A DNA stretch of 64,000 bases from a virus. The position numbers and the translations under genes are program-made. The notes under the pieces were generated by a model, which searched no databases, had not been told where the DNA came from, and saw nothing but the letters and a program-made list of their open reading frames with translations. Of this stretch, positions 1-64,000 are shown piece after piece. The stretch is from the IMG/VR virus record IMGVR_UViG_3300042389_001027, positions 1 through 64,000 of that record; one strand, written 5' to 3'. Position 1 is the first letter of the stretch; each line of letters starts with the position of its first letter.

Positions 1-1538
1 CCAAGTGGCGCGTGGTGTTCTAGCCACATGGCGCAACCGTATACATCGCGTAAAGTGTCAAGATATTTAGCGACTTCAATTGCAACGCTTTCGCTGGTTC
101 TTCCGCCGGGGTCAATGAAAGACTTATAGAGCGGTCCCATGATTAGCAACTGGGGCTTTGCCTGCTCAATCGCTTCCTCAAGAATCGCCCTGTCTGACGC
201 CTTGAGTAAATCCAGTCCTGCTGGCTTGATTAATAGTTGAGCGTCCGCCTTTCGCACGTGTCCATAATGTAGTGCTGCCCCCATGATTTGCTTTGAGGTA
301 CGACGGATGATGCGCTCAGGGTTTTCTAGGTCAACAGTCAGAGTGCGAATCGGAGCAATTTTAGACATGGTGAATGGGTGCAACCCTGCCGCAGAACAAA
401 GAGCAATCTGACGCGCGAGCATCGTCTTGCCAACACCTTCGGCTGCAACAACAATTACTCTTTCGCCCTTTTCAATAAGTTGCGGAATTACCCAATCGTA
501 TGCATCAGATTCTGTTTCCTCAAGAAAATCTTGCCAAACAACAAGACGACCTTTGTCTCCGAGTTCTTGCCTATTCGTGGAATTGAGCAGAAGTGACGCA
601 CGATTAAGTTTCTGTTCTAATGAAATATCCCCTCGTGTAAGAATTGCTTCAATACCCCGAAGAATCTCGCCAGATGTGTCAGGTGCCTGACTATCGGGTT
701 CTTGTTCGTGTGCAACTTCTGGTGGTGCTTCTGCTGGTTGCTCTGGTTCGTTGAATTCCAGTAAGTCGTCAATGTTGAGACCATGCTCAAGCATCTCAGA
801 AATATCTTTACTTCCCTGAGGAGGTATGAACTTAGCAACAGTACAACCAGCCGCTTCAAGTGCTGAGCCAACAAGTTCTACGTGTTCTCGCCCAACGTCA
901 TCCCTGTCAGAAATTATGAATACGTTTGCTCCAGCGAGCGCTTCCGTGTGGATGTCCTGCCATTTGCCAGCACCATTTGGAGGAGTGGTAGCGCATAGAC
1001 CGAGGGCAACGAGGTTGTCCGCATCTTTCTCCCCTTCTACAAGCCATATGATTTCTCCTTTTTGTTTAGCAAGCAATAACTCAGGTAGGCGATAAAGAAC
1101 TTTGGGTGTGTCGCCAAGGTTAAAAATCCACTCTCCAGTGTCTTTATTCGGACGTCGTTGGCGGAATGTTTTCTGTCCGCGCTCATTGACCAGTCGTTGT
1201 TTTTGGAATAGTAAAGTTCCGTCGGCATCGCGATAGTTATAGGTAGCGACAAGAGTCAATTTTTCTTTTTTAGGTTTATCAGGTATGTCTGTTCGTGGTG
1301 GGAAGAGTGATGCTTTCTGAACTCCCATTGCCTCGCAAATTTCGTCTACGTTGCAGCCACTGCCTCGGTGGCATGTAACAAGTACGCGACCATCGCTGCC
1401 TTGCCCAATTGATAGTGACGGGTTTGAGTCATCATTCCGACACGGACAGCGTGCTGACCAATTAGAGCCGTTATCGCGAACTCCCTGCAAACGACCAAGG
1501 AATGATTCAATTTCGGGTGAGGATGTTCTTGGCGTCAT
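1..1538 (-). CDS. DNA primase-helicase (zinc finger, TOPRIM, RecA-like ATPase), 3' end outside window
   Basis: Probable replicative primase fused to a helicase/ATPase domain. About 512 codons are present and the frame is still open at base 1, so the C terminus is missing. An N-terminal CPC...CHRGSGC cluster resembles a CHC2-type primase zinc finger. A TOPRIM-like core follows (WLVEGEKDAD, then IISDRDDVG with the acidic metal-binding residues). A RecA-like ATPase comes next, with a Walker A-like AAEGVGKT and a hydrophobic Walker B-like strand. The ATG at 1538 overlaps the thyX stop (ATGA), so the two genes are translationally coupled. Expected to make primers and unwind DNA at the phage fork. 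The domain order is seen in the translation; helicase activity is inferred. Confidence 0.88.
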   Translation of the reverse strand, partial: MTPRTSSPEIESFLGRLQGVRDNGSNWSARCPCRNDDSNPSLSIGQGSDGRVLVTCHRGSGCNVDEICEAMGVQKASLFPPRTDIPDKPKKEKLTLVATYNYRDADGTLLFQKQRLVNERGQKTFRQRRPNKDTGEWIFNLGDTPKVLYRLPELLLAKQKGEIIWLVEGEKDADNLVALGLCATTPPNGAGKWQDIHTEALAGANVFIISDRDDVGREHVELVGSALEAAGCTVAKFIPPQGSKDISEMLEHGLNIDDLLEFNEPEQPAEAPPEVAHEQEPDSQAPDTSGEILRGIEAILTRGDISLEQKLNRASLLLNSTNRQELGDKGRLVVWQDFLEETESDAYDWVIPQLIEKGERVIVVAAEGVGKTMLARQIALCSAAGLHPFTMSKIAPIRTLTVDLENPERIIRRTSKQIMGAALHYGHVRKADAQLLIKPAGLDLLKASDRAILEEAIEQAKPQLLIMGPLYKSFIDPGGRTSESVAIEVAKYLDTLRDVYGCAMWLEHHAPL

Positions 1539-2236
1539 GGGCAGGTACGTCCATTTTTAGTCCATGATTCATAAGTGTGTGGCATTACTTGAGCAAACAT
1601 AGATTCTGCTGCAATAGCGTATTCACGGATTTCCTGTTGTGCCGCAGGCGCTGTGCGAAGTTCAAGGAAGTTCATCAATGAACGTGCGTTAACTGTCCAG
1701 TAGAACTCAGTAAAGATGTTGACTGGCAAGACAAGACGTGCCTGCTCTTTCGCTACGCCCAACTGGAGGAGGTACAGGTAGGTTGCGTATGCCCGTTCGT
1801 TGGCATCGGATATGGCTCGTCGTGCTTCGTGGGCATCATTTTCAGATGTTTCAAAAATTGGTGAATATTCGTAGTTGCCTTGTTTGCCTTTTTGCTGACG
1901 GATGTCCTCAACGCGTGGTGTGTAGAACGTGCTGGGCATTTCTGAGTATCGTGCAGAGAATTCATTAAAAGAACCGATGCGGTGACGGAACCATTCACGA
2001 GCGACGAAGATTGGGCACTTCACATGGAAGCGAAATGCGTTGTGTTCAAATGGTGTTCCATGACGCCAACGCATCAGGTAATTAATCAGACCAATGTCTT
2101 TATCTCGGAGAATATCGGTGTCTTGACCGAATGAAACCCGAGCCGAATTAACTACGCTGAGGTCGTCTGCCATATAAGCGTCTAGCCGAATGAAGCCATC
2201 GTTAACGTCTTGGTAGAAATCTTGTTGTTCAGGCAC
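1535..2236 (-). CDS. thyX: Flavin-dependent thymidylate synthase ThyX
   Basis: Makes dTMP from dUMP using FAD, NADPH and methylene-tetrahydrofolate, feeding phage DNA synthesis. The 233-residue length is normal for ThyX. The signature RHRIGSFNEFSARY (residues 84-97) matches the family motif RHRxxSxNExSxRY, and a TPFEHNAFRFHVKCP segment precedes it as in other ThyX proteins. The gene starts with GTG, overlaps the end of the WhiB gene by 8 nt and overlaps the primase start by 4 nt, so it sits in one leftward operon with them. With nrdJ it gives the phage its own dNTP supply. Confidence 0.96.
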   Translation of the reverse strand: MPEQQDFYQDVNDGFIRLDAYMADDLSVVNSARVSFGQDTDILRDKDIGLINYLMRWRHGTPFEHNAFRFHVKCPIFVAREWFRHRIGSFNEFSARYSEMPSTFYTPRVEDIRQQKGKQGNYEYSPIFETSENDAHEARRAISDANERAYATYLYLLQLGVAKEQARLVLPVNIFTEFYWTVNARSLMNFLELRTAPAAQQEIREYAIAAESMFAQVMPHTYESWTKNGRTCP

Positions 2237-2543
2237 GCGTGTTATCTTTCGTTATGCGTCGCGATACGCGACGGACTGTTGTGCTTTGTGATGTCAGTGC
2301 ACGTGGTGAGAGTTGGACTCCCAGTTTGCGGCGGTGCATTTCGCGTTCAACTTCTTTCATGCCACCCCATACGCCGTGGGTTTCGTTTTCAAGTGCGTAT
2401 TGAAGGCACTTTTCTGTGATGGCGCATGTGGAGCAAATCTTTATGGCTTGGAGGACGTTTACTTTACTCTCGCGCGAGTTGTCCTCGGGGAACCACCAGT
2501 GTGTTGGATGTCCTTTGCAGGCACCCTCTATTCCGTTTTCCAA
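2229..2543 (-). CDS. WhiB-family Fe-S transcriptional regulator
   Basis: WhiB-like proteins bind a 4Fe-4S cluster and act with the principal sigma factor in Actinobacteria; phage copies can interfere with host WhiB control. The four cluster cysteines are visible (C9, C37, C40, C46, i.e. C-x27-C-x2-C-x5-C), followed by the GVWGG turn (57-61) and a basic tail rich in Arg/Lys that would contact DNA. The 104-residue length is typical. The start is TTG, chosen because AGGGGG lies 6 nt upstream. It is first in the WhiB-thyX-primase group. This is the best host indicator in the window. Confidence 0.94.
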   Translation of the reverse strand: MENGIEGACKGHPTHWWFPEDNSRESKVNVLQAIKICSTCAITEKCLQYALENETHGVWGGMKEVEREMHRRKLGVQLSPRALTSQSTTVRRVSRRITKDNTRA

Positions 2544-2577
2544 ATTTAGCCCCCTCTATGCGTTAATGGATGACGAG

Positions 2578-2606
2578 AGAGTATCAGTCGTGTCGGGGAA
2601 GTGCAA
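2578..2606 (-). promoter_or_regulatory. Possible sigma-70-type promoter upstream of the WhiB gene
   Basis: On the minus strand TTGCAC (2606-2601) and TACTCT (2583-2578) are separated by exactly 17 nt, about 35 nt before the TTG start of the WhiB gene. An AGTGT-TC-ACACT inverted repeat lies just upstream, at about 2611-2622, and could be an operator. The -10 match is weak; this is a sequence-pattern call only. Confidence 0.3.
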
Positions 2607-2614
2607 ACGAGTGT

Positions 2615-3058
2615 TCACACTTTTTTTGCGACCATACGCTTTGCGTTATAGATGTCAAGAAAGATGTGGACATATTGTGCTTCAAGTATTCCGTCATCGT
2701 TGACCTCCATTACGACATCAATTGCTTCAGGGGGACATGAAAGAAATGAAGCAAGTGCCCCACGGAGTTTTTGAATTTCCAATTCTGCTTCGGCAATGTC
2801 GTCGGCGACAATGTCGGGCGCGTCAGGAAGTGGCTCTAATTCTTGTTTGCGTGGTTCGGTAAGTGCTTTGAGTTCAATGCCCTTGGCTTCCGCTACAACA
2901 CAGAGGGTGCACGCAATTTTCGGAGCAGAACTTGGGCGTTTACGCACATCAGTGTGACCACACGCCAAGCGATGCCTATACTCAACTTTTCCCCATGAGC
3001 CAGTTCGCTCTATTGAAAGTATCTCTCGTTGGGGGGCGCTCTTGCGGTTTACTTCCAC
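2615..3058 (-). CDS. Hypothetical protein with a putative zinc-binding CGH/CxxC site
   Basis: 147 residues, family not recognised. The N-terminal third is basic and carries LACGHTDVRKRP followed about 15 residues later by CTLC, a Cys/His arrangement like a small treble-clef or zinc ribbon. The C-terminal half is acidic and helical (AEAELEIQKLRGALASFL) and ends with AKRMVAKKV. Starts at GTG; co-directional with the genes on both sides at short spacing, so part of the leftward early operon. A DNA- or RNA-binding adaptor is possible but not shown. Confidence 0.7.
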   Translation of the reverse strand: MEVNRKSAPQREILSIERTGSWGKVEYRHRLACGHTDVRKRPSSAPKIACTLCVVAEAKGIELKALTEPRKQELEPLPDAPDIVADDIAEAELEIQKLRGALASFLSCPPEAIDVVMEVNDDGILEAQYVHIFLDIYNAKRMVAKKV

Positions 3059-3067
3059 GCCGTAACG

Positions 3068-3559
3068 TTAGTTCTTCTTTTCGTTGCGACGAAGGAGGTC
3101 GTTGCGACATTCGTAAAGACCCTTTTTAATTTTATTAAAGTTGGGATGCGAGTCAATGAATTTGAGTGTCGTTTGATAGGAAAATCCAGACTGCTCTACA
3201 AGTTGTTCTGTGGTGAACTGTTCTCCATCATGAGCGCGTGCCCAGTTAACAAACGCCGTATAGCGTTGTGAACGAGTATGGCTGACTGGCTCGTCTGTGT
3301 CTGTTTCACGCGGACGAATCCATCCGACTAGGTGGCATCTTTCTGCTTTGAACGAACGCCACATTCCGTATCCGTTCTGTCCCCCTACGCACGTAATTGA
3401 ACCGTCTGTGGAGTCAACGTATTTAAACTTAAACGTTCCCGCTTCGCCCTCAACCACTAACATTGTTCCTTCGTTGATGTCAACGCCGTCAACGGTTGCC
3501 AATGGTATTTGACGCTCGGATGTACTGGTTGAGTTGCTTGCTACTACTTTACGTTTCAA
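3068..3559 (-). CDS. Hypothetical protein with a C-terminal winged-helix-like segment
   Basis: 163 residues, family not recognised. The middle (residues 25-75) is rich in beta-strand and glycine. The C-terminal part, FTTEQLVEQSGFSYQTTLKF followed by a short Lys-rich turn, reads like a helix-turn-helix with a wing, so DNA binding is plausible. TTG start with AAAGG 7 nt upstream. Lies 9 nt from the next gene in the same leftward run. Confidence 0.68.
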   Translation of the reverse strand: MKRKVVASNSTSTSERQIPLATVDGVDINEGTMLVVEGEAGTFKFKYVDSTDGSITCVGGQNGYGMWRSFKAERCHLVGWIRPRETDTDEPVSHTRSQRYTAFVNWARAHDGEQFTTEQLVEQSGFSYQTTLKFIDSHPNFNKIKKGLYECRNDLLRRNEKKN

Positions 3560-3627
3560 GTCATAACCTTTCGTTTAGTATGTTTTATATGACTTCGCTA
3601 TAAATTTAGCACAGCCATGTAGCAATG

Positions 3628-4005
3628 TCAAATCTCAGTTTCGTTTTGCGGTTTTGTGTAGTTGATTGCTTTGCGGATTTGTTCAACAATTTGTTGCGCT
3701 TGCGACCCGCGTCCAAACATCGTGACGGGCTCACTGATTTCAAGTTGCTCATGCAACCATCCTAAGAACTGAAGATTGTAGACGCTGTCCTTTAGTTCTT
3801 CGCGAACAATACCGTCATTCCCGAAAATTGTCCCCTTGTGGTCGGACAGGTCGGATTGGAAATTACGCACGAGACCTGCTGAGCGAAGGTCTTCTTCAGA
3901 GAAGAACGGTGCATAAAACTCGGGGGCAAAAATCGTATGTCCATCTGGACAAACCTTGCCGTTGTCAAGGGCATTGCGTACTGTTTCAATAAGTTTAGTT
4001 TTCAT
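3628..4005 (-). CDS. Hypothetical protein
   Basis: 125 residues, no recognised family. Soluble, mixed alpha/beta, with an acidic patch (FFSEEDLRSAGLV) and no obvious catalytic motif, signal peptide or membrane segment. The ATG start is well supported by AAAGGA about 6 nt upstream. Spaced 14 nt from the following gene in the leftward early cluster. Confidence 0.7.
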   Translation of the reverse strand: MKTKLIETVRNALDNGKVCPDGHTIFAPEFYAPFFSEEDLRSAGLVRNFQSDLSDHKGTIFGNDGIVREELKDSVYNLQFLGWLHEQLEISEPVTMFGRGSQAQQIVEQIRKAINYTKPQNETEI

Positions 4006-4019
4006 AATTTTTCCTTTGT

Positions 4020-4301
4020 TTAGAAATCTGTTCCTGTGTATTCGGGGTATTCAAGTCTAAAGAACTCGGTGTCTTTATGCTCGTCGGAGAGCCACCAATC
4101 GTCATAGGTGCGCTCGCGATTCGGTGTGCGAAATGGCGTCACATGAAAGTTGCCATGGAAACCTTTCGCGAATTGTTCATCCATCCATGCGACTGCTTCC
4201 TCGCCGTTTGCGAACGGACCATAGCAATAGTCGTCTATATAGAGATTGCGATTATGTGAAACGGACACAAAACACGGTCCGAAGTTTTTAGGGTCTAACA
4301 T
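4020..4301 (-). CDS. Hypothetical small acidic, aromatic-rich protein
   Basis: 93 residues, unrecognised. Unusually rich in Tyr, Phe, Trp and Asp (NLYIDDYCYGPF; TYDDWWLSDEH; FFRLEYPEY). Such compact acidic aromatic proteins are common as phage early inhibitors or DNA mimics, but nothing here proves that. Ribosome site GGAAGG lies 4 nt before the ATG. Sits in the leftward run of small early genes. Confidence 0.7.
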   Translation of the reverse strand: MLDPKNFGPCFVSVSHNRNLYIDDYCYGPFANGEEAVAWMDEQFAKGFHGNFHVTPFRTPNRERTYDDWWLSDEHKDTEFFRLEYPEYTGTDF

Positions 4302-4318
4302 TTAACCTTCCTATTTGT

Positions 4319-4567
4319 TTACTGCTTTGAGTCTAGCAGTCTCCCAAGTGCTTTGCAAATAATTGTTGAGAGTGTCAATACAAACGCTGCCCCAATGCAA
4401 TTGAGGAGATGTGCGTCGTATGCTTTCATCTTCCCTGTGAATTGATTCTCGGTGTAGAACGAAGCAATGTCAATCGCCAACCACAAGGCGGTGCCAGTAA
4501 CGATTGATATTGCAGCGGCTACGAGGACGGTCTTGATTGCGATAAATGCAGATGATTTTAGTGCCAT
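4319..4567 (-). CDS. Small two-pass membrane protein
   Basis: 82 residues with two clear hydrophobic segments (about 10-35 and 56-75) joined by a polar loop (FYTENQFTGKMKAYDAH), and a basic C terminus. Inner-membrane location is expected. The ATG at 4567 was chosen over an in-frame GTG 9 nt upstream because AAGG lies 8 nt before the ATG and would overlap the GTG. Role unknown; superinfection exclusion or membrane modification are possibilities for an early phage membrane protein. Confidence 0.65.
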   Translation of the reverse strand: MALKSSAFIAIKTVLVAAAISIVTGTALWLAIDIASFYTENQFTGKMKAYDAHLLNCIGAAFVLTLSTIICKALGRLLDSKQ

Positions 4568-4588
4568 GACCAGCACCTTAGCAGTTTT

Positions 4589-4912
4589 TTATTCTTCTAG
4601 CAACCTGTTGTGTTTATCTACGATTTTGGTGTTGAGAGCCGATTGTTCCGTACTTTTGTCCCAAACTTCCGCTTGGGAATTCGGTGATTGTCGCTGCAGC
4701 GATGCGATTACTTGACTCACTTCGTAGGCGGACATCTCGTATTTCTTTGGCGAGAAGCGCGGTTTTCGCTCGCTCGCGCGCGAGTGCGATTTCGGTTTCC
4801 ACGAGAATGTGATTATCCATTTTCCTAGTTTAACGCCTATCTCTTGGTCGTCGGAGAAGTAACATATACCTACCTCAATAGTGTTAAGTGACCTATCAAG
4901 GGAAACCCGCAT
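4589..4912 (-). CDS. Hypothetical protein (reading frame uncertain)
   Basis: 107 residues, unrecognised, starting 3 nt after the preceding stop with AAGG about 8 nt upstream. The N-terminal half looks like ordinary protein (beta-rich, ending KLGKWIITFSW). The same DNA also holds a 68-codon frame at 4614-4820 whose start (MDNHILVETEIALARERAKT) looks like a good amphipathic helix. One frame, the other or both may be translated; this one fills the gap between neighbours best. Confidence 0.5.
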   Translation of the reverse strand: MRVSLDRSLNTIEVGICYFSDDQEIGVKLGKWIITFSWKPKSHSRASERKPRFSPKKYEMSAYEVSQVIASLQRQSPNSQAEVWDKSTEQSALNTKIVDKHNRLLEE

Positions 4913-4915
4913 TTT

Positions 4916-5287
4916 CTACGCCTTGGAGTCCGATTCATCTGGGTATGGTCGCCACTGCACGGGGAATTGAGTCGTCGGGATTTCCCGAAGAGAGACCGCA
5001 ATGTTGTGCACGACTCGCGAGTCAAGCGGAAGTTTCCTATCAAGGTAAATTGCCCATGGGTGACCGTAGAGTTTTTCAGAATAGTGTGACATCAAAATGG
5101 GTAATGAGCGTTTTAGCAGCGAGCGTTGCCTAGCCTCATTTTCTGCTAGGTGCTTCATTGCTGCTTGAACCTCGCCAATTGAAAACTGGTGTGGTTTCTC
5201 TACTATGTCTGGGAAGTGGACTTCTTTTTTTTCTGCGTCGTGTTGTAGTGCGCGTTCCATGGCACCACGCATTGCCTCAAAATCCAT
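4916..5287 (-). CDS. Hypothetical protein
   Basis: 123 residues, no known family. Mostly helical and charged at the N terminus (MERALQHDAEKKEVHF; VQAAMKHLAENEARQRSLLKR), with a Pro/Trp-rich C-terminal tail. Its start overlaps the stop of the upstream gene (TAATG), so the pair is translationally coupled. No catalytic motif or membrane segment seen. Confidence 0.7.
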   Translation of the reverse strand: MDFEAMRGAMERALQHDAEKKEVHFPDIVEKPHQFSIGEVQAAMKHLAENEARQRSLLKRSLPILMSHYSEKLYGHPWAIYLDRKLPLDSRVVHNIAVSLREIPTTQFPVQWRPYPDESDSKA

Positions 5288-5535
5288 TACGCACCACCGA
5301 TTGCAAGTGTGGTGAGAATTGAGTGCAGGTCGGGATTGGTGTCTGCCAATTGTTTCATTTCATCGGGGTGTTTGGAAATAAAAGTCCGCAGGGCTATTAG
5401 TGAAGGGCTTGCGGATGGAATCGTACTGTAGGTGACGACGACATCAGGGATTGATGAGTCAACCGTTACTGCGCTTAGATAACCACTGGATTGAGTGCCC
5501 CCGTAGTCACCGGGGCGACGGAGGAAATTGCACAT
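5287..5535 (-). CDS. Hypothetical small protein
   Basis: 82 residues, unrecognised. Ser/Thr-rich N-terminal half, then an amphipathic C-terminal region (LIALRTFISKHPDEMKQLAD). Coupled by stop/start overlaps (TAATG) to both neighbours, with GGGAGAA about 9 nt before the ATG. Part of the same leftward early operon. Confidence 0.65.
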   Translation of the reverse strand: MCNFLRRPGDYGGTQSSGYLSAVTVDSSIPDVVVTYSTIPSASPSLIALRTFISKHPDEMKQLADTNPDLHSILTTLAIGGA

Positions 5536-5789
5536 TACGCGTTCTTCTCCCGTTCGTTTACCTCATCACAGATTTGCTTCCACACGTCTGGCATATTTTT
5601 CCGCAACCAGACTGCTGCTTGGGTGTTTCGTTTTGCTTGCAGGTGCGTGTACTTGCGCGTCTTTGCGCGTCCGCCATCTGTCTTGCGGTACTTTTGCATG
5701 TATTCGCGTGCTGCTTTTCTGCAGTCTTCGCACCGACACTTGCTGTTTGTGTAGCAAGCGTATGTTCCGTGTTTAAGTTCGTTCGTCAT
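5535..5789 (-). CDS. Small zinc-binding protein of the HGT...CRCxxC type
   Basis: 84 residues. The N-terminal pattern LKHGTYACYTNSKCRCEDC followed by AAREYMQKYRKTDG matches a small Cys-rich protein often seen in actinophages (HGTxxxYxxxCRCxxCRxA). The cysteines probably hold a zinc ion, and the following Arg/Lys/Tyr helix suggests nucleic-acid binding. No biochemical function is known to me for the group. GGAGA precedes the ATG; its stop overlaps the start of the next gene. Confidence 0.78.
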   Translation of the reverse strand: MTNELKHGTYACYTNSKCRCEDCRKAAREYMQKYRKTDGGRAKTRKYTHLQAKRNTQAAVWLRKNMPDVWKQICDEVNEREKNA

Positions 5790-5812
5790 ATGTTCTCCGT
5801 ATGTTATGTCTA

Positions 5813-6079
5813 TTAGTACTGAGCCAGACGCTCAAGGCGCTGAACTTCTGCTTGTAGTTCGCTGATTTGTGCTTCGTAATCCCTGAGTGCTTTGCATGCC
5901 TGACCAAATAGATTCATGACAACTACAACACTACGGACGGAATCGTATTTCCACCAGTGCTCGTATTCGTCATTCATTTTTGATAGTAATTCAGGGTGTA
6001 CGTTTGGCATTGTTAGCGTCTCTGTTCCTCGTATCAATTCCAATTCCTTTGGCATTTTAGTATGTTTTTGCACTGCCAC
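5813..6079 (-). CDS. Small coiled-coil hypothetical protein
   Basis: 88 residues. The C-terminal third (KALRDYEAQISELQAEVQRL) has heptad spacing typical of a coiled coil, so it probably oligomerises. GTG start at 6079 with GGAAAAAA upstream; an in-frame ATG at 6055 is the alternative. It overlaps the end of the 43-aa zinc-ribbon gene in a different frame. Function unknown. Confidence 0.62.
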   Translation of the reverse strand: MAVQKHTKMPKELELIRGTETLTMPNVHPELLSKMNDEYEHWWKYDSVRSVVVVMNLFGQACKALRDYEAQISELQAEVQRLERLAQY

Positions 6080-6165
6080 TTATTTTTTCCAAGCAAGTAT
6101 CTGTAAGCCAAAGGTCTGAACCTGTGGCGTTTACAGAAGTGGCATTGTATAAATAGAGGGGGCAT
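6034..6165 (-). CDS. 43-residue zinc-ribbon protein
   Basis: A very short gene supported by GAGGAG 5 nt before the ATG at 6165. The product has two Cys pairs, CHFC near residue 8 and CKNILKC near residue 32, separated by a basic segment, which fits a minimal zinc ribbon. Its end overlaps the next gene. A longer in-frame reading to 6219 lacks a good ribosome site. Nucleic-acid or protein binding is plausible; no family recognised. Confidence 0.55.
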   Translation of the reverse strand: MPPLFIQCHFCKRHRFRPLAYRYLLGKNKWQCKNILKCQRNWN

Positions 6166-6194
6166 GAGTTCTCCTCGGTGGCTGTAAGTCACTA

Positions 6195-6208
6195 TAACAT
6201 GCATGTTA
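6195..6208. promoter_or_regulatory. Perfect 14-bp palindrome upstream of the small-gene run
   Basis: TAACATGCATGTTA reads the same on both strands and lies about 30 nt upstream of the 43-aa gene and 27 nt beyond the end of the deacetylase gene. A site of this size and position could be an operator for a dimeric repressor. No matching promoter hexamers are convincing. Confidence 0.3.
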
Positions 6209-6234
6209 GATGAAAACAACCCAGCAGCGGGGAA

Positions 6235-7101
6235 TTACTCCCCCGCCCACTGCTCAATCGTGAGTCGGTGCCAACCGACGACATCGTCCATTGACTTCTT
6301 GCCCCACGTGTAGCCACCCGCTAGGGCAAATACTGCTGGAGTATTGCCGATGAACGAACGAACTGCCGCTTCGCGGTAAATGATGTCCTCAATGTCAACA
6401 CCGCTGTTCAATGGGTCCATGCCTGCGTTGTAGATGATGACGTCAAATGGGGTGAGTGTCTCTGCGTACTCAAGAGCACGCTCAATCTGGTCGCTATAGT
6501 TTGCCGCTGATGCTTCCCAAATTGCGCTTTCACCACTTGGTTCGTAAGTGTCAAACAAGGAGCAAACAACGTCAATCTGTGTAACGGAGGGCATTTTTGA
6601 CTTGATGATGTCCCAAGTCCCACCACCGCCGTGAGCGTCAAAGTCAAGGACAAGTACGCGAGATGCTTCCATATCAAGTGCGTGACGAGCCGCGACTGCT
6701 AGACCGTTGACGGTACAAAACCCGCCACCCATTCCGCGACGGGCGTGATGGAGTCCTGAAGACAAACTTCCTGTCAGTGTGTTTTCTTCCAATGCGTAAT
6801 GGATTGCTCCGACAAGACCAGAACTGTGCGCTACCGCCATAGTCCAAATTCCTTCATCCCAATCAAACCCTTGGGATTCTGCAAGGTTCCTAGGTTTCCC
6901 AGATTGAAGGGCGTTTACATAGTCGTCCGTATGTATACGCTGGATGATGGACTTGGTCTCGTCTGCGAACAAGTATGGGTCGTAGATTTCCAGATTTTCA
7001 ACAGGGTCGTCATATAGGGACTTGATGATGTGTTGTGACTTTCGGGTCGTATCAAACGCATAGCGTGATGCGACATAGTCATCGTTGTAAAAAAGTTTCA
7101 T
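6235..7101 (-). CDS. Histone-deacetylase-superfamily (AcuC/HdaH-type) deacetylase
   Basis: Zinc-dependent enzyme of the arginase/deacetylase fold; bacterial members remove acetyl groups from lysine side chains or acetylpolyamines. All the family's active-site residues can be placed: His pair H118-H119 (SGLHHARRG), GGGFCTVNG (126-133), the D153-x-D155-x-H157 metal cluster (VLDFDAHGGGGT), D229 (NAGMDP) and the catalytic Tyr in GGY (264). The IHTDDYV segment near residue 56 is also typical. The 288-residue length is normal and intact. ATG with GGAGAAAG upstream; 15 nt downstream of the phosphatase gene, so co-transcribed. The substrate cannot be read from sequence. Confidence 0.88.
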   Translation of the reverse strand: MKLFYNDDYVASRYAFDTTRKSQHIIKSLYDDPVENLEIYDPYLFADETKSIIQRIHTDDYVNALQSGKPRNLAESQGFDWDEGIWTMAVAHSSGLVGAIHYALEENTLTGSLSSGLHHARRGMGGGFCTVNGLAVAARHALDMEASRVLVLDFDAHGGGGTWDIIKSKMPSVTQIDVVCSLFDTYEPSGESAIWEASAANYSDQIERALEYAETLTPFDVIIYNAGMDPLNSGVDIEDIIYREAAVRSFIGNTPAVFALAGGYTWGKKSMDDVVGWHRLTIEQWAGE

Positions 7102-7116
7102 GTGTTTCTTTCTCCG

Positions 7117-7599
7117 TCAGTAATCGCGACGGTGTGTGTAAAGGATGTGAAGAAGGTCAAGTCCAAACAACCGTTCTAGGTGTTTGACGACGAGACTGTT
7201 AGGGATAAAGGGACGGAATCCGTCTCGGGTGAATCCACGAGAATCGGGTGGTTGTGAATCACGAAGGGTAATGAATGCATCCTCGGGTTCTACGCCTCGG
7301 GCAATAGCGATTCCCCATGCTGTTGACGTTGAGCGCGACATGCCTGCGTGACAGTGCACGAGAATGTCTTCTCGGTCTACTCCCCAGTCAATCATGCGCT
7401 TGACATGTTCATAGGTTGGGGCGTTGCGTCCGACGGTGGTATCGTTAAACTCAACTACAAGGTGGTTGGGGTGACCCCATTGAACCTCGTTTGCAGATGG
7501 TCCTGCTGTGATAATGGCTGAGAACTGGTTTACCCAGTCTTCCGCCTCTTGAATATTGCCTACTACTGGCAACGTGACGTCTGTCACAATACTGTCCAT
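7117..7599 (-). CDS. Cys-based protein-tyrosine/dual-specificity phosphatase
   Basis: Carries the PTP loop HCHAGMSRS (residues 82-90) with nucleophile C83 and phosphate-binding R89, in the expected V-H-C-x5-R-S context, plus a preceding aspartate (FNDTT, near 53) that could be the general acid. At 160 residues it is the size of a compact dual-specificity phosphatase. First gene of the leftward operon, with AAGGAGG 5 nt before the ATG and a promoter-like sequence upstream. Probably removes phosphate from protein or small-molecule substrates of the host; the substrate is unknown. Pairing with the deacetylase is notable. Confidence 0.85.
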   Translation of the reverse strand: MDSIVTDVTLPVVGNIQEAEDWVNQFSAIITAGPSANEVQWGHPNHLVVEFNDTTVGRNAPTYEHVKRMIDWGVDREDILVHCHAGMSRSTSTAWGIAIARGVEPEDAFITLRDSQPPDSRGFTRDGFRPFIPNSLVVKHLERLFGLDLLHILYTHRRDY

Positions 7600-7637
7600 T
7601 GGAGCCTCCTTGGCTGTCTAGTAACTATGGATATAAC

Positions 7638-7666
7638 ACTTTACATCGTTTATGTCGCCAATGCAA
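7638..7666 (-). promoter_or_regulatory. Likely leftward promoter for the phosphatase/deacetylase/early operon
   Basis: On the minus strand TTGCAT (7666-7661) and TAAAGT (7643-7638) are 17 nt apart, about 40 nt upstream of the phosphatase start. It is placed where a divergent promoter is needed, since all genes leftward to base 1 are on this strand. Confidence 0.4.
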
Positions 7667-7820
7667 CCCCTACGAGGAATTTATTCGTTTAGCCATATAA
7701 GCAGCAGGCACATCAAAACCATCACTGCAACCAAAACCAACATATATCCACACTACGGGGTTGTGAGTCTCTGCGCAAGAGGGTAATCTTCATTCCTGTC
7801 AGAAATATTCCGCACAAAGG

Positions 7821-7849
7821 TTGACGTTTCAATCTAGAGGGTGTAATGT
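7821..7849 (+). promoter_or_regulatory. Likely rightward sigma-70-type promoter
   Basis: TTGACG (7821-7826) and TAATGT (7844-7849) are separated by 17 nt and lie 68 nt before the 80-aa gene. This is the best promoter match found in the window. It probably drives the 80-aa gene, whose transcript would stop at the hairpin at 8182-8205. Confidence 0.55.
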
Positions 7850-7916
7850 TCATGACAAGCCAAAGGGCATACGCCACAAGGTGAATATCAACTAAACAAA
7901 CAACATAAGGACAACA

Positions 7917-8159
7917 ATGACAACGGCATACGAAACACTCAAGCAAAAGATGCACACTCGTAGGGGACGGGCTCCACTGCCCCCCGAAGAGAAGGCACGT
8001 CGCGCCAAGCACCAGAAGGCGGAAAACCGTCGTCGTGCGGAAGCCCGTCGTCGTGCATACCTCGTACTCCAGCATCGCTACGAGAATGAGTTCAAGGTTC
8101 TCTTTGAGGACGAGTACACGGCTCTTGAAAACGACAAGCGTTTCATGGTCACAAACTGA
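7917..8159 (+). CDS. Small highly basic protein
   Basis: 80 residues. The first 50 are dominated by Arg, Lys and Ala (KMHTRRGRAPLPPEEKARRA, then NRRRAEARRRAY), forming a positively charged helix; the C terminus is acidic. Nucleic-acid binding or host-polymerase interference is plausible. AAGGA lies 7 nt before the ATG. It stands alone between a strong promoter and an intrinsic terminator, so it is likely made abundantly early in infection. Family not recognised. Confidence 0.75.
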   Translation: MTTAYETLKQKMHTRRGRAPLPPEEKARRAKHQKAENRRRAEARRRAYLVLQHRYENEFKVLFEDEYTALENDKRFMVTN

Positions 8160-8181
8160 CCATACGCAGTCTGATGGAACT

Positions 8182-8205
8182 GGCACCCTTCGGGGTGCCT
8201 TTTTC
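8182..8205 (+). terminator. Rho-independent terminator
   Basis: Stem GGCACCC (8182-8188), TTCG tetraloop, stem GGGTGCC (8193-8199), then a T run. Seven GC-rich pairs plus the T run make a strong intrinsic terminator right after the 80-aa gene. Confidence 0.9.
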
Positions 8206-8249
8206 ATTTTCTAACTCATGTTGATGCACTAAGCGATTATTCTTAAATA

Positions 8250-8555
8250 ATGAACTTCGGAGCACGCCCACAGCAAGAGGTAATTTTCGGTGACATCACA
8301 ATCACCCACGCCGACCGCTCCCCGTGCATTATCTGTGGTCACCCAACTGGCGACTGCAATGGAGATTCCACCGCACCGAACCACATCGCTGGCGTTGGCG
8401 CGTTCAAGTCCATAGATGAAAAACTCACGTTTCTCGTTGAAGAAGACATCTGGGAAGAAAAACAGATAAACCCGCACCATCGCCAAAAAGTTCTCGTTGC
8501 TCGTAAGGGTCGTTACATCAGTCATCAAAAAGCAACAGAATTAGGTCTTCTCTAA
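8250..8555 (+). CDS. Small zinc-binding hypothetical protein (CxxCGHPTGDC)
   Basis: 101 residues with PCIICGHPTGDC near residue 26, a Cys/His cluster that resembles a small zinc knuckle found in actinophage proteins of unknown role. The C-terminal half is charged and ends with VLVARKGRYISHQKATELGL, which looks like a structured basic helix. No strong ribosome site upstream of the ATG. It precedes the ribonucleotide reductase by 72 nt. Confidence 0.72.
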   Translation: MNFGARPQQEVIFGDITITHADRSPCIICGHPTGDCNGDSTAPNHIAGVGAFKSIDEKLTFLVEEDIWEEKQINPHHRQKVLVARKGRYISHQKATELGLL

Positions 8556-8627
8556 ACAGTTTCAGTATTGTCGTTTGGTGTAACCTTGTTTACTCACTGA
8601 ACAACCAAAACTGAAACGGGGGGCGCT

Positions 8628-10553
8628 GTGCCTATTCTTGACCAATCTTTTGTTGACTCCTACAAGACGAAAACTCCACCATGGGGATTCGGCGGACTTG
8701 GCGAAATCGTGTACCTGCGCACGTATAGCCGTCCTGTGGAAGGAACAGACAGAACTGAAACATGGGAAGAGACTGTGCAGCGTGTTATCAACGGTGCAGT
8801 AGAAATCGGTGTCCCATACAACAAGGCTCAGGCTGAAGCACTGTTTGACCACATGTACAACCTTCGCTGTTCAATGTCTGGTCGCGCCCTTTGGCAACTC
8901 GGTACGCCACTAGTTCAGATGTTTAACGGCACATCACTCAACAACTGCTACTTCACAAACATTGAAACAGTTGAAGACTTTGAACTTCTGTTTGACTACC
9001 TCATGCTCGGTGGAGGCGTCGGCTTTTCTGTTGAGCGTTCCAAAATTCACGACCTGCCAAAAGTTAAGGGCGGAGTAAAAATCACACACGAGCGAACAAA
9101 CGATGCAGACATCATCGTTCCCGACTCGCGTCAAGGTTGGCGACGTCTTCTTCACAGTGTTCTCAAGTCGTACTTTGAAACAGGTAAATCTTTTACGTAC
9201 TCCACGATTTTGATTCGTGAATTCGGTGCACGCCTCAAGACTTTCGGCGGTACAGCATCTGGTCCTGGTGCATTGATTGACGGCATTGCTGACATTTGCG
9301 CCGTTATGGATAATCGCGCTGGAAAGAAGTTGCGTTCAATTGACGTTCTTGATATTTGCAACATCATCGGACGAATTGTTGTGTCTGGTTCATCGCGTCG
9401 CTCAGCACAAATTGCAATCGGCGACCCAGATGACGTTCTGTTCTTGCGTGCAAAAAACTGGGGGAGCGGAGATGTTCCAGCATGGCGCGCCAACTCAAAC
9501 AACAGCATTTATGCTGATTACTACGACCATATTCTTCCTGAATTATGGAAGGGTTACGCAGGCAATGGCGAACCATACGGATTACTCAATCGTCGTCTCG
9601 CACGCAAATACGGTCGTATCGGAGAAGTGCGTCCAGATAACTCCATTGAAGGTTTTAATCCATGCGCCGAAATTGCACTTGCTGACGGTGAATCGTGCAA
9701 CCTTGCAACAATTTTTCTACCGAATATTGAATCGTACGAGCAGTTCACAGAAATTTCCCATCTCCTCTACATGTGCCAAAAGCAAATCACTCGCATGGAT
9801 TACCCATATGAAAAGACAACCGCAATCGTTCGCAAGAACGCACGTTTGGGTCAGTCAATCACTGGCATCTTGCAATCAACAGAGGAGCAACTATCGTGGC
9901 TCAGCAAGGGCTACGAATTCCTTGACGCACTAGACAAGGAGTACTCAGCGAAGAATGGTCTACCTGAGTCTGTTCGCCTCACAACCGTACAGCCATCAGG
10001 CACATTGTCACTTCTCCCAGGCATCACACCCGGCGTACACCCAGCGTTTGCGCGTTACTACGTACGTCGTGTTCGTTTCAACGCTGCAGACAAACTCGTT
10101 GACGCATGTCGCAAGCGTGGATACAAGGTGGTTTGGGAAATTGGGTTGGATGGACGCGAAGACCACACGAAGTATGTTGTGGAGTTCCCATGCAAATCAC
10201 CAGACAACGCCGTATTGGCGGGAGACATGACTGCTGTTTCGCAACTTGAATGGGTTAAGAAGATGCAGGCAGAATGGGCTGACAATGCAGTATCCGTGAC
10301 CGTCTATTATCGCAAGGAAGAACTTGACGAGATTCGGGCATGGTTGGCTGAGAACTACGACACCTCCATCAAGTCCGTGTCCTTCTTGTTGCACGCTGAC
10401 CACAACTTCCCGCTACCACCATACGAGGAAATTTCCAAGGAGCAGTATGAGAAGTTGCTTGGGAAGATTGACTTGTCTATCCCAATGCAGTCCGCAGCCA
10501 ACATGACAATTGATTTGGACGATTGCTCCACAGGTGCCTGCCCTGTAAAGTAG
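8628..10553 (+). CDS. nrdJ: Class II (adenosylcobalamin-dependent) ribonucleotide reductase
   Basis: Monomeric class II RNR that reduces ribonucleoside triphosphates to dNTPs using coenzyme B12 and works with or without oxygen. Active-site residues map well on the Lactobacillus leichmannii enzyme: C107 (NNCYF), C346-A-E348 (NPCAEIAL) and C357, with the same C-x-E-x8-C spacing, plus a C-terminal relay pair C633/C638 (CSTGAC) that thioredoxin would re-reduce. A VQPSGTLSLLPGITPGVHP segment near residue 450 is also typical. The 641-residue length is somewhat short but complete. GTG start preceded by a run of G. The phage thioredoxin at 30639 could be its reductant. No B12 riboswitch is seen upstream. 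Confidence 0.95.
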   Translation: MPILDQSFVDSYKTKTPPWGFGGLGEIVYLRTYSRPVEGTDRTETWEETVQRVINGAVEIGVPYNKAQAEALFDHMYNLRCSMSGRALWQLGTPLVQMFNGTSLNNCYFTNIETVEDFELLFDYLMLGGGVGFSVERSKIHDLPKVKGGVKITHERTNDADIIVPDSRQGWRRLLHSVLKSYFETGKSFTYSTILIREFGARLKTFGGTASGPGALIDGIADICAVMDNRAGKKLRSIDVLDICNIIGRIVVSGSSRRSAQIAIGDPDDVLFLRAKNWGSGDVPAWRANSNNSIYADYYDHILPELWKGYAGNGEPYGLLNRRLARKYGRIGEVRPDNSIEGFNPCAEIALADGESCNLATIFLPNIESYEQFTEISHLLYMCQKQITRMDYPYEKTTAIVRKNARLGQSITGILQSTEEQLSWLSKGYEFLDALDKEYSAKNGLPESVRLTTVQPSGTLSLLPGITPGVHPAFARYYVRRVRFNAADKLVDACRKRGYKVVWEIGLDGREDHTKYVVEFPCKSPDNAVLAGDMTAVSQLEWVKKMQAEWADNAVSVTVYYRKEELDEIRAWLAENYDTSIKSVSFLLHADHNFPLPPYEEISKEQYEKLLGKIDLSIPMQSAANMTIDLDDCSTGACPVK

Positions 10554-10557
10554 GCTC

Positions 10558-11280
10558 ATGCCTATGGAACACATCATCATTGTCTCGTATCCGCGAAGTG
10601 GAACAACAGTAATTCAACGCATTTTGAACCGTGCTGAGGGGACTGTTGTTAGAGGGGAGACCATAGGCTCAATCGTTCATTTGGCAGAATATGTCAAACT
10701 GCTAGAGGAGATGCGTAGTAGCGTTGTTCCTCTCCTTGTGCCAGATATCCCGCCCAACAGCGACAAAAACCCTATGTATGGTCATGATGGGATTGATACG
10801 GATTTAATTGTTGACAGCATGAGGCATGCGATTGAATTCGGCACTCTGAGTTGTCCACAGGGAACATTTAGACTTGGGTGGAAAGAGAACTTTATTAACC
10901 CAAAGAACTTGGGGCATCAAAAGTCTGTTTATGTTCTCCAGTTCATACAGCGACTTTTTCCGAATATCAAATTCGTGTTCAATACCCGTGAGCCAGAAAT
11001 GATGAAGACGAGTGCTATCTGGAAGAACAAGATAAATCCCGTTGAAGAAATTCTTGAATGTAAAAGTTTTATTGAATCAGTTTACGGTTCTGGTGTGCTC
11101 GGCGCTGAAAATACAACTCTTTTAGAGTACGAGACATGGGCAGGCGGACTTGATTACGAACACGGCAAGGGTGACGCCGAATATGTTCAACACAAGTTGG
11201 CTCAGATAGGTATCTACGTTTCCCGAGATGATATCCGAGAAGTATTGGACGAATACTTAACTCATTTACAGCACCTCTGA
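10558..11280 (+). CDS. PAPS-dependent sulfotransferase family protein
   Basis: 240 residues. The N terminus has the 5'-phosphosulfate loop SYPRSGTT (10-17), and a second motif FNTREPEMMKTSAIW matches the 3'-phosphate-binding RxPxxxxxS region, the two hallmarks of PAPS-using sulfotransferases. It would move a sulfo group from PAPS to a hydroxyl or amine, for instance on a cell-surface glycan or a small molecule; the acceptor is unknown. Starts 4 nt after nrdJ, so probably co-transcribed. Phage-borne sulfotransferases occur elsewhere, but their role is largely open. Confidence 0.82.
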   Translation: MPMEHIIIVSYPRSGTTVIQRILNRAEGTVVRGETIGSIVHLAEYVKLLEEMRSSVVPLLVPDIPPNSDKNPMYGHDGIDTDLIVDSMRHAIEFGTLSCPQGTFRLGWKENFINPKNLGHQKSVYVLQFIQRLFPNIKFVFNTREPEMMKTSAIWKNKINPVEEILECKSFIESVYGSGVLGAENTTLLEYETWAGGLDYEHGKGDAEYVQHKLAQIGIYVSRDDIREVLDEYLTHLQHL

Positions 11281-11284
11281 CACA

Positions 11285-11650
11285 ATGCTCGCGCATTTGC
11301 GAAATCTTGGGGCGCTTGAGCGATTAGAAGATGCCGCAACGGCACTTACTAATGCAGGGCATTGCCGCAACATGTATTTGCACCCGTATAACGGAAGTAT
11401 TAGTGCTACTGGCGCTCTTCTGCGTGCATTTGGGGTGGGAGATAAGGAGATTGCAGCGTGGGATGGAGACATCCTGTCCCTTGAGTTGCCAGACCTTCAT
11501 ATGGCTCTACTTATGGAGTTAATCAACTGCCTAGAGGCGATAGTGGATGATGACTTGGAGACATGGAACGATGGTGCAAATGCTTATGATGTTCTTCGCT
11601 TATTCCGCAATTTGGCAGTACTGATAGATTTCGGACCGCTGCGGGATTAG
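11285..11650 (+). CDS. Hypothetical protein resembling DUF6197 proteins
   Basis: 121 residues. The layout, with a helical N terminus, GHCRNMYLHPYNGSISATGALLRAF and later ETWNDGANAYDVLRLFRNLA, recalls DUF6197, small actinobacterial proteins of unknown role. I recognise the pattern but cannot confirm it. No strong ribosome site; it begins 5 nt after the sulfotransferase, suggesting coupling. Its stop overlaps the stop of the convergent nuclease gene. Confidence 0.6.
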   Translation: MLAHLRNLGALERLEDAATALTNAGHCRNMYLHPYNGSISATGALLRAFGVGDKEIAAWDGDILSLELPDLHMALLMELINCLEAIVDDDLETWNDGANAYDVLRLFRNLAVLIDFGPLRD

Positions 11651-12048
11651 TTCTTAAACTCTGCCCAAGTTTTATCCCCAACACCAAAATACTCACGGGC
11701 AAACCCAGCCTGAATAATGTCTGTGTTGAGACATGCAGTAGAAGGGTCTTCAACTTTGTCCGAGGAGAATATGCGGGCAAGAATGCGACCGTATTTATCA
11801 TTTTTGTCAGGGATTGTATTAACAAATACCCATTTGTGGCTGGTTAACCAATCTTGAGTGAACTGCTTGGCTTTTAGACCGAGTTCTTTCTCCTTGAGGT
11901 CTTTTGTGCGTGATTCTGGGGTGTTAACTCCGTAGAGGCGCACACGGATTTTGTGGTGTACATCAAAGCCGAGGTCAACCATCAAATCAAGTGTGTCCCC
12001 ATCAATCACCTTGAGGACAGTTGCTCCATACCAAAATCGTTCAGCCAT
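11647..12048 (-). CDS. Staphylococcal-nuclease-like (thermonuclease) protein
   Basis: 133-residue SNase-fold nuclease. VLKVIDGDTLDL (12-22), RVRLYGVNTPESR (35-47) and DKYGRILARIF match the calcium-binding and catalytic segments of SNases; the equivalents of R35, E43 and R87 are present, while the position of D40 is Asn, as in several homologues. No signal peptide is visible, so it should act inside the host, perhaps in host DNA or RNA breakdown. It converges on the plus-strand unknown gene with a shared stop region (TTAG). Confidence 0.85.
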   Translation of the reverse strand: MAERFWYGATVLKVIDGDTLDLMVDLGFDVHHKIRVRLYGVNTPESRTKDLKEKELGLKAKQFTQDWLTSHKWVFVNTIPDKNDKYGRILARIFSSDKVEDPSTACLNTDIIQAGFAREYFGVGDKTWAEFKN

Positions 12049-12060
12049 GCATACATTATC

Positions 12061-12600
12061 TCATACGTGGATTAGGTCTACGATTAGGTGGACACGGAAT
12101 TCAGAACCGCCATTAATTACGGAATGATACTTATCCGTGTTGTCAATGAGCCATAACTCCCCAGCAGCAAGATGTTCAGTTTCGTCACCTACTGTGAATA
12201 AGCATTTGTTATTTGTGACAATAGGCAGATGAACTCTGTGAGTTTTCGCACTCACATCACCCCTATCTTTGTGCCGTTTAATTTCACCGTTGGGTGCCAT
12301 TCTTGCTAAGAATGCACGCGCTGGCGAGGCAGGAAATACTCTGTCGGAGTAAATAGAGCATATGGAATGTACTGCGCTTGAGAAAACCGCAAACATAGAA
12401 TGTTCGCGCTGGCTACTTAATACGTCCCTTGTTCCATAAAGTAATGGGATTGTGTCAGTCTGCCCACCAGCGATACCGCCCATATTCTTGCGTTCACGGT
12501 AGGACACCCAGTCATTATCAGATAATGCGGAAACGCTATGAAGAACATCTTCAAATTGTGGGAGTCTCCCAATGAACTGAAAATTAGTAGTTTCTTGCAT
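12061..12600 (-). CDS. Aspartyl/asparaginyl beta-hydroxylase-like 2OG-Fe(II) oxygenase
   Basis: About 179 residues. The C-terminal half has the beta-hydroxylase pattern: an iron-binding H-x-D (RHKDRGD), HRVHLPIVTN, a glycine/Glu turn (LAAGELWLIDNTDKYHSV) with the second iron His, and FRVHLIVDL with the 2OG-binding Arg. Such enzymes hydroxylate Asp/Asn side chains in proteins. The ATG at 12600 was chosen; a TTG 18 nt upstream is the alternative. Neither has a clear ribosome site, and the start lies only 22 nt past a strong terminator. A virion or host protein substrate is possible. Confidence 0.78.
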   Translation of the reverse strand: MQETTNFQFIGRLPQFEDVLHSVSALSDNDWVSYRERKNMGGIAGGQTDTIPLLYGTRDVLSSQREHSMFAVFSSAVHSICSIYSDRVFPASPARAFLARMAPNGEIKRHKDRGDVSAKTHRVHLPIVTNNKCLFTVGDETEHLAAGELWLIDNTDKYHSVINGGSEFRVHLIVDLIHV

Positions 12601-12616
12601 ATTTAAATGATAAAGC

Positions 12617-12649
12617 AAAAACCCCCCGCCATTTCTGACGGGGGGTTTT
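12617..12649. terminator. Strong, probably bidirectional intrinsic terminator after the capsid gene
   Basis: CCCCCCG (12622-12628) pairs with CGGGGGG (12639-12645), flanked by an A run on the left and a T run on the right. On the minus strand it reads as a hairpin followed by TTTTT and ends the long head-gene transcript just after the major capsid gene. Confidence 0.88.
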
Positions 12650-12677
12650 CGTGCCTAAGGTAGGCGGATGTTGCTTA

Positions 12678-13979
12678 TCAGGCTTCTGGAGCACCGTCAA
12701 AGTTGACGGCAACGAAAGCCTCTGGGCGCTTGACTGCGAGAGCAAGACGCTGTTCAGCGAGAACAACAATTGCGTTGCGGACGAAGAAGTCTGCGTGCTG
12801 TTCGCTGATGCGGATGCTTGCCTGCTCACGGTCGTACAACTGAGCACCAGTGCCGAATGCGCCGACGAGAGCGGTGCCCTCGGTCATTGCTGGGGTGTCC
12901 ACGACGGGGATGCGCCACAAGCGTGGCTCTCCGCCAAGGGCAACCGAAACGGCGACGAGGTACTGACCGTTGTCGTCCTTTGACAATTCAATGTCTTCCC
13001 AGTCGTTCGGGTGAAGAACGACACCAGTTGGCTCGTAGTAAGCGAGGAACGAAAGGGTCGCGGCGCGACGGATTGCGTCAGCCTTGGTGTCCTTAAGTGC
13101 TCCTGCCGACCAGTCGTAACTCTGGATGCCAGTGGTTTCCATGATGCCGAGGAGGTTTTCACCAGTGCCGTCACCATTGAGGATTTGAGCATCTTCCTGA
13201 AGGCGCAAGCCGTAAAGAAGTTCGTTGTCAATGATGCTGCGCAATTGTGGTTCGTCAGCAAGCACGTTACGGTGAGCGGCTTCCCAGTGAGCCAAGGTGC
13301 GAACAGGAGCCTGCTCACCAACGAAGGTGAAAGACGACTGTGGCTTGGCTGCAAATGCAGAACCGCTACGCTCAGCGACGGCGGCTGCGTTGTTGGTGAA
13401 ACCAGTCATGCGGAAGTACTCAATGACAGCAGCAGTCGTGGTACGGCTTGGGAACAAGTCGCGAACACGCTTGGTGCGCATTGGAGGAACCACGATGGGG
13501 TCACGCTGGATGGAACCGAACGAACCAGGGGTGCCCGATGGCAGAGCGCTGTAGACGTCCTTGGTGCTCCAGAGACCAGTGACATCGCCACGGTTCAACT
13601 GGAATGGGCTTGGCATGTTCGCACCGTTCTTGCCACCGTTCAATGTCTTGAATTCTGGTGAATCAAGGAACATCTGACCGAGGCTCTTGGCGGATGGAAC
13701 TTCAGTCCACTGACCCTGAGCGGCAGCAGCCTGAGCCACTGAGCCACCCTGAGGCTGTGAACCCCAAGCGTCAACTTCGCGCATGCTCTCAAGACCCTCA
13801 ATGAGGCTCTTGATTTCGCGGATGTCACGCATGTTGTTGTCAAAAGCGGACTTTTGTTCTGAAGAGACGACAACGGTGCCGTCTTCAATCTTGAACGAGT
13901 CAGCAATGGTCTTGTTGTCTGCCATCTTGGCGCGAAGTGCACCTTGAAGTTCAGACAGGCGGTGTTGGTCAAAAGACAT
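12678..13979 (-). CDS. Major capsid protein, HK97 fold
   Basis: 433 residues. A charged, helical N-terminal scaffolding (delta-like) region of about 120 residues is followed by the HK97 capsid core. The core begins near SGTPGSFGSIQRDPIVVPPMRTKRVRDLF and includes the spine helix, RTLAHWEAAHRNVLAD, the E-loop and P-domain region, LNGDGTGENLLGI and IPVVDTPAMTEGTALVGAF, all typical of this family. The N-terminal region is presumably removed by the prohead protease encoded upstream. AGGAG lies before the ATG. Last gene of the minus-strand head operon and followed by a strong terminator. Confidence 0.95.
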   Translation of the reverse strand: MSFDQHRLSELQGALRAKMADNKTIADSFKIEDGTVVVSSEQKSAFDNNMRDIREIKSLIEGLESMREVDAWGSQPQGGSVAQAAAAQGQWTEVPSAKSLGQMFLDSPEFKTLNGGKNGANMPSPFQLNRGDVTGLWSTKDVYSALPSGTPGSFGSIQRDPIVVPPMRTKRVRDLFPSRTTTAAVIEYFRMTGFTNNAAAVAERSGSAFAAKPQSSFTFVGEQAPVRTLAHWEAAHRNVLADEPQLRSIIDNELLYGLRLQEDAQILNGDGTGENLLGIMETTGIQSYDWSAGALKDTKADAIRRAATLSFLAYYEPTGVVLHPNDWEDIELSKDDNGQYLVAVSVALGGEPRLWRIPVVDTPAMTEGTALVGAFGTGAQLYDREQASIRISEQHADFFVRNAIVVLAEQRLALAVKRPEAFVAVNFDGAPEA

Positions 13980-14124
13980 TTTTTACTCCTGTGAGTGTTG
14001 AAGGGTTTTTTTGTTGCTTAATTAACTTGCGGTTTAGGTAAGCACCCAACCAACGTGTCTTTATGTAAGATACACGACGGATACTACGGTTAATGTAACT
14101 TTCGTAGATTTCGTTATGTTCTTG

Positions 14125-15345
14125 TTAAAACTCTTGATTGAGTGAGACCACATAATGTCTAGTAACGTTCTTTGCCTCGCCACGGCGGAAAGATACACCA
14201 ACCGATGGGTCGGTTAATTCCTCGTAAGTTTCGCCATCAATGGTAAAAGATTTTGCCCCGAGTCCTCTTTTCTTCCAAGGGTGACCATCAGGGAGTAGGT
14301 CGTTATCTGTTGTATATGAAGCCTTTGCAGAGCCAGACATCAAAAGTCTCAAGAAAGCATTGACACGACCCATAGCCCACTGACCGCGAGTCATGCCGGG
14401 TCGGTGACTAACACTAAAAGCACCAGCCCCACGGCGGTAGACAGCCTTGAGGGCTCTAAGGCTGGTTTTTGACCAGTCGTCTTTGTTTTTTTTCTTGACA
14501 TCAGCATTATGGTCGCGAACCTTAGAAATCAAAGCGTTCTCAACCGCAATCGTTACTGATATCCCAGATGCCGAAGACGTGGACGAAGCAGAGCCGACGC
14601 TATTCCTAGACGAACCGATAATTCTGTCTTTCTTTGGCGCGGGCGTCTTAGCGAGTGACTTTTCTTCACCATCCTCGTCTTTCTTCTTGGGGCGTCCGTC
14701 GTTTCTGAGTCCACGTACCTTGTTGTAGTCGGGGGAGTTTGTACATGGGAGGTAGACGATTTTGCCGTCTCTTGCCCTGTAACTTCGGATACCAATGCAC
14801 CCGAGTTGTCTTGCTCGCACGCGTGCCGATTCTGGGTCGGTAAATACGTCAGGGTCGGTAGAGCGTGAAACATAGTTGACAAAACCCTTGGCATCCATTG
14901 GCTCAATTGTTAAGTCAAGGCTCTTTGCGGAAACTAAACCACCACCCGGCAATGTGTCAATCCCCATAATCGGGCTTTCCGTCAGTTTCTCAAAATCTGA
15001 CGGCTTTTCCTCTGGTGTGCCATTTTTGTGGATGCTGTAAAACAACGTGCCATTTTTAGCAATTGTTCGTACCGAATATCCGCGACGCTTTGCTTCAGCA
15101 AGAGCCTCATCATAAGACGAATACAGTTTGCCACTCTTAGACGCTGCTGTAGCCGCCTTGACGTTGACTATTGGCGAAAGGGACTTCTCAACACGCCTAT
15201 GTTCCTGTCCGCGAATAGCAGCAGTCATTTCCTCATGGGTAGCGCATGGCATCCAACGCCCGTCGGCATCTTGGTGAGCGCCGTAACACCCGAGCATTCG
15301 TGCCACGCGCATCGCCTGCTTGCGTGTTGCGTAGTTCATTGTCAC
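14125..15345 (-). CDS. Putative minor head protein with two LGC...PC repeats
   Basis: 406 residues, no named family. Two copies of a short module, AR-x-LGC-x-G ... DG ... PC, occur at about residues 15-35 and 180-205. The C-terminal part (LRALKAVYRRGAGAFSVSHR, then QWAMGRVNAFLRLL and DNDLLPDGHP) is a conserved stretch I recognise from phage structural proteins of unknown function. The middle is Ser/Lys-rich and low in complexity. Lies between the large tagged proteins and the capsid gene, so a virion component is likely. Coupled to the upstream 106-aa gene by a 4-nt overlap. Confidence 0.7.
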   Translation of the reverse strand: MTMNYATRKQAMRVARMLGCYGAHQDADGRWMPCATHEEMTAAIRGQEHRRVEKSLSPIVNVKAATAASKSGKLYSSYDEALAEAKRRGYSVRTIAKNGTLFYSIHKNGTPEEKPSDFEKLTESPIMGIDTLPGGGLVSAKSLDLTIEPMDAKGFVNYVSRSTDPDVFTDPESARVRARQLGCIGIRSYRARDGKIVYLPCTNSPDYNKVRGLRNDGRPKKKDEDGEEKSLAKTPAPKKDRIIGSSRNSVGSASSTSSASGISVTIAVENALISKVRDHNADVKKKNKDDWSKTSLRALKAVYRRGAGAFSVSHRPGMTRGQWAMGRVNAFLRLLMSGSAKASYTTDNDLLPDGHPWKKRGLGAKSFTIDGETYEELTDPSVGVSFRRGEAKNVTRHYVVSLNQEF

Positions 15346-15662
15346 GCCTCTGGGTAGAGGATTTTTACTTTCCGTGGAACGGATGAGCCCTTACCGTCCC
15401 TTTCCTCAACGTCACCCATATAAAAACCGTTATTAGAAAAAGTAGTGAAAACTTTGTCTAGTTCTTTTTGGTTCTTTTTTTGGCTGAAATACCAAACAGT
15501 TGAATGAATCAATTCCTCGTCATCAGATTGCTCATCAAGCGCATTTGCTATAAGCAGAACTTTACGACGCACTTCGTCAGGGAGTTTCATGAACTCACCT
15601 TTGATGTGTTCAATGTTTTGTGGCGTTAAGCCAACTTTTTTAGAAATATTATTCTTCGTCAC
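15342..15662 (-). CDS. Hypothetical protein in the head operon
   Basis: 106 residues, unrecognised. Helical N terminus (GLTPQNIEHIKGEFMKLPDE) and a mixed C terminus with aromatic residues (FTTFSNNGFYMGDVEE). GTG start; it overlaps the end of the 945-aa gene by 14 nt and the next gene by 4 nt, so expression is tied to both. It could be a dedicated partner of the large protein, by analogy with the other small genes between the large ones. Confidence 0.65.
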   Translation of the reverse strand: MTKNNISKKVGLTPQNIEHIKGEFMKLPDEVRRKVLLIANALDEQSDDEELIHSTVWYFSQKKNQKELDKVFTTFSNNGFYMGDVEERDGKGSSVPRKVKILYPEA

Positions 15663-18486
15663 GGGGGTCCGCCTTAATCAGGTTCTTGTCAAGCCAGAAC
15701 GTACCGCCACCCATTGGCATGTTACTCACAAACCAGTTTTTGAGTTCGGTATCGCGTGCTCTTCGTTCTGCATTCGTACGCGCGGGGTTGCTTAACGCAT
15801 AAATGAAATCCATATGTCTTACGGATGCTGGGTCATCTCTATGTTTTTCAATCAAGTACTCTATGATATTTGCATCTTCCGCATTTTTAATTATAGAAGA
15901 GTTGCCATTTCGGAATGCGGTTAGTTGGGTAGCCATACGACCCACAGTGTCTGTGCCCATTGCGCGAGAAGGTTCAAACCCAATGCGACCCCAAACGTAA
16001 GGTCCATCATAGGCTGCTGTAACTTCAAATTTTTCAAACCCTGCAGCCTTGGCATACATAAATGCATGCTGGTTATAGATGGTTTGGATTCCGTTGTTCT
16101 TATGTGCTTCCGCATTAATTATCAGGCTGTTGTTGTAAACCTTATTGTCGTCTAGATAAATTGTCCTCCCTGTTGTACCAACTTGCGACCATGTTCCGTT
16201 CGCATTCTTGACTTCCACTACACCAGAAACCGAGATTGTTGAGCCACTGAGATTGGCGTTCATGACAGTTCTGTATGTTTTCCCATTTGAGCCCTGAATT
16301 TCAGCATGGTTATACATTGCTTTTGCCCACTCTTGCAATGCATTCTTCGCGTTTGCCCGTTCCGTAGGGCTGGCATTGCGGTCGTTGGCTTTAGCGAGAA
16401 GTTCTCGCCGTTTATCCAAAGTCATTTCTTTCCATGGAGCATTCCCTGGTCCGTAGACCCTGTCAAGGTGTTCGCCAAGAACCTGTTGTCTTTTCGCAAT
16501 CGCGTCCTTGACGCGTGCTTCTGCTTTTGCTGCTATTTCGGGGTTCAACGGTTCTGGTGCAGGCGCTGCGAGAGCAGCCTCAATTTCTGTCCTGCGTTCA
16601 GAAAACCTATCGCGTTGAGCGATTGCCTGAATAAGGTCACGCTGCTTTAGACGGTAGTCATCTCTGCGTGCTGGGTCTGCTGCATCATATGCTCGTCGTT
16701 TTTGATAAACATCTTGATTTAGTTCTGATAGGCGGCGCTGGTATCTCTGTTGCATGCCATCTCTGTCGCGGATTTGTAACATGTTGTTACCACCGCCATT
16801 GAACATGCCGTTAAAGTTCTCGTCCGCCGCGCGATTACCATTTCGTGCCGCATCCATTGCGCGCTGAACACGTACAGGAATCTCCTGCTCATTCTGTGCT
16901 TCAAAGAATTGACGCCACTGAGCCTCTGTCCTTCCACGGACATCGTCATTATCGGCAAGACGCATTGGCTGTGCTGGTAACGATGGTGGACGGTTACTTC
17001 CTGATGGGACGATAGGTTCTGGTGGATTGGGGATTTCTGGTGCTGGGCTTGGCTCTGGAACATTTGGTTGTTCCGCTTGAGGGTTTCGTAGTTCTCCAAG
17101 ACGACGTTTCATTCCCTCGGCACCATTGCGATAATTTTGCAACCGAGCATTTGCCTCTATTAACAAATTAGCATTTGTTTCGGATGGTTCATTCGCAAAT
17201 AGGCGCGCAGCCTCTTGAAGACCTGAACGCTCATTGACGATTGCCTGTTCGCGATTCCGTAAAACTTCTTGAAGTTCGTCAATGTTCTCTTGACGCCACA
17301 TAGCCATGTCATTGGGGATGCCTTCATTGAGTTGCCATTCATTAAACGCTTGACGTTGGTCAAAGAAACGTTGGTCAAATTTGTCGCCAAGATATTTACG
17401 CAACTGTTGCTGATTGAGACCTTCGGCAGGAATATCCAGTGTATTGAGCCGACGCTCAATCATTTCTCGTGCGGCAGCATCACTCGCAGGTGCGGGGTTG
17501 CGTGCTTCTTCAACCTGACGCCTAGCCTGCTCTACGGTGTTCTCTGCACGAGCAGGGGTTACTTCACGCTCACGCACTTCAGCAGAACGTGCAGCATTAT
17601 CGCTTTGACCAGCGGGTACTGGAGTCGGCTTACGTGCTGGTTTGCCTTCGTTTTGACGAGATGCAGTATCACGATTATTCGCTGGTTCAGGGCGACGGCG
17701 ACGACCAGCATTAGCAGGACGGCGAGGTGCAGCAGGACGGGGGCGAGGTTCAGGACGCGGAGCAGCAGGTGCTGCTTCACCAGTGCGCGGTGCTCCTGGT
17801 TCGTTAATTTCACGCTCCATGCGACGTTCTTCTGAAGGGCGAAGATTGCGACGTGGGCGCCTAGCAGCAGCAGGGCGAGGACGTGGTTCGGCTTGAACTT
17901 GACGGCGACCACGAGGGGCTGCGGGTGCTGCGGGTGCTGCTGGTGCTTGTGGGGCATCAGCGCGGCGAGCGCGCCCTTGCTGTGGTTTATCGGGGTTAAC
18001 AACTTCAGCAATACGACCAGCGGCACGCTCAATGCGCCCAGCAGGACGTGGGGCTTCGGTTCCGACGCGGTTGCGGCGACCCCCTTGACGACCAGTTACG
18101 TCGGCAGCATCACCGATACGACCAGCAGCGCGCTCAATAGCGCCTGCTTGACCAGCCAAACGACCAGCCATACGCTCATTTCGTTGGCGCAACTTGCGTT
18201 CACGGCGACGGTCGCCTACGTTCTCAAGGCGTTCTCCAAGGTCAGAAATTTCGTTTGCAAGACGGCGAGCGACACCCCAACCGCAGTTGCGACCAAAACG
18301 GTCGGTAATCTGTCCGCCATATCGCGTACCTACTGGGCAGCGGTAGCCACCACGACGATTGGTGCCAGGGATAGCAAGAGAAGGGTCAAAAACTGCTCTA
18401 GCGCGCTTCACTTCATACAACATGGATGAGCGATTGCTCTCCGTAGTGAATCGTAGCGCTTTATATGAGACTAAGTTCTTGTCCAT
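15649..18486 (-). CDS. Tagged giant head-module protein with C-terminal GNAT-like domain
   Basis: 945 residues. Starts at the ATG at 18486 (AGGA 6 nt upstream) rather than a longer in-frame start that would overlap the preceding gene. A 19-residue Cys motif (C50-P-x-G ... T-D-x5-C68) lies inside a block, residues 49-97, that is identical to one in the neighbouring 907-aa protein. An Arg/Pro/Ala-rich low-complexity stretch (about 100-350) and long coiled-coil-prone regions follow. Residues about 751-840 look like a GNAT acetyltransferase core (GIQTIYNQHAFMYAKAAGF, then DGPYVWGRIGFE). Probably carried in the virion; effector role inferred. Confidence 0.78.
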   Translation of the reverse strand: MDKNLVSYKALRFTTESNRSSMLYEVKRARAVFDPSLAIPGTNRRGGYRCPVGTRYGGQITDRFGRNCGWGVARRLANEISDLGERLENVGDRRRERKLRQRNERMAGRLAGQAGAIERAAGRIGDAADVTGRQGGRRNRVGTEAPRPAGRIERAAGRIAEVVNPDKPQQGRARRADAPQAPAAPAAPAAPRGRRQVQAEPRPRPAAARRPRRNLRPSEERRMEREINEPGAPRTGEAAPAAPRPEPRPRPAAPRRPANAGRRRRPEPANNRDTASRQNEGKPARKPTPVPAGQSDNAARSAEVREREVTPARAENTVEQARRQVEEARNPAPASDAAAREMIERRLNTLDIPAEGLNQQQLRKYLGDKFDQRFFDQRQAFNEWQLNEGIPNDMAMWRQENIDELQEVLRNREQAIVNERSGLQEAARLFANEPSETNANLLIEANARLQNYRNGAEGMKRRLGELRNPQAEQPNVPEPSPAPEIPNPPEPIVPSGSNRPPSLPAQPMRLADNDDVRGRTEAQWRQFFEAQNEQEIPVRVQRAMDAARNGNRAADENFNGMFNGGGNNMLQIRDRDGMQQRYQRRLSELNQDVYQKRRAYDAADPARRDDYRLKQRDLIQAIAQRDRFSERRTEIEAALAAPAPEPLNPEIAAKAEARVKDAIAKRQQVLGEHLDRVYGPGNAPWKEMTLDKRRELLAKANDRNASPTERANAKNALQEWAKAMYNHAEIQGSNGKTYRTVMNANLSGSTISVSGVVEVKNANGTWSQVGTTGRTIYLDDNKVYNNSLIINAEAHKNNGIQTIYNQHAFMYAKAAGFEKFEVTAAYDGPYVWGRIGFEPSRAMGTDTVGRMATQLTAFRNGNSSIIKNAEDANIIEYLIEKHRDDPASVRHMDFIYALSNPARTNAERRARDTELKNWFVSNMPMGGGTFWLDKNLIKADPRDEE

Positions 18487-18493
18487 TTGATTC

Positions 18494-18826
18494 CTACTTT
18501 GCTGCAGCCCATTCGCGTGCTGTTTGTAGTGACTTGTTCGCTCCATCAGAGCCAATTTCAAAAAAATCTGATGGGTTAGGGGTGTAGCCGTTTGATTCCC
18601 AATATTTTCCTAGAGACATGTACGCAATTTCTTCGTAGTCATCTTTTGAGGACGCTTTTGACAGTCTGTCAACTATACCATTCAGGTATTTCTTTGTATC
18701 CTCATCTGTTTTCGGATTGACCATTATGTTGACTTTACTATTCTGAATAGAGACGACCGAGCGTGGGTCTTTAGCCTTCTGTGTATCGTCTGAAAAGTAA
18801 CTAACGTAAATTCCATCTTCGTGCAT
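18494..18826 (-). CDS. Hypothetical small protein between two tagged giants
   Basis: 110 residues, unrecognised. Predicted soluble, with a beta-rich start (GIYVSYFSDD; SVVSIQNSKVNIMV) and a helical C terminus. GGGAG stands before the ATG. It is placed 2 nt downstream of the kinase-domain giant and 7 nt upstream of the GNAT-domain giant, a position that suits a chaperone or immunity-like partner, but no direct evidence exists. Confidence 0.68.
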   Translation of the reverse strand: MHEDGIYVSYFSDDTQKAKDPRSVVSIQNSKVNIMVNPKTDEDTKKYLNGIVDRLSKASSKDDYEEIAYMSLGKYWESNGYTPNPSDFFEIGSDGANKSLQTAREWAAAK

Positions 18827-18828
18827 TT

Positions 18829-21552
18829 TTACTCCCGTGCTGCCTGTGCAAGATTGCGCAATGTCAATCGCATATTATTCGCGTTACGTGTCACTTTATC
18901 TGCAGGTACCCCAACATCCCGCCAATGACGTTTTTGTTCTGCGACGATATTGTCTATTTGTGCATCAGAAAGGTTACGGAAATTCTGGCGTATTTGCGGA
19001 GAACTAACACTTGCCCATATTCTTCGCGCATTTTCAACAGTGCGCTCTGGAATGATTCCGTTTCCTGCAGGGAGAATTCCGTGGTCAATTGGTAGTTTTT
19101 GGTCTCCAGCCCACATGTAGTTATTTGAGTGCCTGTCACCGTTACCCAGAACTGCGTCAATGAAATCTACATGCTTCGCTGCTTCACGGTCTGGGCTGTT
19201 AGGTCTATCCCTACCTTCTCTGACCTCCATGCCGTGGACGTCGCCAAAATGCTCAACGAGGATGCTGTGGTTTTGTGTTGCGCCTCTACCACGTGCGCGA
19301 CCTTCTGCGTTCTGTCTCTGTTCGCGCTGTCCAATGATGCGGACTCGCGCCATTGGACGTCCTGCTAACTGACCAATGATTCCCGCATACTGTTCGCCCA
19401 CAGCCTCATCCTGAACAAATGAAGGCGACTTCATGATATAGCGTTTGCCAGTAACTTGGTCAATGACAACGTATGTTTTGTTCTGTACGTTAGCCATACC
19501 TCTGTTGTTGATTCCGTTGCTTGGGTCGCCCTTCAATTGGAATCGCTTACCATTTAGCGGCTCACCTGGCATTGCTGCGTTATCAAATATTGCTTGTTTG
19601 ACAAGCATGTCTGGAACATCGTCTAGCGAGCCACCATTTTTTACATGAAGTTTGGCATCTGCGGCGTTATTTATGCCATTAGCCCCAACGGCGACGTGGT
19701 CAGGAACTAGTACGCCATCAACAACCTTATGACCCATTTTTTGATTGAACCGCTCAGGGCTGTTGCCGTGAATTCCAGCATTGGGTGAGCGAACGTCCGA
19801 AGCATTAAGCCCTTGTCCAGCCTGCGGTGCGCCACGACCTCGTCTTGGGCGACGAGGAGCAGGAGCGGGTGGAGCAGGAGCGGGTGCGGCTTGTTCGCCC
19901 AAAATTCTCTCCAATTGAGCAATTCGCGCATCACGATTGCCACCAGGCACATTCTGGTCACGGTCTTGGCGTAGTTGATTCAGTTCCTCACGAAGTCCTG
20001 CTTCTTCAGATGGCGTGAACTGTCGTGCAGGAGCCTTTGGTTTACGAGGGGCATTAGGTTGCACTGCTTCTGGTTGGTCAGCAGGACGAGGACGACGATT
20101 TGCTGGACGACGACCATTCTGTCCTGCGGCACCTGTGCGCCGTTGACGACCAGCATTGGGTCGTGGGCGTGGTGCAGGACGAGGTGCTGCGGGGGCTGCT
20201 TCAGGAGCATCGGGATTACGGTCGCGCCATGCTTGCTCTACAGCGGGTCCGTGAAAACGTTCCCACTCTTCGCGACGCAAGAACCCTGCACGTCCGCCAC
20301 GCTCACGGATGCGACGCACTTCTGCCTGATGTTCGTTGTATTTACGAAGTTTGTAGTCGTCTAAAGATTCGCGTGCTGCAGGTGCTCCAGCAGGTACGGG
20401 AACGTTGCTGACATTGTCGCGTGGTGCGGGGGCTGGTCGTTGTGCTGCAGGACGGGCAGGGCGAGGGTTTGCTGGACGACGTGGTGCGGCAGGGCGAGGA
20501 CGAGCCGCAGGACGCGTTCCGCCTCCGACGGGCATGACTCTTCCATTTTCATCAAGCATTCCGCCTAATTGCGGACCTGTGCGTTCCGCACCAGGGCGAA
20601 CAAGTTCGCGTTCCATACGACGCGCTTCGGAATCGCGGAGACCATTACCTCGCCTATTCCGTGGTCGTGCCGCTGGGGCTGCCTGTCCACGACCCCTATC
20701 TGGGTCGGCAACTTCTGCTAGTCGGCGAGCAGCACGCTCAACCCGACCGACAGGTTTTACTGTGTCTGCTTCACCAACACGTTGGCGTCCACCTCGTTGG
20801 CGTCCACCCATTCCAGTGAAGTCAAGAGCATCGCCGACGGCACGGGCTCCACGCTCAATTGCTCCGCCTTCGGCAAGACGACGAGCCATGCGCTCATTGC
20901 GCCGAGCAACACGCCGTTCGCGTCGGCGGTCACCAACATTTTCTAGCCGTTCTCCAAGGTCGGAGATTTCATTAGCAAGCCGCCGAGCAACACCCCAGCC
21001 ACAGTTGCGTCCGAAGCGGTCAGTGATTTGTCCGCCGTAACGTGTGCCAACTGGGCAACGGAAGCCGCCGCGACGTTCTGTTCCTGGTACGGAAAGCGAT
21101 GCGTCCCAAACGGCACGAGTGCGCTTTACCTCGTAACTAAACGAAGACTTGTTTTGGTCGGCAATGAACGCAACTGCTTTGTATTCAACTGCGTTTCTCC
21201 ACATTTCCGTAGGGAACTCCAGCAATTGGATATCCATAAGAGATACGACGGGAACAAGGCTTGCCTCATTCCCGTGGGCATCCTTTTTTTCTGGCTGTTC
21301 CGTCTTGGATGCACGATTCTTGATTTCCTCAACCAAAGAATCGCTTACAGATACTTCAACCGACATTGAATTATCAAGTGTCACGGTGAGTTGTTCGCGT
21401 GTAATTTTCTTTCCAGCGAACTCTTCTGTCATCCATTTTGCCCACGATTTGGCACCATTTACAGCAGGGAAAAATGTTGCACCTTCAGCGGAAAGTTCCA
21501 CCAGAGCGTACGGTTTATTTTCTCTGTCTTTGACCAAAAATCGTGATGCCAT
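18829..21552 (-). CDS. Tagged giant head-module protein with C-terminal PI3K/HipA-like kinase domain
   Basis: 907 residues. The N-terminal region (1-130) is a folded mixed domain. The Cys motif follows at C166-C184, in a block (165-213) identical to the 945-aa protein. About 400 residues of Arg/Pro/Ala-rich linker come next. The C-terminal region from about residue 690 has a kinase layout: ATP-site lysine K708 (GKRYIMKSP), catalytic loop D806-R-H808-x2-N811 (GNGDRHSNNY), and metal-binding D823 in PIDHG, the counterpart of DFG. This matches the PI3K/HipA-type atypical kinases. Start coupled (TAATG) to the upstream gene. A packaged, DNA-co-injected kinase is inferred. Confidence 0.8.
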   Translation of the reverse strand: MASRFLVKDRENKPYALVELSAEGATFFPAVNGAKSWAKWMTEEFAGKKITREQLTVTLDNSMSVEVSVSDSLVEEIKNRASKTEQPEKKDAHGNEASLVPVVSLMDIQLLEFPTEMWRNAVEYKAVAFIADQNKSSFSYEVKRTRAVWDASLSVPGTERRGGFRCPVGTRYGGQITDRFGRNCGWGVARRLANEISDLGERLENVGDRRRERRVARRNERMARRLAEGGAIERGARAVGDALDFTGMGGRQRGGRQRVGEADTVKPVGRVERAARRLAEVADPDRGRGQAAPAARPRNRRGNGLRDSEARRMERELVRPGAERTGPQLGGMLDENGRVMPVGGGTRPAARPRPAAPRRPANPRPARPAAQRPAPAPRDNVSNVPVPAGAPAARESLDDYKLRKYNEHQAEVRRIRERGGRAGFLRREEWERFHGPAVEQAWRDRNPDAPEAAPAAPRPAPRPRPNAGRQRRTGAAGQNGRRPANRRPRPADQPEAVQPNAPRKPKAPARQFTPSEEAGLREELNQLRQDRDQNVPGGNRDARIAQLERILGEQAAPAPAPPAPAPRRPRRGRGAPQAGQGLNASDVRSPNAGIHGNSPERFNQKMGHKVVDGVLVPDHVAVGANGINNAADAKLHVKNGGSLDDVPDMLVKQAIFDNAAMPGEPLNGKRFQLKGDPSNGINNRGMANVQNKTYVVIDQVTGKRYIMKSPSFVQDEAVGEQYAGIIGQLAGRPMARVRIIGQREQRQNAEGRARGRGATQNHSILVEHFGDVHGMEVREGRDRPNSPDREAAKHVDFIDAVLGNGDRHSNNYMWAGDQKLPIDHGILPAGNGIIPERTVENARRIWASVSSPQIRQNFRNLSDAQIDNIVAEQKRHWRDVGVPADKVTRNANNMRLTLRNLAQAARE

Positions 21553-23768
21553 TACGCAATCCCTACTAATTTATTGAATGTCGTTTTTTGTTTTTGTATA
21601 GCGTCTTTCCGTGAAGAGAAAATCTTTTTGATTATCTCTAGGTGACGCTTCTCGCCATCTGACAGATTCCCGTCAATAGATAGGCGGCTTACGTACTCGT
21701 CCCAGTTGAATGCTTCTAGTTTTTTAAACAGGTCGTCAACAAGGCTTGCCAACATTTTACGCTCAGATTCAGATGCGGACGAGAAGGTATCCACATAAAG
21801 GCGGGCGCCTCTTTCGTCCATGTATTCAGGGAGGTCAATCTTGAATCGTTTAGCAATATCAGCAGCGGATAGTCCTGCTGCGTTAGACAGTTCATTACTG
21901 CTTGGAATGACTGTAACGCGGGAGCCGTCACGTGCTGGGATGAGGGTTGCAGGGGAACGGTCACGCCTGTCGGTCATGAAGTCAGCAATGGCGGCACGCA
22001 TTATGTCGCCCTTGTTGACCTTTGACATGTCAATAGATGAATCAAAACGTGTTTCGCCCTGATTGATGTCAGACATAATCAGGTCACGCTTAGAGGCATT
22101 GCCACCAATCTTTGTTGTCGGCATCTTCAGACCCAAATGTGCCGCAATATCTGAATAAACTTTTTCCGAAACCGAACCATTAGGTACCGTTTCTGGAATC
22201 TGGATGACAGTCTTGCCGCTTCCTGCTTGATGCTTGATGACACCAGTACCAAGAGAAGACGACTCATAAGACTTACTGCGTTTCAGTGCATCAGAAATAA
22301 ACTCCGATGGGATATCAAACGGGTCACCGCCATTATCAAGAAGTTTAATTGAATCCGCAAGAGTCTTGGGGTTGTCATTCTTTGACGTGGCATCTTCCCT
22401 AACCGTTGAGGTTTCCGACATGGCGGTTACTGGCTTCTTAGCCTTACCTTTGCCGTTTGACATAAATGTCTCATAGACCCAGCGCCGAACCTCAACCTTG
22501 CCGCCCTTTCCGTTATCCACGGAAATTACGTCATTGGGTTTTTCCACATTTGGGAATTTTTCTGTGTATTTAAATGCACCATTGGAAGCGTTTGCAAAAT
22601 CACGAATGTTGTTTCCGACATCAAATTGGTCGCTTTCGCCTGCAACGCGGTTCAACTGTCTGCCGAATTTGCGGCGCTCTCCGACAGTCAGGTCTCGGGC
22701 ACGCTCAATTGTCAGGGTAGAGCCGTTAGACATCACATACGTGACTTGACGGACAGCAGCACCTGAAAGTAGTGCTAAGTCATCACCGACAATGTCTTTA
22801 GGTAGTTGGATTGGGCGAATCATTACTCCGCCATCCATGTCGGAGTTTCCGCTGAATTTGCGCAGAACCGATGATGGAACAATCGGCTTAAGCACTACAC
22901 CGTCACGACGGATTAATCGTCCTTCTGTTGTTGGCGCTCCAGTCACTGTGCGAATAGACGCTTCAACTGCTTTGATGCGCGCATTCGGGTTATCTGCTCC
23001 AGTTCGTGGAATTTGCGCCATACGGAGGATTGATGCCGTGTTGTTGGTTGTTCCTGCCGTAACAACTTGTGAAAGGCTTTCCGCGCCCTGAACTCGTGGA
23101 GTGCTCGGCTTGGTTGCCAAGCGTCGTGCCGTACCTATAGCCACACCAAGAGGTGTAGGGATGTCAAACAATTGTGCGCCACATGTTGAATAACGCTCAT
23201 CAGTGAATCGCCCACCGAATTGGAAACCAGCAGGGCAACGGAATCCGCGAGTTGGCTTTGGTGTTACGCGACGAATGCGCCCTAAACCAAGGTTGCCGCC
23301 AGGAATTAGTGCTCCGTATACCCGTGAGCGGATTGGGCTGCGTACTGCTGATAGGTCGCCAGGGAGGGCGATTGTTCCTGCCGCCTGAATGTTTTGCCCG
23401 ACTGCTCCGCTGCTCCCGATAAGACCAACCTTTACGTGGACATTACTGCCTACGCGAGACTTTGTTGGGGTTGAGAACAGTGCGGCTTTGAAGTTGAGTA
23501 GGTTGCGACTCTCGGAAGACAGAGGGGACATGAGGGCAGCCGAAGAGCCTTTGATGAATGGCTCAAAGTGACGCTTTGGTTCTCCAATTTCACCAGTTTC
23601 GGTTACTTTTGTTCGTAGAACTTTTGATGAATGTTGCTTTTTTGTTACGTTACGAACAATGTAGCCATCGCCATCGGATATATTGCGAGTGAATGACGCG
23701 TCTTTACGGAGGACAGGACGTTGATGTCGCAAGAAACTCTGTATTGAGGATTTGCTGTCAGCGTTCAT
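21552..23768 (-). CDS. Tagged giant head-module protein with C-terminal pseudokinase-like domain
   Basis: 738 residues. The shared Cys motif is at C178-C196 (CPAGFQFGG ... TD ... C). Residues from about 510 onward line up in order with the kinase domain of the next gene: GSGKTVIQIPE against GKRYIMKSP, EKVYSDIAAHLGLKMP against EQYAGIIGQLAGRPM, and DRRDRSPAT against GDRHSNN. The catalytic His is Ser605, the metal Asn is Thr608, and the DHG motif is replaced by IPSS, so it should be inactive as a kinase. Fold assignment is by my own alignment. Virion location inferred from context. Confidence 0.72.
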   Translation of the reverse strand: MNADSKSSIQSFLRHQRPVLRKDASFTRNISDGDGYIVRNVTKKQHSSKVLRTKVTETGEIGEPKRHFEPFIKGSSAALMSPLSSESRNLLNFKAALFSTPTKSRVGSNVHVKVGLIGSSGAVGQNIQAAGTIALPGDLSAVRSPIRSRVYGALIPGGNLGLGRIRRVTPKPTRGFRCPAGFQFGGRFTDERYSTCGAQLFDIPTPLGVAIGTARRLATKPSTPRVQGAESLSQVVTAGTTNNTASILRMAQIPRTGADNPNARIKAVEASIRTVTGAPTTEGRLIRRDGVVLKPIVPSSVLRKFSGNSDMDGGVMIRPIQLPKDIVGDDLALLSGAAVRQVTYVMSNGSTLTIERARDLTVGERRKFGRQLNRVAGESDQFDVGNNIRDFANASNGAFKYTEKFPNVEKPNDVISVDNGKGGKVEVRRWVYETFMSNGKGKAKKPVTAMSETSTVREDATSKNDNPKTLADSIKLLDNGGDPFDIPSEFISDALKRSKSYESSSLGTGVIKHQAGSGKTVIQIPETVPNGSVSEKVYSDIAAHLGLKMPTTKIGGNASKRDLIMSDINQGETRFDSSIDMSKVNKGDIMRAAIADFMTDRRDRSPATLIPARDGSRVTVIPSSNELSNAAGLSAADIAKRFKIDLPEYMDERGARLYVDTFSSASESERKMLASLVDDLFKKLEAFNWDEYVSRLSIDGNLSDGEKRHLEIIKKIFSSRKDAIQKQKTTFNKLVGIA

Positions 23769-24225
23769 GTAGTGCTGTCCTTAGTCGTTGTTGTTCAGTT
23801 TTTACCTGACCATACTTTTCAGTATTTGGGTTAGGTGATACAGAAGATTGGGCTGCTTCCTTGCCGTACAAATCTTCTGGCTTTATCCCTACACTGGCAA
23901 GGATATCAGGGCTTATGGGCTCGGAGCGGGTAGAAAACATGGCTATCCATTTTTCCATTGGCATCTTGTCGGAGCGTGTCTTCATTTCCCAGAATTGTTT
24001 GTGAAATTCTGTTGTGTCAATCAGTCGCCATTCGTCAAGTTTTGACTGAATTCCACCATCATTTAGGTGAAAGTATAAAGGGTAAACTTTAATCGGTGTA
24101 TCTACGCCATTCTCGGAAAAATAGCCGTCATAGTTCTGAGACTTTGGTTTTAAGCAGGTGTAGATGATTGCTTTACCGACTACCGCAACTGGTATGGGAA
24201 ACTCTTTTTTGTCAATCATTGTCAT
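23758..24225 (-). CDS. Hypothetical protein between tagged giants
   Basis: 155 residues, unrecognised. Aromatic, beta-rich N-terminal half (VGKAIIYTCLKPKSQNYDGY) and a charged, Pro/Ser-containing C-terminal tail. Start overlaps the stop of the 796-aa gene (ATGA), and its end overlaps the start of the 738-aa gene by 11 nt. The strict coupling suggests stoichiometric co-production with its large neighbours, for instance as a chaperone or adaptor. Confidence 0.66.
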   Translation of the reverse strand: MTMIDKKEFPIPVAVVGKAIIYTCLKPKSQNYDGYFSENGVDTPIKVYPLYFHLNDGGIQSKLDEWRLIDTTEFHKQFWEMKTRSDKMPMEKWIAMFSTRSEPISPDILASVGIKPEDLYGKEAAQSSVSPNPNTEKYGQVKTEQQRLRTALHER

Positions 24226-26612
24226 GTCACCGATTCATTCGGGTCGTACGGGCGAGACGCCCACTCAATTTCCCGACGAGTATCCTCTAGCAACTTTGTG
24301 CGCAGGCGTCCTCCCCAAATATCGGCGATACGGTCGCCCGCCTTACCGCCGTTGTATTTCGTGGGGTCGCCTAAATCAAGACCATCGTAGGAGCCGAAAA
24401 TAACTTTAACATGCGGTGCCTTTTCCTGAACCAATGAGGTAATGCGCTCCATCTCCATCGCCATAATGACCCCGTCAAGTTCCTTGTTCCCAATTGCCGA
24501 AGCCTGATTTCTTCCCTTATTACCTTCAGCGTTTTGTGTTTTCCAGCCTGAAATTTTTGCACGCGCAACTTCTATTTCACCCATTGTGAAACCTGCTGCA
24601 AGTAATTGCTCCGTAGAAAGGTGCTGGTCTTCAATCTTTTGAACTAGTTCTGTGCCGTCTACGCCGTCAGGGTTGAACTGGTCTTTATATGTTGGGAACA
24701 GTCTCGTTGCATCAAATTTCACTGCTTTGATGTCTTTGGCAGTGAATCCTCCCAAGATTTGTGATTCTGTATATTGACCATTTTCGTTCAGTCCATCTTT
24801 GCCCAAACCTGATGATTTATTCCAATTAACAAAATCTTGTGTTACGTGGGTTCGCAGTAGGCGATTAATATTGTCGTTTACGTCACTGTCGCCCAAGTGA
24901 CCTACGATTGCTTCAACAAGTTCCTCGTCCGAGGAACCAACTGCACCCGTACCTCTTGCTTGGTTGAGGATGCTGTCCTTGTGGTGTACTGCCGTTCTGT
25001 CTGCTACTTCTGCGTGGAGTACAAATTCCATGTCTCCATAGCCGATTCCGTCACCAGCAAAAGCACCCTCAAAACCGCCAATGCCTCCGCCTCCCTTCCC
25101 AGGGATGGTTAGGTAGTGGTCTGTACTGAACAGTTGTTCGCCTTCTTTGGCGTTCTTTTCATCTGTGATTCGCTTTAATTCATCATCCCAGAATGTGAAA
25201 CCACTAAATCCGTACACAGGGCGGACACCAGAACCCCATTTCGCCCCAACGCTGGCTTCATACTGTCCACGGTTACCAATTAACCCCGTTAAAGCATCGC
25301 CAACTTGGTCATCCTTTTTGACTTCCGCTGGGAGGTAGCCGTCCGTTAGGTATGCATCTAAATGCATTCCCTTCGCCCATACCGACGCTTCAGGTTTGCG
25401 TGCTTTCGCAATTGTCAATGCAGTCTGTTCAATCGCTGCAATTACTTCATCATCTGTATGAGTGAGAATAAACTCATGTGTTTTAGGGTCTATTACTCTG
25501 TCAAACGGGAAACCGTTTTCATCTGTTTGTGCGCCTGATTCAATCATGCGACGAAGGTTGGAAACCTTGCTCGCCATGATTCTTCTACGCTCGTCCTGTC
25601 GTTGTTTTATTGTCAGCAGGTCTTTACTGCCGCCATAGATGCCAGAATCATTAATTTCTTTAACATCTTCATCTGTCGTTTTGCCCCACTTTGGAGCCTT
25701 GGCAAGAATCTTGTCATTAAACGCTTTAATTGCATCTGATGTTTCATGCCCTGCTTTTGGCAAGTCGCGCAAATCTGAAGCATTTGTTGCTGTATCCACC
25801 GCTCCGACAGCACGGTCAACACTAGTAGGCTCATTGACTTTTATGCCTCGGATTCTATCCTTGAATGAACCCATGGTATCTCTTAGGGAATTCTGCAATG
25901 TTGCAGAAAGTTCTCCAGCGCGAACATTCATTCTCTTCATTCGCTCCAAGAATGCGTCTTGATACTCGTTAACCTGCTCGCGTGTTTTGTTCCACTTATC
26001 TTTAGCGTTTTCTAGAGTCATCTTGAGTGCAGCAGCACCACCGCTTACGTATATCCCCGTAAGCATTTGGATGCCTTCCATCTGGTCAGCGTCACCAATC
26101 CCCGTTGCTACATCATTTATGACGGTGCCCAAATCACCGAAGTTGCCGAAGAAGGTAGCCCAGTAGGCTGAATTTAAAACGATTTTCCCAATAAGATTTT
26201 TTTGGTCTTGAGATAACCCCTGTTTTTCAAGAGAGGCATCTATGTCAATACCGAGCGCCTTAAACTCTGCAATCGTTTCAGGTGAGTTTCTATTTGGCAA
26301 CAGACTAGAAGCAGCATTAGCAGTAGCCTGAGCAACGGTTTCGGCACTTGGAACCATGCAGTTAGACATTTGCATGTCAGTGAACTGGTTAGCGTTCGGT
26401 GTTCCTGGTGGACACCTCATCTTCCCATTCTCGTCAACGATGATTCCTGCACGGCGAGCAGCATGATGCCCGACAGATGGCAGTTTTCTATCTTCACGAA
26501 GAGACGGTCCAAGAAAACCTTTGACCATCACATCTTCACGGATAGCCGAAATAGAAGAGGTGAGACTCTTTACACGCTCGTTTGCTATGTCAGGGAGTGA
26601 CCTCATAGTCAC
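24222..26612 (-). CDS. Tagged giant head-module protein with RPVYG/YGD C-terminal domain
   Basis: About 796 residues. The GTG at 26612 was chosen because GGGAGG lies 5 nt upstream; the ATG at 26606 is an alternative. It carries the shared Cys motif early (C67-P-P-G ... T-D-x5-C85). A mildly hydrophobic stretch (near 140-200) and helical regions follow. Residues about 440-570 contain GQYEASVG, RPVYGF and YGDMEFVLHAEVADRTAV, a combination I associate with uncharacterised DUF3626-like or toxin-like domains; this is weak recall, not proof. Lies in the minus-strand head operon before the other tagged proteins. Confidence 0.72.
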   Translation of the reverse strand: MTMRSLPDIANERVKSLTSSISAIREDVMVKGFLGPSLREDRKLPSVGHHAARRAGIIVDENGKMRCPPGTPNANQFTDMQMSNCMVPSAETVAQATANAASSLLPNRNSPETIAEFKALGIDIDASLEKQGLSQDQKNLIGKIVLNSAYWATFFGNFGDLGTVINDVATGIGDADQMEGIQMLTGIYVSGGAAALKMTLENAKDKWNKTREQVNEYQDAFLERMKRMNVRAGELSATLQNSLRDTMGSFKDRIRGIKVNEPTSVDRAVGAVDTATNASDLRDLPKAGHETSDAIKAFNDKILAKAPKWGKTTDEDVKEINDSGIYGGSKDLLTIKQRQDERRRIMASKVSNLRRMIESGAQTDENGFPFDRVIDPKTHEFILTHTDDEVIAAIEQTALTIAKARKPEASVWAKGMHLDAYLTDGYLPAEVKKDDQVGDALTGLIGNRGQYEASVGAKWGSGVRPVYGFSGFTFWDDELKRITDEKNAKEGEQLFSTDHYLTIPGKGGGGIGGFEGAFAGDGIGYGDMEFVLHAEVADRTAVHHKDSILNQARGTGAVGSSDEELVEAIVGHLGDSDVNDNINRLLRTHVTQDFVNWNKSSGLGKDGLNENGQYTESQILGGFTAKDIKAVKFDATRLFPTYKDQFNPDGVDGTELVQKIEDQHLSTEQLLAAGFTMGEIEVARAKISGWKTQNAEGNKGRNQASAIGNKELDGVIMAMEMERITSLVQEKAPHVKVIFGSYDGLDLGDPTKYNGGKAGDRIADIWGGRLRTKLLEDTRREIEWASRPYDPNESVT

Positions 26613-26629
26613 GGGCACCTCCCGGTGAA

Positions 26630-26854
26630 CTATTCGGCGTCTGCTGCTGGTTCTTCTGCGGTGACCTCAGGGGCAGCAACTTCCACTACCTCAACTGGGG
26701 TTTCTTCTGTCGCGACCGCTTCAGCCTTCTTGCTTGCGCGCTTTGACACCTTTTCAACTGCTGGCTCTTCTGCGGGCTTGACGGCTACTGGCGCTTCAAC
26801 TGATTTGTTGGAAACAATGAATCCAGCCTCGTTAGGTTGATTTGCTTTCTTCAT
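26630..26854 (-). CDS. Small Ala/Glu/Val/Pro-rich acidic protein
   Basis: 74 residues, almost entirely low complexity (repeated E, A, V, P with a basic patch KVSKRASKKAEAV in the middle). The ATG at 26854 lies 1 nt after the stop of the upstream gene, with GAGGAAGG upstream. Composition suggests a disordered linker or capsid-associated peptide. Family not recognised. Confidence 0.65.
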   Translation of the reverse strand: MKKANQPNEAGFIVSNKSVEAPVAVKPAEEPAVEKVSKRASKKAEAVATEETPVEVVEVAAPEVTAEEPAADAE

Positions 26855-26855
26855 C

Positions 26856-28181
26856 TCAGATACCTTCCTCAATGGTGAGCATTTCAAATTCAAGCAAGTC
26901 AGCGAGAAGTTTTGTAGCCTCGGCATCCTCTGCTGACTTCTCTTCTTCTGCCATTTCGGAGCCCCAGCCTTCAGGAATCATGTCTTCCTTGCCAAGTTCT
27001 TTGGCGCGCTTCATAATGTGAGCCTTGGCTGCAGCCTTGTCTCCCGCACGACCGAATGCTTGGATTGCGTTCTGAAGGTCTTCTTCGTCCTTAATTGGGA
27101 ATGAACCGTCAGGAAGGGCTTCGCCTGCTTCTGCCATGGTCTTACGAGTATCTTCGTCATACATACGCTTCAATGCGAGGTCTGCAACTTCGGCATCAAT
27201 ATCTGCTGCTTCGTCTGCGTCGTATTCGTCCCAACCGAGGACTTCGCCTTCAAGGCTGACGAAAACGTCGTATGACTTGCCATCTTCACCTTCAATTTCC
27301 ACGGCGTAAGCGTCGTAGCCTTCAAACATGTCGGCATCAACACTGACGACTTCACCTTCAATGCTCTTGACGGCAATGTCGGCTGCTTCGTTGAACGAGA
27401 TAACTTTCTCGCCAGCAATTTCTGCGACTTCACCCAATACTTTCTCGTTGAGGAGGTGCCAGCCCATGACTTCACCAGAGGTTCCGTCAAAGAAGATTTC
27501 TACTGGCTTGCCATCTTTGCGTTGTACGTCAACGATGAAGATGTCGGTTTCGTCAGCATATGCAGAATCAAGAACTTTGCCTGAGAACATGTCCTCAGCG
27601 ATACCTTCCACTTCAAGAAGTGTTGGCATATCTGATTCTGGAGCACATCCGCCGGGGCACTGAGCACAAACCTGTGAGGTGCCTGCGAGCATTTTGCGTT
27701 CAAATGCGCACACGAACGAATCGTCGTCCCACTCTTCAGACTTCATGCCCATGCTGTCCATGCGCTTCTTGCGAGCCTTCTTGCGCTTGGCTGTTGGGTC
27801 GTCGTCCATTTCATCTTCAACTTCAGATGCCATGGATTCCATCGGGGACATTCCGCCCTTTGTGTCGGCGGTAACCCACTCTTCGGACTTTGCTTCTACG
27901 GTTTCTGCAGCAGCGCCGCACTTTCCGCAAACTTTCTGACCAGGCTTGTAACCGCACTCGGCAATGTCAAGCCCCTTGGCACACTTGATGGTGCCATCGG
28001 CGAGTAGTTGAACAATTGGCTTATCTGCCATTTCGTCTTTCTCCTTGTATTGCATGGTTGAGGTTAAGCAGCCACTTGGTTTTGTACATCCAGAACACGG
28101 CGCGATGCGTTTTTCGCCCGAAACCATGCAACTGTATTTTGTTGAAATCTTAGGTAATCCGTTTTGTGAAGTATAACTCAT
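26856..28181 (-). CDS. Acidic head-module protein with tandem PepSY-like domains
   Basis: 441 residues from the ATG at 28181 (GGAG 7 nt upstream); an internal ATG at 28031 with AAGGAG would give 391. The N terminus has Cys clusters (PCSGCTKPSGC; AECGYKPGQKVCGKCG; CAQCPGGC) that could bind zinc. Two PepSY-like units follow (ending IFFDGTSGEVMGW and VFVSLEGEVLGW). The C terminus has LPDGSFPIKDEEDLQNAI and HIMKRAKELG, a stretch I recognise from phage head proteins. Strongly acidic overall. Position between prohead protease and giants suits a scaffold or assembly chaperone. Confidence 0.7.
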   Translation of the reverse strand: MSYTSQNGLPKISTKYSCMVSGEKRIAPCSGCTKPSGCLTSTMQYKEKDEMADKPIVQLLADGTIKCAKGLDIAECGYKPGQKVCGKCGAAAETVEAKSEEWVTADTKGGMSPMESMASEVEDEMDDDPTAKRKKARKKRMDSMGMKSEEWDDDSFVCAFERKMLAGTSQVCAQCPGGCAPESDMPTLLEVEGIAEDMFSGKVLDSAYADETDIFIVDVQRKDGKPVEIFFDGTSGEVMGWHLLNEKVLGEVAEIAGEKVISFNEAADIAVKSIEGEVVSVDADMFEGYDAYAVEIEGEDGKSYDVFVSLEGEVLGWDEYDADEAADIDAEVADLALKRMYDEDTRKTMAEAGEALPDGSFPIKDEEDLQNAIQAFGRAGDKAAAKAHIMKRAKELGKEDMIPEGWGSEMAEEEKSAEDAEATKLLADLLEFEMLTIEEGI

Positions 28182-28195
28182 TCTTCTTCTCCATA

Positions 28196-30538
28196 TTACC
28201 TGTTTGGAGTCTTGTATACATTAACTGCGGTATTAATCGCATCTTCCGCAACTTCAGTAAGACCAGTCAAGTGAATACCATCTTCATCAACGTGGCTGAC
28301 GATTCCATGATATTCAATAACTGGGTCAAGAAGAGACTTCACAGCAAATAGTTCGTCAACTGCTACGGGGATAGTTACGACGTCATATTTGACTTCAACC
28401 TCACCCTTGCTTGCCGATTGAATAACTTCCTGCAACATTGTCAATGCATCCTGCAACTTCTTGAGATTGCGGTTGTTCAGAACACGACCAGCCTTGACGT
28501 CAAAGTCCTCTTCAAGAGTCTTTTCCAACTCCGACATAGCCTGAATCATGCCCATCATCGGCTTGGGGGTGCCGCAAGTTCCTGCGCCTCCGCACCCGCA
28601 TCCACAATCTTTATGGTCGTCGTCATCGTCATCCCTGCGGACATGAACAACCAGCATTCGCTTGCCGTTGTCGTCATCGGACTCGCCGAAGTGCTCCCAC
28701 TTAGAATCATCGCCGATGAACTTAACAAATTCTGGCTGACCGTCAAGGAACTCCTTGAGATACATCATTGCCTTTTCCTCAACTTCAGGAACAGGCATCA
28801 TTGTCAAATCTTCGTCGTCATTATCCATGTCCATGGACTTTTCGTCGTTAAGTTTCCTGAGACGAGCATTCCATTCGCTGTCGTTCCAGATTGAACCATT
28901 GGAAATGCCACGAATCTTCTTCCTGCAGTTCTTCATTCCTGGGTGGTGACAGCCTTCGTTCGGCCATAGACCAGTTGTTTCGTGATGCAGCCATGCGCAG
29001 ATGTTGTTCAATGGGTACAACTCTGGATGGTCTGCCAGAATCACGCGGCAACGGCGGAATCCGCCTTCTCGCTTCATAATTGGGCGCCAGTAGCGAAGAA
29101 GTTTCTCAAGGTTTCCTCGGCGAGGACCATATCCACGCAGGACATCGCCAGTGATATTTTCCTGCGGAATGGCATCAACTGGGGTTGGAGCCTTGATTTC
29201 CTCTTCAATTTCAGAGAGCGAATCTGTTTGCTTGCCGCCCATGCAGCCGCACTTACAGTCTTCGTACTTTGGTTTTACTCCACGTGGAACCATTGGGTTC
29301 TTGTCCATGTCATAGTTTTCTTCAAAGGGGTTGTCCCCCTCATTGTGCCCGATTGTGTCAACGCCATTCTCGGGGAGGTAAACCATCTGTGGCTTGACCT
29401 TGACCGCTTCGCCAAACATAAACTCATCACCATCAAAATGGTAGGTGACACGCATAGTCATAGGCTCTTCGCCTTCTTTGCGGTGGTCAAAAATGACCAT
29501 ATTCTTGTCAGCCGAGCGCAAGCGGATGGCACCACCAAATCGCATTGCTAGCGCCTTAGCGATATTAGCCATTCGTCCCATGGCGGGATTTGCAGCGGGG
29601 ACTCCACCGTCTTCGCCGCGAGGTCCTGTGTAATCAGAATCAGAGTCTTCCGATTCGTAGATGTTCGGCGATACTGAATCACCTTTTTCGTTCTCTTCTT
29701 GACGATTTTTGTAACGCTCAAGAAGGCGACGTCCTTTTTCGGCTAGGGCACGAGCGTCGTCCATGTTTTGTGGAACCGATTCACCCCATGCTGCGGCAGA
29801 CAGGGCGAGACGGGTTGGTTCTCCCTTTTCGTCTTTCATCGGACCGCTGGGGTTTGTGAAGAAACGAGTCAAGAATGAGCCTTTTCTGCGCATTTTCTCG
29901 GGAGTATCTGCTGGTCCTTGGACTCCCGGCTTCAGGTTTGAGCCTTCGGTTTCATTAAAATGACGTCGTCCTGCTGCGGTCAGCCCCCCCTTGGGGTCGC
30001 GCAGGGGCTCATCTGCCTTAATGGAGATTGTGCCCGTAAGTTGATTTGCGCCATGGAGTACAGGGCTTACTTCATAGAGTTCAACCTCTTTAAGGACGTT
30101 TGCCTGCCGTTGTGAGTCATAATCCGCGTCAAGTGTTTTGTAGCCAATTGACCATTCTTGCTCCGCACCAAAGAAAGAAACATCAAGAAATGCCTGTTTG
30201 CCGCGTTCCGACTTGAGGTTAAACTGAACGCGAGCATAAAGCCCACCGATACCAGCACGTTTCATTTTCATTGGTAGGCGTGGGTCGTTCGGATTAACTT
30301 CGTAAATATCTAGGACTTTGCCAATTGGTTCGTTCCAGTTATGCCCCCATACGACACGAGGTTTGCGTCGTTTCAGGCTTTCAGTAAAGCATCCTGGTGC
30401 ACAAATATCGCCGACGGAGTCTTTGTTTCCGATGCCAGCAACAAAGCACTCAACGATACCTTGAGCCTCATCTACCTTGATTTGTCCATTATCAATGGCT
30501 TTGAATTCAGTAGCAGTAGTTTGCTGTGTTTGTGACAT
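28196..30538 (-). CDS. HK97-type prohead protease with large C-terminal extension
   Basis: 780 residues. Residues 1-175 are a caudoviral prohead serine protease (U35/S78 type): GDICAPGCF, VVWGHNWNEPIGKV with H66, and EWSIGY with S130, then ELYEVSPVLHGAN. It would cut the capsid N-terminal region during maturation. The extra 600 residues include an LTAAGRRHFNETEGSNLKPG region that resembles DUF6321, a Cys-rich CKCGCMGG, a CAWLHHETTGLWPNEG segment (near 530) with ordered Cys/His, an Asp-rich run, and CGCGCGG. Normal prohead proteases are about 200 residues, so this is a fusion. GGAG before the ATG. Confidence 0.88.
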   Translation of the reverse strand: MSQTQQTTATEFKAIDNGQIKVDEAQGIVECFVAGIGNKDSVGDICAPGCFTESLKRRKPRVVWGHNWNEPIGKVLDIYEVNPNDPRLPMKMKRAGIGGLYARVQFNLKSERGKQAFLDVSFFGAEQEWSIGYKTLDADYDSQRQANVLKEVELYEVSPVLHGANQLTGTISIKADEPLRDPKGGLTAAGRRHFNETEGSNLKPGVQGPADTPEKMRRKGSFLTRFFTNPSGPMKDEKGEPTRLALSAAAWGESVPQNMDDARALAEKGRRLLERYKNRQEENEKGDSVSPNIYESEDSDSDYTGPRGEDGGVPAANPAMGRMANIAKALAMRFGGAIRLRSADKNMVIFDHRKEGEEPMTMRVTYHFDGDEFMFGEAVKVKPQMVYLPENGVDTIGHNEGDNPFEENYDMDKNPMVPRGVKPKYEDCKCGCMGGKQTDSLSEIEEEIKAPTPVDAIPQENITGDVLRGYGPRRGNLEKLLRYWRPIMKREGGFRRCRVILADHPELYPLNNICAWLHHETTGLWPNEGCHHPGMKNCRKKIRGISNGSIWNDSEWNARLRKLNDEKSMDMDNDDEDLTMMPVPEVEEKAMMYLKEFLDGQPEFVKFIGDDSKWEHFGESDDDNGKRMLVVHVRRDDDDDDHKDCGCGCGGAGTCGTPKPMMGMIQAMSELEKTLEEDFDVKAGRVLNNRNLKKLQDALTMLQEVIQSASKGEVEVKYDVVTIPVAVDELFAVKSLLDPVIEYHGIVSHVDEDGIHLTGLTEVAEDAINTAVNVYKTPNR

Positions 30539-30622
30539 TTACTTGCTCCGATGTATCGCGACAGATACAACAATAAACGAAATAACAACGCAGACGACGC
30601 AACTATTGCACTAGATTACGCG

Positions 30623-30636
30623 ACTTTACGTAAAGT
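30623..30636. promoter_or_regulatory. Perfect 14-bp palindrome between thioredoxin and protease genes
   Basis: ACTTTACGTAAAGT lies in a 100-bp gap inside the head operon, the largest gap between the portal and the pseudokinase-type gene. A second inverted repeat (TGTATC, 6 nt, GATACA) lies nearby at about 30552-30569. These may mark a regulatory or RNA-processing site. No convincing promoter hexamers were found. Confidence 0.3.
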
Positions 30637-30638
30637 GT

Positions 30639-30956
30639 TCAACTACTTTCAGTAAACTTATTTATCTTCTGCATGAGGCTGGCTGAAGATAAAGCGCCAA
30701 CAATTGAGCCAACCTGTTTTCCATCTCTAAACACAAGAAGTGTAGGGATGCTCATAATGTTGTTGGACGACGCCAATTTCGGATAATCGTCAATATTTAC
30801 TTTACAAAACTTGACGTTAGTCATCTTTTCTGACAAATCCACAAGCACTGGTTCCATCATCTTGCACGGACCGCACCACGATGCCCAGAAGTCAACAACG
30901 ACATCTCCATCGGAGATGGAATCAGAAAAGTCTTTATCTGTGAGTTTGGTAATCAT
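30639..30956 (-). CDS. Thioredoxin
   Basis: 105 residues with the classical active site WASWCGPCK, the cis-Pro loop (IPTLLVF) and the usual length. Dithiol reductant for partner proteins. The ATG at 30956 overlaps the portal stop (TGATG) and GAGG lies upstream; a longer in-frame start inside the portal gene is unlikely. Its location inside the structural operon, next to Cys-rich head proteins, suggests disulfide management of these proteins as well as possible reduction of the phage class II ribonucleotide reductase. Confidence 0.95.
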   Translation of the reverse strand: MITKLTDKDFSDSISDGDVVVDFWASWCGPCKMMEPVLVDLSEKMTNVKFCKVNIDDYPKLASSNNIMSIPTLLVFRDGKQVGSIVGALSSASLMQKINKFTESS

Positions 30957-33157
30957 CAGGAAAACCTCAACCTGCAACGACAGTTAATTGTAAGGCTTGG
31001 TGGAGCGAGGGGGTCACCAGGGAAACGTAACACAGTTTCGTTTACAGTGAAACCATCACCAAGAGGGACGGTCTTTCCGTGTAGCAACTTGTGCTCAGCC
31101 CGAACTGACCCATCCTTGCGGGTAACCCACGTTTTGTCCGTAGCGCCAAGACGCTTGCCCGTAAAATAAACGCCAGCGTTCTGCGCCGTCTGCGCTTCCA
31201 ATTCGGCAATAACACGCTTGCGCTTGCCGAGTAGGTTTACGAAGATTGCGGTAAGTGCTGCACGTAATAGACCCATTCTGTCTTCGTCATCACCAAGAGC
31301 CATTGCAATAAGAATCGCTGCAGCAATTTCTTCCTTCGTTGTGCTGTTCGCTTTCTTCATTCGTTCAATCTGCTCGTCAACAGTCTTCTCAATATCAGCC
31401 TCTTCAACATCGGCTGGCATATTGGCTTGCTGCGACGATGATGTCACGCTCTCCATAGCGATTGCTTTCAACACAGGACGCAAGTCGTCCTCAAGTTGCT
31501 TACTCCACGTTGACTCATCAAAAACCATTTCGGTTTCCAATGTCTTGGAGGAAATTGCCTTACGTGCTTTAGAGCCAGTTGCCTTCTCAAGGACTACACG
31601 CTGCTGGCGTTCAAACAGTCGCTCAAGAGCCCTATCAAGGATTTCTGTCCATCTGTCAGCATCTTGTTCGGCTTTTGTGTCGTAGTCATCGTACGTGTAA
31701 CTGATGTCTTCAGATTTGACGTGGAATCCACCGACCTGTGCCGACATTTGACCTTCTGGCAATGGTGCTGCAGTTGTCTCAGGGCTAACTGGCGCTGCTG
31801 CCTCTGGGGCTGGAACTCCTTCGGGCGCTGGGGGCGATACTTGAGGCAAGCCCTGTTGTGGCATTTGCATCTGTCCTGTGGGGTCTTGAGGAACTCCAAC
31901 CATGTCAACTGGTTGCTGCTCTCCTGCGCTAAAGGGCTTTTCAGTGTTTGCAACAGGCGTCAAGTTCGGGTTGGAGAGAAGACTGTCTGCCAGTTCGGAA
32001 TCAACCTTCTTTTTCCCAGTTCCACCACGGTACTCATTGATACTGATAAGACCTTGCTGGAATTCGTCCATCAGGTAACGCTCACGTTCCTGCTTAGCCA
32101 TAATCAAGATGGGGACGGTGCTCGTATCAAAGTCCACGTAGTACTTGTCGTCAAGTTCGTCAAATGCCCGAGCCAATGGCTCTAGGTGAGGAAGCATTGT
32201 TTCCATCCAGAAAACGCGAAGTTCTTCTGAAGCATTGGAGAACGTGCGTCCTGCAGCATTGCCGATAACTGATTCAGGAACACCAAAAGCGGCAAGAATT
32301 TCTTCTTTCTGAATCTGTCGCATTTGGGTGTATGCAGCATCACGTGGAGACGCTGATGTGTCAACGAAGTCAACGCCATCATCAGATGAGATGACGGTTG
32401 TGGCTCCTGTACGGCTTAGGTTCCCACGGAAACGATTGCGTAATTCATCCTTATCGTCGTCGTCCATTTCGCCACGAACTACAAGTAGCCCGCCGGGGCG
32501 ACCGTCGTTTAATAGGTAGTTGCGGTTATACAACTTGGAAAGGTTTTCTAGTTCAATAGCGATACCTGCTGACTCCATTGGAGTGATTGATAGGTACGGG
32601 TCAAGTGGGTGAGGTCTGCGAATCCAGACGACATCCTCTGGCTTGAGAGTGACCTTCGTGCCGTTCCGCATATCTACTTCGTAGCCAGAAATGAACTTTC
32701 GGGCGTCAGGGATTGGGGCGGTGTGTTGGGGCGGCAACAGGTGTAGGGCGATGATTTGTCCGTTACGACCACGAACTTTCTCAACAAATACTCCTCGGCT
32801 ACTCATCAATAACTGTGATGAGAGTCGGTATCGGAAGATGAACGAGTTTTCGCCTTCGTTTGTTTTGGTGTTGAAGATGTCAAGAAGCGGGTTCTTTGAC
32901 TTCAGAATTTCCCCAGAAGGCGAATTGTCTTTACGTAAAATGATGGGTAGGCGTGCTTGGTTCCCTGCGATTGCGTCAATGCATCGGAATACCCATGTGA
33001 CTTTTTGGGCACCCTCACGGTAGGCGCGTTCAATGTCCCAATGGTCTTTGTAGGGTTTGTTAACCAAGCCGGGGTTGAAGGCGACTGGTGCGCCAGCATT
33101 CAGTATTGACTTTTCGCTACTAGGCGATAAGTCTTTATTGCTTGAATTCCAACCCAT
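30956..33157 (-). CDS. Portal protein fused to a C-terminal MuF-like domain
   Basis: 733 residues. Residues about 30-390 match HK97-family portals (VFRCIDAIAGNQARLPI, PEDVVWIRRPHPLDPYLSITPM, NYLLNDGRPGGLLVV, EEILAAFGVPESVIGNAAGRTFSNASEE). A Pro/Gln-rich linker (about 400-470) leads to a helical C-terminal region ending in a MuF/gp7-like signature (KTWVTRKDGSVRAEH, then INCRCRLRF). The portal dodecamer forms the DNA gate. Fusing the MuF-type minor head domain to the portal is less common than two genes. Start coupled (TAATG) to the 58-aa membrane peptide gene. Confidence 0.92.
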   Translation of the reverse strand: MGWNSSNKDLSPSSEKSILNAGAPVAFNPGLVNKPYKDHWDIERAYREGAQKVTWVFRCIDAIAGNQARLPIILRKDNSPSGEILKSKNPLLDIFNTKTNEGENSFIFRYRLSSQLLMSSRGVFVEKVRGRNGQIIALHLLPPQHTAPIPDARKFISGYEVDMRNGTKVTLKPEDVVWIRRPHPLDPYLSITPMESAGIAIELENLSKLYNRNYLLNDGRPGGLLVVRGEMDDDDKDELRNRFRGNLSRTGATTVISSDDGVDFVDTSASPRDAAYTQMRQIQKEEILAAFGVPESVIGNAAGRTFSNASEELRVFWMETMLPHLEPLARAFDELDDKYYVDFDTSTVPILIMAKQERERYLMDEFQQGLISINEYRGGTGKKKVDSELADSLLSNPNLTPVANTEKPFSAGEQQPVDMVGVPQDPTGQMQMPQQGLPQVSPPAPEGVPAPEAAAPVSPETTAAPLPEGQMSAQVGGFHVKSEDISYTYDDYDTKAEQDADRWTEILDRALERLFERQQRVVLEKATGSKARKAISSKTLETEMVFDESTWSKQLEDDLRPVLKAIAMESVTSSSQQANMPADVEEADIEKTVDEQIERMKKANSTTKEEIAAAILIAMALGDDEDRMGLLRAALTAIFVNLLGKRKRVIAELEAQTAQNAGVYFTGKRLGATDKTWVTRKDGSVRAEHKLLHGKTVPLGDGFTVNETVLRFPGDPLAPPSLTINCRCRLRFS

Positions 33158-33333
33158 TAGTCACGTCCCAACAAAAATCCGTACAAACCAGAACAGACCC
33201 CTAAGGAAACTAGCCCTACGGGTGGTACTATAATTGCAATACCTGCTGATGTACAGATTACAAAAGAAATCATCAGAACATGTGCAGCATTTGCCCTTGT
33301 CATGCGGGCGCTTAGGAATTGTTTTAGTTTCAT
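33157..33333 (-). CDS. 58-residue two-pass membrane peptide upstream of the portal gene
   Basis: Starts MKLKQFLSARMTRANAAHVL and continues with two hydrophobic stretches (about 19-35 and 37-54) separated by a Pro-Pro turn. AAGGTGA lies 7 nt before the ATG, and its stop overlaps the portal start (TAATG), so it is very likely translated and is first in the head operon. The N terminus is basic, which fits an inside-facing end. A membrane or holin-like function is possible; no family recognised. Confidence 0.7.
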   Translation of the reverse strand: MKLKQFLSARMTRANAAHVLMISFVICTSAGIAIIVPPVGLVSLGVCSGLYGFLLGRD

Positions 33334-33401
33334 GTAGGCGTCACCTTAGCGCAGTACTCTGCAATAATACAGCACTGACAGGTGCCTAGCATGGTGGAGT
33401 T

Positions 33402-34706
33402 ATGACGGACTGGAACAAAGTTCTTGCATATTTGGAACCGCGACCGTCTCCTTATTGTCCTGAGGAGCCGTCGCTCACGCAGCGCGTCTTTCTGCGTACT
33501 AATGCACTTGAGGCTTTGTTTGGCGGCGCTGCGGGTGGGGGCAAGTCTTCCGCACTCTTAATGTCTGCTATGCAGTACGTGGACGTCCCCAACTACTCCG
33601 CAATTCTTTTCCGCCGCACCTACGCTGACTTGTCTCTTCCTGGCGCATTGATGGACAGATTCAAGGACTGGATTGCAGGGCAAGAGGATATTCACTGGAA
33701 TGCTAACAGTTATGTCGCAACATTCCCATCTGGAGCGCGTATTTCATTTGGCTATTTAAATAATACTAATGACTATTTACGCTATAAAGGTTCTGAATTC
33801 CAATTTATCGGCATGGACGAAGTCACCGAAATCCGTGAATCCGACTACCGATATCTATTCTCCCGTCTCCGCCGACCTGCCAGCGGACCGCTCTCGCAGG
33901 TTCCCCTAAGGATGCGAGCCGCCTCAAACCCTGCCCCCAACTGGGTAAGACAAAGATTCATCGTGGAAGGCAAAGAAACTGGGCGAATCTTTGTTCCATC
34001 ATTACTGAAGGACAACCCAGGCATTGACGCCGACTCCTACAGAATGGCACTCCAAGCCCTAGACCCCGTTGAGCGCAACCGTCTAGAAAAAGGTGACTGG
34101 TGGTCAACTTCGCTCGGAACACTGTTTGACCGTAACGATTTCGTCATAATTGACCCCCACGAAGTCCCTATTGTTACTTCAGCCGCTCGTGCTGTCCGAT
34201 TTTGGGACTTAGCGGCGACTGAACCTCACTCAGGGAACCTTGACCCTGACTGGACGGTTGGAACATTAGTACTCTTTGACCAAGGCATCGCCTACGTGAT
34301 GGATGTCCGTAAAATTAGGGCAAAAGGCGACAAAGTTGAGCAATTAATCGCTCAAACAGCCGCCGAAGACGGCAAAACTGTCTCAATCCGAATTGAACAA
34401 GAACCAGGCTCCTCGGGGAAGGCGCTAATTGACCAATACGCAAGGTATGTGGTTCCTGGTTATGACCTTGTTGGCTTGAGAGCATCAGGCGACAAGGTGA
34501 CACGAGCAAGACCGTTTGCGGCTGCCGTTGCTAACGGAAACGTGCGATTAGTTCGTGGGGCTTGGATTACAGACTTCTTGGACGAAATGGCATCATTCCC
34601 CGAAGCATGTAACCACGATGACCAAGTTGACTCCGTCGTTGGAGCATTTACTTATCTTGCGGGCTTGGGGTTGCCACAGCGGAGGCGTGCTGCTATTCTC
34701 ATCTGA
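33402..34706 (+). CDS. terL: Terminase large subunit
   Basis: 434 residues. ATPase domain: Walker A GGAAGGGKS (41-49) and Walker B FIGMDE (D139, E140). Nuclease domain with the RNase H-like acidic residues: D269 (RFWDLAATE), E332 (RIEQEPGSSG) and D406/D407/D410 (HDDQVD). It drives DNA into proheads through the portal and cuts the concatemer. A small subunit is not recognised next to it. It is divergent from the portal gene with a 68-bp gap, an unusual separation of packaging and head genes. Confidence 0.96.
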   Translation: MTDWNKVLAYLEPRPSPYCPEEPSLTQRVFLRTNALEALFGGAAGGGKSSALLMSAMQYVDVPNYSAILFRRTYADLSLPGALMDRFKDWIAGQEDIHWNANSYVATFPSGARISFGYLNNTNDYLRYKGSEFQFIGMDEVTEIRESDYRYLFSRLRRPASGPLSQVPLRMRAASNPAPNWVRQRFIVEGKETGRIFVPSLLKDNPGIDADSYRMALQALDPVERNRLEKGDWWSTSLGTLFDRNDFVIIDPHEVPIVTSAARAVRFWDLAATEPHSGNLDPDWTVGTLVLFDQGIAYVMDVRKIRAKGDKVEQLIAQTAAEDGKTVSIRIEQEPGSSGKALIDQYARYVVPGYDLVGLRASGDKVTRARPFAAAVANGNVRLVRGAWITDFLDEMASFPEACNHDDQVDSVVGAFTYLAGLGLPQRRRAAILI

Positions 34707-34740
34707 CGTAAACCTACCTACGACATACCGAGAGGATATT

Positions 34741-35241
34741 GTGACTGACCTAAACGCCTTACTGGCGAAACTAAACAAACTGCTGATTGACGTAGACACA
34801 AAGTTGAGCGAGTTCACGGATAGCAACCCATCCATTGATGATGTTGGCGCAACACTGATTGAACTTCATTCACTGAAAGCCGCATTTGGCGATGTGTACT
34901 CTACGTACTCCGCACGTGCTACGAAGTTGTTCCAAGACGCGCAAGTTGAGGACATGGCGTATGGAGAAAACCGTATTGAAGTACGGACTGCATCTGATAG
35001 AAAGCAGTGGGAGCACCCGCGACTGATTGCGGAAGTGGCACGGCGTCTCGTATCAGAATCAATTGATATGGATACTGGCGAAGTAATGACTTCCCCTGAA
35101 GAATTGATTGCCAAGGTTTTGGACTTTGTCCAACCTTCATACTGGCGTATTAAAGAACTCTCTAAAATCGGCATTAACGCAGACAAGTTCTGCGAGGTCG
35201 GCGAATACAAAACAAACATCATTGTCAGAAAGGCAAAGTGA
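34741..35241 (+). CDS. Hypothetical protein upstream of the Rad52-like gene
   Basis: 166 residues from the GTG at 34741 (AGAGGA 4 nt upstream); the frame is open further upstream inside terL but no good start exists there. Helical, acidic protein (LNALLAKLNKLLIDVDTKLS; SLKAAFGDVYSTYSARATKL) with a basic C terminus. Unrecognised. It overlaps the Rad52-like gene by 4 nt, so a role in the recombination module is plausible. Confidence 0.7.
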   Translation: MTDLNALLAKLNKLLIDVDTKLSEFTDSNPSIDDVGATLIELHSLKAAFGDVYSTYSARATKLFQDAQVEDMAYGENRIEVRTASDRKQWEHPRLIAEVARRLVSESIDMDTGEVMTSPEELIAKVLDFVQPSYWRIKELSKIGINADKFCEVGEYKTNIIVRKAK

Positions 35242-36050
35242 TAGACATGGCAACAGCAAAGAAAGCAAATCAGGACGCTATCTTGGATGCAATCGTGCAA
35301 GAAGTGGAAACGTCAGAAACAGCAGCGTCAATGCATATTGAGTGGCGAAAAGAGCGTGAACAGGAAGAGAAGCGTCACGCACAGCGCACGACACAAATGG
35401 CAAAAGACCTTGCGGAACCATTTGCTCCTGAAGTGGAAAAAGTTCTCAAAAAGGGCGGAGCATCGCTTACTTATATTCCCGTTAGTGAAGTTATTAACCG
35501 AATGAACAAAGTATTTGGTATTGATGGGTGGAGTAGTGAAATCATTAAATGCGAGCGCGACGCCCACGACCCAGACTTTATTGTTGCATGTGTTCGCATT
35601 ACTGCGTACACCCACGGAGACCGATTCGTAAGCATCTCTAAGGATGGTTACGGCGGACAGAAAATTAAGCGCACTAAAGCGGGAGATATTGTTGACTTGG
35701 GCGACGAGTTCAAGGGTGCAGTCTCAGACGCGCTAAAGAAAGCAGTGCAACAGTTTGGAATTGGTTTGTACCTTGCTCGTAGTGAGGAGGCATTAAGTCT
35801 TGACGAAGCGGAAGAAGCGGCAGCAAGTGCACCTCAGGTAAGCGACATGTACCCCAAGTTCAAAACGTTTTTGGACAAGTTCAGCCCTGACCAAAAGGGT
35901 GAGGTCAAAACATTCTGGAGCAAGTACAGCAATGGTCGCCCCACTCCCAAGCCACACGAATTCACTGATTCTGAACTCCAAGCACTAATTGCAGAATGTG
36001 TCCGAATTGAATTTAGTGGCATTGCGGTAAGTGGTTTGTCAAGTGAGTGA
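35238..36050 (+). CDS. Rad52-family single-strand annealing protein
   Basis: 270 residues. Residues about 75-195 fit the Rad52/DdrA-like annealing fold: YIPVSEVINRMNKVFGIDGW, a beta region with RDAHDPDFIVACVRITAY, KDGYGGQKIKRTK, then DEFKGAVSDALKKAVQQFGIGLYL, the most diagnostic stretch. Such proteins pair complementary single strands during phage recombination and replication. GTG start overlapping the previous stop (GTGA); an ATG at 35247 is an alternative. Followed by a nuclease gene, completing an exonuclease/annealase-type pair. Confidence 0.88.
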   Translation: MIDMATAKKANQDAILDAIVQEVETSETAASMHIEWRKEREQEEKRHAQRTTQMAKDLAEPFAPEVEKVLKKGGASLTYIPVSEVINRMNKVFGIDGWSSEIIKCERDAHDPDFIVACVRITAYTHGDRFVSISKDGYGGQKIKRTKAGDIVDLGDEFKGAVSDALKKAVQQFGIGLYLARSEEALSLDEAEEAAASAPQVSDMYPKFKTFLDKFSPDQKGEVKTFWSKYSNGRPTPKPHEFTDSELQALIAECVRIEFSGIAVSGLSSE

Positions 36051-36813
36051 TGTGACCCTGATACCACCCCCGCATTTGTCGGCATCTTCTATATCAACAT
36101 TCCAACAGTGTCCCCTTCGGTACAAGTATTCACGGATTGATGAACTCCCTGAACCGCCGTCAGAAGCATCCCTCATGGGTAACTTTGTCCACGATATTTT
36201 GGAGGGGCTCTATAGGCAGGAGTCATCTACCCGAACACTAGGTACGGCACGCATGCTTGCTGCATCTCTGTGGAATGACTACGAAGAACGCGCCATGAAA
36301 GTTGCGAAAACACCTGAGGCAATTAGGCGATTCCGCTGGAACTCATGGTGGTGTGTAGAGAAATTGTTTTCAATGGAAGACCCTACGCAACGCGAGTTTG
36401 ATGGTCTTGAGCATGAAATCAATCATGAAATTAATGGCGTTCGCGTCAAGGGCTTCATTGATAGATGGCATTTACATAACGATGGAATTGTAATTGGCGA
36501 CTACAAAACTGGGAAAACCCCTAAGCCTCATTATGCAGGGGACAAGTTTTTTCAGTTGCTCCTCTACGGAGTCGTACTTCACGAGCAACTTGGAAAGCCA
36601 ATAGAGTCTGTGGAATTGCTTTACATCAAAGATGGTGAGCGACTCCACAAATCACCCACCGCCGAAGATATGCAAAGTGTCTACGACACCGTGGTGGAAA
36701 TTAGAACAGGAATAGACGAGCGTTGCGCCACTGGAGAGTTTGAGTACAAGCCTTCCAGACTGTGCGACTGGTGTTCGTTTAAGTCAATATGCCCATACTG
36801 GAGAAAAAAATGA
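36043..36813 (+). CDS. Cas4/RecB-like PD-(D/E)XK nuclease
   Basis: About 256 residues. LSASSISTFQQCPLRYKYSRI and LMGNFVHDILEGLY are the N-terminal motifs of RecB/Cas4-like nucleases; VKGFIDRWH ... VIGDYKTGK holds the catalytic D ... D-x-K set. A C-terminal LCDWCSFKSICPYW together with the N-terminal Cys could hold a 4Fe-4S cluster as in Cas4/AddB. Likely the 5'-3' resection partner of the annealing protein. Start is uncertain (GTG at 36043 or 36031). Overlaps both neighbours, so it sits in a tight operon. Confidence 0.88.
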   Translation: MSDVTLIPPPHLSASSISTFQQCPLRYKYSRIDELPEPPSEASLMGNFVHDILEGLYRQESSTRTLGTARMLAASLWNDYEERAMKVAKTPEAIRRFRWNSWWCVEKLFSMEDPTQREFDGLEHEINHEINGVRVKGFIDRWHLHNDGIVIGDYKTGKTPKPHYAGDKFFQLLLYGVVLHEQLGKPIESVELLYIKDGERLHKSPTAEDMQSVYDTVVEIRTGIDERCATGEFEYKPSRLCDWCSFKSICPYWRKK

Positions 36814-37325
36814 ATGACGATACATTTGCCCGTGTAGTTGCGGAAGATGTAAAAAATCGCGCAACACAACCACAAAAGGAATACCTTAAACTTCCTGAAA
36901 ACTGGAGTCGTTGGCAACGTGCACTGTCCACGCTGGAAAACAACCTTAATGACCAACTTGAAGGTATTTATACCTACGAGCAAGAACAGATAAAGACGTT
37001 TCAAACGCTCGGTCAAGATGGCATCAAACTGATTGCGGAAGCAACAGCCGAACACGAAGCACGCCGTAAGAAAATTGAACGCTTCAAGTTTCATGTGACA
37101 AACAGGCTTGATGAAGTTACACGCATGATTGCTGTTGGCGGGGAAGCGATTGACGAACGACTTCATGTTGTGGATTTTTTGCGTCGCGCAATTGAGCAAC
37201 ACAAAGCAATGATGATTTCATACGACCTTGAACCGACCCCAATAGACGGCGCACTATGGGCTGCACTTGACGGACGTTGGGAATTTGACAACCTGTCCGA
37301 GGAAGACATTCTTTCGTTCTCATGA
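36810..37325 (+). CDS. Hypothetical helical protein in the recombination operon
   Basis: 171 residues, unrecognised. Long helical regions (YEQEQIKTFQTLGQDGIKL; AEATAEHEARRKKIERFKFH) suggest a coiled coil or helical bundle. ATG overlaps the nuclease stop (ATGA) with GGAGA upstream, and its own stop overlaps the next start (ATGA). The coupling indicates a function together with the nuclease or the IbrA-like protein. Confidence 0.7.
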   Translation: MNDDTFARVVAEDVKNRATQPQKEYLKLPENWSRWQRALSTLENNLNDQLEGIYTYEQEQIKTFQTLGQDGIKLIAEATAEHEARRKKIERFKFHVTNRLDEVTRMIAVGGEAIDERLHVVDFLRRAIEQHKAMMISYDLEPTPIDGALWAALDGRWEFDNLSEEDILSFS

Positions 37326-38485
37326 CACGACAACGCATGTTCCTAGACATCTCGTGTGTTGATGCCGCACGTGAACGTATGCGACACGTATATGACACGT
37401 TTGACACGGTGTGCGTACAATTCTCTGGAGGGAAGGACTCAACTGCTGTTCTGTATCTTGCTAAAGAAATCCATGAAGAACGGAATCTCGGACCAGTAAA
37501 AGTTATTTTTCGTGACGAGGAGATGGTTAGCCCTCTTGTCATTGATTTCATAATGAAAGTACGTGATTACGACTGGGTTGACATGGAGTGGTACTGCCTC
37601 CCCGTTGGGCAGGAGGTCTGGGTGCTTGGGCGCAGAGAGTATTGCTTGCTCTGGTCACCAGAGCGCGCCAAGCGAGACATGCTTGTACGTGAAATGCCAT
37701 CGTTCGCAATTCGTGCAGAGCACTTTGGTATAGACCCATCTCGTCCAATTCCTGAAACGATTGACTTCTACACCATGCAAGGCAAGCGTGGACGGACTGC
37801 TTTTATTACAGGTGTACGCGCTAACGAGTCCATGATTCGCTACAGGTCGTGCGTGCAGAAACTGCATGAGAACTACATCAACATTCCATTCCGAATGAAG
37901 AAGTCAGTTCCCCTCAGGTTCGCAAAGGTTATCTATGACTGGACAACTGATGATGTACTGAAATTCATTACTGAAGAACACGGTGGTGAGTATTGCGAGT
38001 ACTACGACCTTGCCTCTATTACTGGAAGTAATACGCGCGTCGGTATCCCGTTGCATGCCGTAGCCTCCCGCCGAATCGGCGATGTCGTCGCTACCGAACC
38101 TGAGTTCTTTGACCGACTCTATGATTGCTACCCCCATATTGACGCACAGCGCAGATGGTGGAGCGAATTCAACGTGGAAGCGCTTATTGCTCGCTACGTT
38201 GAGGAAGGCTGGGATGGGGTTCGGCAGTGTATTGACGACAACATGCTGACGCCGGGGATGCAGGGTGCTGCAATGAAATTTGCGGGAGAGTTCAGAAAGA
38301 AGCAGGCAACGGACAAGTTTGGCTACCCGCTGGATTCCCTCATTCGCACGCTTTTGTTGAACGAGTTCCAAGTCACCTCTCCCAACCCAGTCGGACCGAA
38401 AACGCGAGCCCACACCTTGAGGACTCTTGCAGCGCAACAAGAACAAGACCAGAACGACCTAGATAGTTTGGATGATTTTAAATGA
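37322..38485 (+). CDS. PAPS-reductase-like (IbrA/DndC-type) protein
   Basis: 387 residues. The ATP-pyrophosphatase P-loop FSGGKDSTAVL (34-44) and the surrounding alpha-hydrolase fold match the phosphoadenosine-phosphosulfate reductase family; length and C-terminal part fit the IbrA-like branch. Several Cys residues follow (SCVQKLHENY; EYCEYYD). IbrA/IbrB-like pairs are frequent in phages and islands, but their reaction is not established; nucleic-acid sulfur or adenylate chemistry has been suggested for relatives. Linked to the ParB-like gene by ATGA overlap. Confidence 0.85.
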   Translation: MTRQRMFLDISCVDAARERMRHVYDTFDTVCVQFSGGKDSTAVLYLAKEIHEERNLGPVKVIFRDEEMVSPLVIDFIMKVRDYDWVDMEWYCLPVGQEVWVLGRREYCLLWSPERAKRDMLVREMPSFAIRAEHFGIDPSRPIPETIDFYTMQGKRGRTAFITGVRANESMIRYRSCVQKLHENYINIPFRMKKSVPLRFAKVIYDWTTDDVLKFITEEHGGEYCEYYDLASITGSNTRVGIPLHAVASRRIGDVVATEPEFFDRLYDCYPHIDAQRRWWSEFNVEALIARYVEEGWDGVRQCIDDNMLTPGMQGAAMKFAGEFRKKQATDKFGYPLDSLIRTLLLNEFQVTSPNPVGPKTRAHTLRTLAAQQEQDQNDLDSLDDFK

Positions 38486-39027
38486 ACTACTCAGAAATGC
38501 CAATCAATTCACTAAAGCCTGCACCTTGGCGAGTCAACTATGTCCTGAAGCCAGACATGTTGTTACTGTCTCAGTCAATGAATGATTATGGCTGGCTGCA
38601 ACCAATAGTGGTTCAGAAATCAACCAGCCACATAATTGACGGGTTTCACAGATGGGTTACTGCTCAAAGCGCTGATTTTATCAAAAAACATGGCAAGAGC
38701 GTTCCAGTTATTGTCGTTGACGTTGACAATGTTGACGCAATGATTATGCATATTCGCCTAAATCGTGCGCGAGGTAACATATTTGCTAAGCCTTTCAGTA
38801 AATTAATCAGAACTCTTGTCGTCTCAGATAAGTATGATGCTGATGAAGTTGCAGACATGTTGAACATGTCAGCGGACGAATTTGACCTCATGTTGACGGG
38901 TGGTTTGCTGAAACAACGCAAGATTCCGCAACATCAATACTCAAAAGCGTGGGTTCCTGTAGAGGCACCGAGTAAAGGCGAATTAGATAATCAGGTTATT
39001 GAGCGTCCACCTAATGCTGATAGATGA
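38482..39027 (+). CDS. ParB-like (IbrB-type) protein
   Basis: 181 residues. Shows a ParB/sulfiredoxin-like core: MPINSLKPAPWRVNYVLKPD, SMNDYGWLQPIVV, HIIDGFHRWVTA and MHIRLNRARG, the motifs used for nucleotide binding in ParB-fold proteins. The second half has a helix-turn-helix-like segment (YDADEVADMLNMSADEFDLM). Partner of the upstream IbrA-like protein, with which it overlaps by 4 nt. DNA binding or a regulatory role is expected; exact reaction unknown. Confidence 0.86.
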   Translation: MNYSEMPINSLKPAPWRVNYVLKPDMLLLSQSMNDYGWLQPIVVQKSTSHIIDGFHRWVTAQSADFIKKHGKSVPVIVVDVDNVDAMIMHIRLNRARGNIFAKPFSKLIRTLVVSDKYDADEVADMLNMSADEFDLMLTGGLLKQRKIPQHQYSKAWVPVEAPSKGELDNQVIERPPNADR

Positions 39028-39086
39028 TTTATCAGGCAAATTAATTGTGGTAATGTTGGTCAGTCTCGCATTTGGAGGACTGGCTA

Positions 39087-39503
39087 ATGCCCACAAGCCT
39101 TACAACAGAAGATGTTGAATTCTTAACTGATGTTGACACCCGTGGCGACGTTGTGCGTCGTGCTCGGTTTATTCGTCGTCCCCGACGAGTCAATGGTCGC
39201 AATGTTCCTGGCAATGCTCGCTATTACCGTCGTCGTCAGCGTGAACTTCTTGCTGGTAGACGCGCAGCACAACGAGCCGAGCGCGGCGGAGCACGGGCTG
39301 CTGCTGCTGGTCGTGCTGCACGGTCTGCTGGGGGGCGCGCCGCTCGTGCCCCACGTGGTGCTGGAGGAGCGGCACCTGCTGGTGGTGAGCGGCGTGCAGG
39401 GTTCTTGACGCGCCTTCGCCGTGGCGTTCGTAACGTTGCTCGGCGAGTAGAGGCAAACCGTCGCAATAGGCGCGAGCGAGCCAATCGTCCGCCAACACGG
39501 TAG
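39087..39503 (+). CDS. Arg/Ala-rich, histone-H1-like basic protein
   Basis: 138 residues. Only the first 40 look like a folded domain (LTTEDVEFLTDVDTRGDVVR); from there the protein is almost pure Arg, Ala and Gly with hardly any acidic residues, ending in RRVEANRRNRRERANRPPTR. GC content rises sharply here. GGAGGA 7 nt before the ATG confirms the start. Composition suits condensation of packaged DNA or neutralisation of its charge. It precedes the head-tail connector genes. Confidence 0.75.
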   Translation: MPTSLTTEDVEFLTDVDTRGDVVRRARFIRRPRRVNGRNVPGNARYYRRRQRELLAGRRAAQRAERGGARAAAAGRAARSAGGRAARAPRGAGGAAPAGGERRAGFLTRLRRGVRNVARRVEANRRNRRERANRPPTR

Positions 39504-39517
39504 GGAGGTAACCAGCC

Positions 39518-40150
39518 ATGCTGGTATCCGCATCTGACCTCTCCAAGTACATGGATATCCGATTTAGTAACCGCCAAGAGGAGGCTGCTGAATTTGTTCT
39601 TGAGGGTCTACAGAGTGAATTAGAGAGTTACTTGCGTCGTCCTGTTGAGCCGACGTTTTTTGAGGAAACTTACGTGCTTGAGTCAAATCACGTAGGCGTT
39701 CCGATGTCGTCGTTTTTCACTAACGAGTCATCTGCGTCAACGGATAGCATCAGTATGGTTTCATACATGCAACCCCCTCAAACCGTGTATTTGCGTAATT
39801 CTCCTGTCGTTGAGGTGGACGAAGTGACTCTCAAGCAGCAGGGGGCAGCGACTGCTACAACCTTGACTGAAGGCGTTGATTACGTAGTTCGCCGATACGG
39901 AATAGATTTATTTCGTGGGTTCGCTAATGACATTATTGGCGTTTCCTATACCGCAGGTCTGGCAGGCGATGGCATCAAAGTCTTCCGCCTAATGATTTTG
40001 CGTGCCGCAACTCGCGAGATGCAGAATATGCACGACGATGTTGTTGGTATTAAGGACTTGGAAACACGGAACGTGGCGCCTCTTGAAACGGGCTTCCTTG
40101 AAAAAGAGTTGCTTGCAGTGAAGCGTTGGCGCAGGAGCCGTGTCGCTTGA
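39518..40150 (+). CDS. Head-tail connector (adaptor) protein
   Basis: 210 residues. Helical N terminus (LSKYMDIRFSNRQEEAAEFV; LQSELESYLRRPVEP), a central beta region (VYLRNSPVVEVDEVTL ... GVDYVVRRYGIDLFRG) and a C-terminal helix pair fit the gp6/gp15-like adaptor that docks on the portal. GGGAGG precedes the ATG. Position directly upstream of tail-completion and terminator genes supports the call. Confidence 0.8.
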   Translation: MLVSASDLSKYMDIRFSNRQEEAAEFVLEGLQSELESYLRRPVEPTFFEETYVLESNHVGVPMSSFFTNESSASTDSISMVSYMQPPQTVYLRNSPVVEVDEVTLKQQGAATATTLTEGVDYVVRRYGIDLFRGFANDIIGVSYTAGLAGDGIKVFRLMILRAATREMQNMHDDVVGIKDLETRNVAPLETGFLEKELLAVKRWRRSRVA

Positions 40151-40602
40151 TTCGTATAAAGATTGACTGCGATGCCGACGATGCGATTGAATATCTAGAT
40201 GGCATGATTGCTAGAAGTCAGGATTTTGGTGTCGTGTTCCAATGGGCAAAACGCTATCTAGCAAGGGCAAATGCGGAAAACTTTGCCACTAGCGGTCTAC
40301 CTGTCGGTGGATGGTCTCCTCTCGCTGCTCGCTACTCGGCATGGAAGGCAACGCGCTTTCCTGGCATGCCAATCATGCAACAAACTGAAAAATTATTCCG
40401 TGACTTGACAAGCCTTAATGGTTCGCCAAATGAGATAAATGCAACAAGCGCAACCTTCGGCACGCGCATTGAATATGCTAAATTTCATCAGTACGGCACA
40501 ACGAGAATGCCTAAACGTCAGATTGTTTTTGAGCCACCTATGTTCGCGAAAGAACTTGCAGACGAGGCAGCAAAACATGTTGTTGGCGCGAGGAGGTCTT
40601 AA
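40147..40602 (+). CDS. Virion morphogenesis/tail completion protein (Mu gpG-like)
   Basis: 151 residues from a TTG start at 40147 that overlaps the previous stop (TTGA) with AGGAG 9 nt upstream; the ATG-like longer frame is not needed. The diagnostic stretch is YAKFHQYGTTRMPKRQIVF near residue 115, typical of Mu-gpG-like virion morphogenesis proteins that join head and tail. Upstream segments (GWSPLAARYSAWKATRFPG; LFRDLTSLNG) match as well. Confidence 0.85.
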   Translation: MIRIKIDCDADDAIEYLDGMIARSQDFGVVFQWAKRYLARANAENFATSGLPVGGWSPLAARYSAWKATRFPGMPIMQQTEKLFRDLTSLNGSPNEINATSATFGTRIEYAKFHQYGTTRMPKRQIVFEPPMFAKELADEAAKHVVGARRS

Positions 40603-41198
40603 TGCCCACTGAACCAGATGTGGTGATGTTTGGCGCACATTTTGCCAAAAAAGTCGTCAATGATTATCTTGAATACGACATCCCGACGCGCCTCACAAGG
40701 TACAGGAACGCGTGGAATGTTGACGACTACACGTTGCCAGACCCACAAAAGTACTTGGTTTACGAACCAATCGCCCTTGACCACTGGCCGACGTTGATTA
40801 CTGTGGTCATTTCCACGAACTCATTTGACAGACTCATGAACTATGGCGCAGGAGACCCTTTGTATAGGGTTTCCTACTCAATGCGTACTTATATTTGGGC
40901 AAAGACCGAGGGTTCCGAAGAAGTTACGCTGATGCGTGACAGGCTTTCAACGGTCGTTCGTTCGTCGTTATTGGACTCGCCCTGCATGAAGGGCATCAAT
41001 GACCCGATTGTGGATGTCATGCTGGATGAAAGCACTGTGCGTGAAGAGTTTTCAGACTTGACGCTGATTAAAGGTGACCGTGTGCTCGCAGGAGCATATG
41101 TGGGGTATGATTTGTATCTAAACGAACTTATTTATCGGCAACCAATTGGTGGGATAAATGCAATTGATGCTGAGTTTTACAACATGCGAGGAACATGA
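40602..41198 (+). CDS. Putative tail terminator or neck protein
   Basis: 198 residues, no clear family by motif. Mixed alpha/beta with aromatic-rich strands (YLVYEPIALDHWPTLITVVI; YRVSYSMRTYIWAKTEG). GAGGAGG precedes the ATG, which overlaps the previous stop (TAATG). Between tail completion and sheath genes, the slot normally taken by the tail terminator that stops tube growth. Call rests mainly on order. Confidence 0.66.
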   Translation: MPTEPDVVMFGAHFAKKVVNDYLEYDIPTRLTRYRNAWNVDDYTLPDPQKYLVYEPIALDHWPTLITVVISTNSFDRLMNYGAGDPLYRVSYSMRTYIWAKTEGSEEVTLMRDRLSTVVRSSLLDSPCMKGINDPIVDVMLDESTVREEFSDLTLIKGDRVLAGAYVGYDLYLNELIYRQPIGGINAIDAEFYNMRGT

Positions 41199-41524
41199 TG
41201 TCTGAAAAAAAAGTGTGGAACGCAAAAGAACATCCCATTATTTGTGATGCCAATGGAACTTACATCAAACCCAAGAAAAGCCTCTGGGTTGCCGACAATA
41301 CAGTCCTTGAAGGTCTAGTTAATCAGGGATTTGTTGTCATTTTGGATGAACGCCAAGAGGAACTAGCGGCGGCACCAAAGGCACGCACGACCCGCTCAAA
41401 GAAAATTACGGAGGAAACTCCTGAACAAGAGCAAGAAGTTGAAGTACAATTACCAGAAGAGTCTAGTGGTGAAGTTATTGACGAGGTTGCAACCGAATCA
41501 ATACTTACTGAAGACGAGCAATGA
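41195..41524 (+). CDS. Small neck or tail-associated hypothetical protein
   Basis: 109 residues. The first 55 look folded (VWNAKEHPIICDANGTYIKP), followed by a short basic patch and a long acidic tail of Glu/Gln (TEETPEQEQEVEVQLPEESS). GAGGAAC precedes ATGATG, so either of two starts may be used. Unrecognised; could be a small structural or assembly factor for the sheath. Confidence 0.7.
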   Translation: MMSEKKVWNAKEHPIICDANGTYIKPKKSLWVADNTVLEGLVNQGFVVILDERQEELAAAPKARTTRSKKITEETPEQEQEVEVQLPEESSGEVIDEVATESILTEDEQ

Positions 41525-41584
41525 TTTAGGTATACTCGCTGAGGATATCTAATTCAAGGTTTCAATTAGCACGGAGGATGGCGA
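41525..41584 (+). promoter_or_regulatory. Intergenic region before the sheath gene, possible promoter
   Basis: Contains TAGGTATACT (41527-41536), a -10-like hexamer TATACT with no good -35, and an inverted repeat CTAATT / AATTAG (about 41549-41569). The 9-mer TAGGTATAC recurs at 50195-50203. The strong GGAGG at about 41573 is the sheath ribosome site. Confidence 0.3.
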
Positions 41585-43087
41585 ATGCCCGGTGTACAGA
41601 TTACAACCGCAGTACGTACAGGACCAGCAGTAACTGGAGTTGCGCCAGATTCAACATTCTTTGTTGTAGGTGAAACTGAGCGTGGAAAGCAGAATAACGC
41701 TGTCCTCGTTACCAGTCTTGATGAATACATCACTGAATTTGGTGGCTACGAAGCAGATAAGCACACCTATAACGCTGTGCGCATCTTCTTTGAAGAAGGT
41801 GGCGCAAACTGCTACGTCTCGCGTGCAGCAATGACCACGTGGGGTACTGCGACTGTCCTCGTTGAGGATGCAACCGAATCAACCGAAGGAATCACTGTCT
41901 CTGCTGCTGGAAGTGGCGAGTGGGGCAATGATGTTCAGGTAGTTGTTTCGTCTGGTTCTGGCGTCTTCAGCATTGAGGTTCAGTACGGTGCAGAAAACAC
42001 CGTTGTTGCCAGCAATTCAAACCTGACCACAATTGCTGAAGCGATTGAATGGTTTGAGAACAGCACCGCCGCAAAACGTTACGTTCAGGTGGCACTTGCC
42101 GCAGGAACCGACGACACCAATGCTCTTAGTGCAGGCACCTACCCGTTAAGTGGTGGAAGTGAGGCTGCAGCAGTCGCTGTTGCTGGAATTACTTCCGCTC
42201 TTGCTGCATTCACCGAAGAACTCGGTGGTGGGTGTGTTGCCGCACCAGGTTTTGCAACTGGTAGCGACACAAGCCTTTACGACGCACTAAAGACACATGC
42301 TGTCACGCAGAACCGTATTGCGTTGCTTTCTTTCGCAAAAGGCGCAAGCAAGAACGATGCTGTTTCAAACTCTGAATCATACGGAGCGTCAGACGACACT
42401 GGACACGAAAATGTTGCCATGTTCTTCCCATGGGTAACTTTCCCATCGGGTACTGGCGTCACACTCAGTGCATCCCCAGAAGCCTACGTCGCTGCGGTGC
42501 GCTCCAAGACCCATAACTCAACGGGTCCATGGAAGGCATACGCTGGCGTTGATTCAAACGCACGTTTCGTCACTGGTGTTGCTACGGCACTAAGTAAGAG
42601 CGATGGCGACGAACTTGACGCTGCTCGTGTCAACCCAGTTCGCATCATCTCTAATGATGTACGAATCTACGGAGCACGTTCACATGCTGGAACCGCCGCT
42701 GCCACGAGCGATGCTCGCGAATCGCAATGGCGCTTCATCACTGCTCGCGAAACAATCAACTACGTGGTTAATCAGGCGAACATCGCACTTGAGCCGCTCG
42801 TATTCTCAACAATTGACGGTCGCAAGACAATCTATGCCGACATCACTGCCGCATTGCAGTCAGTTCTTGAGCCAGTACGTATCGCTGGAGGTCTGTACGA
42901 AGGGTTTTCGCCAACTGGCAAGCGCCTTGACTACGGATACACCATCAAGGTTGACGACACCCTGAACCCCGCAAGCCAACTGGAAAGTGGTCTTGTTAAG
43001 GCTCAGGTTGGCATACGTGTCTCCAGTATCGGCGACAAGATTAACGTCAACATCATCAAGTCAAACCTGACAACTGCTCTGGTATAA
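41585..43087 (+). CDS. Tail sheath protein
   Basis: 500 residues. MPGVQITTAVRTGPAVTGVA at the start, the VGETERGKQN surface loop, and a well-conserved C-terminal region (ARVNPVRII, VRIYGARS, WRFITARETINYVVNQANIA, LEPLVFSTIDGRKT, YGYTIKVDDTLNP) are typical of contractile sheath proteins. Its presence fixes the myovirus morphotype. Strong GGAGG ribosome site, as expected for a highly expressed protein; tube gene follows 10 nt later. Confidence 0.95.
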   Translation: MPGVQITTAVRTGPAVTGVAPDSTFFVVGETERGKQNNAVLVTSLDEYITEFGGYEADKHTYNAVRIFFEEGGANCYVSRAAMTTWGTATVLVEDATESTEGITVSAAGSGEWGNDVQVVVSSGSGVFSIEVQYGAENTVVASNSNLTTIAEAIEWFENSTAAKRYVQVALAAGTDDTNALSAGTYPLSGGSEAAAVAVAGITSALAAFTEELGGGCVAAPGFATGSDTSLYDALKTHAVTQNRIALLSFAKGASKNDAVSNSESYGASDDTGHENVAMFFPWVTFPSGTGVTLSASPEAYVAAVRSKTHNSTGPWKAYAGVDSNARFVTGVATALSKSDGDELDAARVNPVRIISNDVRIYGARSHAGTAAATSDARESQWRFITARETINYVVNQANIALEPLVFSTIDGRKTIYADITAALQSVLEPVRIAGGLYEGFSPTGKRLDYGYTIKVDDTLNPASQLESGLVKAQVGIRVSSIGDKINVNIIKSNLTTALV

Positions 43088-43097
43088 CGGAGGAACA

Positions 43098-43565
43098 ATG
43101 CCTGATTCAATGCGTAAACTCGCAGCACAACGCCAGATTGTGGCGAAGATTGCCCCTAGTGTTCCCAACACTGGGCAACTTTTCCCCGACTACTTTACGC
43201 AGGTATCGGGCGGAGAAATCTCTGCCTCTGTGGAAAAGGTCTATCACGGCAAGTCGCTGTTCCCCGAGACACTTTGTGCTCCAGCGGAAATTGGTGACAT
43301 CACCGTAACTGGCTATGTCTCGTACGACAGTACGTTCCTTGCCAAACTGCAGGATTTGCGTCAACTTGTTGGTCGTATCTATTACGATATTACTGTTCAA
43401 GTATTTGACTGTGACCTAAATGTCCCTGGTGCTGACCGTTTCTATTCCAAGGCTCTCCTTGTGGGTTTGAGCGAAGGCGAAGGTGACGCCTCTTCGGGCA
43501 CCCCAGCGACATTCGCGCTTACGTTCAGTATCTCCACCGTTTCTGTCCCCGCAACTACTGCGTGA
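43098..43565 (+). CDS. Tail tube protein
   Basis: 155 residues. Size, beta-rich composition and place directly after the sheath identify the inner tube. FPDYFTQVSGGEISASVEKV, DITVTGYVSYDSTF and the C-terminal ATFALTFSISTVSVP resemble T4 gp19-like tube proteins. GGAGGAACA precedes the ATG. Polymerises under control of tape measure and tail terminator. Confidence 0.9.
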   Translation: MPDSMRKLAAQRQIVAKIAPSVPNTGQLFPDYFTQVSGGEISASVEKVYHGKSLFPETLCAPAEIGDITVTGYVSYDSTFLAKLQDLRQLVGRIYYDITVQVFDCDLNVPGADRFYSKALLVGLSEGEGDASSGTPATFALTFSISTVSVPATTA

Positions 43566-43618
43566 TTTTCATAGCGAGTTACACACACTCGTAACCATCA
43601 TCGTGCTAGTCTCGCTGC

Positions 43619-44134
43619 ATGGAAGAAACCTCATACAACCTCGTTAGCAATCTGTCGGACGACTCTGCTTCTGACCCGTCAAACAACGTGCTGTCTGCGT
43701 TGAAGGCTGTCATTAGCAAGAGTGTTAAACGACCAGATGTATTCATTGAAGTTCCAGAGCGACAGGGTGTAACCATCCGTGTCTCGCCGAACATCACGCA
43801 GAATCAGTTGAAGGCATGGCGCAAGAACGCTGGTGATGAAACCAAGGCGGGCATGGATACCGTCAAGTTTGCTTGTGCCGTTATTGGTCACTGCACTACT
43901 GGTATCAGTATGAATGGTGAAATCGTCACTGATGACAGCGGAATCGTGTTGACGTTCGCGTCACCTGAGATTTTGGCTATGACCAACACTCAGCGTCCAC
44001 TGCCAGATTGCGTAAAAGCATTTTTTGGTATTGAACCACACATTGAGGCTGCTGCTGTCGCCATTATGGAAGCGGCAGGATACGGGGATACGGTGGAAAC
44101 CGAGGACCCTACGAAGACGTCCTCTACGAACTAG
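43619..44134 (+). CDS. Tail assembly chaperone (gpG-like)
   Basis: 171 residues, located between tube and tape measure, the usual place for tail chaperones that coat the tape measure before tube polymerisation. Acidic/Ser-rich N terminus, a central beta region (VTIRVSPNITQNQLKAWRKN) and a helical C terminus. The reading frame of a second chaperone domain overlaps its end in the -1 frame. Confidence 0.82.
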   Translation: MEETSYNLVSNLSDDSASDPSNNVLSALKAVISKSVKRPDVFIEVPERQGVTIRVSPNITQNQLKAWRKNAGDETKAGMDTVKFACAVIGHCTTGISMNGEIVTDDSGIVLTFASPEILAMTNTQRPLPDCVKAFFGIEPHIEAAAVAIMEAAGYGDTVETEDPTKTSSTN

Positions 44135-44313
44135 AAGAGGACGTCCGCGTCATCAATGCGGCTCGCCTAGGTGAGTTGTTCGGTACAGACCCAATTGCCT
44201 TGCTAAACTGCTCTGAGGAAGAGTGGTTGATTAGATTCGCCTGTGCTAAAGTTATAGAGAAAGACCGTGAGCGACAGGCTAAAGAGTCTGAAAGAACTCG
44301 GGGTAAATTCTAA
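44035..44313 (+). CDS. -1-frame extension of the tail assembly chaperone (gpGT-like)
   Basis: The frame one base back from gpG is open from 44035 to the stop at 44311-44313 and encodes a convincing protein: YEDVLYELEEDVRVINAARL, then ELFGTDPIALLNCSEEEWLI and a charged tail ending RTRGKF. No start codon with a ribosome site is seen, so it is probably reached by a -1 frameshift in 44035-44134. The site is not a canonical X-XXY-YYZ heptamer; GGGGAT (44084-44089) and CCCT (44107-44110) are candidates. The true product would be 43619 to 44313 in two frames. Confidence 0.72.
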
Positions 44314-44337
44314 GCAGTTTTCTCTTTTGGGGTTCGC

Positions 44338-47300
44338 ATGGCTGAGCAAGTCACCATTAAAATTAATATAAAGGCTGACACTGCTGTAATAGAACGTGTC
44401 AGGGCTCAACTTAAATCCCTTTGTCGTGAAGCAGATGACTGTAGCGATACTTTTGATAAGTATTCTAAGAAACTTAATGAGACCAGTAGGTCTCAGAAAA
44501 AACTCACACAAACTACTGATGAGAACTCTTCAGCGATAAAACGGCTTTCTGGCGCTACCCGTCGGGCAGGGAACGACGGCGGCAAGTTCGGCAAGAGCAT
44601 GGGGATGCTGTCCAAGATTGCATCAGGTTTTGGGAAAATCCTCATGGGAGTGATTAAGTTCGGGATTAAATATCTTGCTATTGAATTGGCTCTTGCGGCA
44701 GCAGTCATTGCTTCGTCCGTACTTTGGTTCAAAACCGCCAGCATCGCCGCAAAAGGCTATCAAATGGCTGTTGCAGGCGCTGGCTACGCATTAACAGCGC
44801 TTGCTGCGGCTGGGTCGGCATTTCTTGCAGCACAGGAACAGTTTGCCTCCGTTCAGTTTGCCCCCATGTTCACCGAAGGATTAGTGAACAGTACCGACAA
44901 GTTTGAATCAGCAAGTCTTGCAATGAAGTCATTTGTCAACGATTCCTCAATGGCAGTTTTTGGCACCAAAGCATTATCGGGTGCGTTTGCTGAAATGGCA
45001 AAAAACTTGGACGGTCAGAAACTTGGTGAAGCCACCGCAGCCATGAGGCAAATGGGGAATGTTGCCGCTGGAATGGGTGGGGATATCAGCAAGAACTTTG
45101 GCGACGTATCTGGATTCGTCACCTCCTTCATGAAGGAAGGAAAACTCACAGACAAAGTCAAGAAACAAGGAGAAGAACTCAGTCCAATATTTAAAAAAGT
45201 CATGGAAGAGCAAATCAAGGCTGGCAACACGACCTACGAGAAGTTCATGGCGACGGTTGGAGAAAACCAGACATTCAAGGACGCGTACGGCGGGCAATTA
45301 AGTGCTCTCAATGACACCGTCATAGGTCGCTTCAAGGCTGCTATCACGGATATCAAGAAGAGTTTTACATCTATGGGTGCGCCAATGCTCGGTCCGCTCA
45401 CTAAGGCTATCGGTAAAATTAAAAATCTTATTTTGGCACTTTTGATTCGTGTCCGTGGAAGTGTTGAGGAGGTTGGTTCAGGAAGCCTTCTTGATGGATT
45501 AGTTAAAGGCATAGAAAAACTAACTCTTCTTATGGGTCGGATGATGACATCTGACCTAGGTAAGGCTGGGGATGCTGTTGACAAGATTAAAAACGGATGG
45601 AAGTCAGTTCTTAGGGTTTTTGAAAGAATTTCTGACTATTTGCGTCCGTTGCAGGAAGCAGCAAGGGTTCTCTTTGATGCCCTGAAACCAATCTTTAGTG
45701 CTCTGTTCGGAAACCTTGATAGTTCAATTAAGGGCTTATCGGACACCTTAGTGAAAAACAAAGACAGGTTTATTGAGTTCACCACGTCTATCGGTAACTT
45801 CATTAAGCAGTTCGGCGCATTTGGCATGATGCTAAAAGATGCTTTTGTGTCTGCCATGCCGATATTTTCTAAAATTCTAGATATTTTTTCGTTAGTACTG
45901 AAGGCTGTTACTGGAATCGGCAAAGCCATCACAGCACTTACTGGTCCTTTGGGTTCCTTCGCCATGATTGTCGGTGGCATTTTTGGTGCAAAAATGTTGA
46001 AAGGCGCTGGAGGACTTAAAGGTCTTTTGACTGGCAAGGGTGGCGGCAAAGGAGTGATGGGGGCAGTCGGTGGCGCAGTCGGAACCAATACGGCAACGAT
46101 GAATGTTAATGCTGGTGTTGTGAATGTTATGGGAGGTGCTGCAGGAGCAGCAGGTGGCGTTTTAGACGCCGCTACTGGCGGAGGCAAAGGTAAGGCTGGC
46201 AGGTTTGGCAAAATAGGGGCAAAGTTCAGCAAAATTGGTACCGCTATTAAAGGTGCGAGCAAGTTGAAAGTTGCTGGCGGTGCCGCCGTATTGGCTGCTG
46301 GCGCTTATGGGGCTAACAAAATTGGCGAGTTTGCAGGTAGTAAATTTAAAGACGACTCAATCGCATCAAAGTCTGGCGGAGCGCTTACTGGTGCAGCAGG
46401 CGGAGCGGCGATTGGTGCAGCGGTCGGGTCAGTAGTGCCAGTCGTTGGTACTGCTATGGGCGCTGTTGTTGGGGGAATTATTGGCGGTGTCAGCGGCTGG
46501 TTCTCGGCAGGAAAGAATAAGAAAAAAGCCAACGAAGCAGCAAAGAATATGGTTGCTTCTTACACGAGTGCAGTGGACGAGGCTTTCGCTAACGGTGATG
46601 TTGAGGGTCTATTAGCGTTGAAAGCAGGGATGATAGACGAAATCGCGGCTTCTGCTGCTGGAGATATAGATGTCTACAACAAGAAAATTGCAGAACTACA
46701 ACCCGAACTTGACAAAATCAATAAGCGCATAGACACGTTCGCTTCAAACGCCGAGCAAATGGGCAAATATCTTGATATTGATGGCGACAAGATGAACGAA
46801 CTGACCGAAAAGTTTGGTTTCCAATTCCAAACTCGCTTCATTAGCATTTTTGAAGTTATCGGTAGGGCAGGCGAAGAACTCGGCATTGACCTCGCCACGT
46901 TCTTTAAGGATGTCCTTGGGGAAATTCATCAGGTACAAAACTCTATGATTTTGGATTTAATGGATAGCCCAGCAAAAATTGCTGAACTTGGCAAGGAACT
47001 TGATGCTTCGCAAGCCGCTTATATGAGTGGCGATACCACTGACGAAGCAAAAGACAAACTCATTAAAGACCAATATGCGTACGCCCTAGAACAAACTGGT
47101 GGCGATGCGATGAAGGCTCTCGCCCTTACCGAGAGTAGATTCCGTGAAGGGAATGCAGTGGGGGGTGCCTTTGAGGGCAAGGGTATGGCGCTCATTGAGC
47201 GTATGGGTGCGGGCGGAATGGGTCTACTTGGTGACAGTACGGAAAGTAAACAGAATCTAGTAAATATTGCTAGAGAATCTGGTTCGGTAACTCTTGGCGC

Positions 47301-47811
47301 ATCACAGATTGCTGGCATGTCTGGAATTGACCAAAAAACAGCAGAAAACATGATGCTAAACCAGATTGCTACGGGCGGTATTGATGCATTTACTATGCAG
47401 CAAGAGTTGCTGAAGAGTGTGGCTTTGACCACAGCAGGACAGAAGGGCGGCATATCTCAAGAAGACTTCCTGCTCGGCATGAGTGGGGGAATTGAGCAAC
47501 TTACAGCAATGGCGACCAAGGCGTTTGAGTTACAGTCATACAGTGACCCAACCTACGGAGGTGGTGGAGTGATGATGGCGCCGCCTGTAGCCGCTGGTGG
47601 TATCTCAACAGGTACTGCCACCCTTCAGCCTATTACTAGTACGCAGAACATTCAGGTTGGGGAAACGAAGATTACTGTTAGTGGCATTCTTAGCCCATCT
47701 GACGCGCAAAAAATTGCGAACGCTGTCGCTGGCGTACAGGGGAATTGGTTTGAACGTGTCGGTGTCGGTGTTGGCGCTTATGCTGGCAAGCAATTGCCAA
47801 CAGGTCCGTAG
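44338..47811 (+). CDS. Tail tape measure protein
   Basis: 1157 residues, the longest protein in the window, in the expected place after the tail chaperones. It has a coiled-coil N terminus, hydrophobic stretches near residues 90-160 (YLAIELALAAAVIASSVLWF) and a Gly/Ala-rich region near 690-730 (GGALTGAAGGAAIGAAVG), and long helical segments. It sets tail length and may cross the host membrane during injection. No muramidase or peptidase motif recognised. Confidence 0.93.
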   Translation: MAEQVTIKINIKADTAVIERVRAQLKSLCREADDCSDTFDKYSKKLNETSRSQKKLTQTTDENSSAIKRLSGATRRAGNDGGKFGKSMGMLSKIASGFGKILMGVIKFGIKYLAIELALAAAVIASSVLWFKTASIAAKGYQMAVAGAGYALTALAAAGSAFLAAQEQFASVQFAPMFTEGLVNSTDKFESASLAMKSFVNDSSMAVFGTKALSGAFAEMAKNLDGQKLGEATAAMRQMGNVAAGMGGDISKNFGDVSGFVTSFMKEGKLTDKVKKQGEELSPIFKKVMEEQIKAGNTTYEKFMATVGENQTFKDAYGGQLSALNDTVIGRFKAAITDIKKSFTSMGAPMLGPLTKAIGKIKNLILALLIRVRGSVEEVGSGSLLDGLVKGIEKLTLLMGRMMTSDLGKAGDAVDKIKNGWKSVLRVFERISDYLRPLQEAARVLFDALKPIFSALFGNLDSSIKGLSDTLVKNKDRFIEFTTSIGNFIKQFGAFGMMLKDAFVSAMPIFSKILDIFSLVLKAVTGIGKAITALTGPLGSFAMIVGGIFGAKMLKGAGGLKGLLTGKGGGKGVMGAVGGAVGTNTATMNVNAGVVNVMGGAAGAAGGVLDAATGGGKGKAGRFGKIGAKFSKIGTAIKGASKLKVAGGAAVLAAGAYGANKIGEFAGSKFKDDSIASKSGGALTGAAGGAAIGAAVGSVVPVVGTAMGAVVGGIIGGVSGWFSAGKNKKKANEAAKNMVASYTSAVDEAFANGDVEGLLALKAGMIDEIAASAAGDIDVYNKKIAELQPELDKINKRIDTFASNAEQMGKYLDIDGDKMNELTEKFGFQFQTRFISIFEVIGRAGEELGIDLATFFKDVLGEIHQVQNSMILDLMDSPAKIAELGKELDASQAAYMSGDTTDEAKDKLIKDQYAYALEQTGGDAMKALALTESRFREGNAVGGAFEGKGMALIERMGAGGMGLLGDSTESKQNLVNIARESGSVTLGASQIAGMSGIDQKTAENMMLNQIATGGIDAFTMQQELLKSVALTTAGQKGGISQEDFLLGMSGGIEQLTAMATKAFELQSYSDPTYGGGGVMMAPPVAAGGISTGTATLQPITSTQNIQVGETKITVSGILSPSDAQKIANAVAGVQGNWFERVGVGVGAYAGKQLPTGP

Positions 47812-47821
47812 GTAGGAGATT

Positions 47822-48619
47822 ATGGCAACTATTGATAACCTTAATCACGCAGGGCGAGTCTACGCAAAACCCAAACGTGCCGCTTCTGGCACGAACGTCG
47901 TCAAGATTCAACGCTCCAATGTTTCTCGCGTAATCACATTTGACAACCAAGAACCTCAAGCATTCATGCGTCTTTTGCCTGTCCAGTCAGACGATACGGT
48001 TTATGAGTTTCATTTTCCGTACTCACCTGTCAACATTTCGTACAGTGGTCTATCTAATGAGATAGCCGAAATTGATAGACCTGGTGCTACCGCAATTCTT
48101 GCCTATAAAAAACATCAATTGCTAAAAGCATCGTTTGATTTTATTCTAGCCGTACCTTTTGATGGTATTAAAACTTCAATAGATACTGACATTGCGATAT
48201 TGCGCAAAATGGCAGAACACACAACACGACCCGTGCGAGTATTCAATCTAGATAAGATGTTTGAGAGGACAGCACGACGTCGTTACCAGCCTGCAAACAC
48301 GCGGCACAGGTCGTATGTTACAAAGTTTCGTATCGCCGAACTTTCTATTTCAAGCGTGAAACGCAACGCCTCTGGAGGTATCACTCAAGCGGATTGCAGT
48401 ATCACACTTATTGAAGATGTCAATCCAAAAATTGACGTTGCGTTGATTCCTAAATTTGTACCGCCGCCAACAATTCCAAAGAAGCCGACCACACCAAAAA
48501 CTACAACGCCAAAATCATTGCCAAAGGCATCAACCACAACAGAGACTGCCGCTAAACAAAATCTTGCTTGGGCACCTAAAAAATTGTCACCTGCGGACAT
48601 TAGGCGACTCGCAAGATAA
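47822..48619 (+). CDS. Baseplate/tail-tube initiator-like protein
   Basis: 265 residues. Beta-rich body (VYEFHFPYSPVNISYSGLSN; FRIAELSISSVKRNASGGIT) followed by a Pro/Thr/Lys-rich tail. Located between tape measure and hub, where XkdP- or gp53-like proteins link tube and hub. AGGAG 3 nt before the ATG. No LysM motif is obvious in the tail. Function inferred from order and fold character. Confidence 0.72.
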   Translation: MATIDNLNHAGRVYAKPKRAASGTNVVKIQRSNVSRVITFDNQEPQAFMRLLPVQSDDTVYEFHFPYSPVNISYSGLSNEIAEIDRPGATAILAYKKHQLLKASFDFILAVPFDGIKTSIDTDIAILRKMAEHTTRPVRVFNLDKMFERTARRRYQPANTRHRSYVTKFRIAELSISSVKRNASGGITQADCSITLIEDVNPKIDVALIPKFVPPPTIPKKPTTPKTTTPKSLPKASTTTETAAKQNLAWAPKKLSPADIRRLAR

Positions 48620-48628
48620 ATAACGACC

Positions 48629-49912
48629 ATGATTGATTCCACTGTATTTCGTCCCGTAGGCGCTCCTCCGCCTGGTTACCCCTATGCGCAAGCAATACTG
48701 GAATACGGCAATATAAATATGCTGAATCGCCCAAGAGTGGTGAACACAGATGGCAGTATCTCAACTGTAAGGTCAATCAGTTTTAGTATACGTAACACTG
48801 ATGGCGGTCGTAATAGAATACTTCACATTTTAATCCCTACTGTTCATGATGATGGCTATATCATGACTGATGAGAGGGCTATTAAACTTTTTAAAAAAAC
48901 AGAAAATCATTTAGGTATATTCGCCACAAAAAAAGATATCAACCGCTACGCCGTCATGTTGCATGATATGGAGCAGGCTCGTATAAATGGCGAAGAATAT
49001 GAGCAGCCATTTTCCAGCCCTGACCAAACCGCCATTTATGATGCAATAACATCTTTTCGTGTCAGTTATGGCTTATCTGCGGGGGCTGAAATAAGTGTTG
49101 ATTTTGCTGACTTTCAAGGAAATATGTTTAAAAACAACTATTTTCAAATTGGGCAACAGTATTTTTATCGTAACGCACCTTTCCAGATGGCATCAGTTGA
49201 AGTTGGACAAGGTGAAGGCGAGCACTGGAATGTGCGATGTAAGTTGCGCACATGGCAGCAGCAGCAAATGAAAGAAGATTTACACCCTGAAGTTTTAAAG
49301 TCCGCTAATGGTTTTGAGTTTGCACAAAAAGTCGCTCAAAATTACGGTTTGGGGTTTGTGGGGGAGGAAGTCAAGGGCAAGCAACAGCAGATAAAAGTTA
49401 AAGCCAAAAATAACAAGGAAAGCGTATGGGATGTTCTGCAACGTGCCGCAGGGGATAACCAATACTATTGTTTTATTGCTGATGGTAATTTATTTTTCTG
49501 CAGCCCAAAGTTTTTGTTGGGCAATTGGGGAATTGACGAGGTTCCTATTTTCGGGAAAATGTTCAAATACATCCCAATCATTTACCCAACACCAGAAACT
49601 GAAAAACGGTTTTTAGTTATGGGTTTGCCTGAAATGAAATCATCATTTGATTCTCCCAAGGAAGGGGAGGGAAGCGCCCAGTTGTGGCGCGACAATGCAA
49701 CACAGATACGCGCGGGGATGACCGTGTTTGTCAAAAACATGGGGGCGTATGATGGTGGCTATATCATTAGTTCTGTTGAGTATGCCGAGGGTGAGCCAGA
49801 ACCTGTTTCTATTAGTTTTTCAACAGTTGAAAAACTTGCACCAGAAGACCAGAAAAAAGTTGATGAAAAGGTTTCGGAAATAACAGTTATTAGTGGGAGC
49901 GGTGGAAAATAA
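48629..49912 (+). CDS. Baseplate hub protein (gpD-like) with an extra N-terminal domain
   Basis: 427 residues. The C-terminal two thirds fit a gpD/gp27-like hub (FEFAQKVAQNYGLGFVGEEV; VWDVLQRAAGDNQYYCFIAD; GNLFFCSPKFLLG). The first 110 residues are different: NRPRVVNTDGSISTVRSISF, ILIPTVHDDGYIMTDERAI and HLGIFATKKDINRYAVMLHD form a domain I recall from phage and bacterial proteins of unknown role, often attached to lytic or structural proteins. The hub would cap the tube and hold the spike. Confidence 0.78.
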   Translation: MIDSTVFRPVGAPPPGYPYAQAILEYGNINMLNRPRVVNTDGSISTVRSISFSIRNTDGGRNRILHILIPTVHDDGYIMTDERAIKLFKKTENHLGIFATKKDINRYAVMLHDMEQARINGEEYEQPFSSPDQTAIYDAITSFRVSYGLSAGAEISVDFADFQGNMFKNNYFQIGQQYFYRNAPFQMASVEVGQGEGEHWNVRCKLRTWQQQQMKEDLHPEVLKSANGFEFAQKVAQNYGLGFVGEEVKGKQQQIKVKAKNNKESVWDVLQRAAGDNQYYCFIADGNLFFCSPKFLLGNWGIDEVPIFGKMFKYIPIIYPTPETEKRFLVMGLPEMKSSFDSPKEGEGSAQLWRDNATQIRAGMTVFVKNMGAYDGGYIISSVEYAEGEPEPVSISFSTVEKLAPEDQKKVDEKVSEITVISGSGGK

Positions 49913-50197
49913 ATGTCTTACAACTATTTATCTGAACCAAGTTTTTATTCAAGCGGTAAAGACTTGGTGCCAGCAGGTATTCATCTTGGTATTGTTAAGA
50001 GCGCGAGTTCAGCAACAAAATCTGTCATGGTGCTTGTTCCTTCAATTAACGAAAATGACGTGATTGGTCCGTGCAGGATTGTTGTTCCCCTGACATCTGG
50101 GGCGACTGTTGTGATGCCTGCGGTAAATACAAAAGTTATTGTTGCATTCCTTGACGGCAGTTACGACCAAGGTGTTTGCCTTGGCAAACTGCAGTAG
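49913..50197 (+). CDS. Baseplate spike/OB-fold protein (gpV-like)
   Basis: 94 residues with the rhythm of a small beta-barrel (IHLGIVKSASSATKSVMVLV; NTKVIVAFLDGSYDQGVCLG), in the place of the gpV/gp5 OB-fold domain between hub and wedge. It lacks a long beta-helical spike tip. Begins one base after the hub stop. Call rests on order and fold character. Confidence 0.72.
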   Translation: MSYNYLSEPSFYSSGKDLVPAGIHLGIVKSASSATKSVMVLVPSINENDVIGPCRIVVPLTSGATVVMPAVNTKVIVAFLDGSYDQGVCLGKLQ

Positions 50198-50235
50198 GTA
50201 TACGGTTACGCCATGTTCTGTGGGAGAATAAGTTA

Positions 50236-50538
50236 ATGGATATGCTTTCCTTGCCGCTGACTTTTAGCAACGGCTCAGCAAAACTCTTCACCGAGGGTAC
50301 GGACGAGTACTACGCCGAACTTTTGTCAAGAATTATGCAAATAGAACCAGGGGAGTTCCCAATTTCCATTTTTTTTGGCGTCCCCGACCCAACCTTTAGC
50401 GGGCTCAATAAAGCGACACTTGCGGAACTTGCCTCCCAATATGTCCCCGAAGTTGAACTTACAGATATTGAAAGCATCATAAGTGAAGACAACTTAGGTG
50501 AAGAAACTCTTATGATTTACTTTGAGAGGGCAGAATGA
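50236..50538 (+). CDS. Baseplate wedge protein, gpW/gp25-like
   Basis: 100 residues from ATG 50236 with GGGAGAA upstream (a longer in-frame reading lacks support). The profile LPLTFSNGSAKLFTEGTDEY, then YYAELLSRIMQIEPGEFPI and the acidic C terminus fits the small gp25/gpW wedge protein that nucleates sheath assembly. Ends with a 4-nt overlap (ATGA) with the gpJ gene, as in P2- and Mu-like phages. Confidence 0.85.
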   Translation: MDMLSLPLTFSNGSAKLFTEGTDEYYAELLSRIMQIEPGEFPISIFFGVPDPTFSGLNKATLAELASQYVPEVELTDIESIISEDNLGEETLMIYFERAE

Positions 50539-51722
50539 CATCGCCAGACTTCCGAGAGTACGTTGACCTCACCATCTACGACACTACGCCCCAAATCCTA
50601 TATGACGATTCTGTTACATATGCGCAAACCGCAATGCCAGAATTTGAACCACGAATTGGAACAATTGAAGATGCGCTCCTGCAAGGCATGGCATTTGTTG
50701 GGGCAATCTTAGCCACAGGAATAAACAGGCTCCCAAACGGTCTAATGGAGGGAATCCTCAACCTACTTGGCTTTACTCGCAACGAAGCACAGTTCGCAAC
50801 AGGCACAGCAACGATTACGACCAGCATTAATAGTGGCACCATAATCCCCAAAGGGACAGTGTTCACATATGACGTATTTGAGGACGGGATTACCACCTCG
50901 TATCCATTTGAAACAGATTCTGACCTCGTTCTTGCATCAACATTTGACGAAGGCGACATAACAATAACCGCTACCAACGCAGGCAAATATCCCGCTCTGC
51001 TTGCTGGTCAGTCACTGACTCTCGTATCACAAGTGCCATACGTGATTGCCGTTGAACTTACGGATGACATTGAAGTCGGCGCAGATGCCGAAACTCAGAC
51101 ACAGTTTTTTAATCGCGGTGCACAGTACTTGGCTTCACTAAATTCAACTATTGCAACCTCTGCGCAAATGACTAATTACATTAGTGCAAACTATACAACT
51201 GTTCCTGTGTTTAAAGTATACGATTTAGTAAACAGTTCGGATATGCTTTTTGCTACAGCGGACGCCCCTGGCTATGTGACTGTTTCAGTTTGCAACACAG
51301 ACGGAGGTGCTTTGACTTCAACTGTCAAAAATGACCTTCTCGCAGACTTGGACGACAGGTGTGTCGCGGGCTTGACAATCGCAGTTGTTGACATGCTTAA
51401 CTTCACTGTCCAAGTAAACGTTTCCGTTTCCGTTTTAGATGGTTTCACTCCGTCAACCGTAACGGATGAAGTTGCTGCTGTTTTGGATTCATATCTCACT
51501 TATTCTGGATGGGATTTCTCTGAAACGATTAATAAAAACATTCTGATTGCCAAGGCTTCACAGGTTCCTGGTGTGAGGTACATTTCTTCGCTTGCCATTG
51601 TTATCACTGGTTCTACGACCTATGCAGAAATGGAAGAGGTTGCATCTGTGGAGACTGGCAACGTTACGATTTTGCGCGCTGGTGTTGTGCCAGTCGGAGT
51701 AGCGGAAGTATCGGTCATCTGA
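50535..51722 (+). CDS. Baseplate J-like protein
   Basis: 395 residues. Pattern typical of gpJ/Mu47: helical start (IEDALLQGMAFVGAILATGINRLP), LLGFTRNEAQFATGTATITT, IIPKGTVF, the ETQTQFFNRGAQYLAS region and a C-terminal VNVSVSVLDGFTP / ILIAKASQVPGVRYI. Forms the wedge ring of the baseplate with gpI and gp25. Coupled to the wedge gene by ATGA. Confidence 0.93.
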   Translation: MTSPDFREYVDLTIYDTTPQILYDDSVTYAQTAMPEFEPRIGTIEDALLQGMAFVGAILATGINRLPNGLMEGILNLLGFTRNEAQFATGTATITTSINSGTIIPKGTVFTYDVFEDGITTSYPFETDSDLVLASTFDEGDITITATNAGKYPALLAGQSLTLVSQVPYVIAVELTDDIEVGADAETQTQFFNRGAQYLASLNSTIATSAQMTNYISANYTTVPVFKVYDLVNSSDMLFATADAPGYVTVSVCNTDGGALTSTVKNDLLADLDDRCVAGLTIAVVDMLNFTVQVNVSVSVLDGFTPSTVTDEVAAVLDSYLTYSGWDFSETINKNILIAKASQVPGVRYISSLAIVITGSTTYAEMEEVASVETGNVTILRAGVVPVGVAEVSVI

Positions 51723-51724
51723 CC

Positions 51725-52969
51725 ATGGGTTTGACAGTGAACTCCATCGCATCTGACGACGCCGACTTTCTGTCTTTGACCGTCCCTGCGGATTGGACTG
51801 CGATAAATGCTGGAACGCTCACTATTGACCTTAACGAAAATAAAAACATCGGTTCTGGTTCGCTTGCCATAGTACCAACAGACACTGCTTCTGAGGTGCG
51901 TTTTAATTATGCCCTTAGTTCTTTGACCGCCAAAACATCATTGGATTTTGTTCGCGATAAAGCGGAATCATACGTGTGGGTGAGAGCAACAAAAAACATA
52001 ACTATCACTCCTACCTTAACCCTTACTAGGGTTATGAGTACAACCCCAACTTCTTCTGACATCGTTGTCGCTACGGGGAGCACGGTGGATATTACTTCTG
52101 GTGAATGGTACCTAGTGCGAACCGACCCTGTTTCTATTCCAGTTTCCCCTGCAAACGCGCATTACCACATATCTCTCACATATGATATTTCTTGTCCATC
52201 GCCCAACACTACAACAGTTTATTTAAATAAACCTACTGTGTATAATCAGTTGGCGTTGCTGCGGAACCTATATCTCATGGATGTGTGGGAAACACTTCCA
52301 CAAATATTCAAAGACCGCGACCTTGAAACACCGCTCCCTAGTTATCCAATACTCCGCCTAATGGAAATCGGGATGGCAGTGCACGGAATTATCTACGACC
52401 TCGCACGAGGATTTCAGTACAACGATATTTCCGAAGGCAAGGACGTGACTGACGTTGAGACACTAAGCCTCTTGACCGACCCTCTCAGGGTTCCGCGTGA
52501 ATACATGCCATGGCTTGCACAATTCACTGGAACAAAACTGCTTAACCCTGTTTCTGGTGCTACGCCTTGGGCAAACCTTCCAGAAACATGGCAAGGTATT
52601 GACGAAATTGACACAACAGTAGACGCTAATGACTCTGTTGCGTGGGGAGAACTACAAGGTTTTGCCCCAGAAATTGCTGGATTGGATGAATTTTTCCAAT
52701 GGCAGATTGAAACTGGTTATTACGGTTATTCCGCAGGTTCCACGGCGGCTATCCGTGAAGCAACGAAACGTGTTCTTACTGGCACAAAAACGTGCACCAT
52801 CACTAAAAGATACACGGGTTCTCCGTGGAAGATGAGAATCCAAACAAAGTATTCCGAGACACCAGATGCCGACGTGACCATGGTGGGTGATTCCATCGGT
52901 GAAATGCTTGAATTAATGGAGCCAGCGCGACCATTAGGGGTCTCTCTTACTCACGAAATTATTGCATAG
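51725..52969 (+). CDS. Baseplate/tail protein I-like
   Basis: 414 residues, longer than P2 gpI (about 175) owing to an N-terminal beta-rich domain of roughly 180 residues. The remainder (PQIFKDRDLETPLPSYPILR; DPLRVPREYMPWLAQFTGTK; TAAIREATKRVLTGTKT) has the usual gpI-like features that connect wedge and fibres. Follows gpJ after 2 nt. Confidence 0.82.
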   Translation: MGLTVNSIASDDADFLSLTVPADWTAINAGTLTIDLNENKNIGSGSLAIVPTDTASEVRFNYALSSLTAKTSLDFVRDKAESYVWVRATKNITITPTLTLTRVMSTTPTSSDIVVATGSTVDITSGEWYLVRTDPVSIPVSPANAHYHISLTYDISCPSPNTTTVYLNKPTVYNQLALLRNLYLMDVWETLPQIFKDRDLETPLPSYPILRLMEIGMAVHGIIYDLARGFQYNDISEGKDVTDVETLSLLTDPLRVPREYMPWLAQFTGTKLLNPVSGATPWANLPETWQGIDEIDTTVDANDSVAWGELQGFAPEIAGLDEFFQWQIETGYYGYSAGSTAAIREATKRVLTGTKTCTITKRYTGSPWKMRIQTKYSETPDADVTMVGDSIGEMLELMEPARPLGVSLTHEIIA

Positions 52970-53003
52970 TTGTATACTTAACAAGCCGCCGTAGGAGATT
53001 TGC

Positions 53004-54494
53004 ATGACAGCCTCACAGACAACCCGTTTTGAACTCTGGACGTGGGAAAGCAGTAACGACGAGTTCACTCGCGTTCAGATGACTGACTCGCACGAACAGT
53101 TGGAAGAATTTTCTGCAAAATTCATGACGGGTGCTGGTTCCCCTTCGGTGACAACAGATGCCACGACAAAAGCATTTTATTGGGACACGACAAATGGAAC
53201 TCTTTTCTTTAGAGGAACTGACATTGACGGAACGAGCCATTCATGGACGCAGATTTCCCATGCGTTTGATACTCCGACACAAATAACCAATACCGCAGCC
53301 TCTGCTGGTACTGGTTCATCTCTCGCTCGCGCGAATCATGTCCATAGCGTAAGTACGGCAACCGCAATTGATATCGCTTCATCCAGTGGTGCTGGTTCTG
53401 GAACTGCGCTCGCTCTTGCGAACCACGCGCACGCTATCCCTACTGGTCATATCACCAACGCGATGATTTCCAACACGGCGGCGATTTCGTCAACCAAGAT
53501 TTCTGGGTCGGTTGCAGCAGCGGATAAATGGAATACTGCACGGACAATCACGCTTGTTGGTGATGTAACTGGTTCGGTGTCTATTGATGGAAATTCAAAC
53601 GTTGAATTAACAGCGACAGTGGTTAATGAAAGCCATGAGCATGCCACACAGTATCAGCCCCTTGATTCTGACCTTACAGCGCTTGCAGGGCTCGCTACGA
53701 CTGGATTTGTTGTCAGAACTGCATCTGGAACAGCGACTACACGCAGTATTAGCGTGTCTGGTTCTGGAATAACTATCTCAAATGGCAATGGTGTAAGCGG
53801 TGACACGACAATAACTCTTGCATCAGCCTCGGCAAACACCGCATCACATCTCGTCTTGCGTGACGCGAGCGGAAACTTTTCGGCTGGAGCAATCACCGCT
53901 ACGCTCTCTGGAAACGCGACGACCGCATCAGCATGGCAAACCGCAAGAACAATTACTGTATCTGGTGACGCTTCTGGAACCGTTTCAATTGATGGTTCCG
54001 ACAATGCATCCCTGTCACTCACTGTCAGTAATGCTGCCCAAGCATCAAAGTGGACAACAGCCCGAACAATCACGCTGTCTGGAGATGCATCAGGTTCCGT
54101 CTCAATTGATGGTAGTAGCGCAACAAACACCCTTTCCGCAACGGTTGCTACAGCATCTGCGTTGCGTACTGCTCGCACTTTTACATTTACGGGTGACGTT
54201 GCGACGACCAATGCTGGCTCTACGGACGTTACGGGAACATTTGATGGCACTGGCTCACCATCGTTCAGTCTCCGAGTAAAAAACGACAGTCACACACACG
54301 ACACCCGTTACTACACAGAAACTGAAATCCACGCCGCAAAGTTGTATCAATACGCCAACAACACAAGTGGCACGGGAACGGCACTCCCGTCAGAGGCTGG
54401 GCGTACCACCCCACGCATATTCGTTCAATCTACTGAACCAACGTATACCTCGCCTGCCGTAGCCGTAACTGGCGACATTTGGTTCCAAATCTGA
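53004..54494 (+). CDS. Tail fibre protein with internal repeats
   Basis: 496 residues. Repeats of the form TARTIT-LSGDASGSVSIDG and LSATV occur about four times between residues 175 and 400, with Gly/Ser/Thr/Ala-rich beta-structure typical of trimeric fibres. AGGAG precedes the ATG and a TATACT sits at 52973-52978. C terminus GRTTPRIFVQSTEPTYTSPA is shared in style with other phage fibres. Likely host-recognition apparatus. The repeats encode protein; they are not a CRISPR array. Confidence 0.88.
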   Translation: MTASQTTRFELWTWESSNDEFTRVQMTDSHEQLEEFSAKFMTGAGSPSVTTDATTKAFYWDTTNGTLFFRGTDIDGTSHSWTQISHAFDTPTQITNTAASAGTGSSLARANHVHSVSTATAIDIASSSGAGSGTALALANHAHAIPTGHITNAMISNTAAISSTKISGSVAAADKWNTARTITLVGDVTGSVSIDGNSNVELTATVVNESHEHATQYQPLDSDLTALAGLATTGFVVRTASGTATTRSISVSGSGITISNGNGVSGDTTITLASASANTASHLVLRDASGNFSAGAITATLSGNATTASAWQTARTITVSGDASGTVSIDGSDNASLSLTVSNAAQASKWTTARTITLSGDASGSVSIDGSSATNTLSATVATASALRTARTFTFTGDVATTNAGSTDVTGTFDGTGSPSFSLRVKNDSHTHDTRYYTETEIHAAKLYQYANNTSGTGTALPSEAGRTTPRIFVQSTEPTYTSPAVAVTGDIWFQI

Positions 54495-54697
54495 TGAATA
54501 CGGGAAAAGTTCACATCTTCTCTGATGGATGCTGGCGGCAAGTCAGGGCTGCGTATTCGTGGCGCAACGGCTGGGTACAGGTACGCTCTCTCCAAGTTAT
54601 GGCAGATACTGGGTGGGTGCGTATCTCATTCGCTGATGGTTCAGAAACACTAGACACTATGGATAATTGGGACGAACTATTAGCGTTGGCGGCTTGA
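54494..54697 (+). CDS. Small Trp-rich fibre-associated protein
   Basis: 67 residues, start ATG overlapping the fibre stop (TGATG). Contains spaced Trp motifs (FSDGCWRQVRAAYSWRNGWV; ADTGWVRISFADG), a style seen in small phage tail-tip or fibre-chaperone proteins. No known family. Coupling to the fibre gene suggests a role as fibre tip or assembly factor. Confidence 0.65.
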   Translation: MNTGKVHIFSDGCWRQVRAAYSWRNGWVQVRSLQVMADTGWVRISFADGSETLDTMDNWDELLALAA

Positions 54698-54698
54698 G

Positions 54699-55031
54699 AT
54701 GTCTGCCGACCAGAAGATTGACCTCCAACTTGATGTCGCCCTAGTTACACGACTCTTACTAGCAGTATTTGGATTCACGACCTTTGCTAATGCCGAGATG
54801 ATTGTTCCTGGGTTTATTGCACTCGCTGCCGTCGGTGTTGTTCTTTTTCACATGCTTGTAGGCAAATATGTGGTGCATCGCCATATCTACATAGCCGCAA
54901 TGTCAACTTGGGGTAGCGCGATTATCGCGTGTGTAACTTATGACGCAGGGTTGACGTGCGTATCAATGTTTTTGTGTTTATATATATATGAACTATTTGT
55001 GTTTAAAAAGTGGGGCTTAATTCATGCCTGA
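54699..55031 (+). CDS. Multi-pass membrane protein, holin candidate
   Basis: 110 residues with three or four hydrophobic helices (VTRLLLAVFGFTTFA; MIVPGFIALAAVGVVLFHML; IYIAAMSTWGSAIIACV; GLTCVSMFLCLYIYELFVF) and short charged ends. Size and topology fit a holin, which would time lysis. No endolysin is seen in this window, so the assignment is tentative. Confidence 0.68.
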   Translation: MSADQKIDLQLDVALVTRLLLAVFGFTTFANAEMIVPGFIALAAVGVVLFHMLVGKYVVHRHIYIAAMSTWGSAIIACVTYDAGLTCVSMFLCLYIYELFVFKKWGLIHA

Positions 55032-55353
55032 CATGACCAATCTCATTGTTGTCATAGGCTCTGTTGCTACTGCCGTAATTTCGGCAGTTGTTGTCATGCG
55101 TGGACAACGAGTGTCTGCGAGCGTTGACATGAAGGGCGTTGAGAATGAACAAGTCAAGACAATTTTTGATGGATACGGCAGCATTGTTGACGACCTGCGT
55201 GCTGAAGTTATACGCCTCAAGGAAGTGATTGAGGGGCTACAATTAGAACAAGACGAATGCCTAAAGAAGAATGATGCTCTTTTGGCAGAAGTTGAGTTGT
55301 TGAAGCAACGCATACATCACTTGGAGGTCAACAATGGACGAACCACTGAGTGA
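55024..55353 (+). CDS. Membrane-anchored coiled-coil protein
   Basis: 109 residues: one N-terminal transmembrane helix (LIVVIGSVATAVISAVVVM) and then a long charged helix with heptads (VIRLKEVIEGLQLEQDECLK). The arrangement resembles spanin- or holin-associated proteins. Overlaps the candidate holin gene by 8 nt, which supports a lysis cassette. Function inferred. Confidence 0.66.
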   Translation: MPDMTNLIVVIGSVATAVISAVVVMRGQRVSASVDMKGVENEQVKTIFDGYGSIVDDLRAEVIRLKEVIEGLQLEQDECLKKNDALLAEVELLKQRIHHLEVNNGRTTE

Positions 55354-55585
55354 GGATGAGATTCTCCAAAATTTCACGGAGATGGTCAAGGGCTCTTTGC
55401 CCGACAGGGTTGTTACAAATTTCATCATTATTGCCGAAGTGGTCGGCGGTTCTGAAAACGATTTGAGTATTGCAACCTCGGATGGCATGACGCCCTGGCT
55501 TGCTACGGGGATGTTGCAGGCTGGCATGGACATGCTTGCTATGGGTTACCCAATAAGTTCTGATGATGATGAAGAAGATAGTTAA
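55334..55585 (+). CDS. Hypothetical small acidic protein
   Basis: 83 residues, unrecognised. Helical, hydrophobic-patched (MTPWLATGMLQAGMDMLAMG) with a strongly acidic tail (SSDDDEEDS). GGAGG 6 nt before the ATG and 20-nt overlap with the previous gene. A similar W-L-A-x-G-M-L pattern occurs in other small actinophage proteins as I recall, without function. Confidence 0.68.
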   Translation: MDEPLSEDEILQNFTEMVKGSLPDRVVTNFIIIAEVVGGSENDLSIATSDGMTPWLATGMLQAGMDMLAMGYPISSDDDEEDS

Positions 55586-55673
55586 CAGTTATTACAATTT
55601 ACTCTTAGCGACTTACCATCGCACAGGGGTGTTTTTGGTCTAAAATCAAGAGTATCTACGTCTCGGAGAACCA

Positions 55674-56021
55674 ATGATTGCTGGTATTTACAACATAACA
55701 TGTGAGCAGGGTTCTACTTTTACGCGCACGTTTACTATCCAGAATCCTGATGGCACGATTTATCCGCTGTCCACATTCAAGGCGCGGATGCATATCCGCC
55801 GAGACGTTGACTCAACCACGGCGATGTTTAACGCCACAACGGAAAACGGTTGTATTGAGATTGAACCAAGCGTTGGTGAAATCATAGTTGACTTGACAGC
55901 ACAACAAACCGCTACATTGACACGAAACGGCGTTTATGACCTTGAGATTTATACCGACGATGGTCTGGTCTACAAGGTTGTCAAGGGTTTGTTTAGGGTT
56001 GAAAAAGAGGTGACGCGATGA
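55674..56021 (+). CDS. Tail-associated beta-rich protein (BppU-like)
   Basis: 115 residues with the layout seen in phage baseplate upper/receptor-linker N-terminal domains: YNITCEQGSTFTRTFTIQNP, a KARMHIRRDVDS strand, and DLTAQQTATLTRNGVYDLEI. GGAG precedes the ATG. First gene after the putative lysis cassette; the next gene overlaps by 4 nt. Probably a small virion decoration or fibre base. Confidence 0.7.
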   Translation: MIAGIYNITCEQGSTFTRTFTIQNPDGTIYPLSTFKARMHIRRDVDSTTAMFNATTENGCIEIEPSVGEIIVDLTAQQTATLTRNGVYDLEIYTDDGLVYKVVKGLFRVEKEVTR

Positions 56022-56194
56022 GTGGCGAAAACATTGTCGTCGTAGAAGAACTACGAAACACCGTAACTGTTGACGAGGAAGCACCCAATCAGGTGACAGT
56101 GAGTATCAACGGAAGCCCCCTGCGCGCCACTTCAACGACCCTTCTTCATGGAGTAGGCGCCCCATGGACAATTGAGATTGAAGTGGTGGCATAG
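56018..56194 (+). CDS. 58-residue protein in the fibre operon
   Basis: Short frame supported by overlaps on both sides: its ATG overlaps the previous stop (ATGA) and its TAG overlaps the GTG start of the next gene. The product (MSGENIVVVEELRNTVTVDE ... TIEIEVVA) is beta-rich and acidic, unlike random sequence. Likely a small structural protein of the fibre or tail tip. Confidence 0.72.
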   Translation: MSGENIVVVEELRNTVTVDEEAPNQVTVSINGSPLRATSTTLLHGVGAPWTIEIEVVA

Positions 56195-56532
56195 TGCCTG
56201 CTTTTATTGCATCAGATTACGGCTCAATTGGCGACTACTACATTGACGTTGAAACTGGAGACTTTTACGGTCCGAAAACTGGAGAAGGTTGGCCTGATAC
56301 ACCGTTCTTTACGGCTGTCACAACGGTTACTCAGCAGAATGAACGCCATGTTTATACACAGGGTTCACCTTCTGCGACTTGGTCAATTACCCATCCATTA
56401 GGCGGGCGCCCTTCAGTTACAGTCGTTGATACTGCAGGAACCATGGTTATTGGTGAGGTAACATATAATAGCAACACACAGGTCACTGTGAATTTTACTT
56501 CAGCATTCTCTGGGTTCGCATACCTCACATAG
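56194..56532 (+). CDS. Small fibre-like protein
   Basis: 112 residues, GTG start overlapping the previous stop. GDYYIDVETGDFYGPKTGEG is a common phage fibre pattern, and WSITHPLGGRPSVTVVDTAG with VNFTSAFSGFAYLT matches a beta-sandwich tip domain frequent in fibre C termini. Likely part of the distal tail. Confidence 0.75.
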   Translation: MPAFIASDYGSIGDYYIDVETGDFYGPKTGEGWPDTPFFTAVTTVTQQNERHVYTQGSPSATWSITHPLGGRPSVTVVDTAGTMVIGEVTYNSNTQVTVNFTSAFSGFAYLT

Positions 56533-56547
56533 TCAAAGGTCGGTTTA

Positions 56548-57837
56548 ATGGCTACCAAATTTGTAACAAATCTTGACCTCGTTCAGAACCAGATTCTCAA
56601 CGGACGGTTTGAGAGCGTTGCCAGCGACCCCGCAGTGGACAACTTTGAGGGTCGCCTCATCTACAACACCACCGAAGACACCATCAAGGTTTACTCTGGT
56701 TCAGCATGGCGCAAAATGCTTCACGGCATTTCCTCTACTGGTTCTGCCTCTGAAGCCATCACCATCAGCGAATCCAATGGTGCCGTAACAATCACTCCAA
56801 ACCTCGCAACGTCGTCTGATGACGGCGTAATGTCGGCTGCGGATAAATTAAAACTAGACGACGCTACCGCTGATGCAACCGCCTCAAAACTAGTAATCCG
56901 CGATTCGTCAGGTAACGCAAAGGTTGCAACTCCGACCGATGCAGCACATATTGCCACGAAGGGCTATGTTGATGCTGCGCGTCAAGGTCTTGACGTCAAG
57001 CAGTCGGTGAGGGTTGCAACCACCGCACCAATCAACCTAGCAACAGACCTACAGGCTGGCGACACCATTGATGGCATCACGCTTGTTGCTGGCGACCGTG
57101 TCCTTGTCAAGAATCAGGGAACAGCCTCAGAGAACGGTATCTACGTTGCGGTTGCTTCTGGTGCCGCAAGTCGCTCTTCTGATGCAAACGGAACTCCCGA
57201 CACTGGTGAAATTACTTCAGGAACATTCGTGTTCGTTGAGACAGGAACTGTCAACTTTGACTCAGGTTTCGTCGTCACAACAGACGGAACTATCACTGTT
57301 GGTACTACGGGAATCACGTGGACACAGTTCTCTGGTGCTGGCTCGTTTGAGGCTGGCGATGGTCTTTCAAAGTCTGGCACACAGGTCAACGTCAACGTAA
57401 CCGCAGACAGAACAGCAATTACTGCTGACGCAATTGACATTGCTTCTACGTATGTCGGTCAAAGTAGCATCACGACACTTGGCACCATCTCAACTGGTAC
57501 GTGGGAAGCAACAGATGTTGGTATCGCATATGGCGGTACTAACGCCTCAACAGAGTCGGCTGCTCGTCAAAACCTTGCTGCTGGTGGAACTCAAGGAAGT
57601 GGCGTCTCCACCCCAACCCTTGCTCGGGTTATCAACAAAACAATTGGCAACAACTCCGCTACGTCATTCACTATTGAGCATGGGTTTGCCACACGAGACG
57701 TAATCGTCCAAGTTTACGACGCAGCAACGTACGACACAGTAATCTGCGACGTTGTCCGCACTGACACAAACACCGTTACGTGCGCATTCTCTGTTGCCCC
57801 AGCGTCTAACGCTTACAAAGTTGTAATCACTGGTTAG
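56548..57837 (+). CDS. Tail fibre protein
   Basis: 429 residues. EGRLIYNTTEDTIKVYSGSAW near residue 35, ATKGYVDAARQGLDVKQSVR, the GITLVAGDRVLVKNQGTASE stretch and a C-terminal SFTIEHGFATRDVIVQVYDA are all typical of T4-like or cyanophage fibre and adhesin proteins. AAAGG precedes the ATG. Shares architecture with other fibres here, implying several adhesins. Confidence 0.88.
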   Translation: MATKFVTNLDLVQNQILNGRFESVASDPAVDNFEGRLIYNTTEDTIKVYSGSAWRKMLHGISSTGSASEAITISESNGAVTITPNLATSSDDGVMSAADKLKLDDATADATASKLVIRDSSGNAKVATPTDAAHIATKGYVDAARQGLDVKQSVRVATTAPINLATDLQAGDTIDGITLVAGDRVLVKNQGTASENGIYVAVASGAASRSSDANGTPDTGEITSGTFVFVETGTVNFDSGFVVTTDGTITVGTTGITWTQFSGAGSFEAGDGLSKSGTQVNVNVTADRTAITADAIDIASTYVGQSSITTLGTISTGTWEATDVGIAYGGTNASTESAARQNLAAGGTQGSGVSTPTLARVINKTIGNNSATSFTIEHGFATRDVIVQVYDAATYDTVICDVVRTDTNTVTCAFSVAPASNAYKVVITG

Positions 57838-57845
57838 GAGTAATC

Positions 57846-58040
57846 ATGAAACTGACAGCCCAAAATAAAGCAATGCTTGCATCGTATGCTCGTACAGCAA
57901 TTTCTGCTGGTATCGCTGTTTACCTTGCTGGCAACCACGACGTTAAAGCCATTGGTGCTGCTGCGTTTGCCGCTATCTCTGGTCCTTTGATGCGTTGGCT
58001 AAATCCATCAGACCCAGCATTTGGGCGCGGAGCAAAGTAA
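57846..58040 (+). CDS. Small membrane protein, holin-like
   Basis: 64 residues: a basic start (MKLTAQNKAMLASYARTAIS), one hydrophobic helix (AGIAVYLAG) and a second (IGAAAFAAISGPLMRWL). AGGAG 5 nt before the ATG. Small two-helix proteins like this in fibre clusters can be holins. It could pair with, or substitute for, the larger candidate at 54699. Confidence 0.65.
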   Translation: MKLTAQNKAMLASYARTAISAGIAVYLAGNHDVKAIGAAAFAAISGPLMRWLNPSDPAFGRGAK

Positions 58041-58088
58041 TTTTTCTTAGACCCCGAGGGGTCGCCGACATAGGAAGCGATTGAGGTC

Positions 58089-60818
58089 GTGACACGATTT
58101 TTGGGTACACCCCTCAGAGGGGAAGATTTTAGTTCTTCTAGTTCCGAGGCATTCTCGGCAAAAGTCGCGTCCGATACTCAGGCTCGTATTCGCATTGATG
58201 CGGGTGGGCGAATCACATGGGGTAGTGGTTCTGCTGCTGGCGATGTTTACGTCTATCGCTTTGCTGACAATGTTATTAAATTTGTTGGCAATGTTGCTGT
58301 TGACGCACTATTCGTTGACGGCATAGAAATTGATACTACTGGAGCCACTCTTAACCAAGTGCTCAAATATGATGGTACAAAGTTTGCTCCTGGTACCAAC
58401 GTAGCAACGGTTGAAGATATTGATGACATTGGCGATGTTGTATTAACAACACCTGCCGTCGGTGAAGTTTTACGTTTTGACGGTGGGAACTGGGTCAATG
58501 ACGTCATTCCTGAGATTAACGCGCTTGACGACATTGCGGGAGTTGTAATTACGAGCCCGTCTGCATACCAGACGCTTTCATATGATGGGACAAACTGGAT
58601 TAACTCGGATTCATCCGTAGCAACCCTTGTTACTAACGCTGAAGCAACATCTTTGGCGGTGGGTGAAGTTGTTTACCTTTATGGCGCTCAGGGCGATAGG
58701 GCGACAGTTAAGCGTGCCTCTAACTTATCCGACGCGACATCATCTAAGACTGTTGGTATTGTCGCCCAAATAATTGCGCCTAATGGGGTGGGTGCTGTTG
58801 TAACGCAAGGCTATGTCACTGGGATTAATACGTCGGCTTACACCCCCGGCGATATTCTGTGGCTTTCGTCAACGGCAGGACAATACACCACGACAAAACC
58901 GAGCGCCCCAAACCACCTTGTCTTCATCGGTGTCGTAGCACGAGCAAATGTTGGCAACGGAATTATTTATGTCAAAACCCAGAATGGTTACGAACTAGAC
59001 GAACTCCACGATGTCTCCATAGCAAGCAGAGTGTCTGGAGATTTTCTAAAATATGACGGTTCGGTATGGGTCAATGACCAAATCAACCTTGGCACCGACA
59101 CGGTTGGCAACTATGTTTCAGACGTCACCGCAGGCACTGGTGTAACCGTAACTCACACCCCATCAGAGGGGTCTAGCCCAACGATTGCAATTGGACAGGC
59201 AGTTGCGACTACAGACTCACCTACATTTGCTGGCGCAACATTGGATGGCGTCCAAATTGGTGTAACTGCCGCAAATGAGATTGATACTGCCTCTGGAAAC
59301 CTGACTATTGACTCTGCTGGTGGAACGGTCACAATTGACGACAACCTAACTGTCGCAGGTAACCTCACAGTTAATGGAACAACAGTTACCGTCAATTCTA
59401 CTGTAACCACAATTGATGACCCCGTCCTTACTCTCGGTGGCGACACCGCACCAGGCTCAGATGACAATAAAGACCGTGGTATTGAATTCAGATACCACAA
59501 CGGCGCAGCACCAAAACTAGGTTTCTTCGGCTACGACGACTCCACTGGTCGTTTCGTAATGATTCCAGATGCCACTAATACGAGTGAAGTGTTCTCTGGG
59601 ACTGTTGGAGATATTCAGGCAAGTACATTCTTTGGTGCACTGTCTGGTAATGCATCCACTGCGACGTCATTGCAGACTTCTCGGACGATTGAACTTACTG
59701 GTGATGTAACTGGTTCGGCATTATTTGATGGGACCACAAACGCTTCCATTACTGCAACTATTGCCGCGAATTCTGTTGCTCTTGGCGCTGATACCACTGG
59801 CAATTACATGGTTGACGTGTCGGCTGGGACTGGAATAAGTGTCAGCCACACGCAGGCAGAAGGTTCTACTGCAACAGTTTCTTTGGACGCAGGGTTAGAC
59901 ACTTTAACTGATGTAACTATTACATCAGCAACTACCAATGATTTTCTTAAATATACTGGTAGTGCGTGGGTTAATGAGCCAATTGATTTAAGCACAGACA
60001 CAACTGGAAGTTACGTTCAGTCACTAGTTGCAGGGACAGGCGTAACCATCACGAACAACTCTGGTGAAGGCGCAACCCCAACAATAGCGATTGGGCAAGC
60101 AGTTTCTACAACAAGCAACGTCACGTTCAATGACGTAACTGTTGCTGGAAACCTCAATGTCACTGGAAGCACTTTCGGTAGCGCGACCCTTGACGTTGAC
60201 AACTTCAAAATTACACTCAATGCGAGCGTCACGGGAGCACCAACTCTCAATGGTGAAATTGAAGTGAACCGTGGTACCTCAGCGGATGTTCGTATCCGCT
60301 GGAACGAGTCTTCAGACCTCTGGGAATACACAAACGACGGTTCATCGTATTCTCGTATTGGTTCTGCCCTGATGACGGTATCGGACACACCGCCATCAAG
60401 CCCATACACAGGCGACCTGTGGTTTGAGTCAGATAGCGGCATTACATTTGTTCGCTACGATAGCCATTGGATTGAAATTGGGGCATCTGGTATTGGTGCT
60501 GTTACGTCAGATACTGCGCCATCCAGCCCTGCAAACGGTCAGATTTGGTTTGAGTCCGACACTAGCCAACTCAAGATTTATTATGGCGGTTCTTGGATTC
60601 AGGTCGGCGGTTCTGATGCAGTCAATGTCATTAATGCAATTAACGCAAAGGGCGACCTTATTGTCGGCACCGCTAATGATACGGTCACTCGCCTTGGCTC
60701 AGGGACAAACGGTGATGTCCTGACTGCTAATTCTTCTACTACATCTGGTTTAGAGTGGGTTTCGCGCGCAGCAATCGCCGACGACTTTGCCGTGGCGAGT
60801 ATAATGGGCGCATACTGA
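58089..60818 (+). CDS. Large tail fibre protein
   Basis: 909 residues, GTG start. Many beta-rich modules recur: LRFDGGNWVND / LSYDGTNWINS / LKYDGSVWVND / LKYTGSAWVNE units, and GDVTGSALFDGTTNASITAT repeats like those in the 496-aa fibre. Late parts carry SSPYTGDLWFESDSGITFVR twice. Probably a long fibre or receptor-binding protein. Its C terminus (VSRAAIADDFAVASIMGAY) is typical of fibre ends. Confidence 0.88.
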   Translation: MTRFLGTPLRGEDFSSSSSEAFSAKVASDTQARIRIDAGGRITWGSGSAAGDVYVYRFADNVIKFVGNVAVDALFVDGIEIDTTGATLNQVLKYDGTKFAPGTNVATVEDIDDIGDVVLTTPAVGEVLRFDGGNWVNDVIPEINALDDIAGVVITSPSAYQTLSYDGTNWINSDSSVATLVTNAEATSLAVGEVVYLYGAQGDRATVKRASNLSDATSSKTVGIVAQIIAPNGVGAVVTQGYVTGINTSAYTPGDILWLSSTAGQYTTTKPSAPNHLVFIGVVARANVGNGIIYVKTQNGYELDELHDVSIASRVSGDFLKYDGSVWVNDQINLGTDTVGNYVSDVTAGTGVTVTHTPSEGSSPTIAIGQAVATTDSPTFAGATLDGVQIGVTAANEIDTASGNLTIDSAGGTVTIDDNLTVAGNLTVNGTTVTVNSTVTTIDDPVLTLGGDTAPGSDDNKDRGIEFRYHNGAAPKLGFFGYDDSTGRFVMIPDATNTSEVFSGTVGDIQASTFFGALSGNASTATSLQTSRTIELTGDVTGSALFDGTTNASITATIAANSVALGADTTGNYMVDVSAGTGISVSHTQAEGSTATVSLDAGLDTLTDVTITSATTNDFLKYTGSAWVNEPIDLSTDTTGSYVQSLVAGTGVTITNNSGEGATPTIAIGQAVSTTSNVTFNDVTVAGNLNVTGSTFGSATLDVDNFKITLNASVTGAPTLNGEIEVNRGTSADVRIRWNESSDLWEYTNDGSSYSRIGSALMTVSDTPPSSPYTGDLWFESDSGITFVRYDSHWIEIGASGIGAVTSDTAPSSPANGQIWFESDTSQLKIYYGGSWIQVGGSDAVNVINAINAKGDLIVGTANDTVTRLGSGTNGDVLTANSSTTSGLEWVSRAAIADDFAVASIMGAY

Positions 60819-60838
60819 GATGATTGAGGTCAATCAAA

Positions 60839-61144
60839 ATGGCTAATACAGCAAAAGTTCTTTTTAGAGGAGCGGCTACAACTAATACAAATACTGTTTT
60901 GTATACAGCACCTTCCTCAACGTCTACAGTTGTAACGAATATTGTTGTTACAAATAATTCGTCTAGCCCAGCAACGTTTACCATTTCCCTAGATGGCGTG
61001 GTGCTCGCTCCAACTGTTGCAATCAGCGGTTACTCAATGACATCTCTTGACATCCGACAAGTACTTGCCACAACAGACACGCTCACTGGTGGGGCATCTA
61101 CTACGTCGGTTAACTTTCACATTAGCGGAATGGAAATTGCGTAA
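60839..61144 (+). CDS. Small beta-rich tail protein
   Basis: 101 residues; start ATG 60839 with GAGG about 9 nt upstream. TVLYTAPSSTSTVVTNIVVT and TNNSSSPATFTISLDGV have the pattern of a small beta-sandwich seen in phage fibre-associated or decoration proteins. Stop overlaps the next start (TAATG). Unnamed family. Confidence 0.74.
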   Translation: MANTAKVLFRGAATTNTNTVLYTAPSSTSTVVTNIVVTNNSSSPATFTISLDGVVLAPTVAISGYSMTSLDIRQVLATTDTLTGGASTTSVNFHISGMEIA

Positions 61145-63900
61145 TGGGTATTCAACAGTTCCCTATTGGTGACACAACGATTGAAGCAAACGAACTTCTT
61201 TACGACCCAGTAAACAAGTTACGTGTTTCAACACCACAGTCGCTCATTGACACCGACTTTGAGTACGGTACACAGATTTCAAAGTGGGAAAACTTGACTC
61301 TCACAGACAACCGACCTTTCGTTTACAATGCGCAAACACCATTAACAAATATCACTGGAGTTTCCCTGCCCAACCTGTCGCGTACCGTAACCGTAACTAC
61401 TGCTACCCCGCCAGCGGTTGGTACGCCAATCACGGTTACAGACACCCATCTTCCTATCGCTAACGGAAACTTTATTGTTGAATCAGTAAGCGCTGGAATG
61501 TCATTTTCCTATACTGCTCGTGCGGAAAACACCACGACTGTTACATCGCTTTTTGATTCCAACAAAACACAGTTTTTCCAAGGGGCTTTTTATACTGGTG
61601 CAGCAATTGGTGCCGCGCCAACAGTTTCCTACTCTGGAACAAAAGTCACTGTTACAACAACCACCCCACACGGTCTATCAATCGGAAACGAAATTGCCAT
61701 AACTGGCATAACAACAAGCGGTGCGAACCCACCAAACGGTGCTCATTTTGTCGCTGGCATAATCAGCGCAACGCAATTCTTTTACTACACATTCACTGCC
61801 CCAACAGGGACGCTGACAACAACAAGTGCCGTGGTTTATGCTCGCCCACAGGGGCAGTTCCTCCATCGCCCATTTGACGGTGGCGTTATCTTCTCAAGTA
61901 ACTCCACATCCAACTATCAGTCAGCAATTCGTCAGACACGTCGTTACTTCCGATACCAGTCTGGTAAAGGAATCCAGATGAGTTCAGGAACGCTCATCAA
62001 ACCATCTCTGCAACTTGAGTCCCTAACATCAGTTGGCACGCTTGTGACTGTACAAACGAAAGAAAAGCACAACCTTCAGCCTGGTTCAACAATTGATGTG
62101 TTTGGTGCAAACGAAAGCGCATATAACGGCGTATTCACTATCTACACGGTTACTGGTTACAACACGTTTACATATCAAGCACTTAGCACACCGTCTTCGT
62201 CAACTGCTTCTGGTCTGTATTACGCCAACATTAGTCAATGGTATGGGTGCTCTAACCGTATCGGGATTTTTGACCAGCAGAACGGAATGTTCTTTGAACA
62301 TGACGGTCAGGAACTTACTGCAGTAATTCGCGCTTCTACGTATCAAATTTCAGGACGTATAAGCGTTACTAATGGCTCTCCAAGTATCACTCAAACGAAT
62401 TCTTCTTTCCCAACTCGTTTCTCCAAGCAACTTGATATTGACGACTACATCGTCATCCGTGGACAGTCATATCGCATCATTGACATTGCTAGTGATACCT
62501 CCATGACAGTCAGCCCTGCCTACCGTGGCGCTACAGCAACCATGGTTATTGCCTCCAAGACGGTTGACAGACACTACCTTCAGTCTGAGTGGAATATTGA
62601 CAAAATGGACGGCACTGGTCCATCTGGCTACAACGCCGACTTCACCAAGATGCAAATGTTTTTCATTGACTACTCATGGTATGGCGCTGGTTCTGTACGT
62701 TTTGGATTACGTGGTACGGACGGAGAAATTAAGTACTGCCACAAAGTAGTTAACAACAACGTTAACTCTGAGGCGTATATGCGGTCGGGTAACTTGCCTG
62801 CACGCTATGAGTCTTCAACGGAGCCCCCGTACACAAAATTGTCATCATCTTTAACAGACGTTGCAACAAGTATGTCGGTCGTTTCAACTTACGGTTTCCC
62901 GCCAACAGGAACACTACTGGTGGCAAACAACCTGTATGGGTACGAATATGTTAACTACACGGGGAAAACGTCTACATCATTCACTGGTTTGACGCGAGCA
63001 CAAACTGGCGTTGCATCACTGGCAACAACCGTTGCTTCTGGACAGAACGTTTTGACAGTTTCTAGTACTGCACATTTGCAGGTTGGGCAGCGCGTATATG
63101 GTATCGCCAGTCCTGACGTTCCAGAAAACACTTTTATTTCTTCAATTGATTCGGGTACACAAATCTCTTTAAGTCAAGCAGTTACTGCAACTAACCCAAC
63201 ATTATTGTTTGCACCGATGAATGATGGAACAGCAAAGTCGTATACATATTCTTCAACTAACCCAGTTGCCGTAGAACTAGCGTGGCCGACCTATGCGCCT
63301 ACTATTTCCCACTGGGGCACATCGGCAATCATGGACGGTCGTTATGATGACGATAAATCTTTGTTGTTTACGTATGGTCAAACTACAACAACATCCATTC
63401 CATCTGGGCAAACATATTGTGTTCTTGCAATCCGCGTAGCACCGTCTGTTGACAACGGAACCTCAGGTTCATTTGGTAGTCGCGAATTAGTCAACCGCAT
63501 GCAGTTGATTCTTCGTGCTTTGGATATCACGACAACTACTTCTGGAGCAAACCTACTCATTACTGCAGTCTTGAATGGCACCCCAAGCGCTGGTGCAACA
63601 TGGATAAAACCAGCAACAGTCACATCAAGCCTTGCTGAGGTTGCAGATTATGCTGGAACTGCACGAACCATCTCTGGTGGAGAAACAACTGGTGGTTTCT
63701 TCGTAGGCACTGGCGCTAACTCAGTTGACTTAACAACAGTCCGAGACCTTGGAAACTCAATTCTTGGCGGTGGAAGTACAACGACTGCTGCCGCAATCTA
63801 TCCAGACGGTCCAGACACACTTCATATCATGGTGCGCAATCTAGGTGCTTTATCAGCAAACGTGTTCGCACGTCTTTCATGGACGGAAGCACAGGCGTAA
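61144..63900 (+). CDS. Large tail structural protein of cyanomyovirus-like type
   Basis: 918 residues. ISQWYGCSNRIGIFDQQNGM, FFEHDGQELTAVIRASTYQI, SEWNIDKMDGTGPSGYNADF, QMFFIDYSWYGAGSVRFGLR and EAYMRSGNLPARYE form a conserved core I recognise from large structural proteins of marine T4-like cyanophages. Such proteins are virion fibres or whiskers of unclear exact role. The rest is Thr/Ser/Gly-rich beta structure with repeated TTTPHGLSIGNEIAITG-like modules. Confidence 0.85.
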   Translation: MGIQQFPIGDTTIEANELLYDPVNKLRVSTPQSLIDTDFEYGTQISKWENLTLTDNRPFVYNAQTPLTNITGVSLPNLSRTVTVTTATPPAVGTPITVTDTHLPIANGNFIVESVSAGMSFSYTARAENTTTVTSLFDSNKTQFFQGAFYTGAAIGAAPTVSYSGTKVTVTTTTPHGLSIGNEIAITGITTSGANPPNGAHFVAGIISATQFFYYTFTAPTGTLTTTSAVVYARPQGQFLHRPFDGGVIFSSNSTSNYQSAIRQTRRYFRYQSGKGIQMSSGTLIKPSLQLESLTSVGTLVTVQTKEKHNLQPGSTIDVFGANESAYNGVFTIYTVTGYNTFTYQALSTPSSSTASGLYYANISQWYGCSNRIGIFDQQNGMFFEHDGQELTAVIRASTYQISGRISVTNGSPSITQTNSSFPTRFSKQLDIDDYIVIRGQSYRIIDIASDTSMTVSPAYRGATATMVIASKTVDRHYLQSEWNIDKMDGTGPSGYNADFTKMQMFFIDYSWYGAGSVRFGLRGTDGEIKYCHKVVNNNVNSEAYMRSGNLPARYESSTEPPYTKLSSSLTDVATSMSVVSTYGFPPTGTLLVANNLYGYEYVNYTGKTSTSFTGLTRAQTGVASLATTVASGQNVLTVSSTAHLQVGQRVYGIASPDVPENTFISSIDSGTQISLSQAVTATNPTLLFAPMNDGTAKSYTYSSTNPVAVELAWPTYAPTISHWGTSAIMDGRYDDDKSLLFTYGQTTTTSIPSGQTYCVLAIRVAPSVDNGTSGSFGSRELVNRMQLILRALDITTTTSGANLLITAVLNGTPSAGATWIKPATVTSSLAEVADYAGTARTISGGETTGGFFVGTGANSVDLTTVRDLGNSILGGGSTTTAAAIYPDGPDTLHIMVRNLGALSANVFARLSWTEAQA

Positions 63901-63902
63901 TC

Positions 63903-64000
63903 ATGGCTATTGACTTTCCCGATACCCCCGCAACAAACGACACACACACTGATTCTGGTAAGACATGGAAGTACAACGGTTATGCGTGGGTACTACAAAC
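63903..64000 (+). CDS. Tail fibre protein, 3' end outside window
   Basis: Only 32 codons are present (MAIDFPDTPATNDTHTDSGK ... TWKYNGYAWV). The GKTWKYNGYAW pattern is a common N-terminal fibre motif. Starts 2 nt after the previous stop; frame open at the window end. Confidence 0.75.
   Translation, partial: MAIDFPDTPATNDTHTDSGKTWKYNGYAWVLQ

What the first reader, a model, noticed from the sequence alone, without database searches (positions are those of the whole stretch)
6235..7599. Deacetylase and protein phosphatase encoded as the first pair of an early operon
An HDAC-superfamily enzyme with all catalytic residues (H118/H119, D153, D155, H157, D229, Y264) lies 15 nt downstream of a Cys-based phosphatase (C83, R89). 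Both erase protein modifications. Placed first after a divergent promoter, they would act early, possibly resetting host acetylation and phosphorylation or undoing a defence signal. Such a pair in a phage is unusual to my knowledge.
Basis: partly seen in the sequence, partly recalled or inferred. Interest (0 to 1): 0.75.

Follow-up and report, generated by a model that had tools for sequence, protein, structure and literature searches.

The report
Phage deacetylase–phosphatase gene pair
A virus of freshwater bacteria carries two adjacent genes for enzymes that remove acetyl and phosphate groups; the pair recurs in many related viruses, and in bacteria the same deacetylase sits in gene clusters thought to strip virus-made chemical marks off proteins, so the pair is probably a stripped-down tool in the conflict between virus and host.

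Summary
At 6235-7101(-) lies an intact HDAC-fold enzyme, 15 nt downstream of a Cys-dependent DSP/PTP-fold phosphatase at 7117-7599(-). All named catalytic residues are invariant in the relatives, and both genes are under purifying selection. The pair is not a one-off: the phosphatase lies directly upstream of the HDAC in 28 of 68 non-identical phage HDAC loci, in three or more genomic contexts. Each gene also occurs alone. One phage HDAC of this branch was already annotated (Rhodococcus phage E3 gp202). New here: the HDAC belongs to a distinct branch (F-D-T-T-R-K motif) with about 300 chromosomal relatives. In Acidimicrobiia these sit beside a different DSP subfamily (7 of 8 HDAC genomes carry it, against 17 of 198 overall, P about 7e-8) and in ARG/NrtR/ARPP clusters, the "ARG-centric" systems predicted in 2022 to undo viral ADP-ribosylation, where no HDAC was listed. 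In a Burkholderiales clade the HDAC ends a spermidine/putrescine transport operon, so polyamine deacetylation is the main rival. The phage pair is best read as a minimal, ARG-less modification-eraser module. Early expression, substrates and direction of effect are untested. Novelty: a new variant of known kinds.

The parts
7117..7599 (-). DSP/PTP-fold (rhodanese-phosphatase superfamily) Cys phosphatase, 160 aa, P-loop HCHAGMSRS (C83, R89), candidate acid D53; first gene of the pair
   Evidence: ORF; PF00782 E 1.3e-5, sub-threshold; AF2 model and Foldseek to Tk-PTP/DUSPs; invariant residues; omega 0.09
6235..7101 (-). HDAC-fold Zn-dependent deacylase, 288 aa, FDTTRKS branch; dyad H118/H119, Zn ligands D155/H157/D229, Y264
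   Evidence: PF00850 E 3e-24; AF2 pLDDT 90.6; Foldseek TM 0.82-0.84 to VcHdaH and LiHDAC11; invariant residues; omega 0.05
7102..7116 (-). 15-nt intergenic spacer with SD-like GGAGAAAG before the HDAC ATG (co-transcription likely)
   Evidence: sequence
7600..7916 (.). 317-nt divergent intergenic region between the pair (-) and the plus-strand genes leading to the class II RNR; AAGGAGG SD before the DSP ATG
   Evidence: promoter-like hits at background level only
6034..6219 (-). small ORF downstream of HDAC (CxxC pairs; likely start at an internal ATG), resembling a small gene downstream of HDAC in another phage (L009:10650-10823)
   Evidence: ORF lists; resemblance seen by eye
2229..2543 (-). 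WhiB-like regulator in the same minus-strand gene run
   Evidence: PF02467 E 7e-15
1535..2236 (-). ThyX thymidylate synthase in the same minus-strand gene run
   Evidence: PF02511 E 6e-53

Best explanation
The pair is a co-transcribed two-enzyme modification-eraser module: a Zn-dependent deacylase of an undescribed HDAC branch plus a Cys-dependent DSP/R-P phosphatase. It is a reduced, ARG-less counterpart of the bacterial clusters in which the same HDAC branch sits with a DSP phosphatase, an ADP-ribosylglycohydrolase (ARG), an NrtR-type Nudix regulator, ARPP and vWA/TY chaperones. Proposed mechanism: during infection the HDAC hydrolyses an acyl-amide and the DSP a phosphate monoester on the same set of modified molecules (most likely proteins, possibly an ADPr/nucleotide-type adduct). 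This clears marks that host enzymes, host defence or rival elements have placed on the machinery the phage needs. Shown here: intact catalytic residues, folds, co-directional adjacency, purifying selection, recurrence in phages, recurrence with a different DSP subfamily in bacteria, and membership of bacterial HDACs of this branch in ARG/ARPP/NrtR clusters. Inferred: co-transcription, catalytic activity, shared target, protein versus small-molecule substrate, counter-defence role and early timing.
For: Phages: the DSP lies directly upstream of the HDAC (gap 3-63 nt) in 28 of 68 non-identical phage HDAC rows, down to about 37-38% HDAC identity, and in distinct contexts: the RNR/capsid lineage, a DUF932-like/SSB lineage (L056-58), and L054. 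Bacteria: DSPc is the commonest Pfam family among 101 operon neighbours (11 proteins), with ARPP-1 (3), TY-Chap3 (3) and ADP_ribosyl_GH (2). The bacterial DSP (A6) is only distantly related to the phage DSP (60 aligned columns). In 198 Acidimicrobiia genomes 7 of 8 HDAC genomes have the A6 DSP (17 in all; P 7e-8), and 15 of 17 A6 genomes have an ARG (P 4e-7). Complete clusters: L229/L139 NrtR | ARG-DSP-HDAC; L222 ARG::DSP fusion | NrtR-DSP-HDAC; L206 DSP-ARG-DSP-HDAC; L137 DSP-ARPP-HDAC. In the half of the tree that holds the window HDAC, the bacterial members lack the pot operon and several have ARPP, ARG or DSP partners. The ARG-centric system and its conflict reading are from PMC9503650 section 3.8.
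Against: No phage locus carries an ARG, ARPP, NrtR or vWA profile hit within the fetched flanks (up to about 8-10 kb) of the HDAC, and ARG is absent from 15 of 16 phage records tested, including this one. HDAC occurs without DSP in many phages and DSP without HDAC in others, so each can work alone. The phage DSP subfamily was not found in 198 Acidimicrobiia genomes, so descent of the pair from a host cluster is not shown. A Burkholderiales clade links the same HDAC branch to polyamine transport. The conflict function of ARG systems is itself a prediction. The HDAC/ARG genome-level co-occurrence alone is weak (6 of 8, P 0.011). The HDAC tree is a quick search with 46 of 142 inner branches open.
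Confidence: 0.45

Rival explanations
1. Polyamine salvage: the HDAC is an acetylpolyamine (acetyl-diamine) deacetylase that frees spermidine/putrescine for phage DNA packaging or translation; the phosphatase is a separate auxiliary gene.
For: In all 7 rows of one Burkholderiales clade (40-43% identical to the window HDAC) the HDAC follows a PotD-PotA-PotB-PotC operon, overlapping potC by 4 nt in L187 and L197 (PotA over the TIGR01187 cut-off); L178 also has a glutamine-synthetase-like enzyme and an aminotransferase. Giant viruses encode proven acetylpolyamine deacetylases (PMC9992855).
Against: All 7 pot-clade members have an acidic PFE/PYE motif after the Zn-ligand Asp; the window HDAC has PLN with a shortened loop, and an acidic residue there is rare in phage members (9 of 68) but common in pot and other bacterial ones (43 of 52). 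No ApaH-type length: 288 aa against about 341-348 aa. The pot clade lies in the other half of the tree. Does not explain recurrent pairing with phosphatases.
Confidence: 0.25
2. Two independent auxiliary regulators: the HDAC resets host lysine acylation (for example acetyl-CoA synthetase, HU, RNA polymerase) and the DSP dephosphorylates Ser/Thr/Tyr-kinase targets, to tune metabolism rather than counter a defence.
For: HDAC neighbours in many phages are RNR, ThyX, primase-like, SSB and helicase-like genes; sirtuins in other phages have been read this way (PMC5107563); closest solved structures are protein or fatty deacylases.
Against: Does not predict the association of the same HDAC branch with ARG/ARPP/NrtR/chaperone clusters.
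Confidence: 0.2
3. Adjacency is hitch-hiking within conserved phage gene order, with no functional link.
For: Many pair-bearing phages belong to one lineage with conserved gene order; each gene also occurs without the other.
Against: The pair also occurs in other contexts (L054, L056-58) and, with a different DSP subfamily, in several bacterial branches (at least 4 changes forced by well-supported branches), in co-directional and divergent arrangements.
Confidence: 0.1

Closest known systems
Rhodococcus phage E3 gp202 (AEQ21122.1, 'putative histone deacetylase protein')
   Same: Same HDAC branch, 41.5% identity over 98% of the query, in an actinobacterial phage of similar size
   Different: No DSP of this type in that phage record; no characterisation found in the held library; lies beside small genes and a tail-fibre gene
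ARG-centric systems (ARG + rhodanese-phosphatase + Nudix/WYL regulator + ARPP + TY-Chap/vWA chaperones), Iyer et al. 2022, PMC9503650
   Same: R-P-type phosphatase; bacterial members of this HDAC branch sit in such clusters
   Different: HDAC is not listed there; the phage pair has no ARG, NrtR or ARPP partner found here
Classical bacterial Zn deacylases of cluster 5: Vibrio cholerae HdaH (9gkv/9gky), and Leptospira HDAC11-like (9gz5)
   Same: Best sequence-profile (E 5e-40) and fold matches; same catalytic residues
   Different: About 23% identity; branch-specific FDTTRK motif, D-x-D-A-H-x-G-G-G instead of the usual second His, shortened loop after the last Zn ligand in the window protein
Acetylpolyamine amidohydrolases (ApaH, cluster 4; giant-virus APAH, PMC9992855)
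   Same: Same superfamily; one bacterial clade of this branch follows a pot operon
   Different: Shorter protein, no PIS/PEG motif in the window protein, weaker profile match (E 1e-14 to 1e-18)
Giant-virus HDAC-like proteins (Yasminevirus, Catovirus, Hyperionvirus, CeV)
   Same: The only clear HDAC-fold hits in the BFVD viral structure library
   Different: Eukaryotic viruses, 15-17% identity; no clear phage hit in BFVD

Membership tests
Classical Zn-dependent HDAC/deacylase family (PF00850) | Profile match over the curated cut-off | tested here: met
   86.3 against 27.9 bits
Classical Zn-dependent HDAC/deacylase family (PF00850) | His-His dyad, Asp/His/Asp zinc ligands, catalytic Tyr | tested here: met
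   H118, H119, D155, H157, D229, Y264 invariant in 31 relatives
Classical Zn-dependent HDAC/deacylase family (PF00850) | Arginase/deacetylase fold | tested here: met
   AF2 pLDDT 90.6; TM 0.82-0.84 to 9gky/9gz5
Classical Zn-dependent HDAC/deacylase family (PF00850) | Deacylase activity | not testable with these tools
   needs an assay
Acetylpolyamine amidohydrolase (ApaH cluster 4 / HDAC10) | Extended L1/L2 (PSL) loops, about 341-348 aa, head-to-head dimer | tested here: not met
   288 aa; length test only; loop description from PMC11532494
Acetylpolyamine amidohydrolase (ApaH cluster 4 / HDAC10) | PIS or PEG gatekeeper motif | tested here: inconclusive
   window has PLN; pot-operon clade has PFE/PYE; positional equivalence not verified in structure
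DSP / rhodanese-phosphatase superfamily | HCx5R(S/T) P-loop and general-acid Asp | tested here: met
   HCHAGMSRS; C83, R89 and D53 invariant in 13; the acid role of D53 is inferred
DSP / rhodanese-phosphatase superfamily | Profile match over the curated cut-off (PF00782) | tested here: not met
   25.4 against 33.5 bits; it is described by fold and active site, and is not filed as a member of the Pfam family
DSP / rhodanese-phosphatase superfamily | DSP/PTP fold | tested here: met
   Foldseek E 3e-5, probability 1.00 to Tk-PTP, TM 0.57
ARG-centric systems (PMC9503650) | ADP-ribosylglycohydrolase (PF03747) | tested here: not met
   absent from G000 and 14 other phage records; one phage record (G214) has a match
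ARG-centric systems (PMC9503650) | R-P phosphatase in a tightly coupled gene | tested here: met
   DSP 15 nt upstream of the HDAC
ARG-centric systems (PMC9503650) | Nudix/WYL regulator, ARPP, chaperone | tested here: not met
   no NrtR-, ARPP- or vWA-profile hit near the pair in any phage locus; WYL and TY-Chap were not searched in the phages
Known anti-phage defence proteins (PADLOC 2.0) | Model match | tested here: not met
   no hit at E <= 0.1

The most novel reading that the evidence does not exclude
This HDAC branch is an unrecognised component of bacterial ARG/rhodanese-phosphatase conflict systems, a third eraser for acyl marks beside ADP-ribose and phosphate. Phages carry the HDAC-phosphatase half as a portable counter-module that strips several kinds of mark placed by host defence or rival phages.
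Probability: 0.35. Interest if true: 0.85.

Novelty: new variant of a known kind. Interest (0 to 1): 0.6.

Why it matters
Phage-encoded HDAC-fold enzymes are almost absent from the annotated record: one named full-length case (phage E3, in two records) plus a few weak matches, and no clear phage hit in the BFVD fold search. Yet over 80 IMG/VR loci carry this branch. If the pair erases marks in the conflict, it is the reverse of known phage writers (ADP-ribosyltransferases, the acetyltransferase Rac) and adds a deacylase to a predicted but untested bacterial system for undoing viral modifications. Both are directly testable with small enzymes, and the bacterial clusters give a ready genetic background.

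Tried and rejected
PADLOC and NCBIfam gave no hit for either protein; PHROGs only weak hits for the DSP. Promoter scan uninformative. Polyamine salvage was considered seriously and kept as the main rival. Acetylated DNA bases, mycothiol-type deacetylation and O-acetyl-ADP-ribose processing were considered from general knowledge and not pursued: nothing in the neighbourhoods speaks for them specifically. No ARG gene in this phage. Assignment to an HDAC 'cluster' by a tree with reference sequences was not done, because the reference sequences were not at hand; fold and profile ranking were used instead. Greedy ORF calling missed the DSP in L036-38; profile searches of six frames recovered it.

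Full report
What is there. The window belongs to a 128,618-bp IMG/VR virus record whose ends share a 127-bp direct repeat, consistent with a circular or terminally redundant complete genome. On the minus strand, a 160-aa ORF (7117-7599) is followed after 15 nt by a 288-aa ORF (6235-7101). The second is an HDAC-superfamily enzyme (PF00850, 86 bits) with a confident AlphaFold2 model (pLDDT 90.6) whose best solved relatives are Vibrio cholerae HdaH and a Leptospira HDAC11-like enzyme (TM 0.82-0.84). Profile search agrees (VcHdaH E 5e-40, HDAC6 about 1e-31, ApaH 1e-14 to 1e-18). The first is a DSP/PTP-fold phosphatase: below the Pfam cut-off but with an invariant HCHAGMSRS P-loop and a DSP-like fold. 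Both genes show strong purifying selection.

Position. The pair is first on its strand after a 317-nt divergent gap, and leads a minus-strand gene run with WhiB and ThyX genes and, at the record end, an ORF that resembles a primase by its Cys motif (the last by eye). Promoter-like matches are at background, so early expression is an inference. In some other phages a small same-strand gene precedes the DSP (L021, L007), so being first is not conserved.

Relatives in phages. Among 50,697 annotated phage records, Rhodococcus phage E3 (two records of one phage) has a full-length relative, gp202, annotated 'putative histone deacetylase' (41.5% identity), without a DSP of this type; five other records give weak partial matches. 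IMG/VR holds at least 88 loci with this HDAC branch and 17 close DSP loci. The DSP lies directly upstream of the HDAC, 3-63 nt from the start of the match, in 28 of 68 non-identical phage HDAC rows (window included). These span an RNR/capsid lineage, L054, and L056-58 with another gene context. HDAC without DSP is common in other contexts (primase-like/ThyX/HDAC/helicase-like; ParB-like/HDAC/PAPS-reductase-like), and DSP without HDAC occurs in four records. So the pair is recurrent but separable. In the viral structure library only giant eukaryotic viruses have clear HDAC-fold hits.

Relatives in bacteria. A scan of 84,980 genomes with the HDAC alignment found 305 relatives, the best 80 at 34-63% identity. 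The two nearest (63%) are contigs binned to freshwater Actinobacteria (acIV and F1-60 MAGs) with cellular-looking genes on them, and no DSP beside the HDAC (L131 is cut close upstream). Pfam on 101 operon neighbours gives DSPc most often (11), then ARPP-1 and TY-Chap3 (3 each) and ADP_ribosyl_GH (2), besides transporters, sensor domains and others. The bacterial DSP (A6) differs from the phage DSP (A2): profile comparison aligns only 60 columns, and A2 finds nothing in 198 Acidimicrobiia genomes although it does find phage records. Among those 198 genomes the HDAC branch occurs in 8, the A6 DSP in 17 and ARG in 61. Of the 8 HDAC genomes 7 have A6 (hypergeometric P 7e-8); of the 17 A6 genomes 15 have ARG (P 4e-7); of the 8 HDAC genomes 6 have ARG (P 0.011). 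Four of nine HDACs lie within about 350 nt of an A6 DSP, co-directional or divergent. Genomes are related, so these P values overstate independence.

Clusters. NrtR | ARG-DSP-HDAC (L229/L139, L141), ARG::DSP fusion | NrtR-DSP-HDAC (L222), DSP-ARG-DSP-HDAC (L206), ARG-DSP-HDAC (L170), DSP-ARPP-HDAC (L137), ARPP-HDAC (L133, L135, L150), HDAC-ARG (L156), and a vWA-like gene upstream of HDAC in Mycobacteriales (the vWA call rests on a home-made profile and a DRSGSM-type motif, as Pfam gave no hit). These parts are the ones Iyer and colleagues grouped as ARG-centric systems against viral ADP-ribosylation (PMC9503650 section 3.8); that section does not list an HDAC. None of these extra parts was found near the HDAC in any phage locus, and ARG is missing from 15 of 16 phage records.

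Polyamine link. In one Burkholderiales clade (7 of 7 rows) the HDAC follows a PotD-A-B-C operon, with a 4-nt overlap where the frames were read (L187, L197), and L178 has a glutamine-synthetase-like enzyme, an aminotransferase and a second pot set nearby. After the last zinc ligand these proteins read PFE or PYE; the window reads PLN with a shortened loop. Acidic residues at that place are seen in 43 of 52 pot or other bacterial rows but in 9 of 68 phage rows. HDAC10 uses a Glu in a PEG motif as polyamine gatekeeper, and ApaH enzymes have PIS there (PMC11532494), but equivalence of the positions was not checked in structures. This is a hint, not proof, that the phage enzymes have another substrate.

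Tree. On a quick maximum-likelihood tree of 145 HDACs, phage and bacterial rows interleave (13 changes; 7 forced by well-supported branches), so the gene has probably moved between phages and cells several times. The label 'A6 DSP beside it' needs 5 changes (4 forced) and 'A2 DSP beside it' 6 (3 forced). Repeated gain or loss of a DSP partner is therefore likely, though a third of the branches are unsupported.

Reading. The best-supported account is a two-enzyme modification-eraser module whose bacterial counterparts lie in predicted conflict clusters; the phage form is a minimal version. The step from there to counter-defence, and to protein rather than small-molecule substrates, is inference. 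It must not be filed as an ARG-centric system: the defining ARG was tested and is absent. It is filed as a classical Zn-deacylase (of a branch not described in the papers read) next to a DSP-fold phosphatase.

Noticed in passing
G000 82710-83339 (L030:18710-19339 +); look-alikes in L026/L027 (about 7917-8528): One of the scanned phage proteins matches the Proteasome family (Pfam PF00227, E 5e-10), presumably this ORF (N-terminal TTIVGIQGDG...ATDSRI); a look-alike lies close to the DSP in L026 and L027. Unusual for a phage.
   Followed up: no
G000 122301-123488 (L032:18301-19488 -): CoA-transferase family III protein (PF02515, E 2e-93) in a phage; role unknown.
   Followed up: no
G000 69577-71067 (L030:5577-7067 +): Tryptophan halogenase (PF04820, E 2e-103), with a 2OG-Fe(II) oxygenase-like protein elsewhere in the same set.
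   Followed up: no
window 10558-11280 (+): Sulfotransferase-like gene (PF13469) directly after the class II ribonucleotide reductase.
   Followed up: no
window 37322-39027 (+): PAPS-reductase-like gene overlapping a ParB-like gene; similar genes lie just downstream of HDAC in another phage group (L045, L049, L050, L069).
   Followed up: partly
L222, L229, L206, L137, L219 and others: Bacterial ARG/R-P/NrtR/ARPP clusters contain an HDAC-branch gene that the 2022 description did not list.
   Followed up: partly
L084, L088, L093, L101-L109: Phages without the DSP have a HAD-like gene (FLDVDGVI motif) two genes upstream of HDAC, before ThyX: a possible alternative phosphatase partner.
   Followed up: no
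G214 (L059) 35954-36199: A phage-classed record with HDAC and an ADP-ribosylglycohydrolase match about 10 kb apart.
   Followed up: no

What the first reader, a model, noticed from the sequence alone, without database searches (positions are those of the whole stretch)
15649..26612. Four large head-operon proteins share a 19-residue Cys tag but carry different C-terminal domains
Seen: the proteins at 15649-18486, 18829-21552, 21552-23768 and 24222-26612 each contain C-P-x-G-x7-T-D-x5-C with invariant C, P, G, T, D, C and exact 19-residue spacing. Behind it lie long Arg/Pro/Ala-rich linkers in two of them and unrelated-looking C-terminal domains (GNAT-like, kinase, pseudokinase, RPVYG/YGD). They sit between prohead protease and capsid genes, interleaved with small coupled genes. 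Inference: a modular tag-and-payload family of virion-internal effectors, with the tag as a targeting, protease or disulfide-anchoring element, analogous to MuF-linked toxins but on separate genes.
Basis: partly seen in the sequence, partly recalled or inferred. Interest (0 to 1): 0.92.

Follow-up and report, generated by a model that had tools for sequence, protein, structure and literature searches.

The report
Cysteine-tagged swappable phage-head effector proteins

Summary
Four minus-strand head-operon proteins carry C-P-x-G-x7-T-D-x5-C. These are the only matches in the 128.6-kb record, and shuffled proteins gave none. The motif is widespread: 231 IMG/VR loci, 137 distinct 19-mers. It sits in one place, in the order portal-MuF > protease > PepSY/12-Cys protein > tag A > tag B > tag C (x1-3) > DUF3721 > capsid. 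It was not found in 50,697 phage records, and only in a few virus-like contigs among 84,980 prokaryote species genomes.

Payload swapping is shown for slots A and C: proteins with alignable tag modules have unrelated C-termini in 181/383 (A) and 43/135 (C) pairs. For slot B (P3) it is 1/1269, so P3 is a fixed core component, not a payload carrier. Payloads include PI3/4K/HipA-like kinases (catalytic residues invariant), a DUF3626/SopF-like probable ADP-ribosyltransferase (P4), and zincin-, ParB-, RNase_T- and VIP2-type domains. P3 ends in a pseudokinase; P1 "GNAT" stays unproven. L059 shows a replacement, with half a kinase and its partner gene left behind.

Best reading: a capsid-cargo address tag on injected effectors, working like T4's capsid-targeting sequence with a polyvalent-protein payload repertoire. 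Packaging, injection and the role of the cysteines are inferred.

The parts
26358..26414 (-). Tag A (CPPGTPNANQFTDMQMSNC) in P4
   Evidence: class A conserved in 89 distinct segments
23181..23237 (-). Tag B (CPAGFQFGGRFTDERYSTC) in P3
   Evidence: C, P, G, GG, F, T, C, G invariant in 68 diverse P3 homologues
21001..21057 (-). Tag C (CPVGTRYGGQITDRFGRNC) in P2
18283..18339 (-). Tag C (identical peptide) in P1; module shared with P2 at 72.8% DNA identity over 327 nt
24222..26618 (-). P4, slot-A carrier: N-terminal tag module plus C-terminal DUF3626/SopF-like (probable ADP-ribosyltransferase) payload
24225..25883 (-). P4 payload region used for alignment A4 (RPVYG...YGDMEFVL...RT...DS)
   Evidence: A4 profile hits Pfam-verified DUF3626 protein L181 at 5.8e-8; top Foldseek hits SopF 7dn8/7dn9, E 0.026, from a weak model
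23758..24225 (-). 155-aa partner gene overlapping the P4 stop; found only beside this payload type
21552..23768 (-). P3, slot-B protein: tag B, confident mid domain with no PDB match, C-terminal pseudokinase; never swapped
18829..21552 (-). P2, slot-C carrier: tag C, ERAAGR-type helical repeats and R/P/A-rich linker, C-terminal PI3/4K/HipA-like kinase
18835..19749 (-). P2 kinase payload (K, DRHxxN, D residues intact)
   Evidence: K107, D205, H207, N210, D222 invariant in 34 sequences
18494..18826 (-). 110-aa small gene following P2 (candidate partner)
15649..18561 (-). P1, slot-C carrier: tag C, R/P/A-rich linker, C-terminal domain of unproven (GNAT-like) type
26856..28181 (-). PepSY-domain protein with 12 invariant cysteines in three 4-Cys clusters, the gene just upstream of slot A
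28196..30538 (-). S78 prohead protease with DUF6321 and a C-terminal RYWRP/AWLHHE domain that in relatives is a separate gene or fused to tag B
30956..33157 (-). Portal protein fused to MuF domain
30639..30977 (-). Thioredoxin-like gene within the head operon (also in 6 related loci)
   Evidence: sequence WCGPC
14125..15345 (-). DUF3721/DUF5824 protein closing the tagged-gene block
12678..13979 (-). HK97-type major capsid protein

Best explanation
The 19-residue Cys-pair motif is the core of an N-terminal loading (address) module for capsid-interior cargo. Slot-A (P4) and slot-C (P1, P2) proteins are carriers: the module docks them in the prohead, probably on fixed partners made by the same operon (tag-B protein P3, the 12-Cys PepSY protein, portal-MuF). 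Their exchangeable C-terminal enzymes then travel in the head and are ejected with the DNA to modify host proteins early in infection: here a PI3/4K/HipA-like kinase, a DUF3626/SopF-like probable ADP-ribosyltransferase, and an unidentified P1 domain. P3 is a fixed structural or adaptor member with a dead kinase fold. Shown: motif, slot-specific conservation, invariant gene context, payload replacement, kinase catalytic residues, P3 pseudokinase. Inferred: virion location, injection, protein targets, and the role of the cysteines (metal or disulfide docking).
For: Motif in 231 IMG/VR loci, 137 distinct 19-mers, same spacing. 208/231 loci show head-operon genes on the same strand within the few kb held, and none shows a contradictory context. 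Payload swapping in slots A (181/383) and C (43/135) but not B (1/1269). Within one tight clade of 8 phages slot A holds kinase, ParB-like and DUF3626 payloads. L017 versus L059: about 77-78% identical DNA on both sides; similarity stops 2 nt after the tag, and the displaced kinase half and its partner gene remain downstream. Small downstream genes differ with the payload. Payload families are protein- or nucleic-acid-modifying enzymes. T4 internal proteins are a published precedent: diverse defence proteins sharing only a capsid-targeting sequence (PMC3012670). ARTs next to head genes are widespread in myoviruses (PMC9503650), and this phage has a tail sheath.
Against: No proteomics, no cultured tagged phage and no host are known. 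The tag lies 50-200 residues from the N-terminus and has no detectable relation to known targeting sequences. Related cultured phages (Gilgamesh, Gray, Cantare) have large or effector-like genes at this place without the tag, so the tag is not universally required. Some 'unrelated' pairs may be remote homologues that blastp misses. The SopF link rests on a weak model and a sub-threshold profile for the window protein itself.
Confidence: 0.68

Rival explanations
1. The tag is purely structural: a small Cys-stabilised element by which large minor head proteins bind one another or the capsid (internal scaffold, core or head-completion proteins). The enzyme-like C-termini are diverse decoration or assembly domains that stay in the head or act during assembly and are not injected.
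For: P3 is universally conserved and catalytically dead; the operon is rich in conserved Cys (12 in the PepSY protein); the tag is the most conserved stretch of P3.
Against: Kinase catalytic residues are invariant in 34 divergent payloads and payloads are replaced by unrelated enzymes, which a purely structural role does not predict.
Confidence: 0.2
2. Anti-competitor or polymorphic-toxin system: payloads are toxins against bacteria or rival phages, and the small downstream genes are cognate immunity proteins, as for MuF toxins.
For: Payload-specific small overlapping genes; displaced kinase remnant with its partner gene; ART/VIP2, RNase_T and kinase payloads.
Against: MuF toxins carry MuF in the toxin polypeptide and belong to temperate phages (PMC5576092); here MuF is on the portal, and only 5 of 84,980 species genomes had pattern hits, 4 of them in virus-like contigs binned in MAGs. 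Partner genes could equally be chaperones.
Confidence: 0.2
3. The tag is a recognition or cleavage element for the S78 prohead protease, releasing payloads in the mature head, rather than an address.
For: Genes sit directly downstream of the protease; tag-flanking segments are conserved in class B.
Against: A fixed two-Cys 19-residue element is unlike known prohead-protease sites (own knowledge); in giant ORFs two tags lie about 360 residues apart with a conserved segment between them.
Confidence: 0.12

Closest known systems
T4 internal proteins and Alt with capsid-targeting sequence (CTS)
   Same: A short conserved N-terminal element shared by otherwise diverse proteins that act on host defences, encoded by separate genes (PMC3012670).
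   Different: The CTS is not a Cys-pair motif (own knowledge); here three slot-specific tag classes, giant fusions, kinase/ART/nuclease payloads, and a fixed tag-B pseudokinase partner. No sequence relationship was tested or is claimed.
Polyvalent proteins of phages (Iyer et al. 2017, PMC5512222)
   Same: Overlapping domain repertoire (ART, kinase, zincin, ParB-like, nuclease), head-gene neighbourhood, predicted co-injection; L010- and L013-type proteins combine several such domains.
   Different: A common Cys tag is not described ('cysteine' does not occur in that text); in the window each payload is a single domain on its own tagged gene; the kinase here is of PI3/4K-HipA type, in other lineages than theirs.
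MuF polymorphic toxins (Jamet et al. 2017, PMC5576092)
   Same: Conserved head-module N-terminus, exchangeable C-terminus, small gene behind.
   Different: No MuF domain in the tagged proteins; not associated with prophages.
Orphan/displaced modules of CDI/Rhs polymorphic toxins (own knowledge)
   Same: L059: replaced payload with the old C-terminal half and its partner gene left downstream.
   Different: Phage-head rather than secretion-system context.
SopF / DUF3626
   Same: P4 payload: DUF3626-like RPxYG...YG...RT..DS pattern; top structural hits SopF.
   Different: Sub-threshold in Pfam for the window protein; activity untested.

Membership tests
Polyvalent proteins | Several domains of disparate activity in one polypeptide | tested here: inconclusive
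   Met in relatives: L013 RNase_T + ADPrib_exo_Tox + A4-type domain; L010 GNAT-like + kinase + two tags. In the window each protein has one recognisable payload.
Polyvalent proteins | Encoded among virion/head genes | tested here: met
Polyvalent proteins | Injected with the DNA | not testable with these tools
   needs virion proteomics / infection assay
MuF polymorphic toxins | MuF domain N-terminal to the toxin in the same protein | tested here: not met
   MuF only on portal 30956-33157; none on P1-P4
MuF polymorphic toxins | Temperate phages/prophages | tested here: not met
   5 pattern hits in 84,980 species genomes, 4 in virus-like contigs of MAGs with the same operon, no clear prophage
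MuF polymorphic toxins | Cognate immunity gene downstream | tested here: inconclusive
   payload-type-specific small genes; protection untested
T4-type CTS internal proteins | Short conserved element plus diverse cargo proteins | tested here: met
T4-type CTS internal proteins | Element directs encapsidation and is cleaved by the prohead protease | not testable with these tools
   inference only
PI3/4K-HipA-like kinases (P2 payload) | Catalytic Lys, DxHxxN and metal-binding Asp | tested here: met
   invariant in 34 sequences; 24/34 match PF00454 (best 8.6e-8), 10 HipA_2; window protein itself below gathering
Active kinase (P3) | Same catalytic residues | tested here: not met
   homologous by profile (E 3.7e-21) but His/Asn/Asp lost
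DUF3626 / SopF-like ADP-ribosyltransferase (P4) | Significant match to PF12294 or the SopF fold | tested here: inconclusive
   window protein no Pfam hit, 1/20 relatives E 0.002; L181 in the same slot passes gathering (40.7 vs 27 bits) and matches the A4 profile 5.8e-8; Foldseek top hits SopF E 0.026, prob 0.82, from a model with pLDDT 55
GNAT acetyltransferase (P1) | Match to GNAT profile or fold | tested here: inconclusive
   no Pfam/PHROG match; PDB profile search only E 1.7 to an N-acetyltransferase chain

The most novel reading that the evidence does not exclude
A previously undescribed capsid-cargo address system: three slot-specific versions of one Cys-pair tag dock swappable effectors onto a fixed set of Cys-rich head proteins (12-Cys PepSY hub, pseudokinase P3) through metal or disulfide chemistry, in a whole lineage of uncultured phages, with payload-partner cassettes exchanged immediately behind the tag.
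Probability: 0.4. Interest if true: 0.85.

Novelty: new variant of a known kind. Interest (0 to 1): 0.74.

Why it matters
If right, a 19-residue signature lets one read virion-packaged effectors straight from metagenomic sequence: everything behind the tag in slots A and C is a candidate host-takeover enzyme, many without any known domain. It would be a natural, widespread, modular system for loading proteins into phage heads, outside T4, and it makes 'which proteins do uncultured phages inject' directly testable. Specialists know T4's CTS, MuF toxins and polyvalent proteins; a shared tag with slot-specific versions, swap boundaries at the tag and displaced remnants would be new to them.

Tried and rejected
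First own-genome pattern had the wrong spacing (0 hits), corrected. tblastn of tag segments and of P3, P1, P2, P4 C-termini against 50,697 phages: no meaningful matches. Looked for the tag in the head modules of cultured relatives: absent. The idea that all four are payload carriers was rejected for P3. MuF-toxin membership rejected. GNAT assignment of P1 could not be confirmed. P3 mid-domain Foldseek: no PDB match. PDB profile search with A4 gave only IcmE/DotG matches without a passing stretch, disregarded. Single-linkage clustering of whole C-termini merged everything through the giant proteins and was replaced by terminal-320-residue clustering.

Full report
WHAT IS THERE. The window is the first 64 kb of a 128,618-b virus record with a contractile-tail module (sheath, baseplate). 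The head operon runs on the minus strand: portal fused to MuF (30956-33157), a thioredoxin-like gene, S78 protease with DUF6321 (28196-30538), a PepSY-domain protein (26856-28181), then P4, a 155-aa gene, P3, P2, a 110-aa gene, P1, a small gene, a DUF3721/DUF5824 protein and the HK97-type capsid protein. P1-P4 carry the 19-residue motif exactly as reported. It occurs nowhere else in the record, and in 3000 shuffles of the window's proteins it never arose.

HOW WIDESPREAD. Together with P3 relatives they gave 231 loci with 337 tag occurrences and 137 distinct 19-mers. C, P, G and C are invariant partly because the patterns and the regex require them, but the unconstrained positions also show a clear consensus, CPxGxxx[GA][GN][QR]F[TS][DN]x5C, preceded by Arg. 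In GTDB species genomes one pattern gave five hits. Four are in virus-like contigs of MAGs with the same operon or a P3 homologue; the fifth shows no tag ORF or head genes. In 50,697 phage records tblastn found no relative of the tag segments or of P3; sensitivity for such short queries is limited.

CONTEXT. In the loci long enough to show it, gene order is the same: terL on the other strand, then portal > protease > PepSY > tag A > (a ~225-aa RYWRP-domain gene in some) > tag B/P3 > tag C (one to three) > DUF3721 > capsid. 208 of 231 loci show one of these genes on the tag's strand; most of the other 23 are short, and 13 of them carry a P3 homologue as the tagged ORF. The tag class is slot-specific. 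In one branch tags B and C are fused in single ORFs of about 1.4-3.4 kaa.

PAYLOADS ARE SWAPPED BEHIND TAGS A AND C, NOT B. Among 3'-complete proteins with alignable tag modules, the C-terminal part shows no blastp similarity in 181 of 383 slot-A pairs and 43 of 135 slot-C pairs, but only 1 of 1269 slot-B pairs. Different domain families confirm this: kinase, DUF3626, zincin-like (HExxH seen in sequence), ParB-like (own reading of sequence), ADPrib_exo_Tox, RNase_T, DUF7178. On a tree of the adjacent PepSY protein, one strongly supported clade of eight phages holds kinase, ParB-like and DUF3626 payloads in slot A. The clearest snapshot is L017 versus L059: about 77-78% identical DNA on both sides. 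DNA similarity stops 2 nt after the tag. L059's tagged protein keeps the kinase N-lobe and then reads into a new ParB-like segment. The kinase C-half remains as an orphan ORF (38% identity, catalytic DRH changed to ERD), and the kinase's partner gene (55% identity) follows. Small genes after the tagged gene differ with payload type.

WHAT THE WINDOW'S C-TERMINI ARE. P2: PI3/4K/HipA-like kinase; K107, D205, H207, N210 and D222 are invariant across 34 diverse payloads, 24/34 match PF00454 and 10 HipA_2, and PDB profile hits are mTOR/PI3K/CtkA. P3: C-terminus homologous to those kinases (hhalign E 3.7e-21) but without the catalytic His, Asn and Asp, hence a pseudokinase. Its mid domain is predicted with pLDDT above 90 and matches nothing in the PDB. 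P4: RPVYG...YGDMEFVL...RT...DS. The window protein has no Pfam match, but L181 in the same slot is a Pfam-verified DUF3626 and matches the P4-family profile (5.8e-8), and the two best structural hits of a weak model are SopF. SopF contains DUF3626 (PMC6682159) and ADP-ribosylates the V-ATPase (PMC7716379). A profile seeded on this domain is present in 27 of 44 slot-A proteins. P1: no library supports 'GNAT'.

OTHER ANATOMY. P1 and P2 share a module of about 110 residues around the tag (72.8% DNA identity over 327 nt), so the carrier module has been duplicated in front of different payloads. Slot-C proteins carry 1-4 'ERAAGRxADA' repeats at fixed offsets (about +47 and +85) behind the tag in several genomes. 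The PepSY protein has 12 cysteines invariant in up to 70 homologues, in three four-Cys clusters, which suggests metal sites. The operon thus concentrates conserved cysteines, and a thioredoxin-like gene lies in it in the window's subgroup.

MECHANISM. [quoted passage not shown]). By anatomy the Cys-pair tag is the best candidate for the address element, P3 and the PepSY protein for the fixed receptor side, and the C-termini of slots A and C for injected enzymes. Packaging, injection, and metal versus disulfide chemistry are inference. Cultured relatives by portal (Streptomyces phage Gilgamesh, Gordonia phage Gray, Brevibacterium phage Cantare) place a 4,624-aa protein or a VIP2-like ART and an RNA ligase in the same interval, without the tag. 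So the locus is an effector site more widely, and the tag is this lineage's solution.

LIMITS. The pattern scans were capped, so prevalence is a lower bound, and their fixed spacing biases the spacing result. blastp non-similarity is not proof of non-homology. The host is unknown; portal and protease relatives hint at Actinomycetota phages only weakly.

Noticed in passing
window 26856-28181: PepSY-domain protein with 12 invariant cysteines in three 4-Cys clusters (C18/29/32/38, C67/76/85/88, C158/172/175/179) plus an AHIMKRAKELGxxDMIPEGW-type motif also found in capsid proteases and other proteins of cultured phages.
   Followed up: partly
window 28196-30538, C-terminal ~aa 465-560: RYWRP...RRC...ICAWLHHE.TG.WPNEG domain: part of the protease here, a separate ~225-aa gene or the N-terminus of tag-B giant proteins in relatives.
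   Followed up: partly
L010, L012, L028, L036, L052, L081, L114: Giant ORFs up to 3362 residues joining tag B, tag C and several payload-type domains.
   Followed up: partly
L142 (protease ORF 2980 aa), L143, L149, L154, L178, L187, L226: S78 protease-matching ORFs enlarged to 1.2-3.0 kaa in some relatives; what the extra sequence is was not examined.
   Followed up: no
L059:7756-8517: Tagless, decaying kinase C-half left behind a newly inserted payload, followed by its partner gene.
   Followed up: yes
L238:5979-19853 (Streptomyces phage Gilgamesh gp48): 4,624-aa protein of unknown function between portal-MuF and capsid, no Pfam match, no tag.
   Followed up: partly
window 30639-30977: Thioredoxin-like gene (WCGPC) inserted between portal and protease in this subgroup.
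   Followed up: no
window 14125-15345: DUF3721 segment occurs as two similar Cys-containing stretches (GCYGAHQ..GRWMPC and GCIGIRS...VYLPC) in one protein.
   Followed up: no
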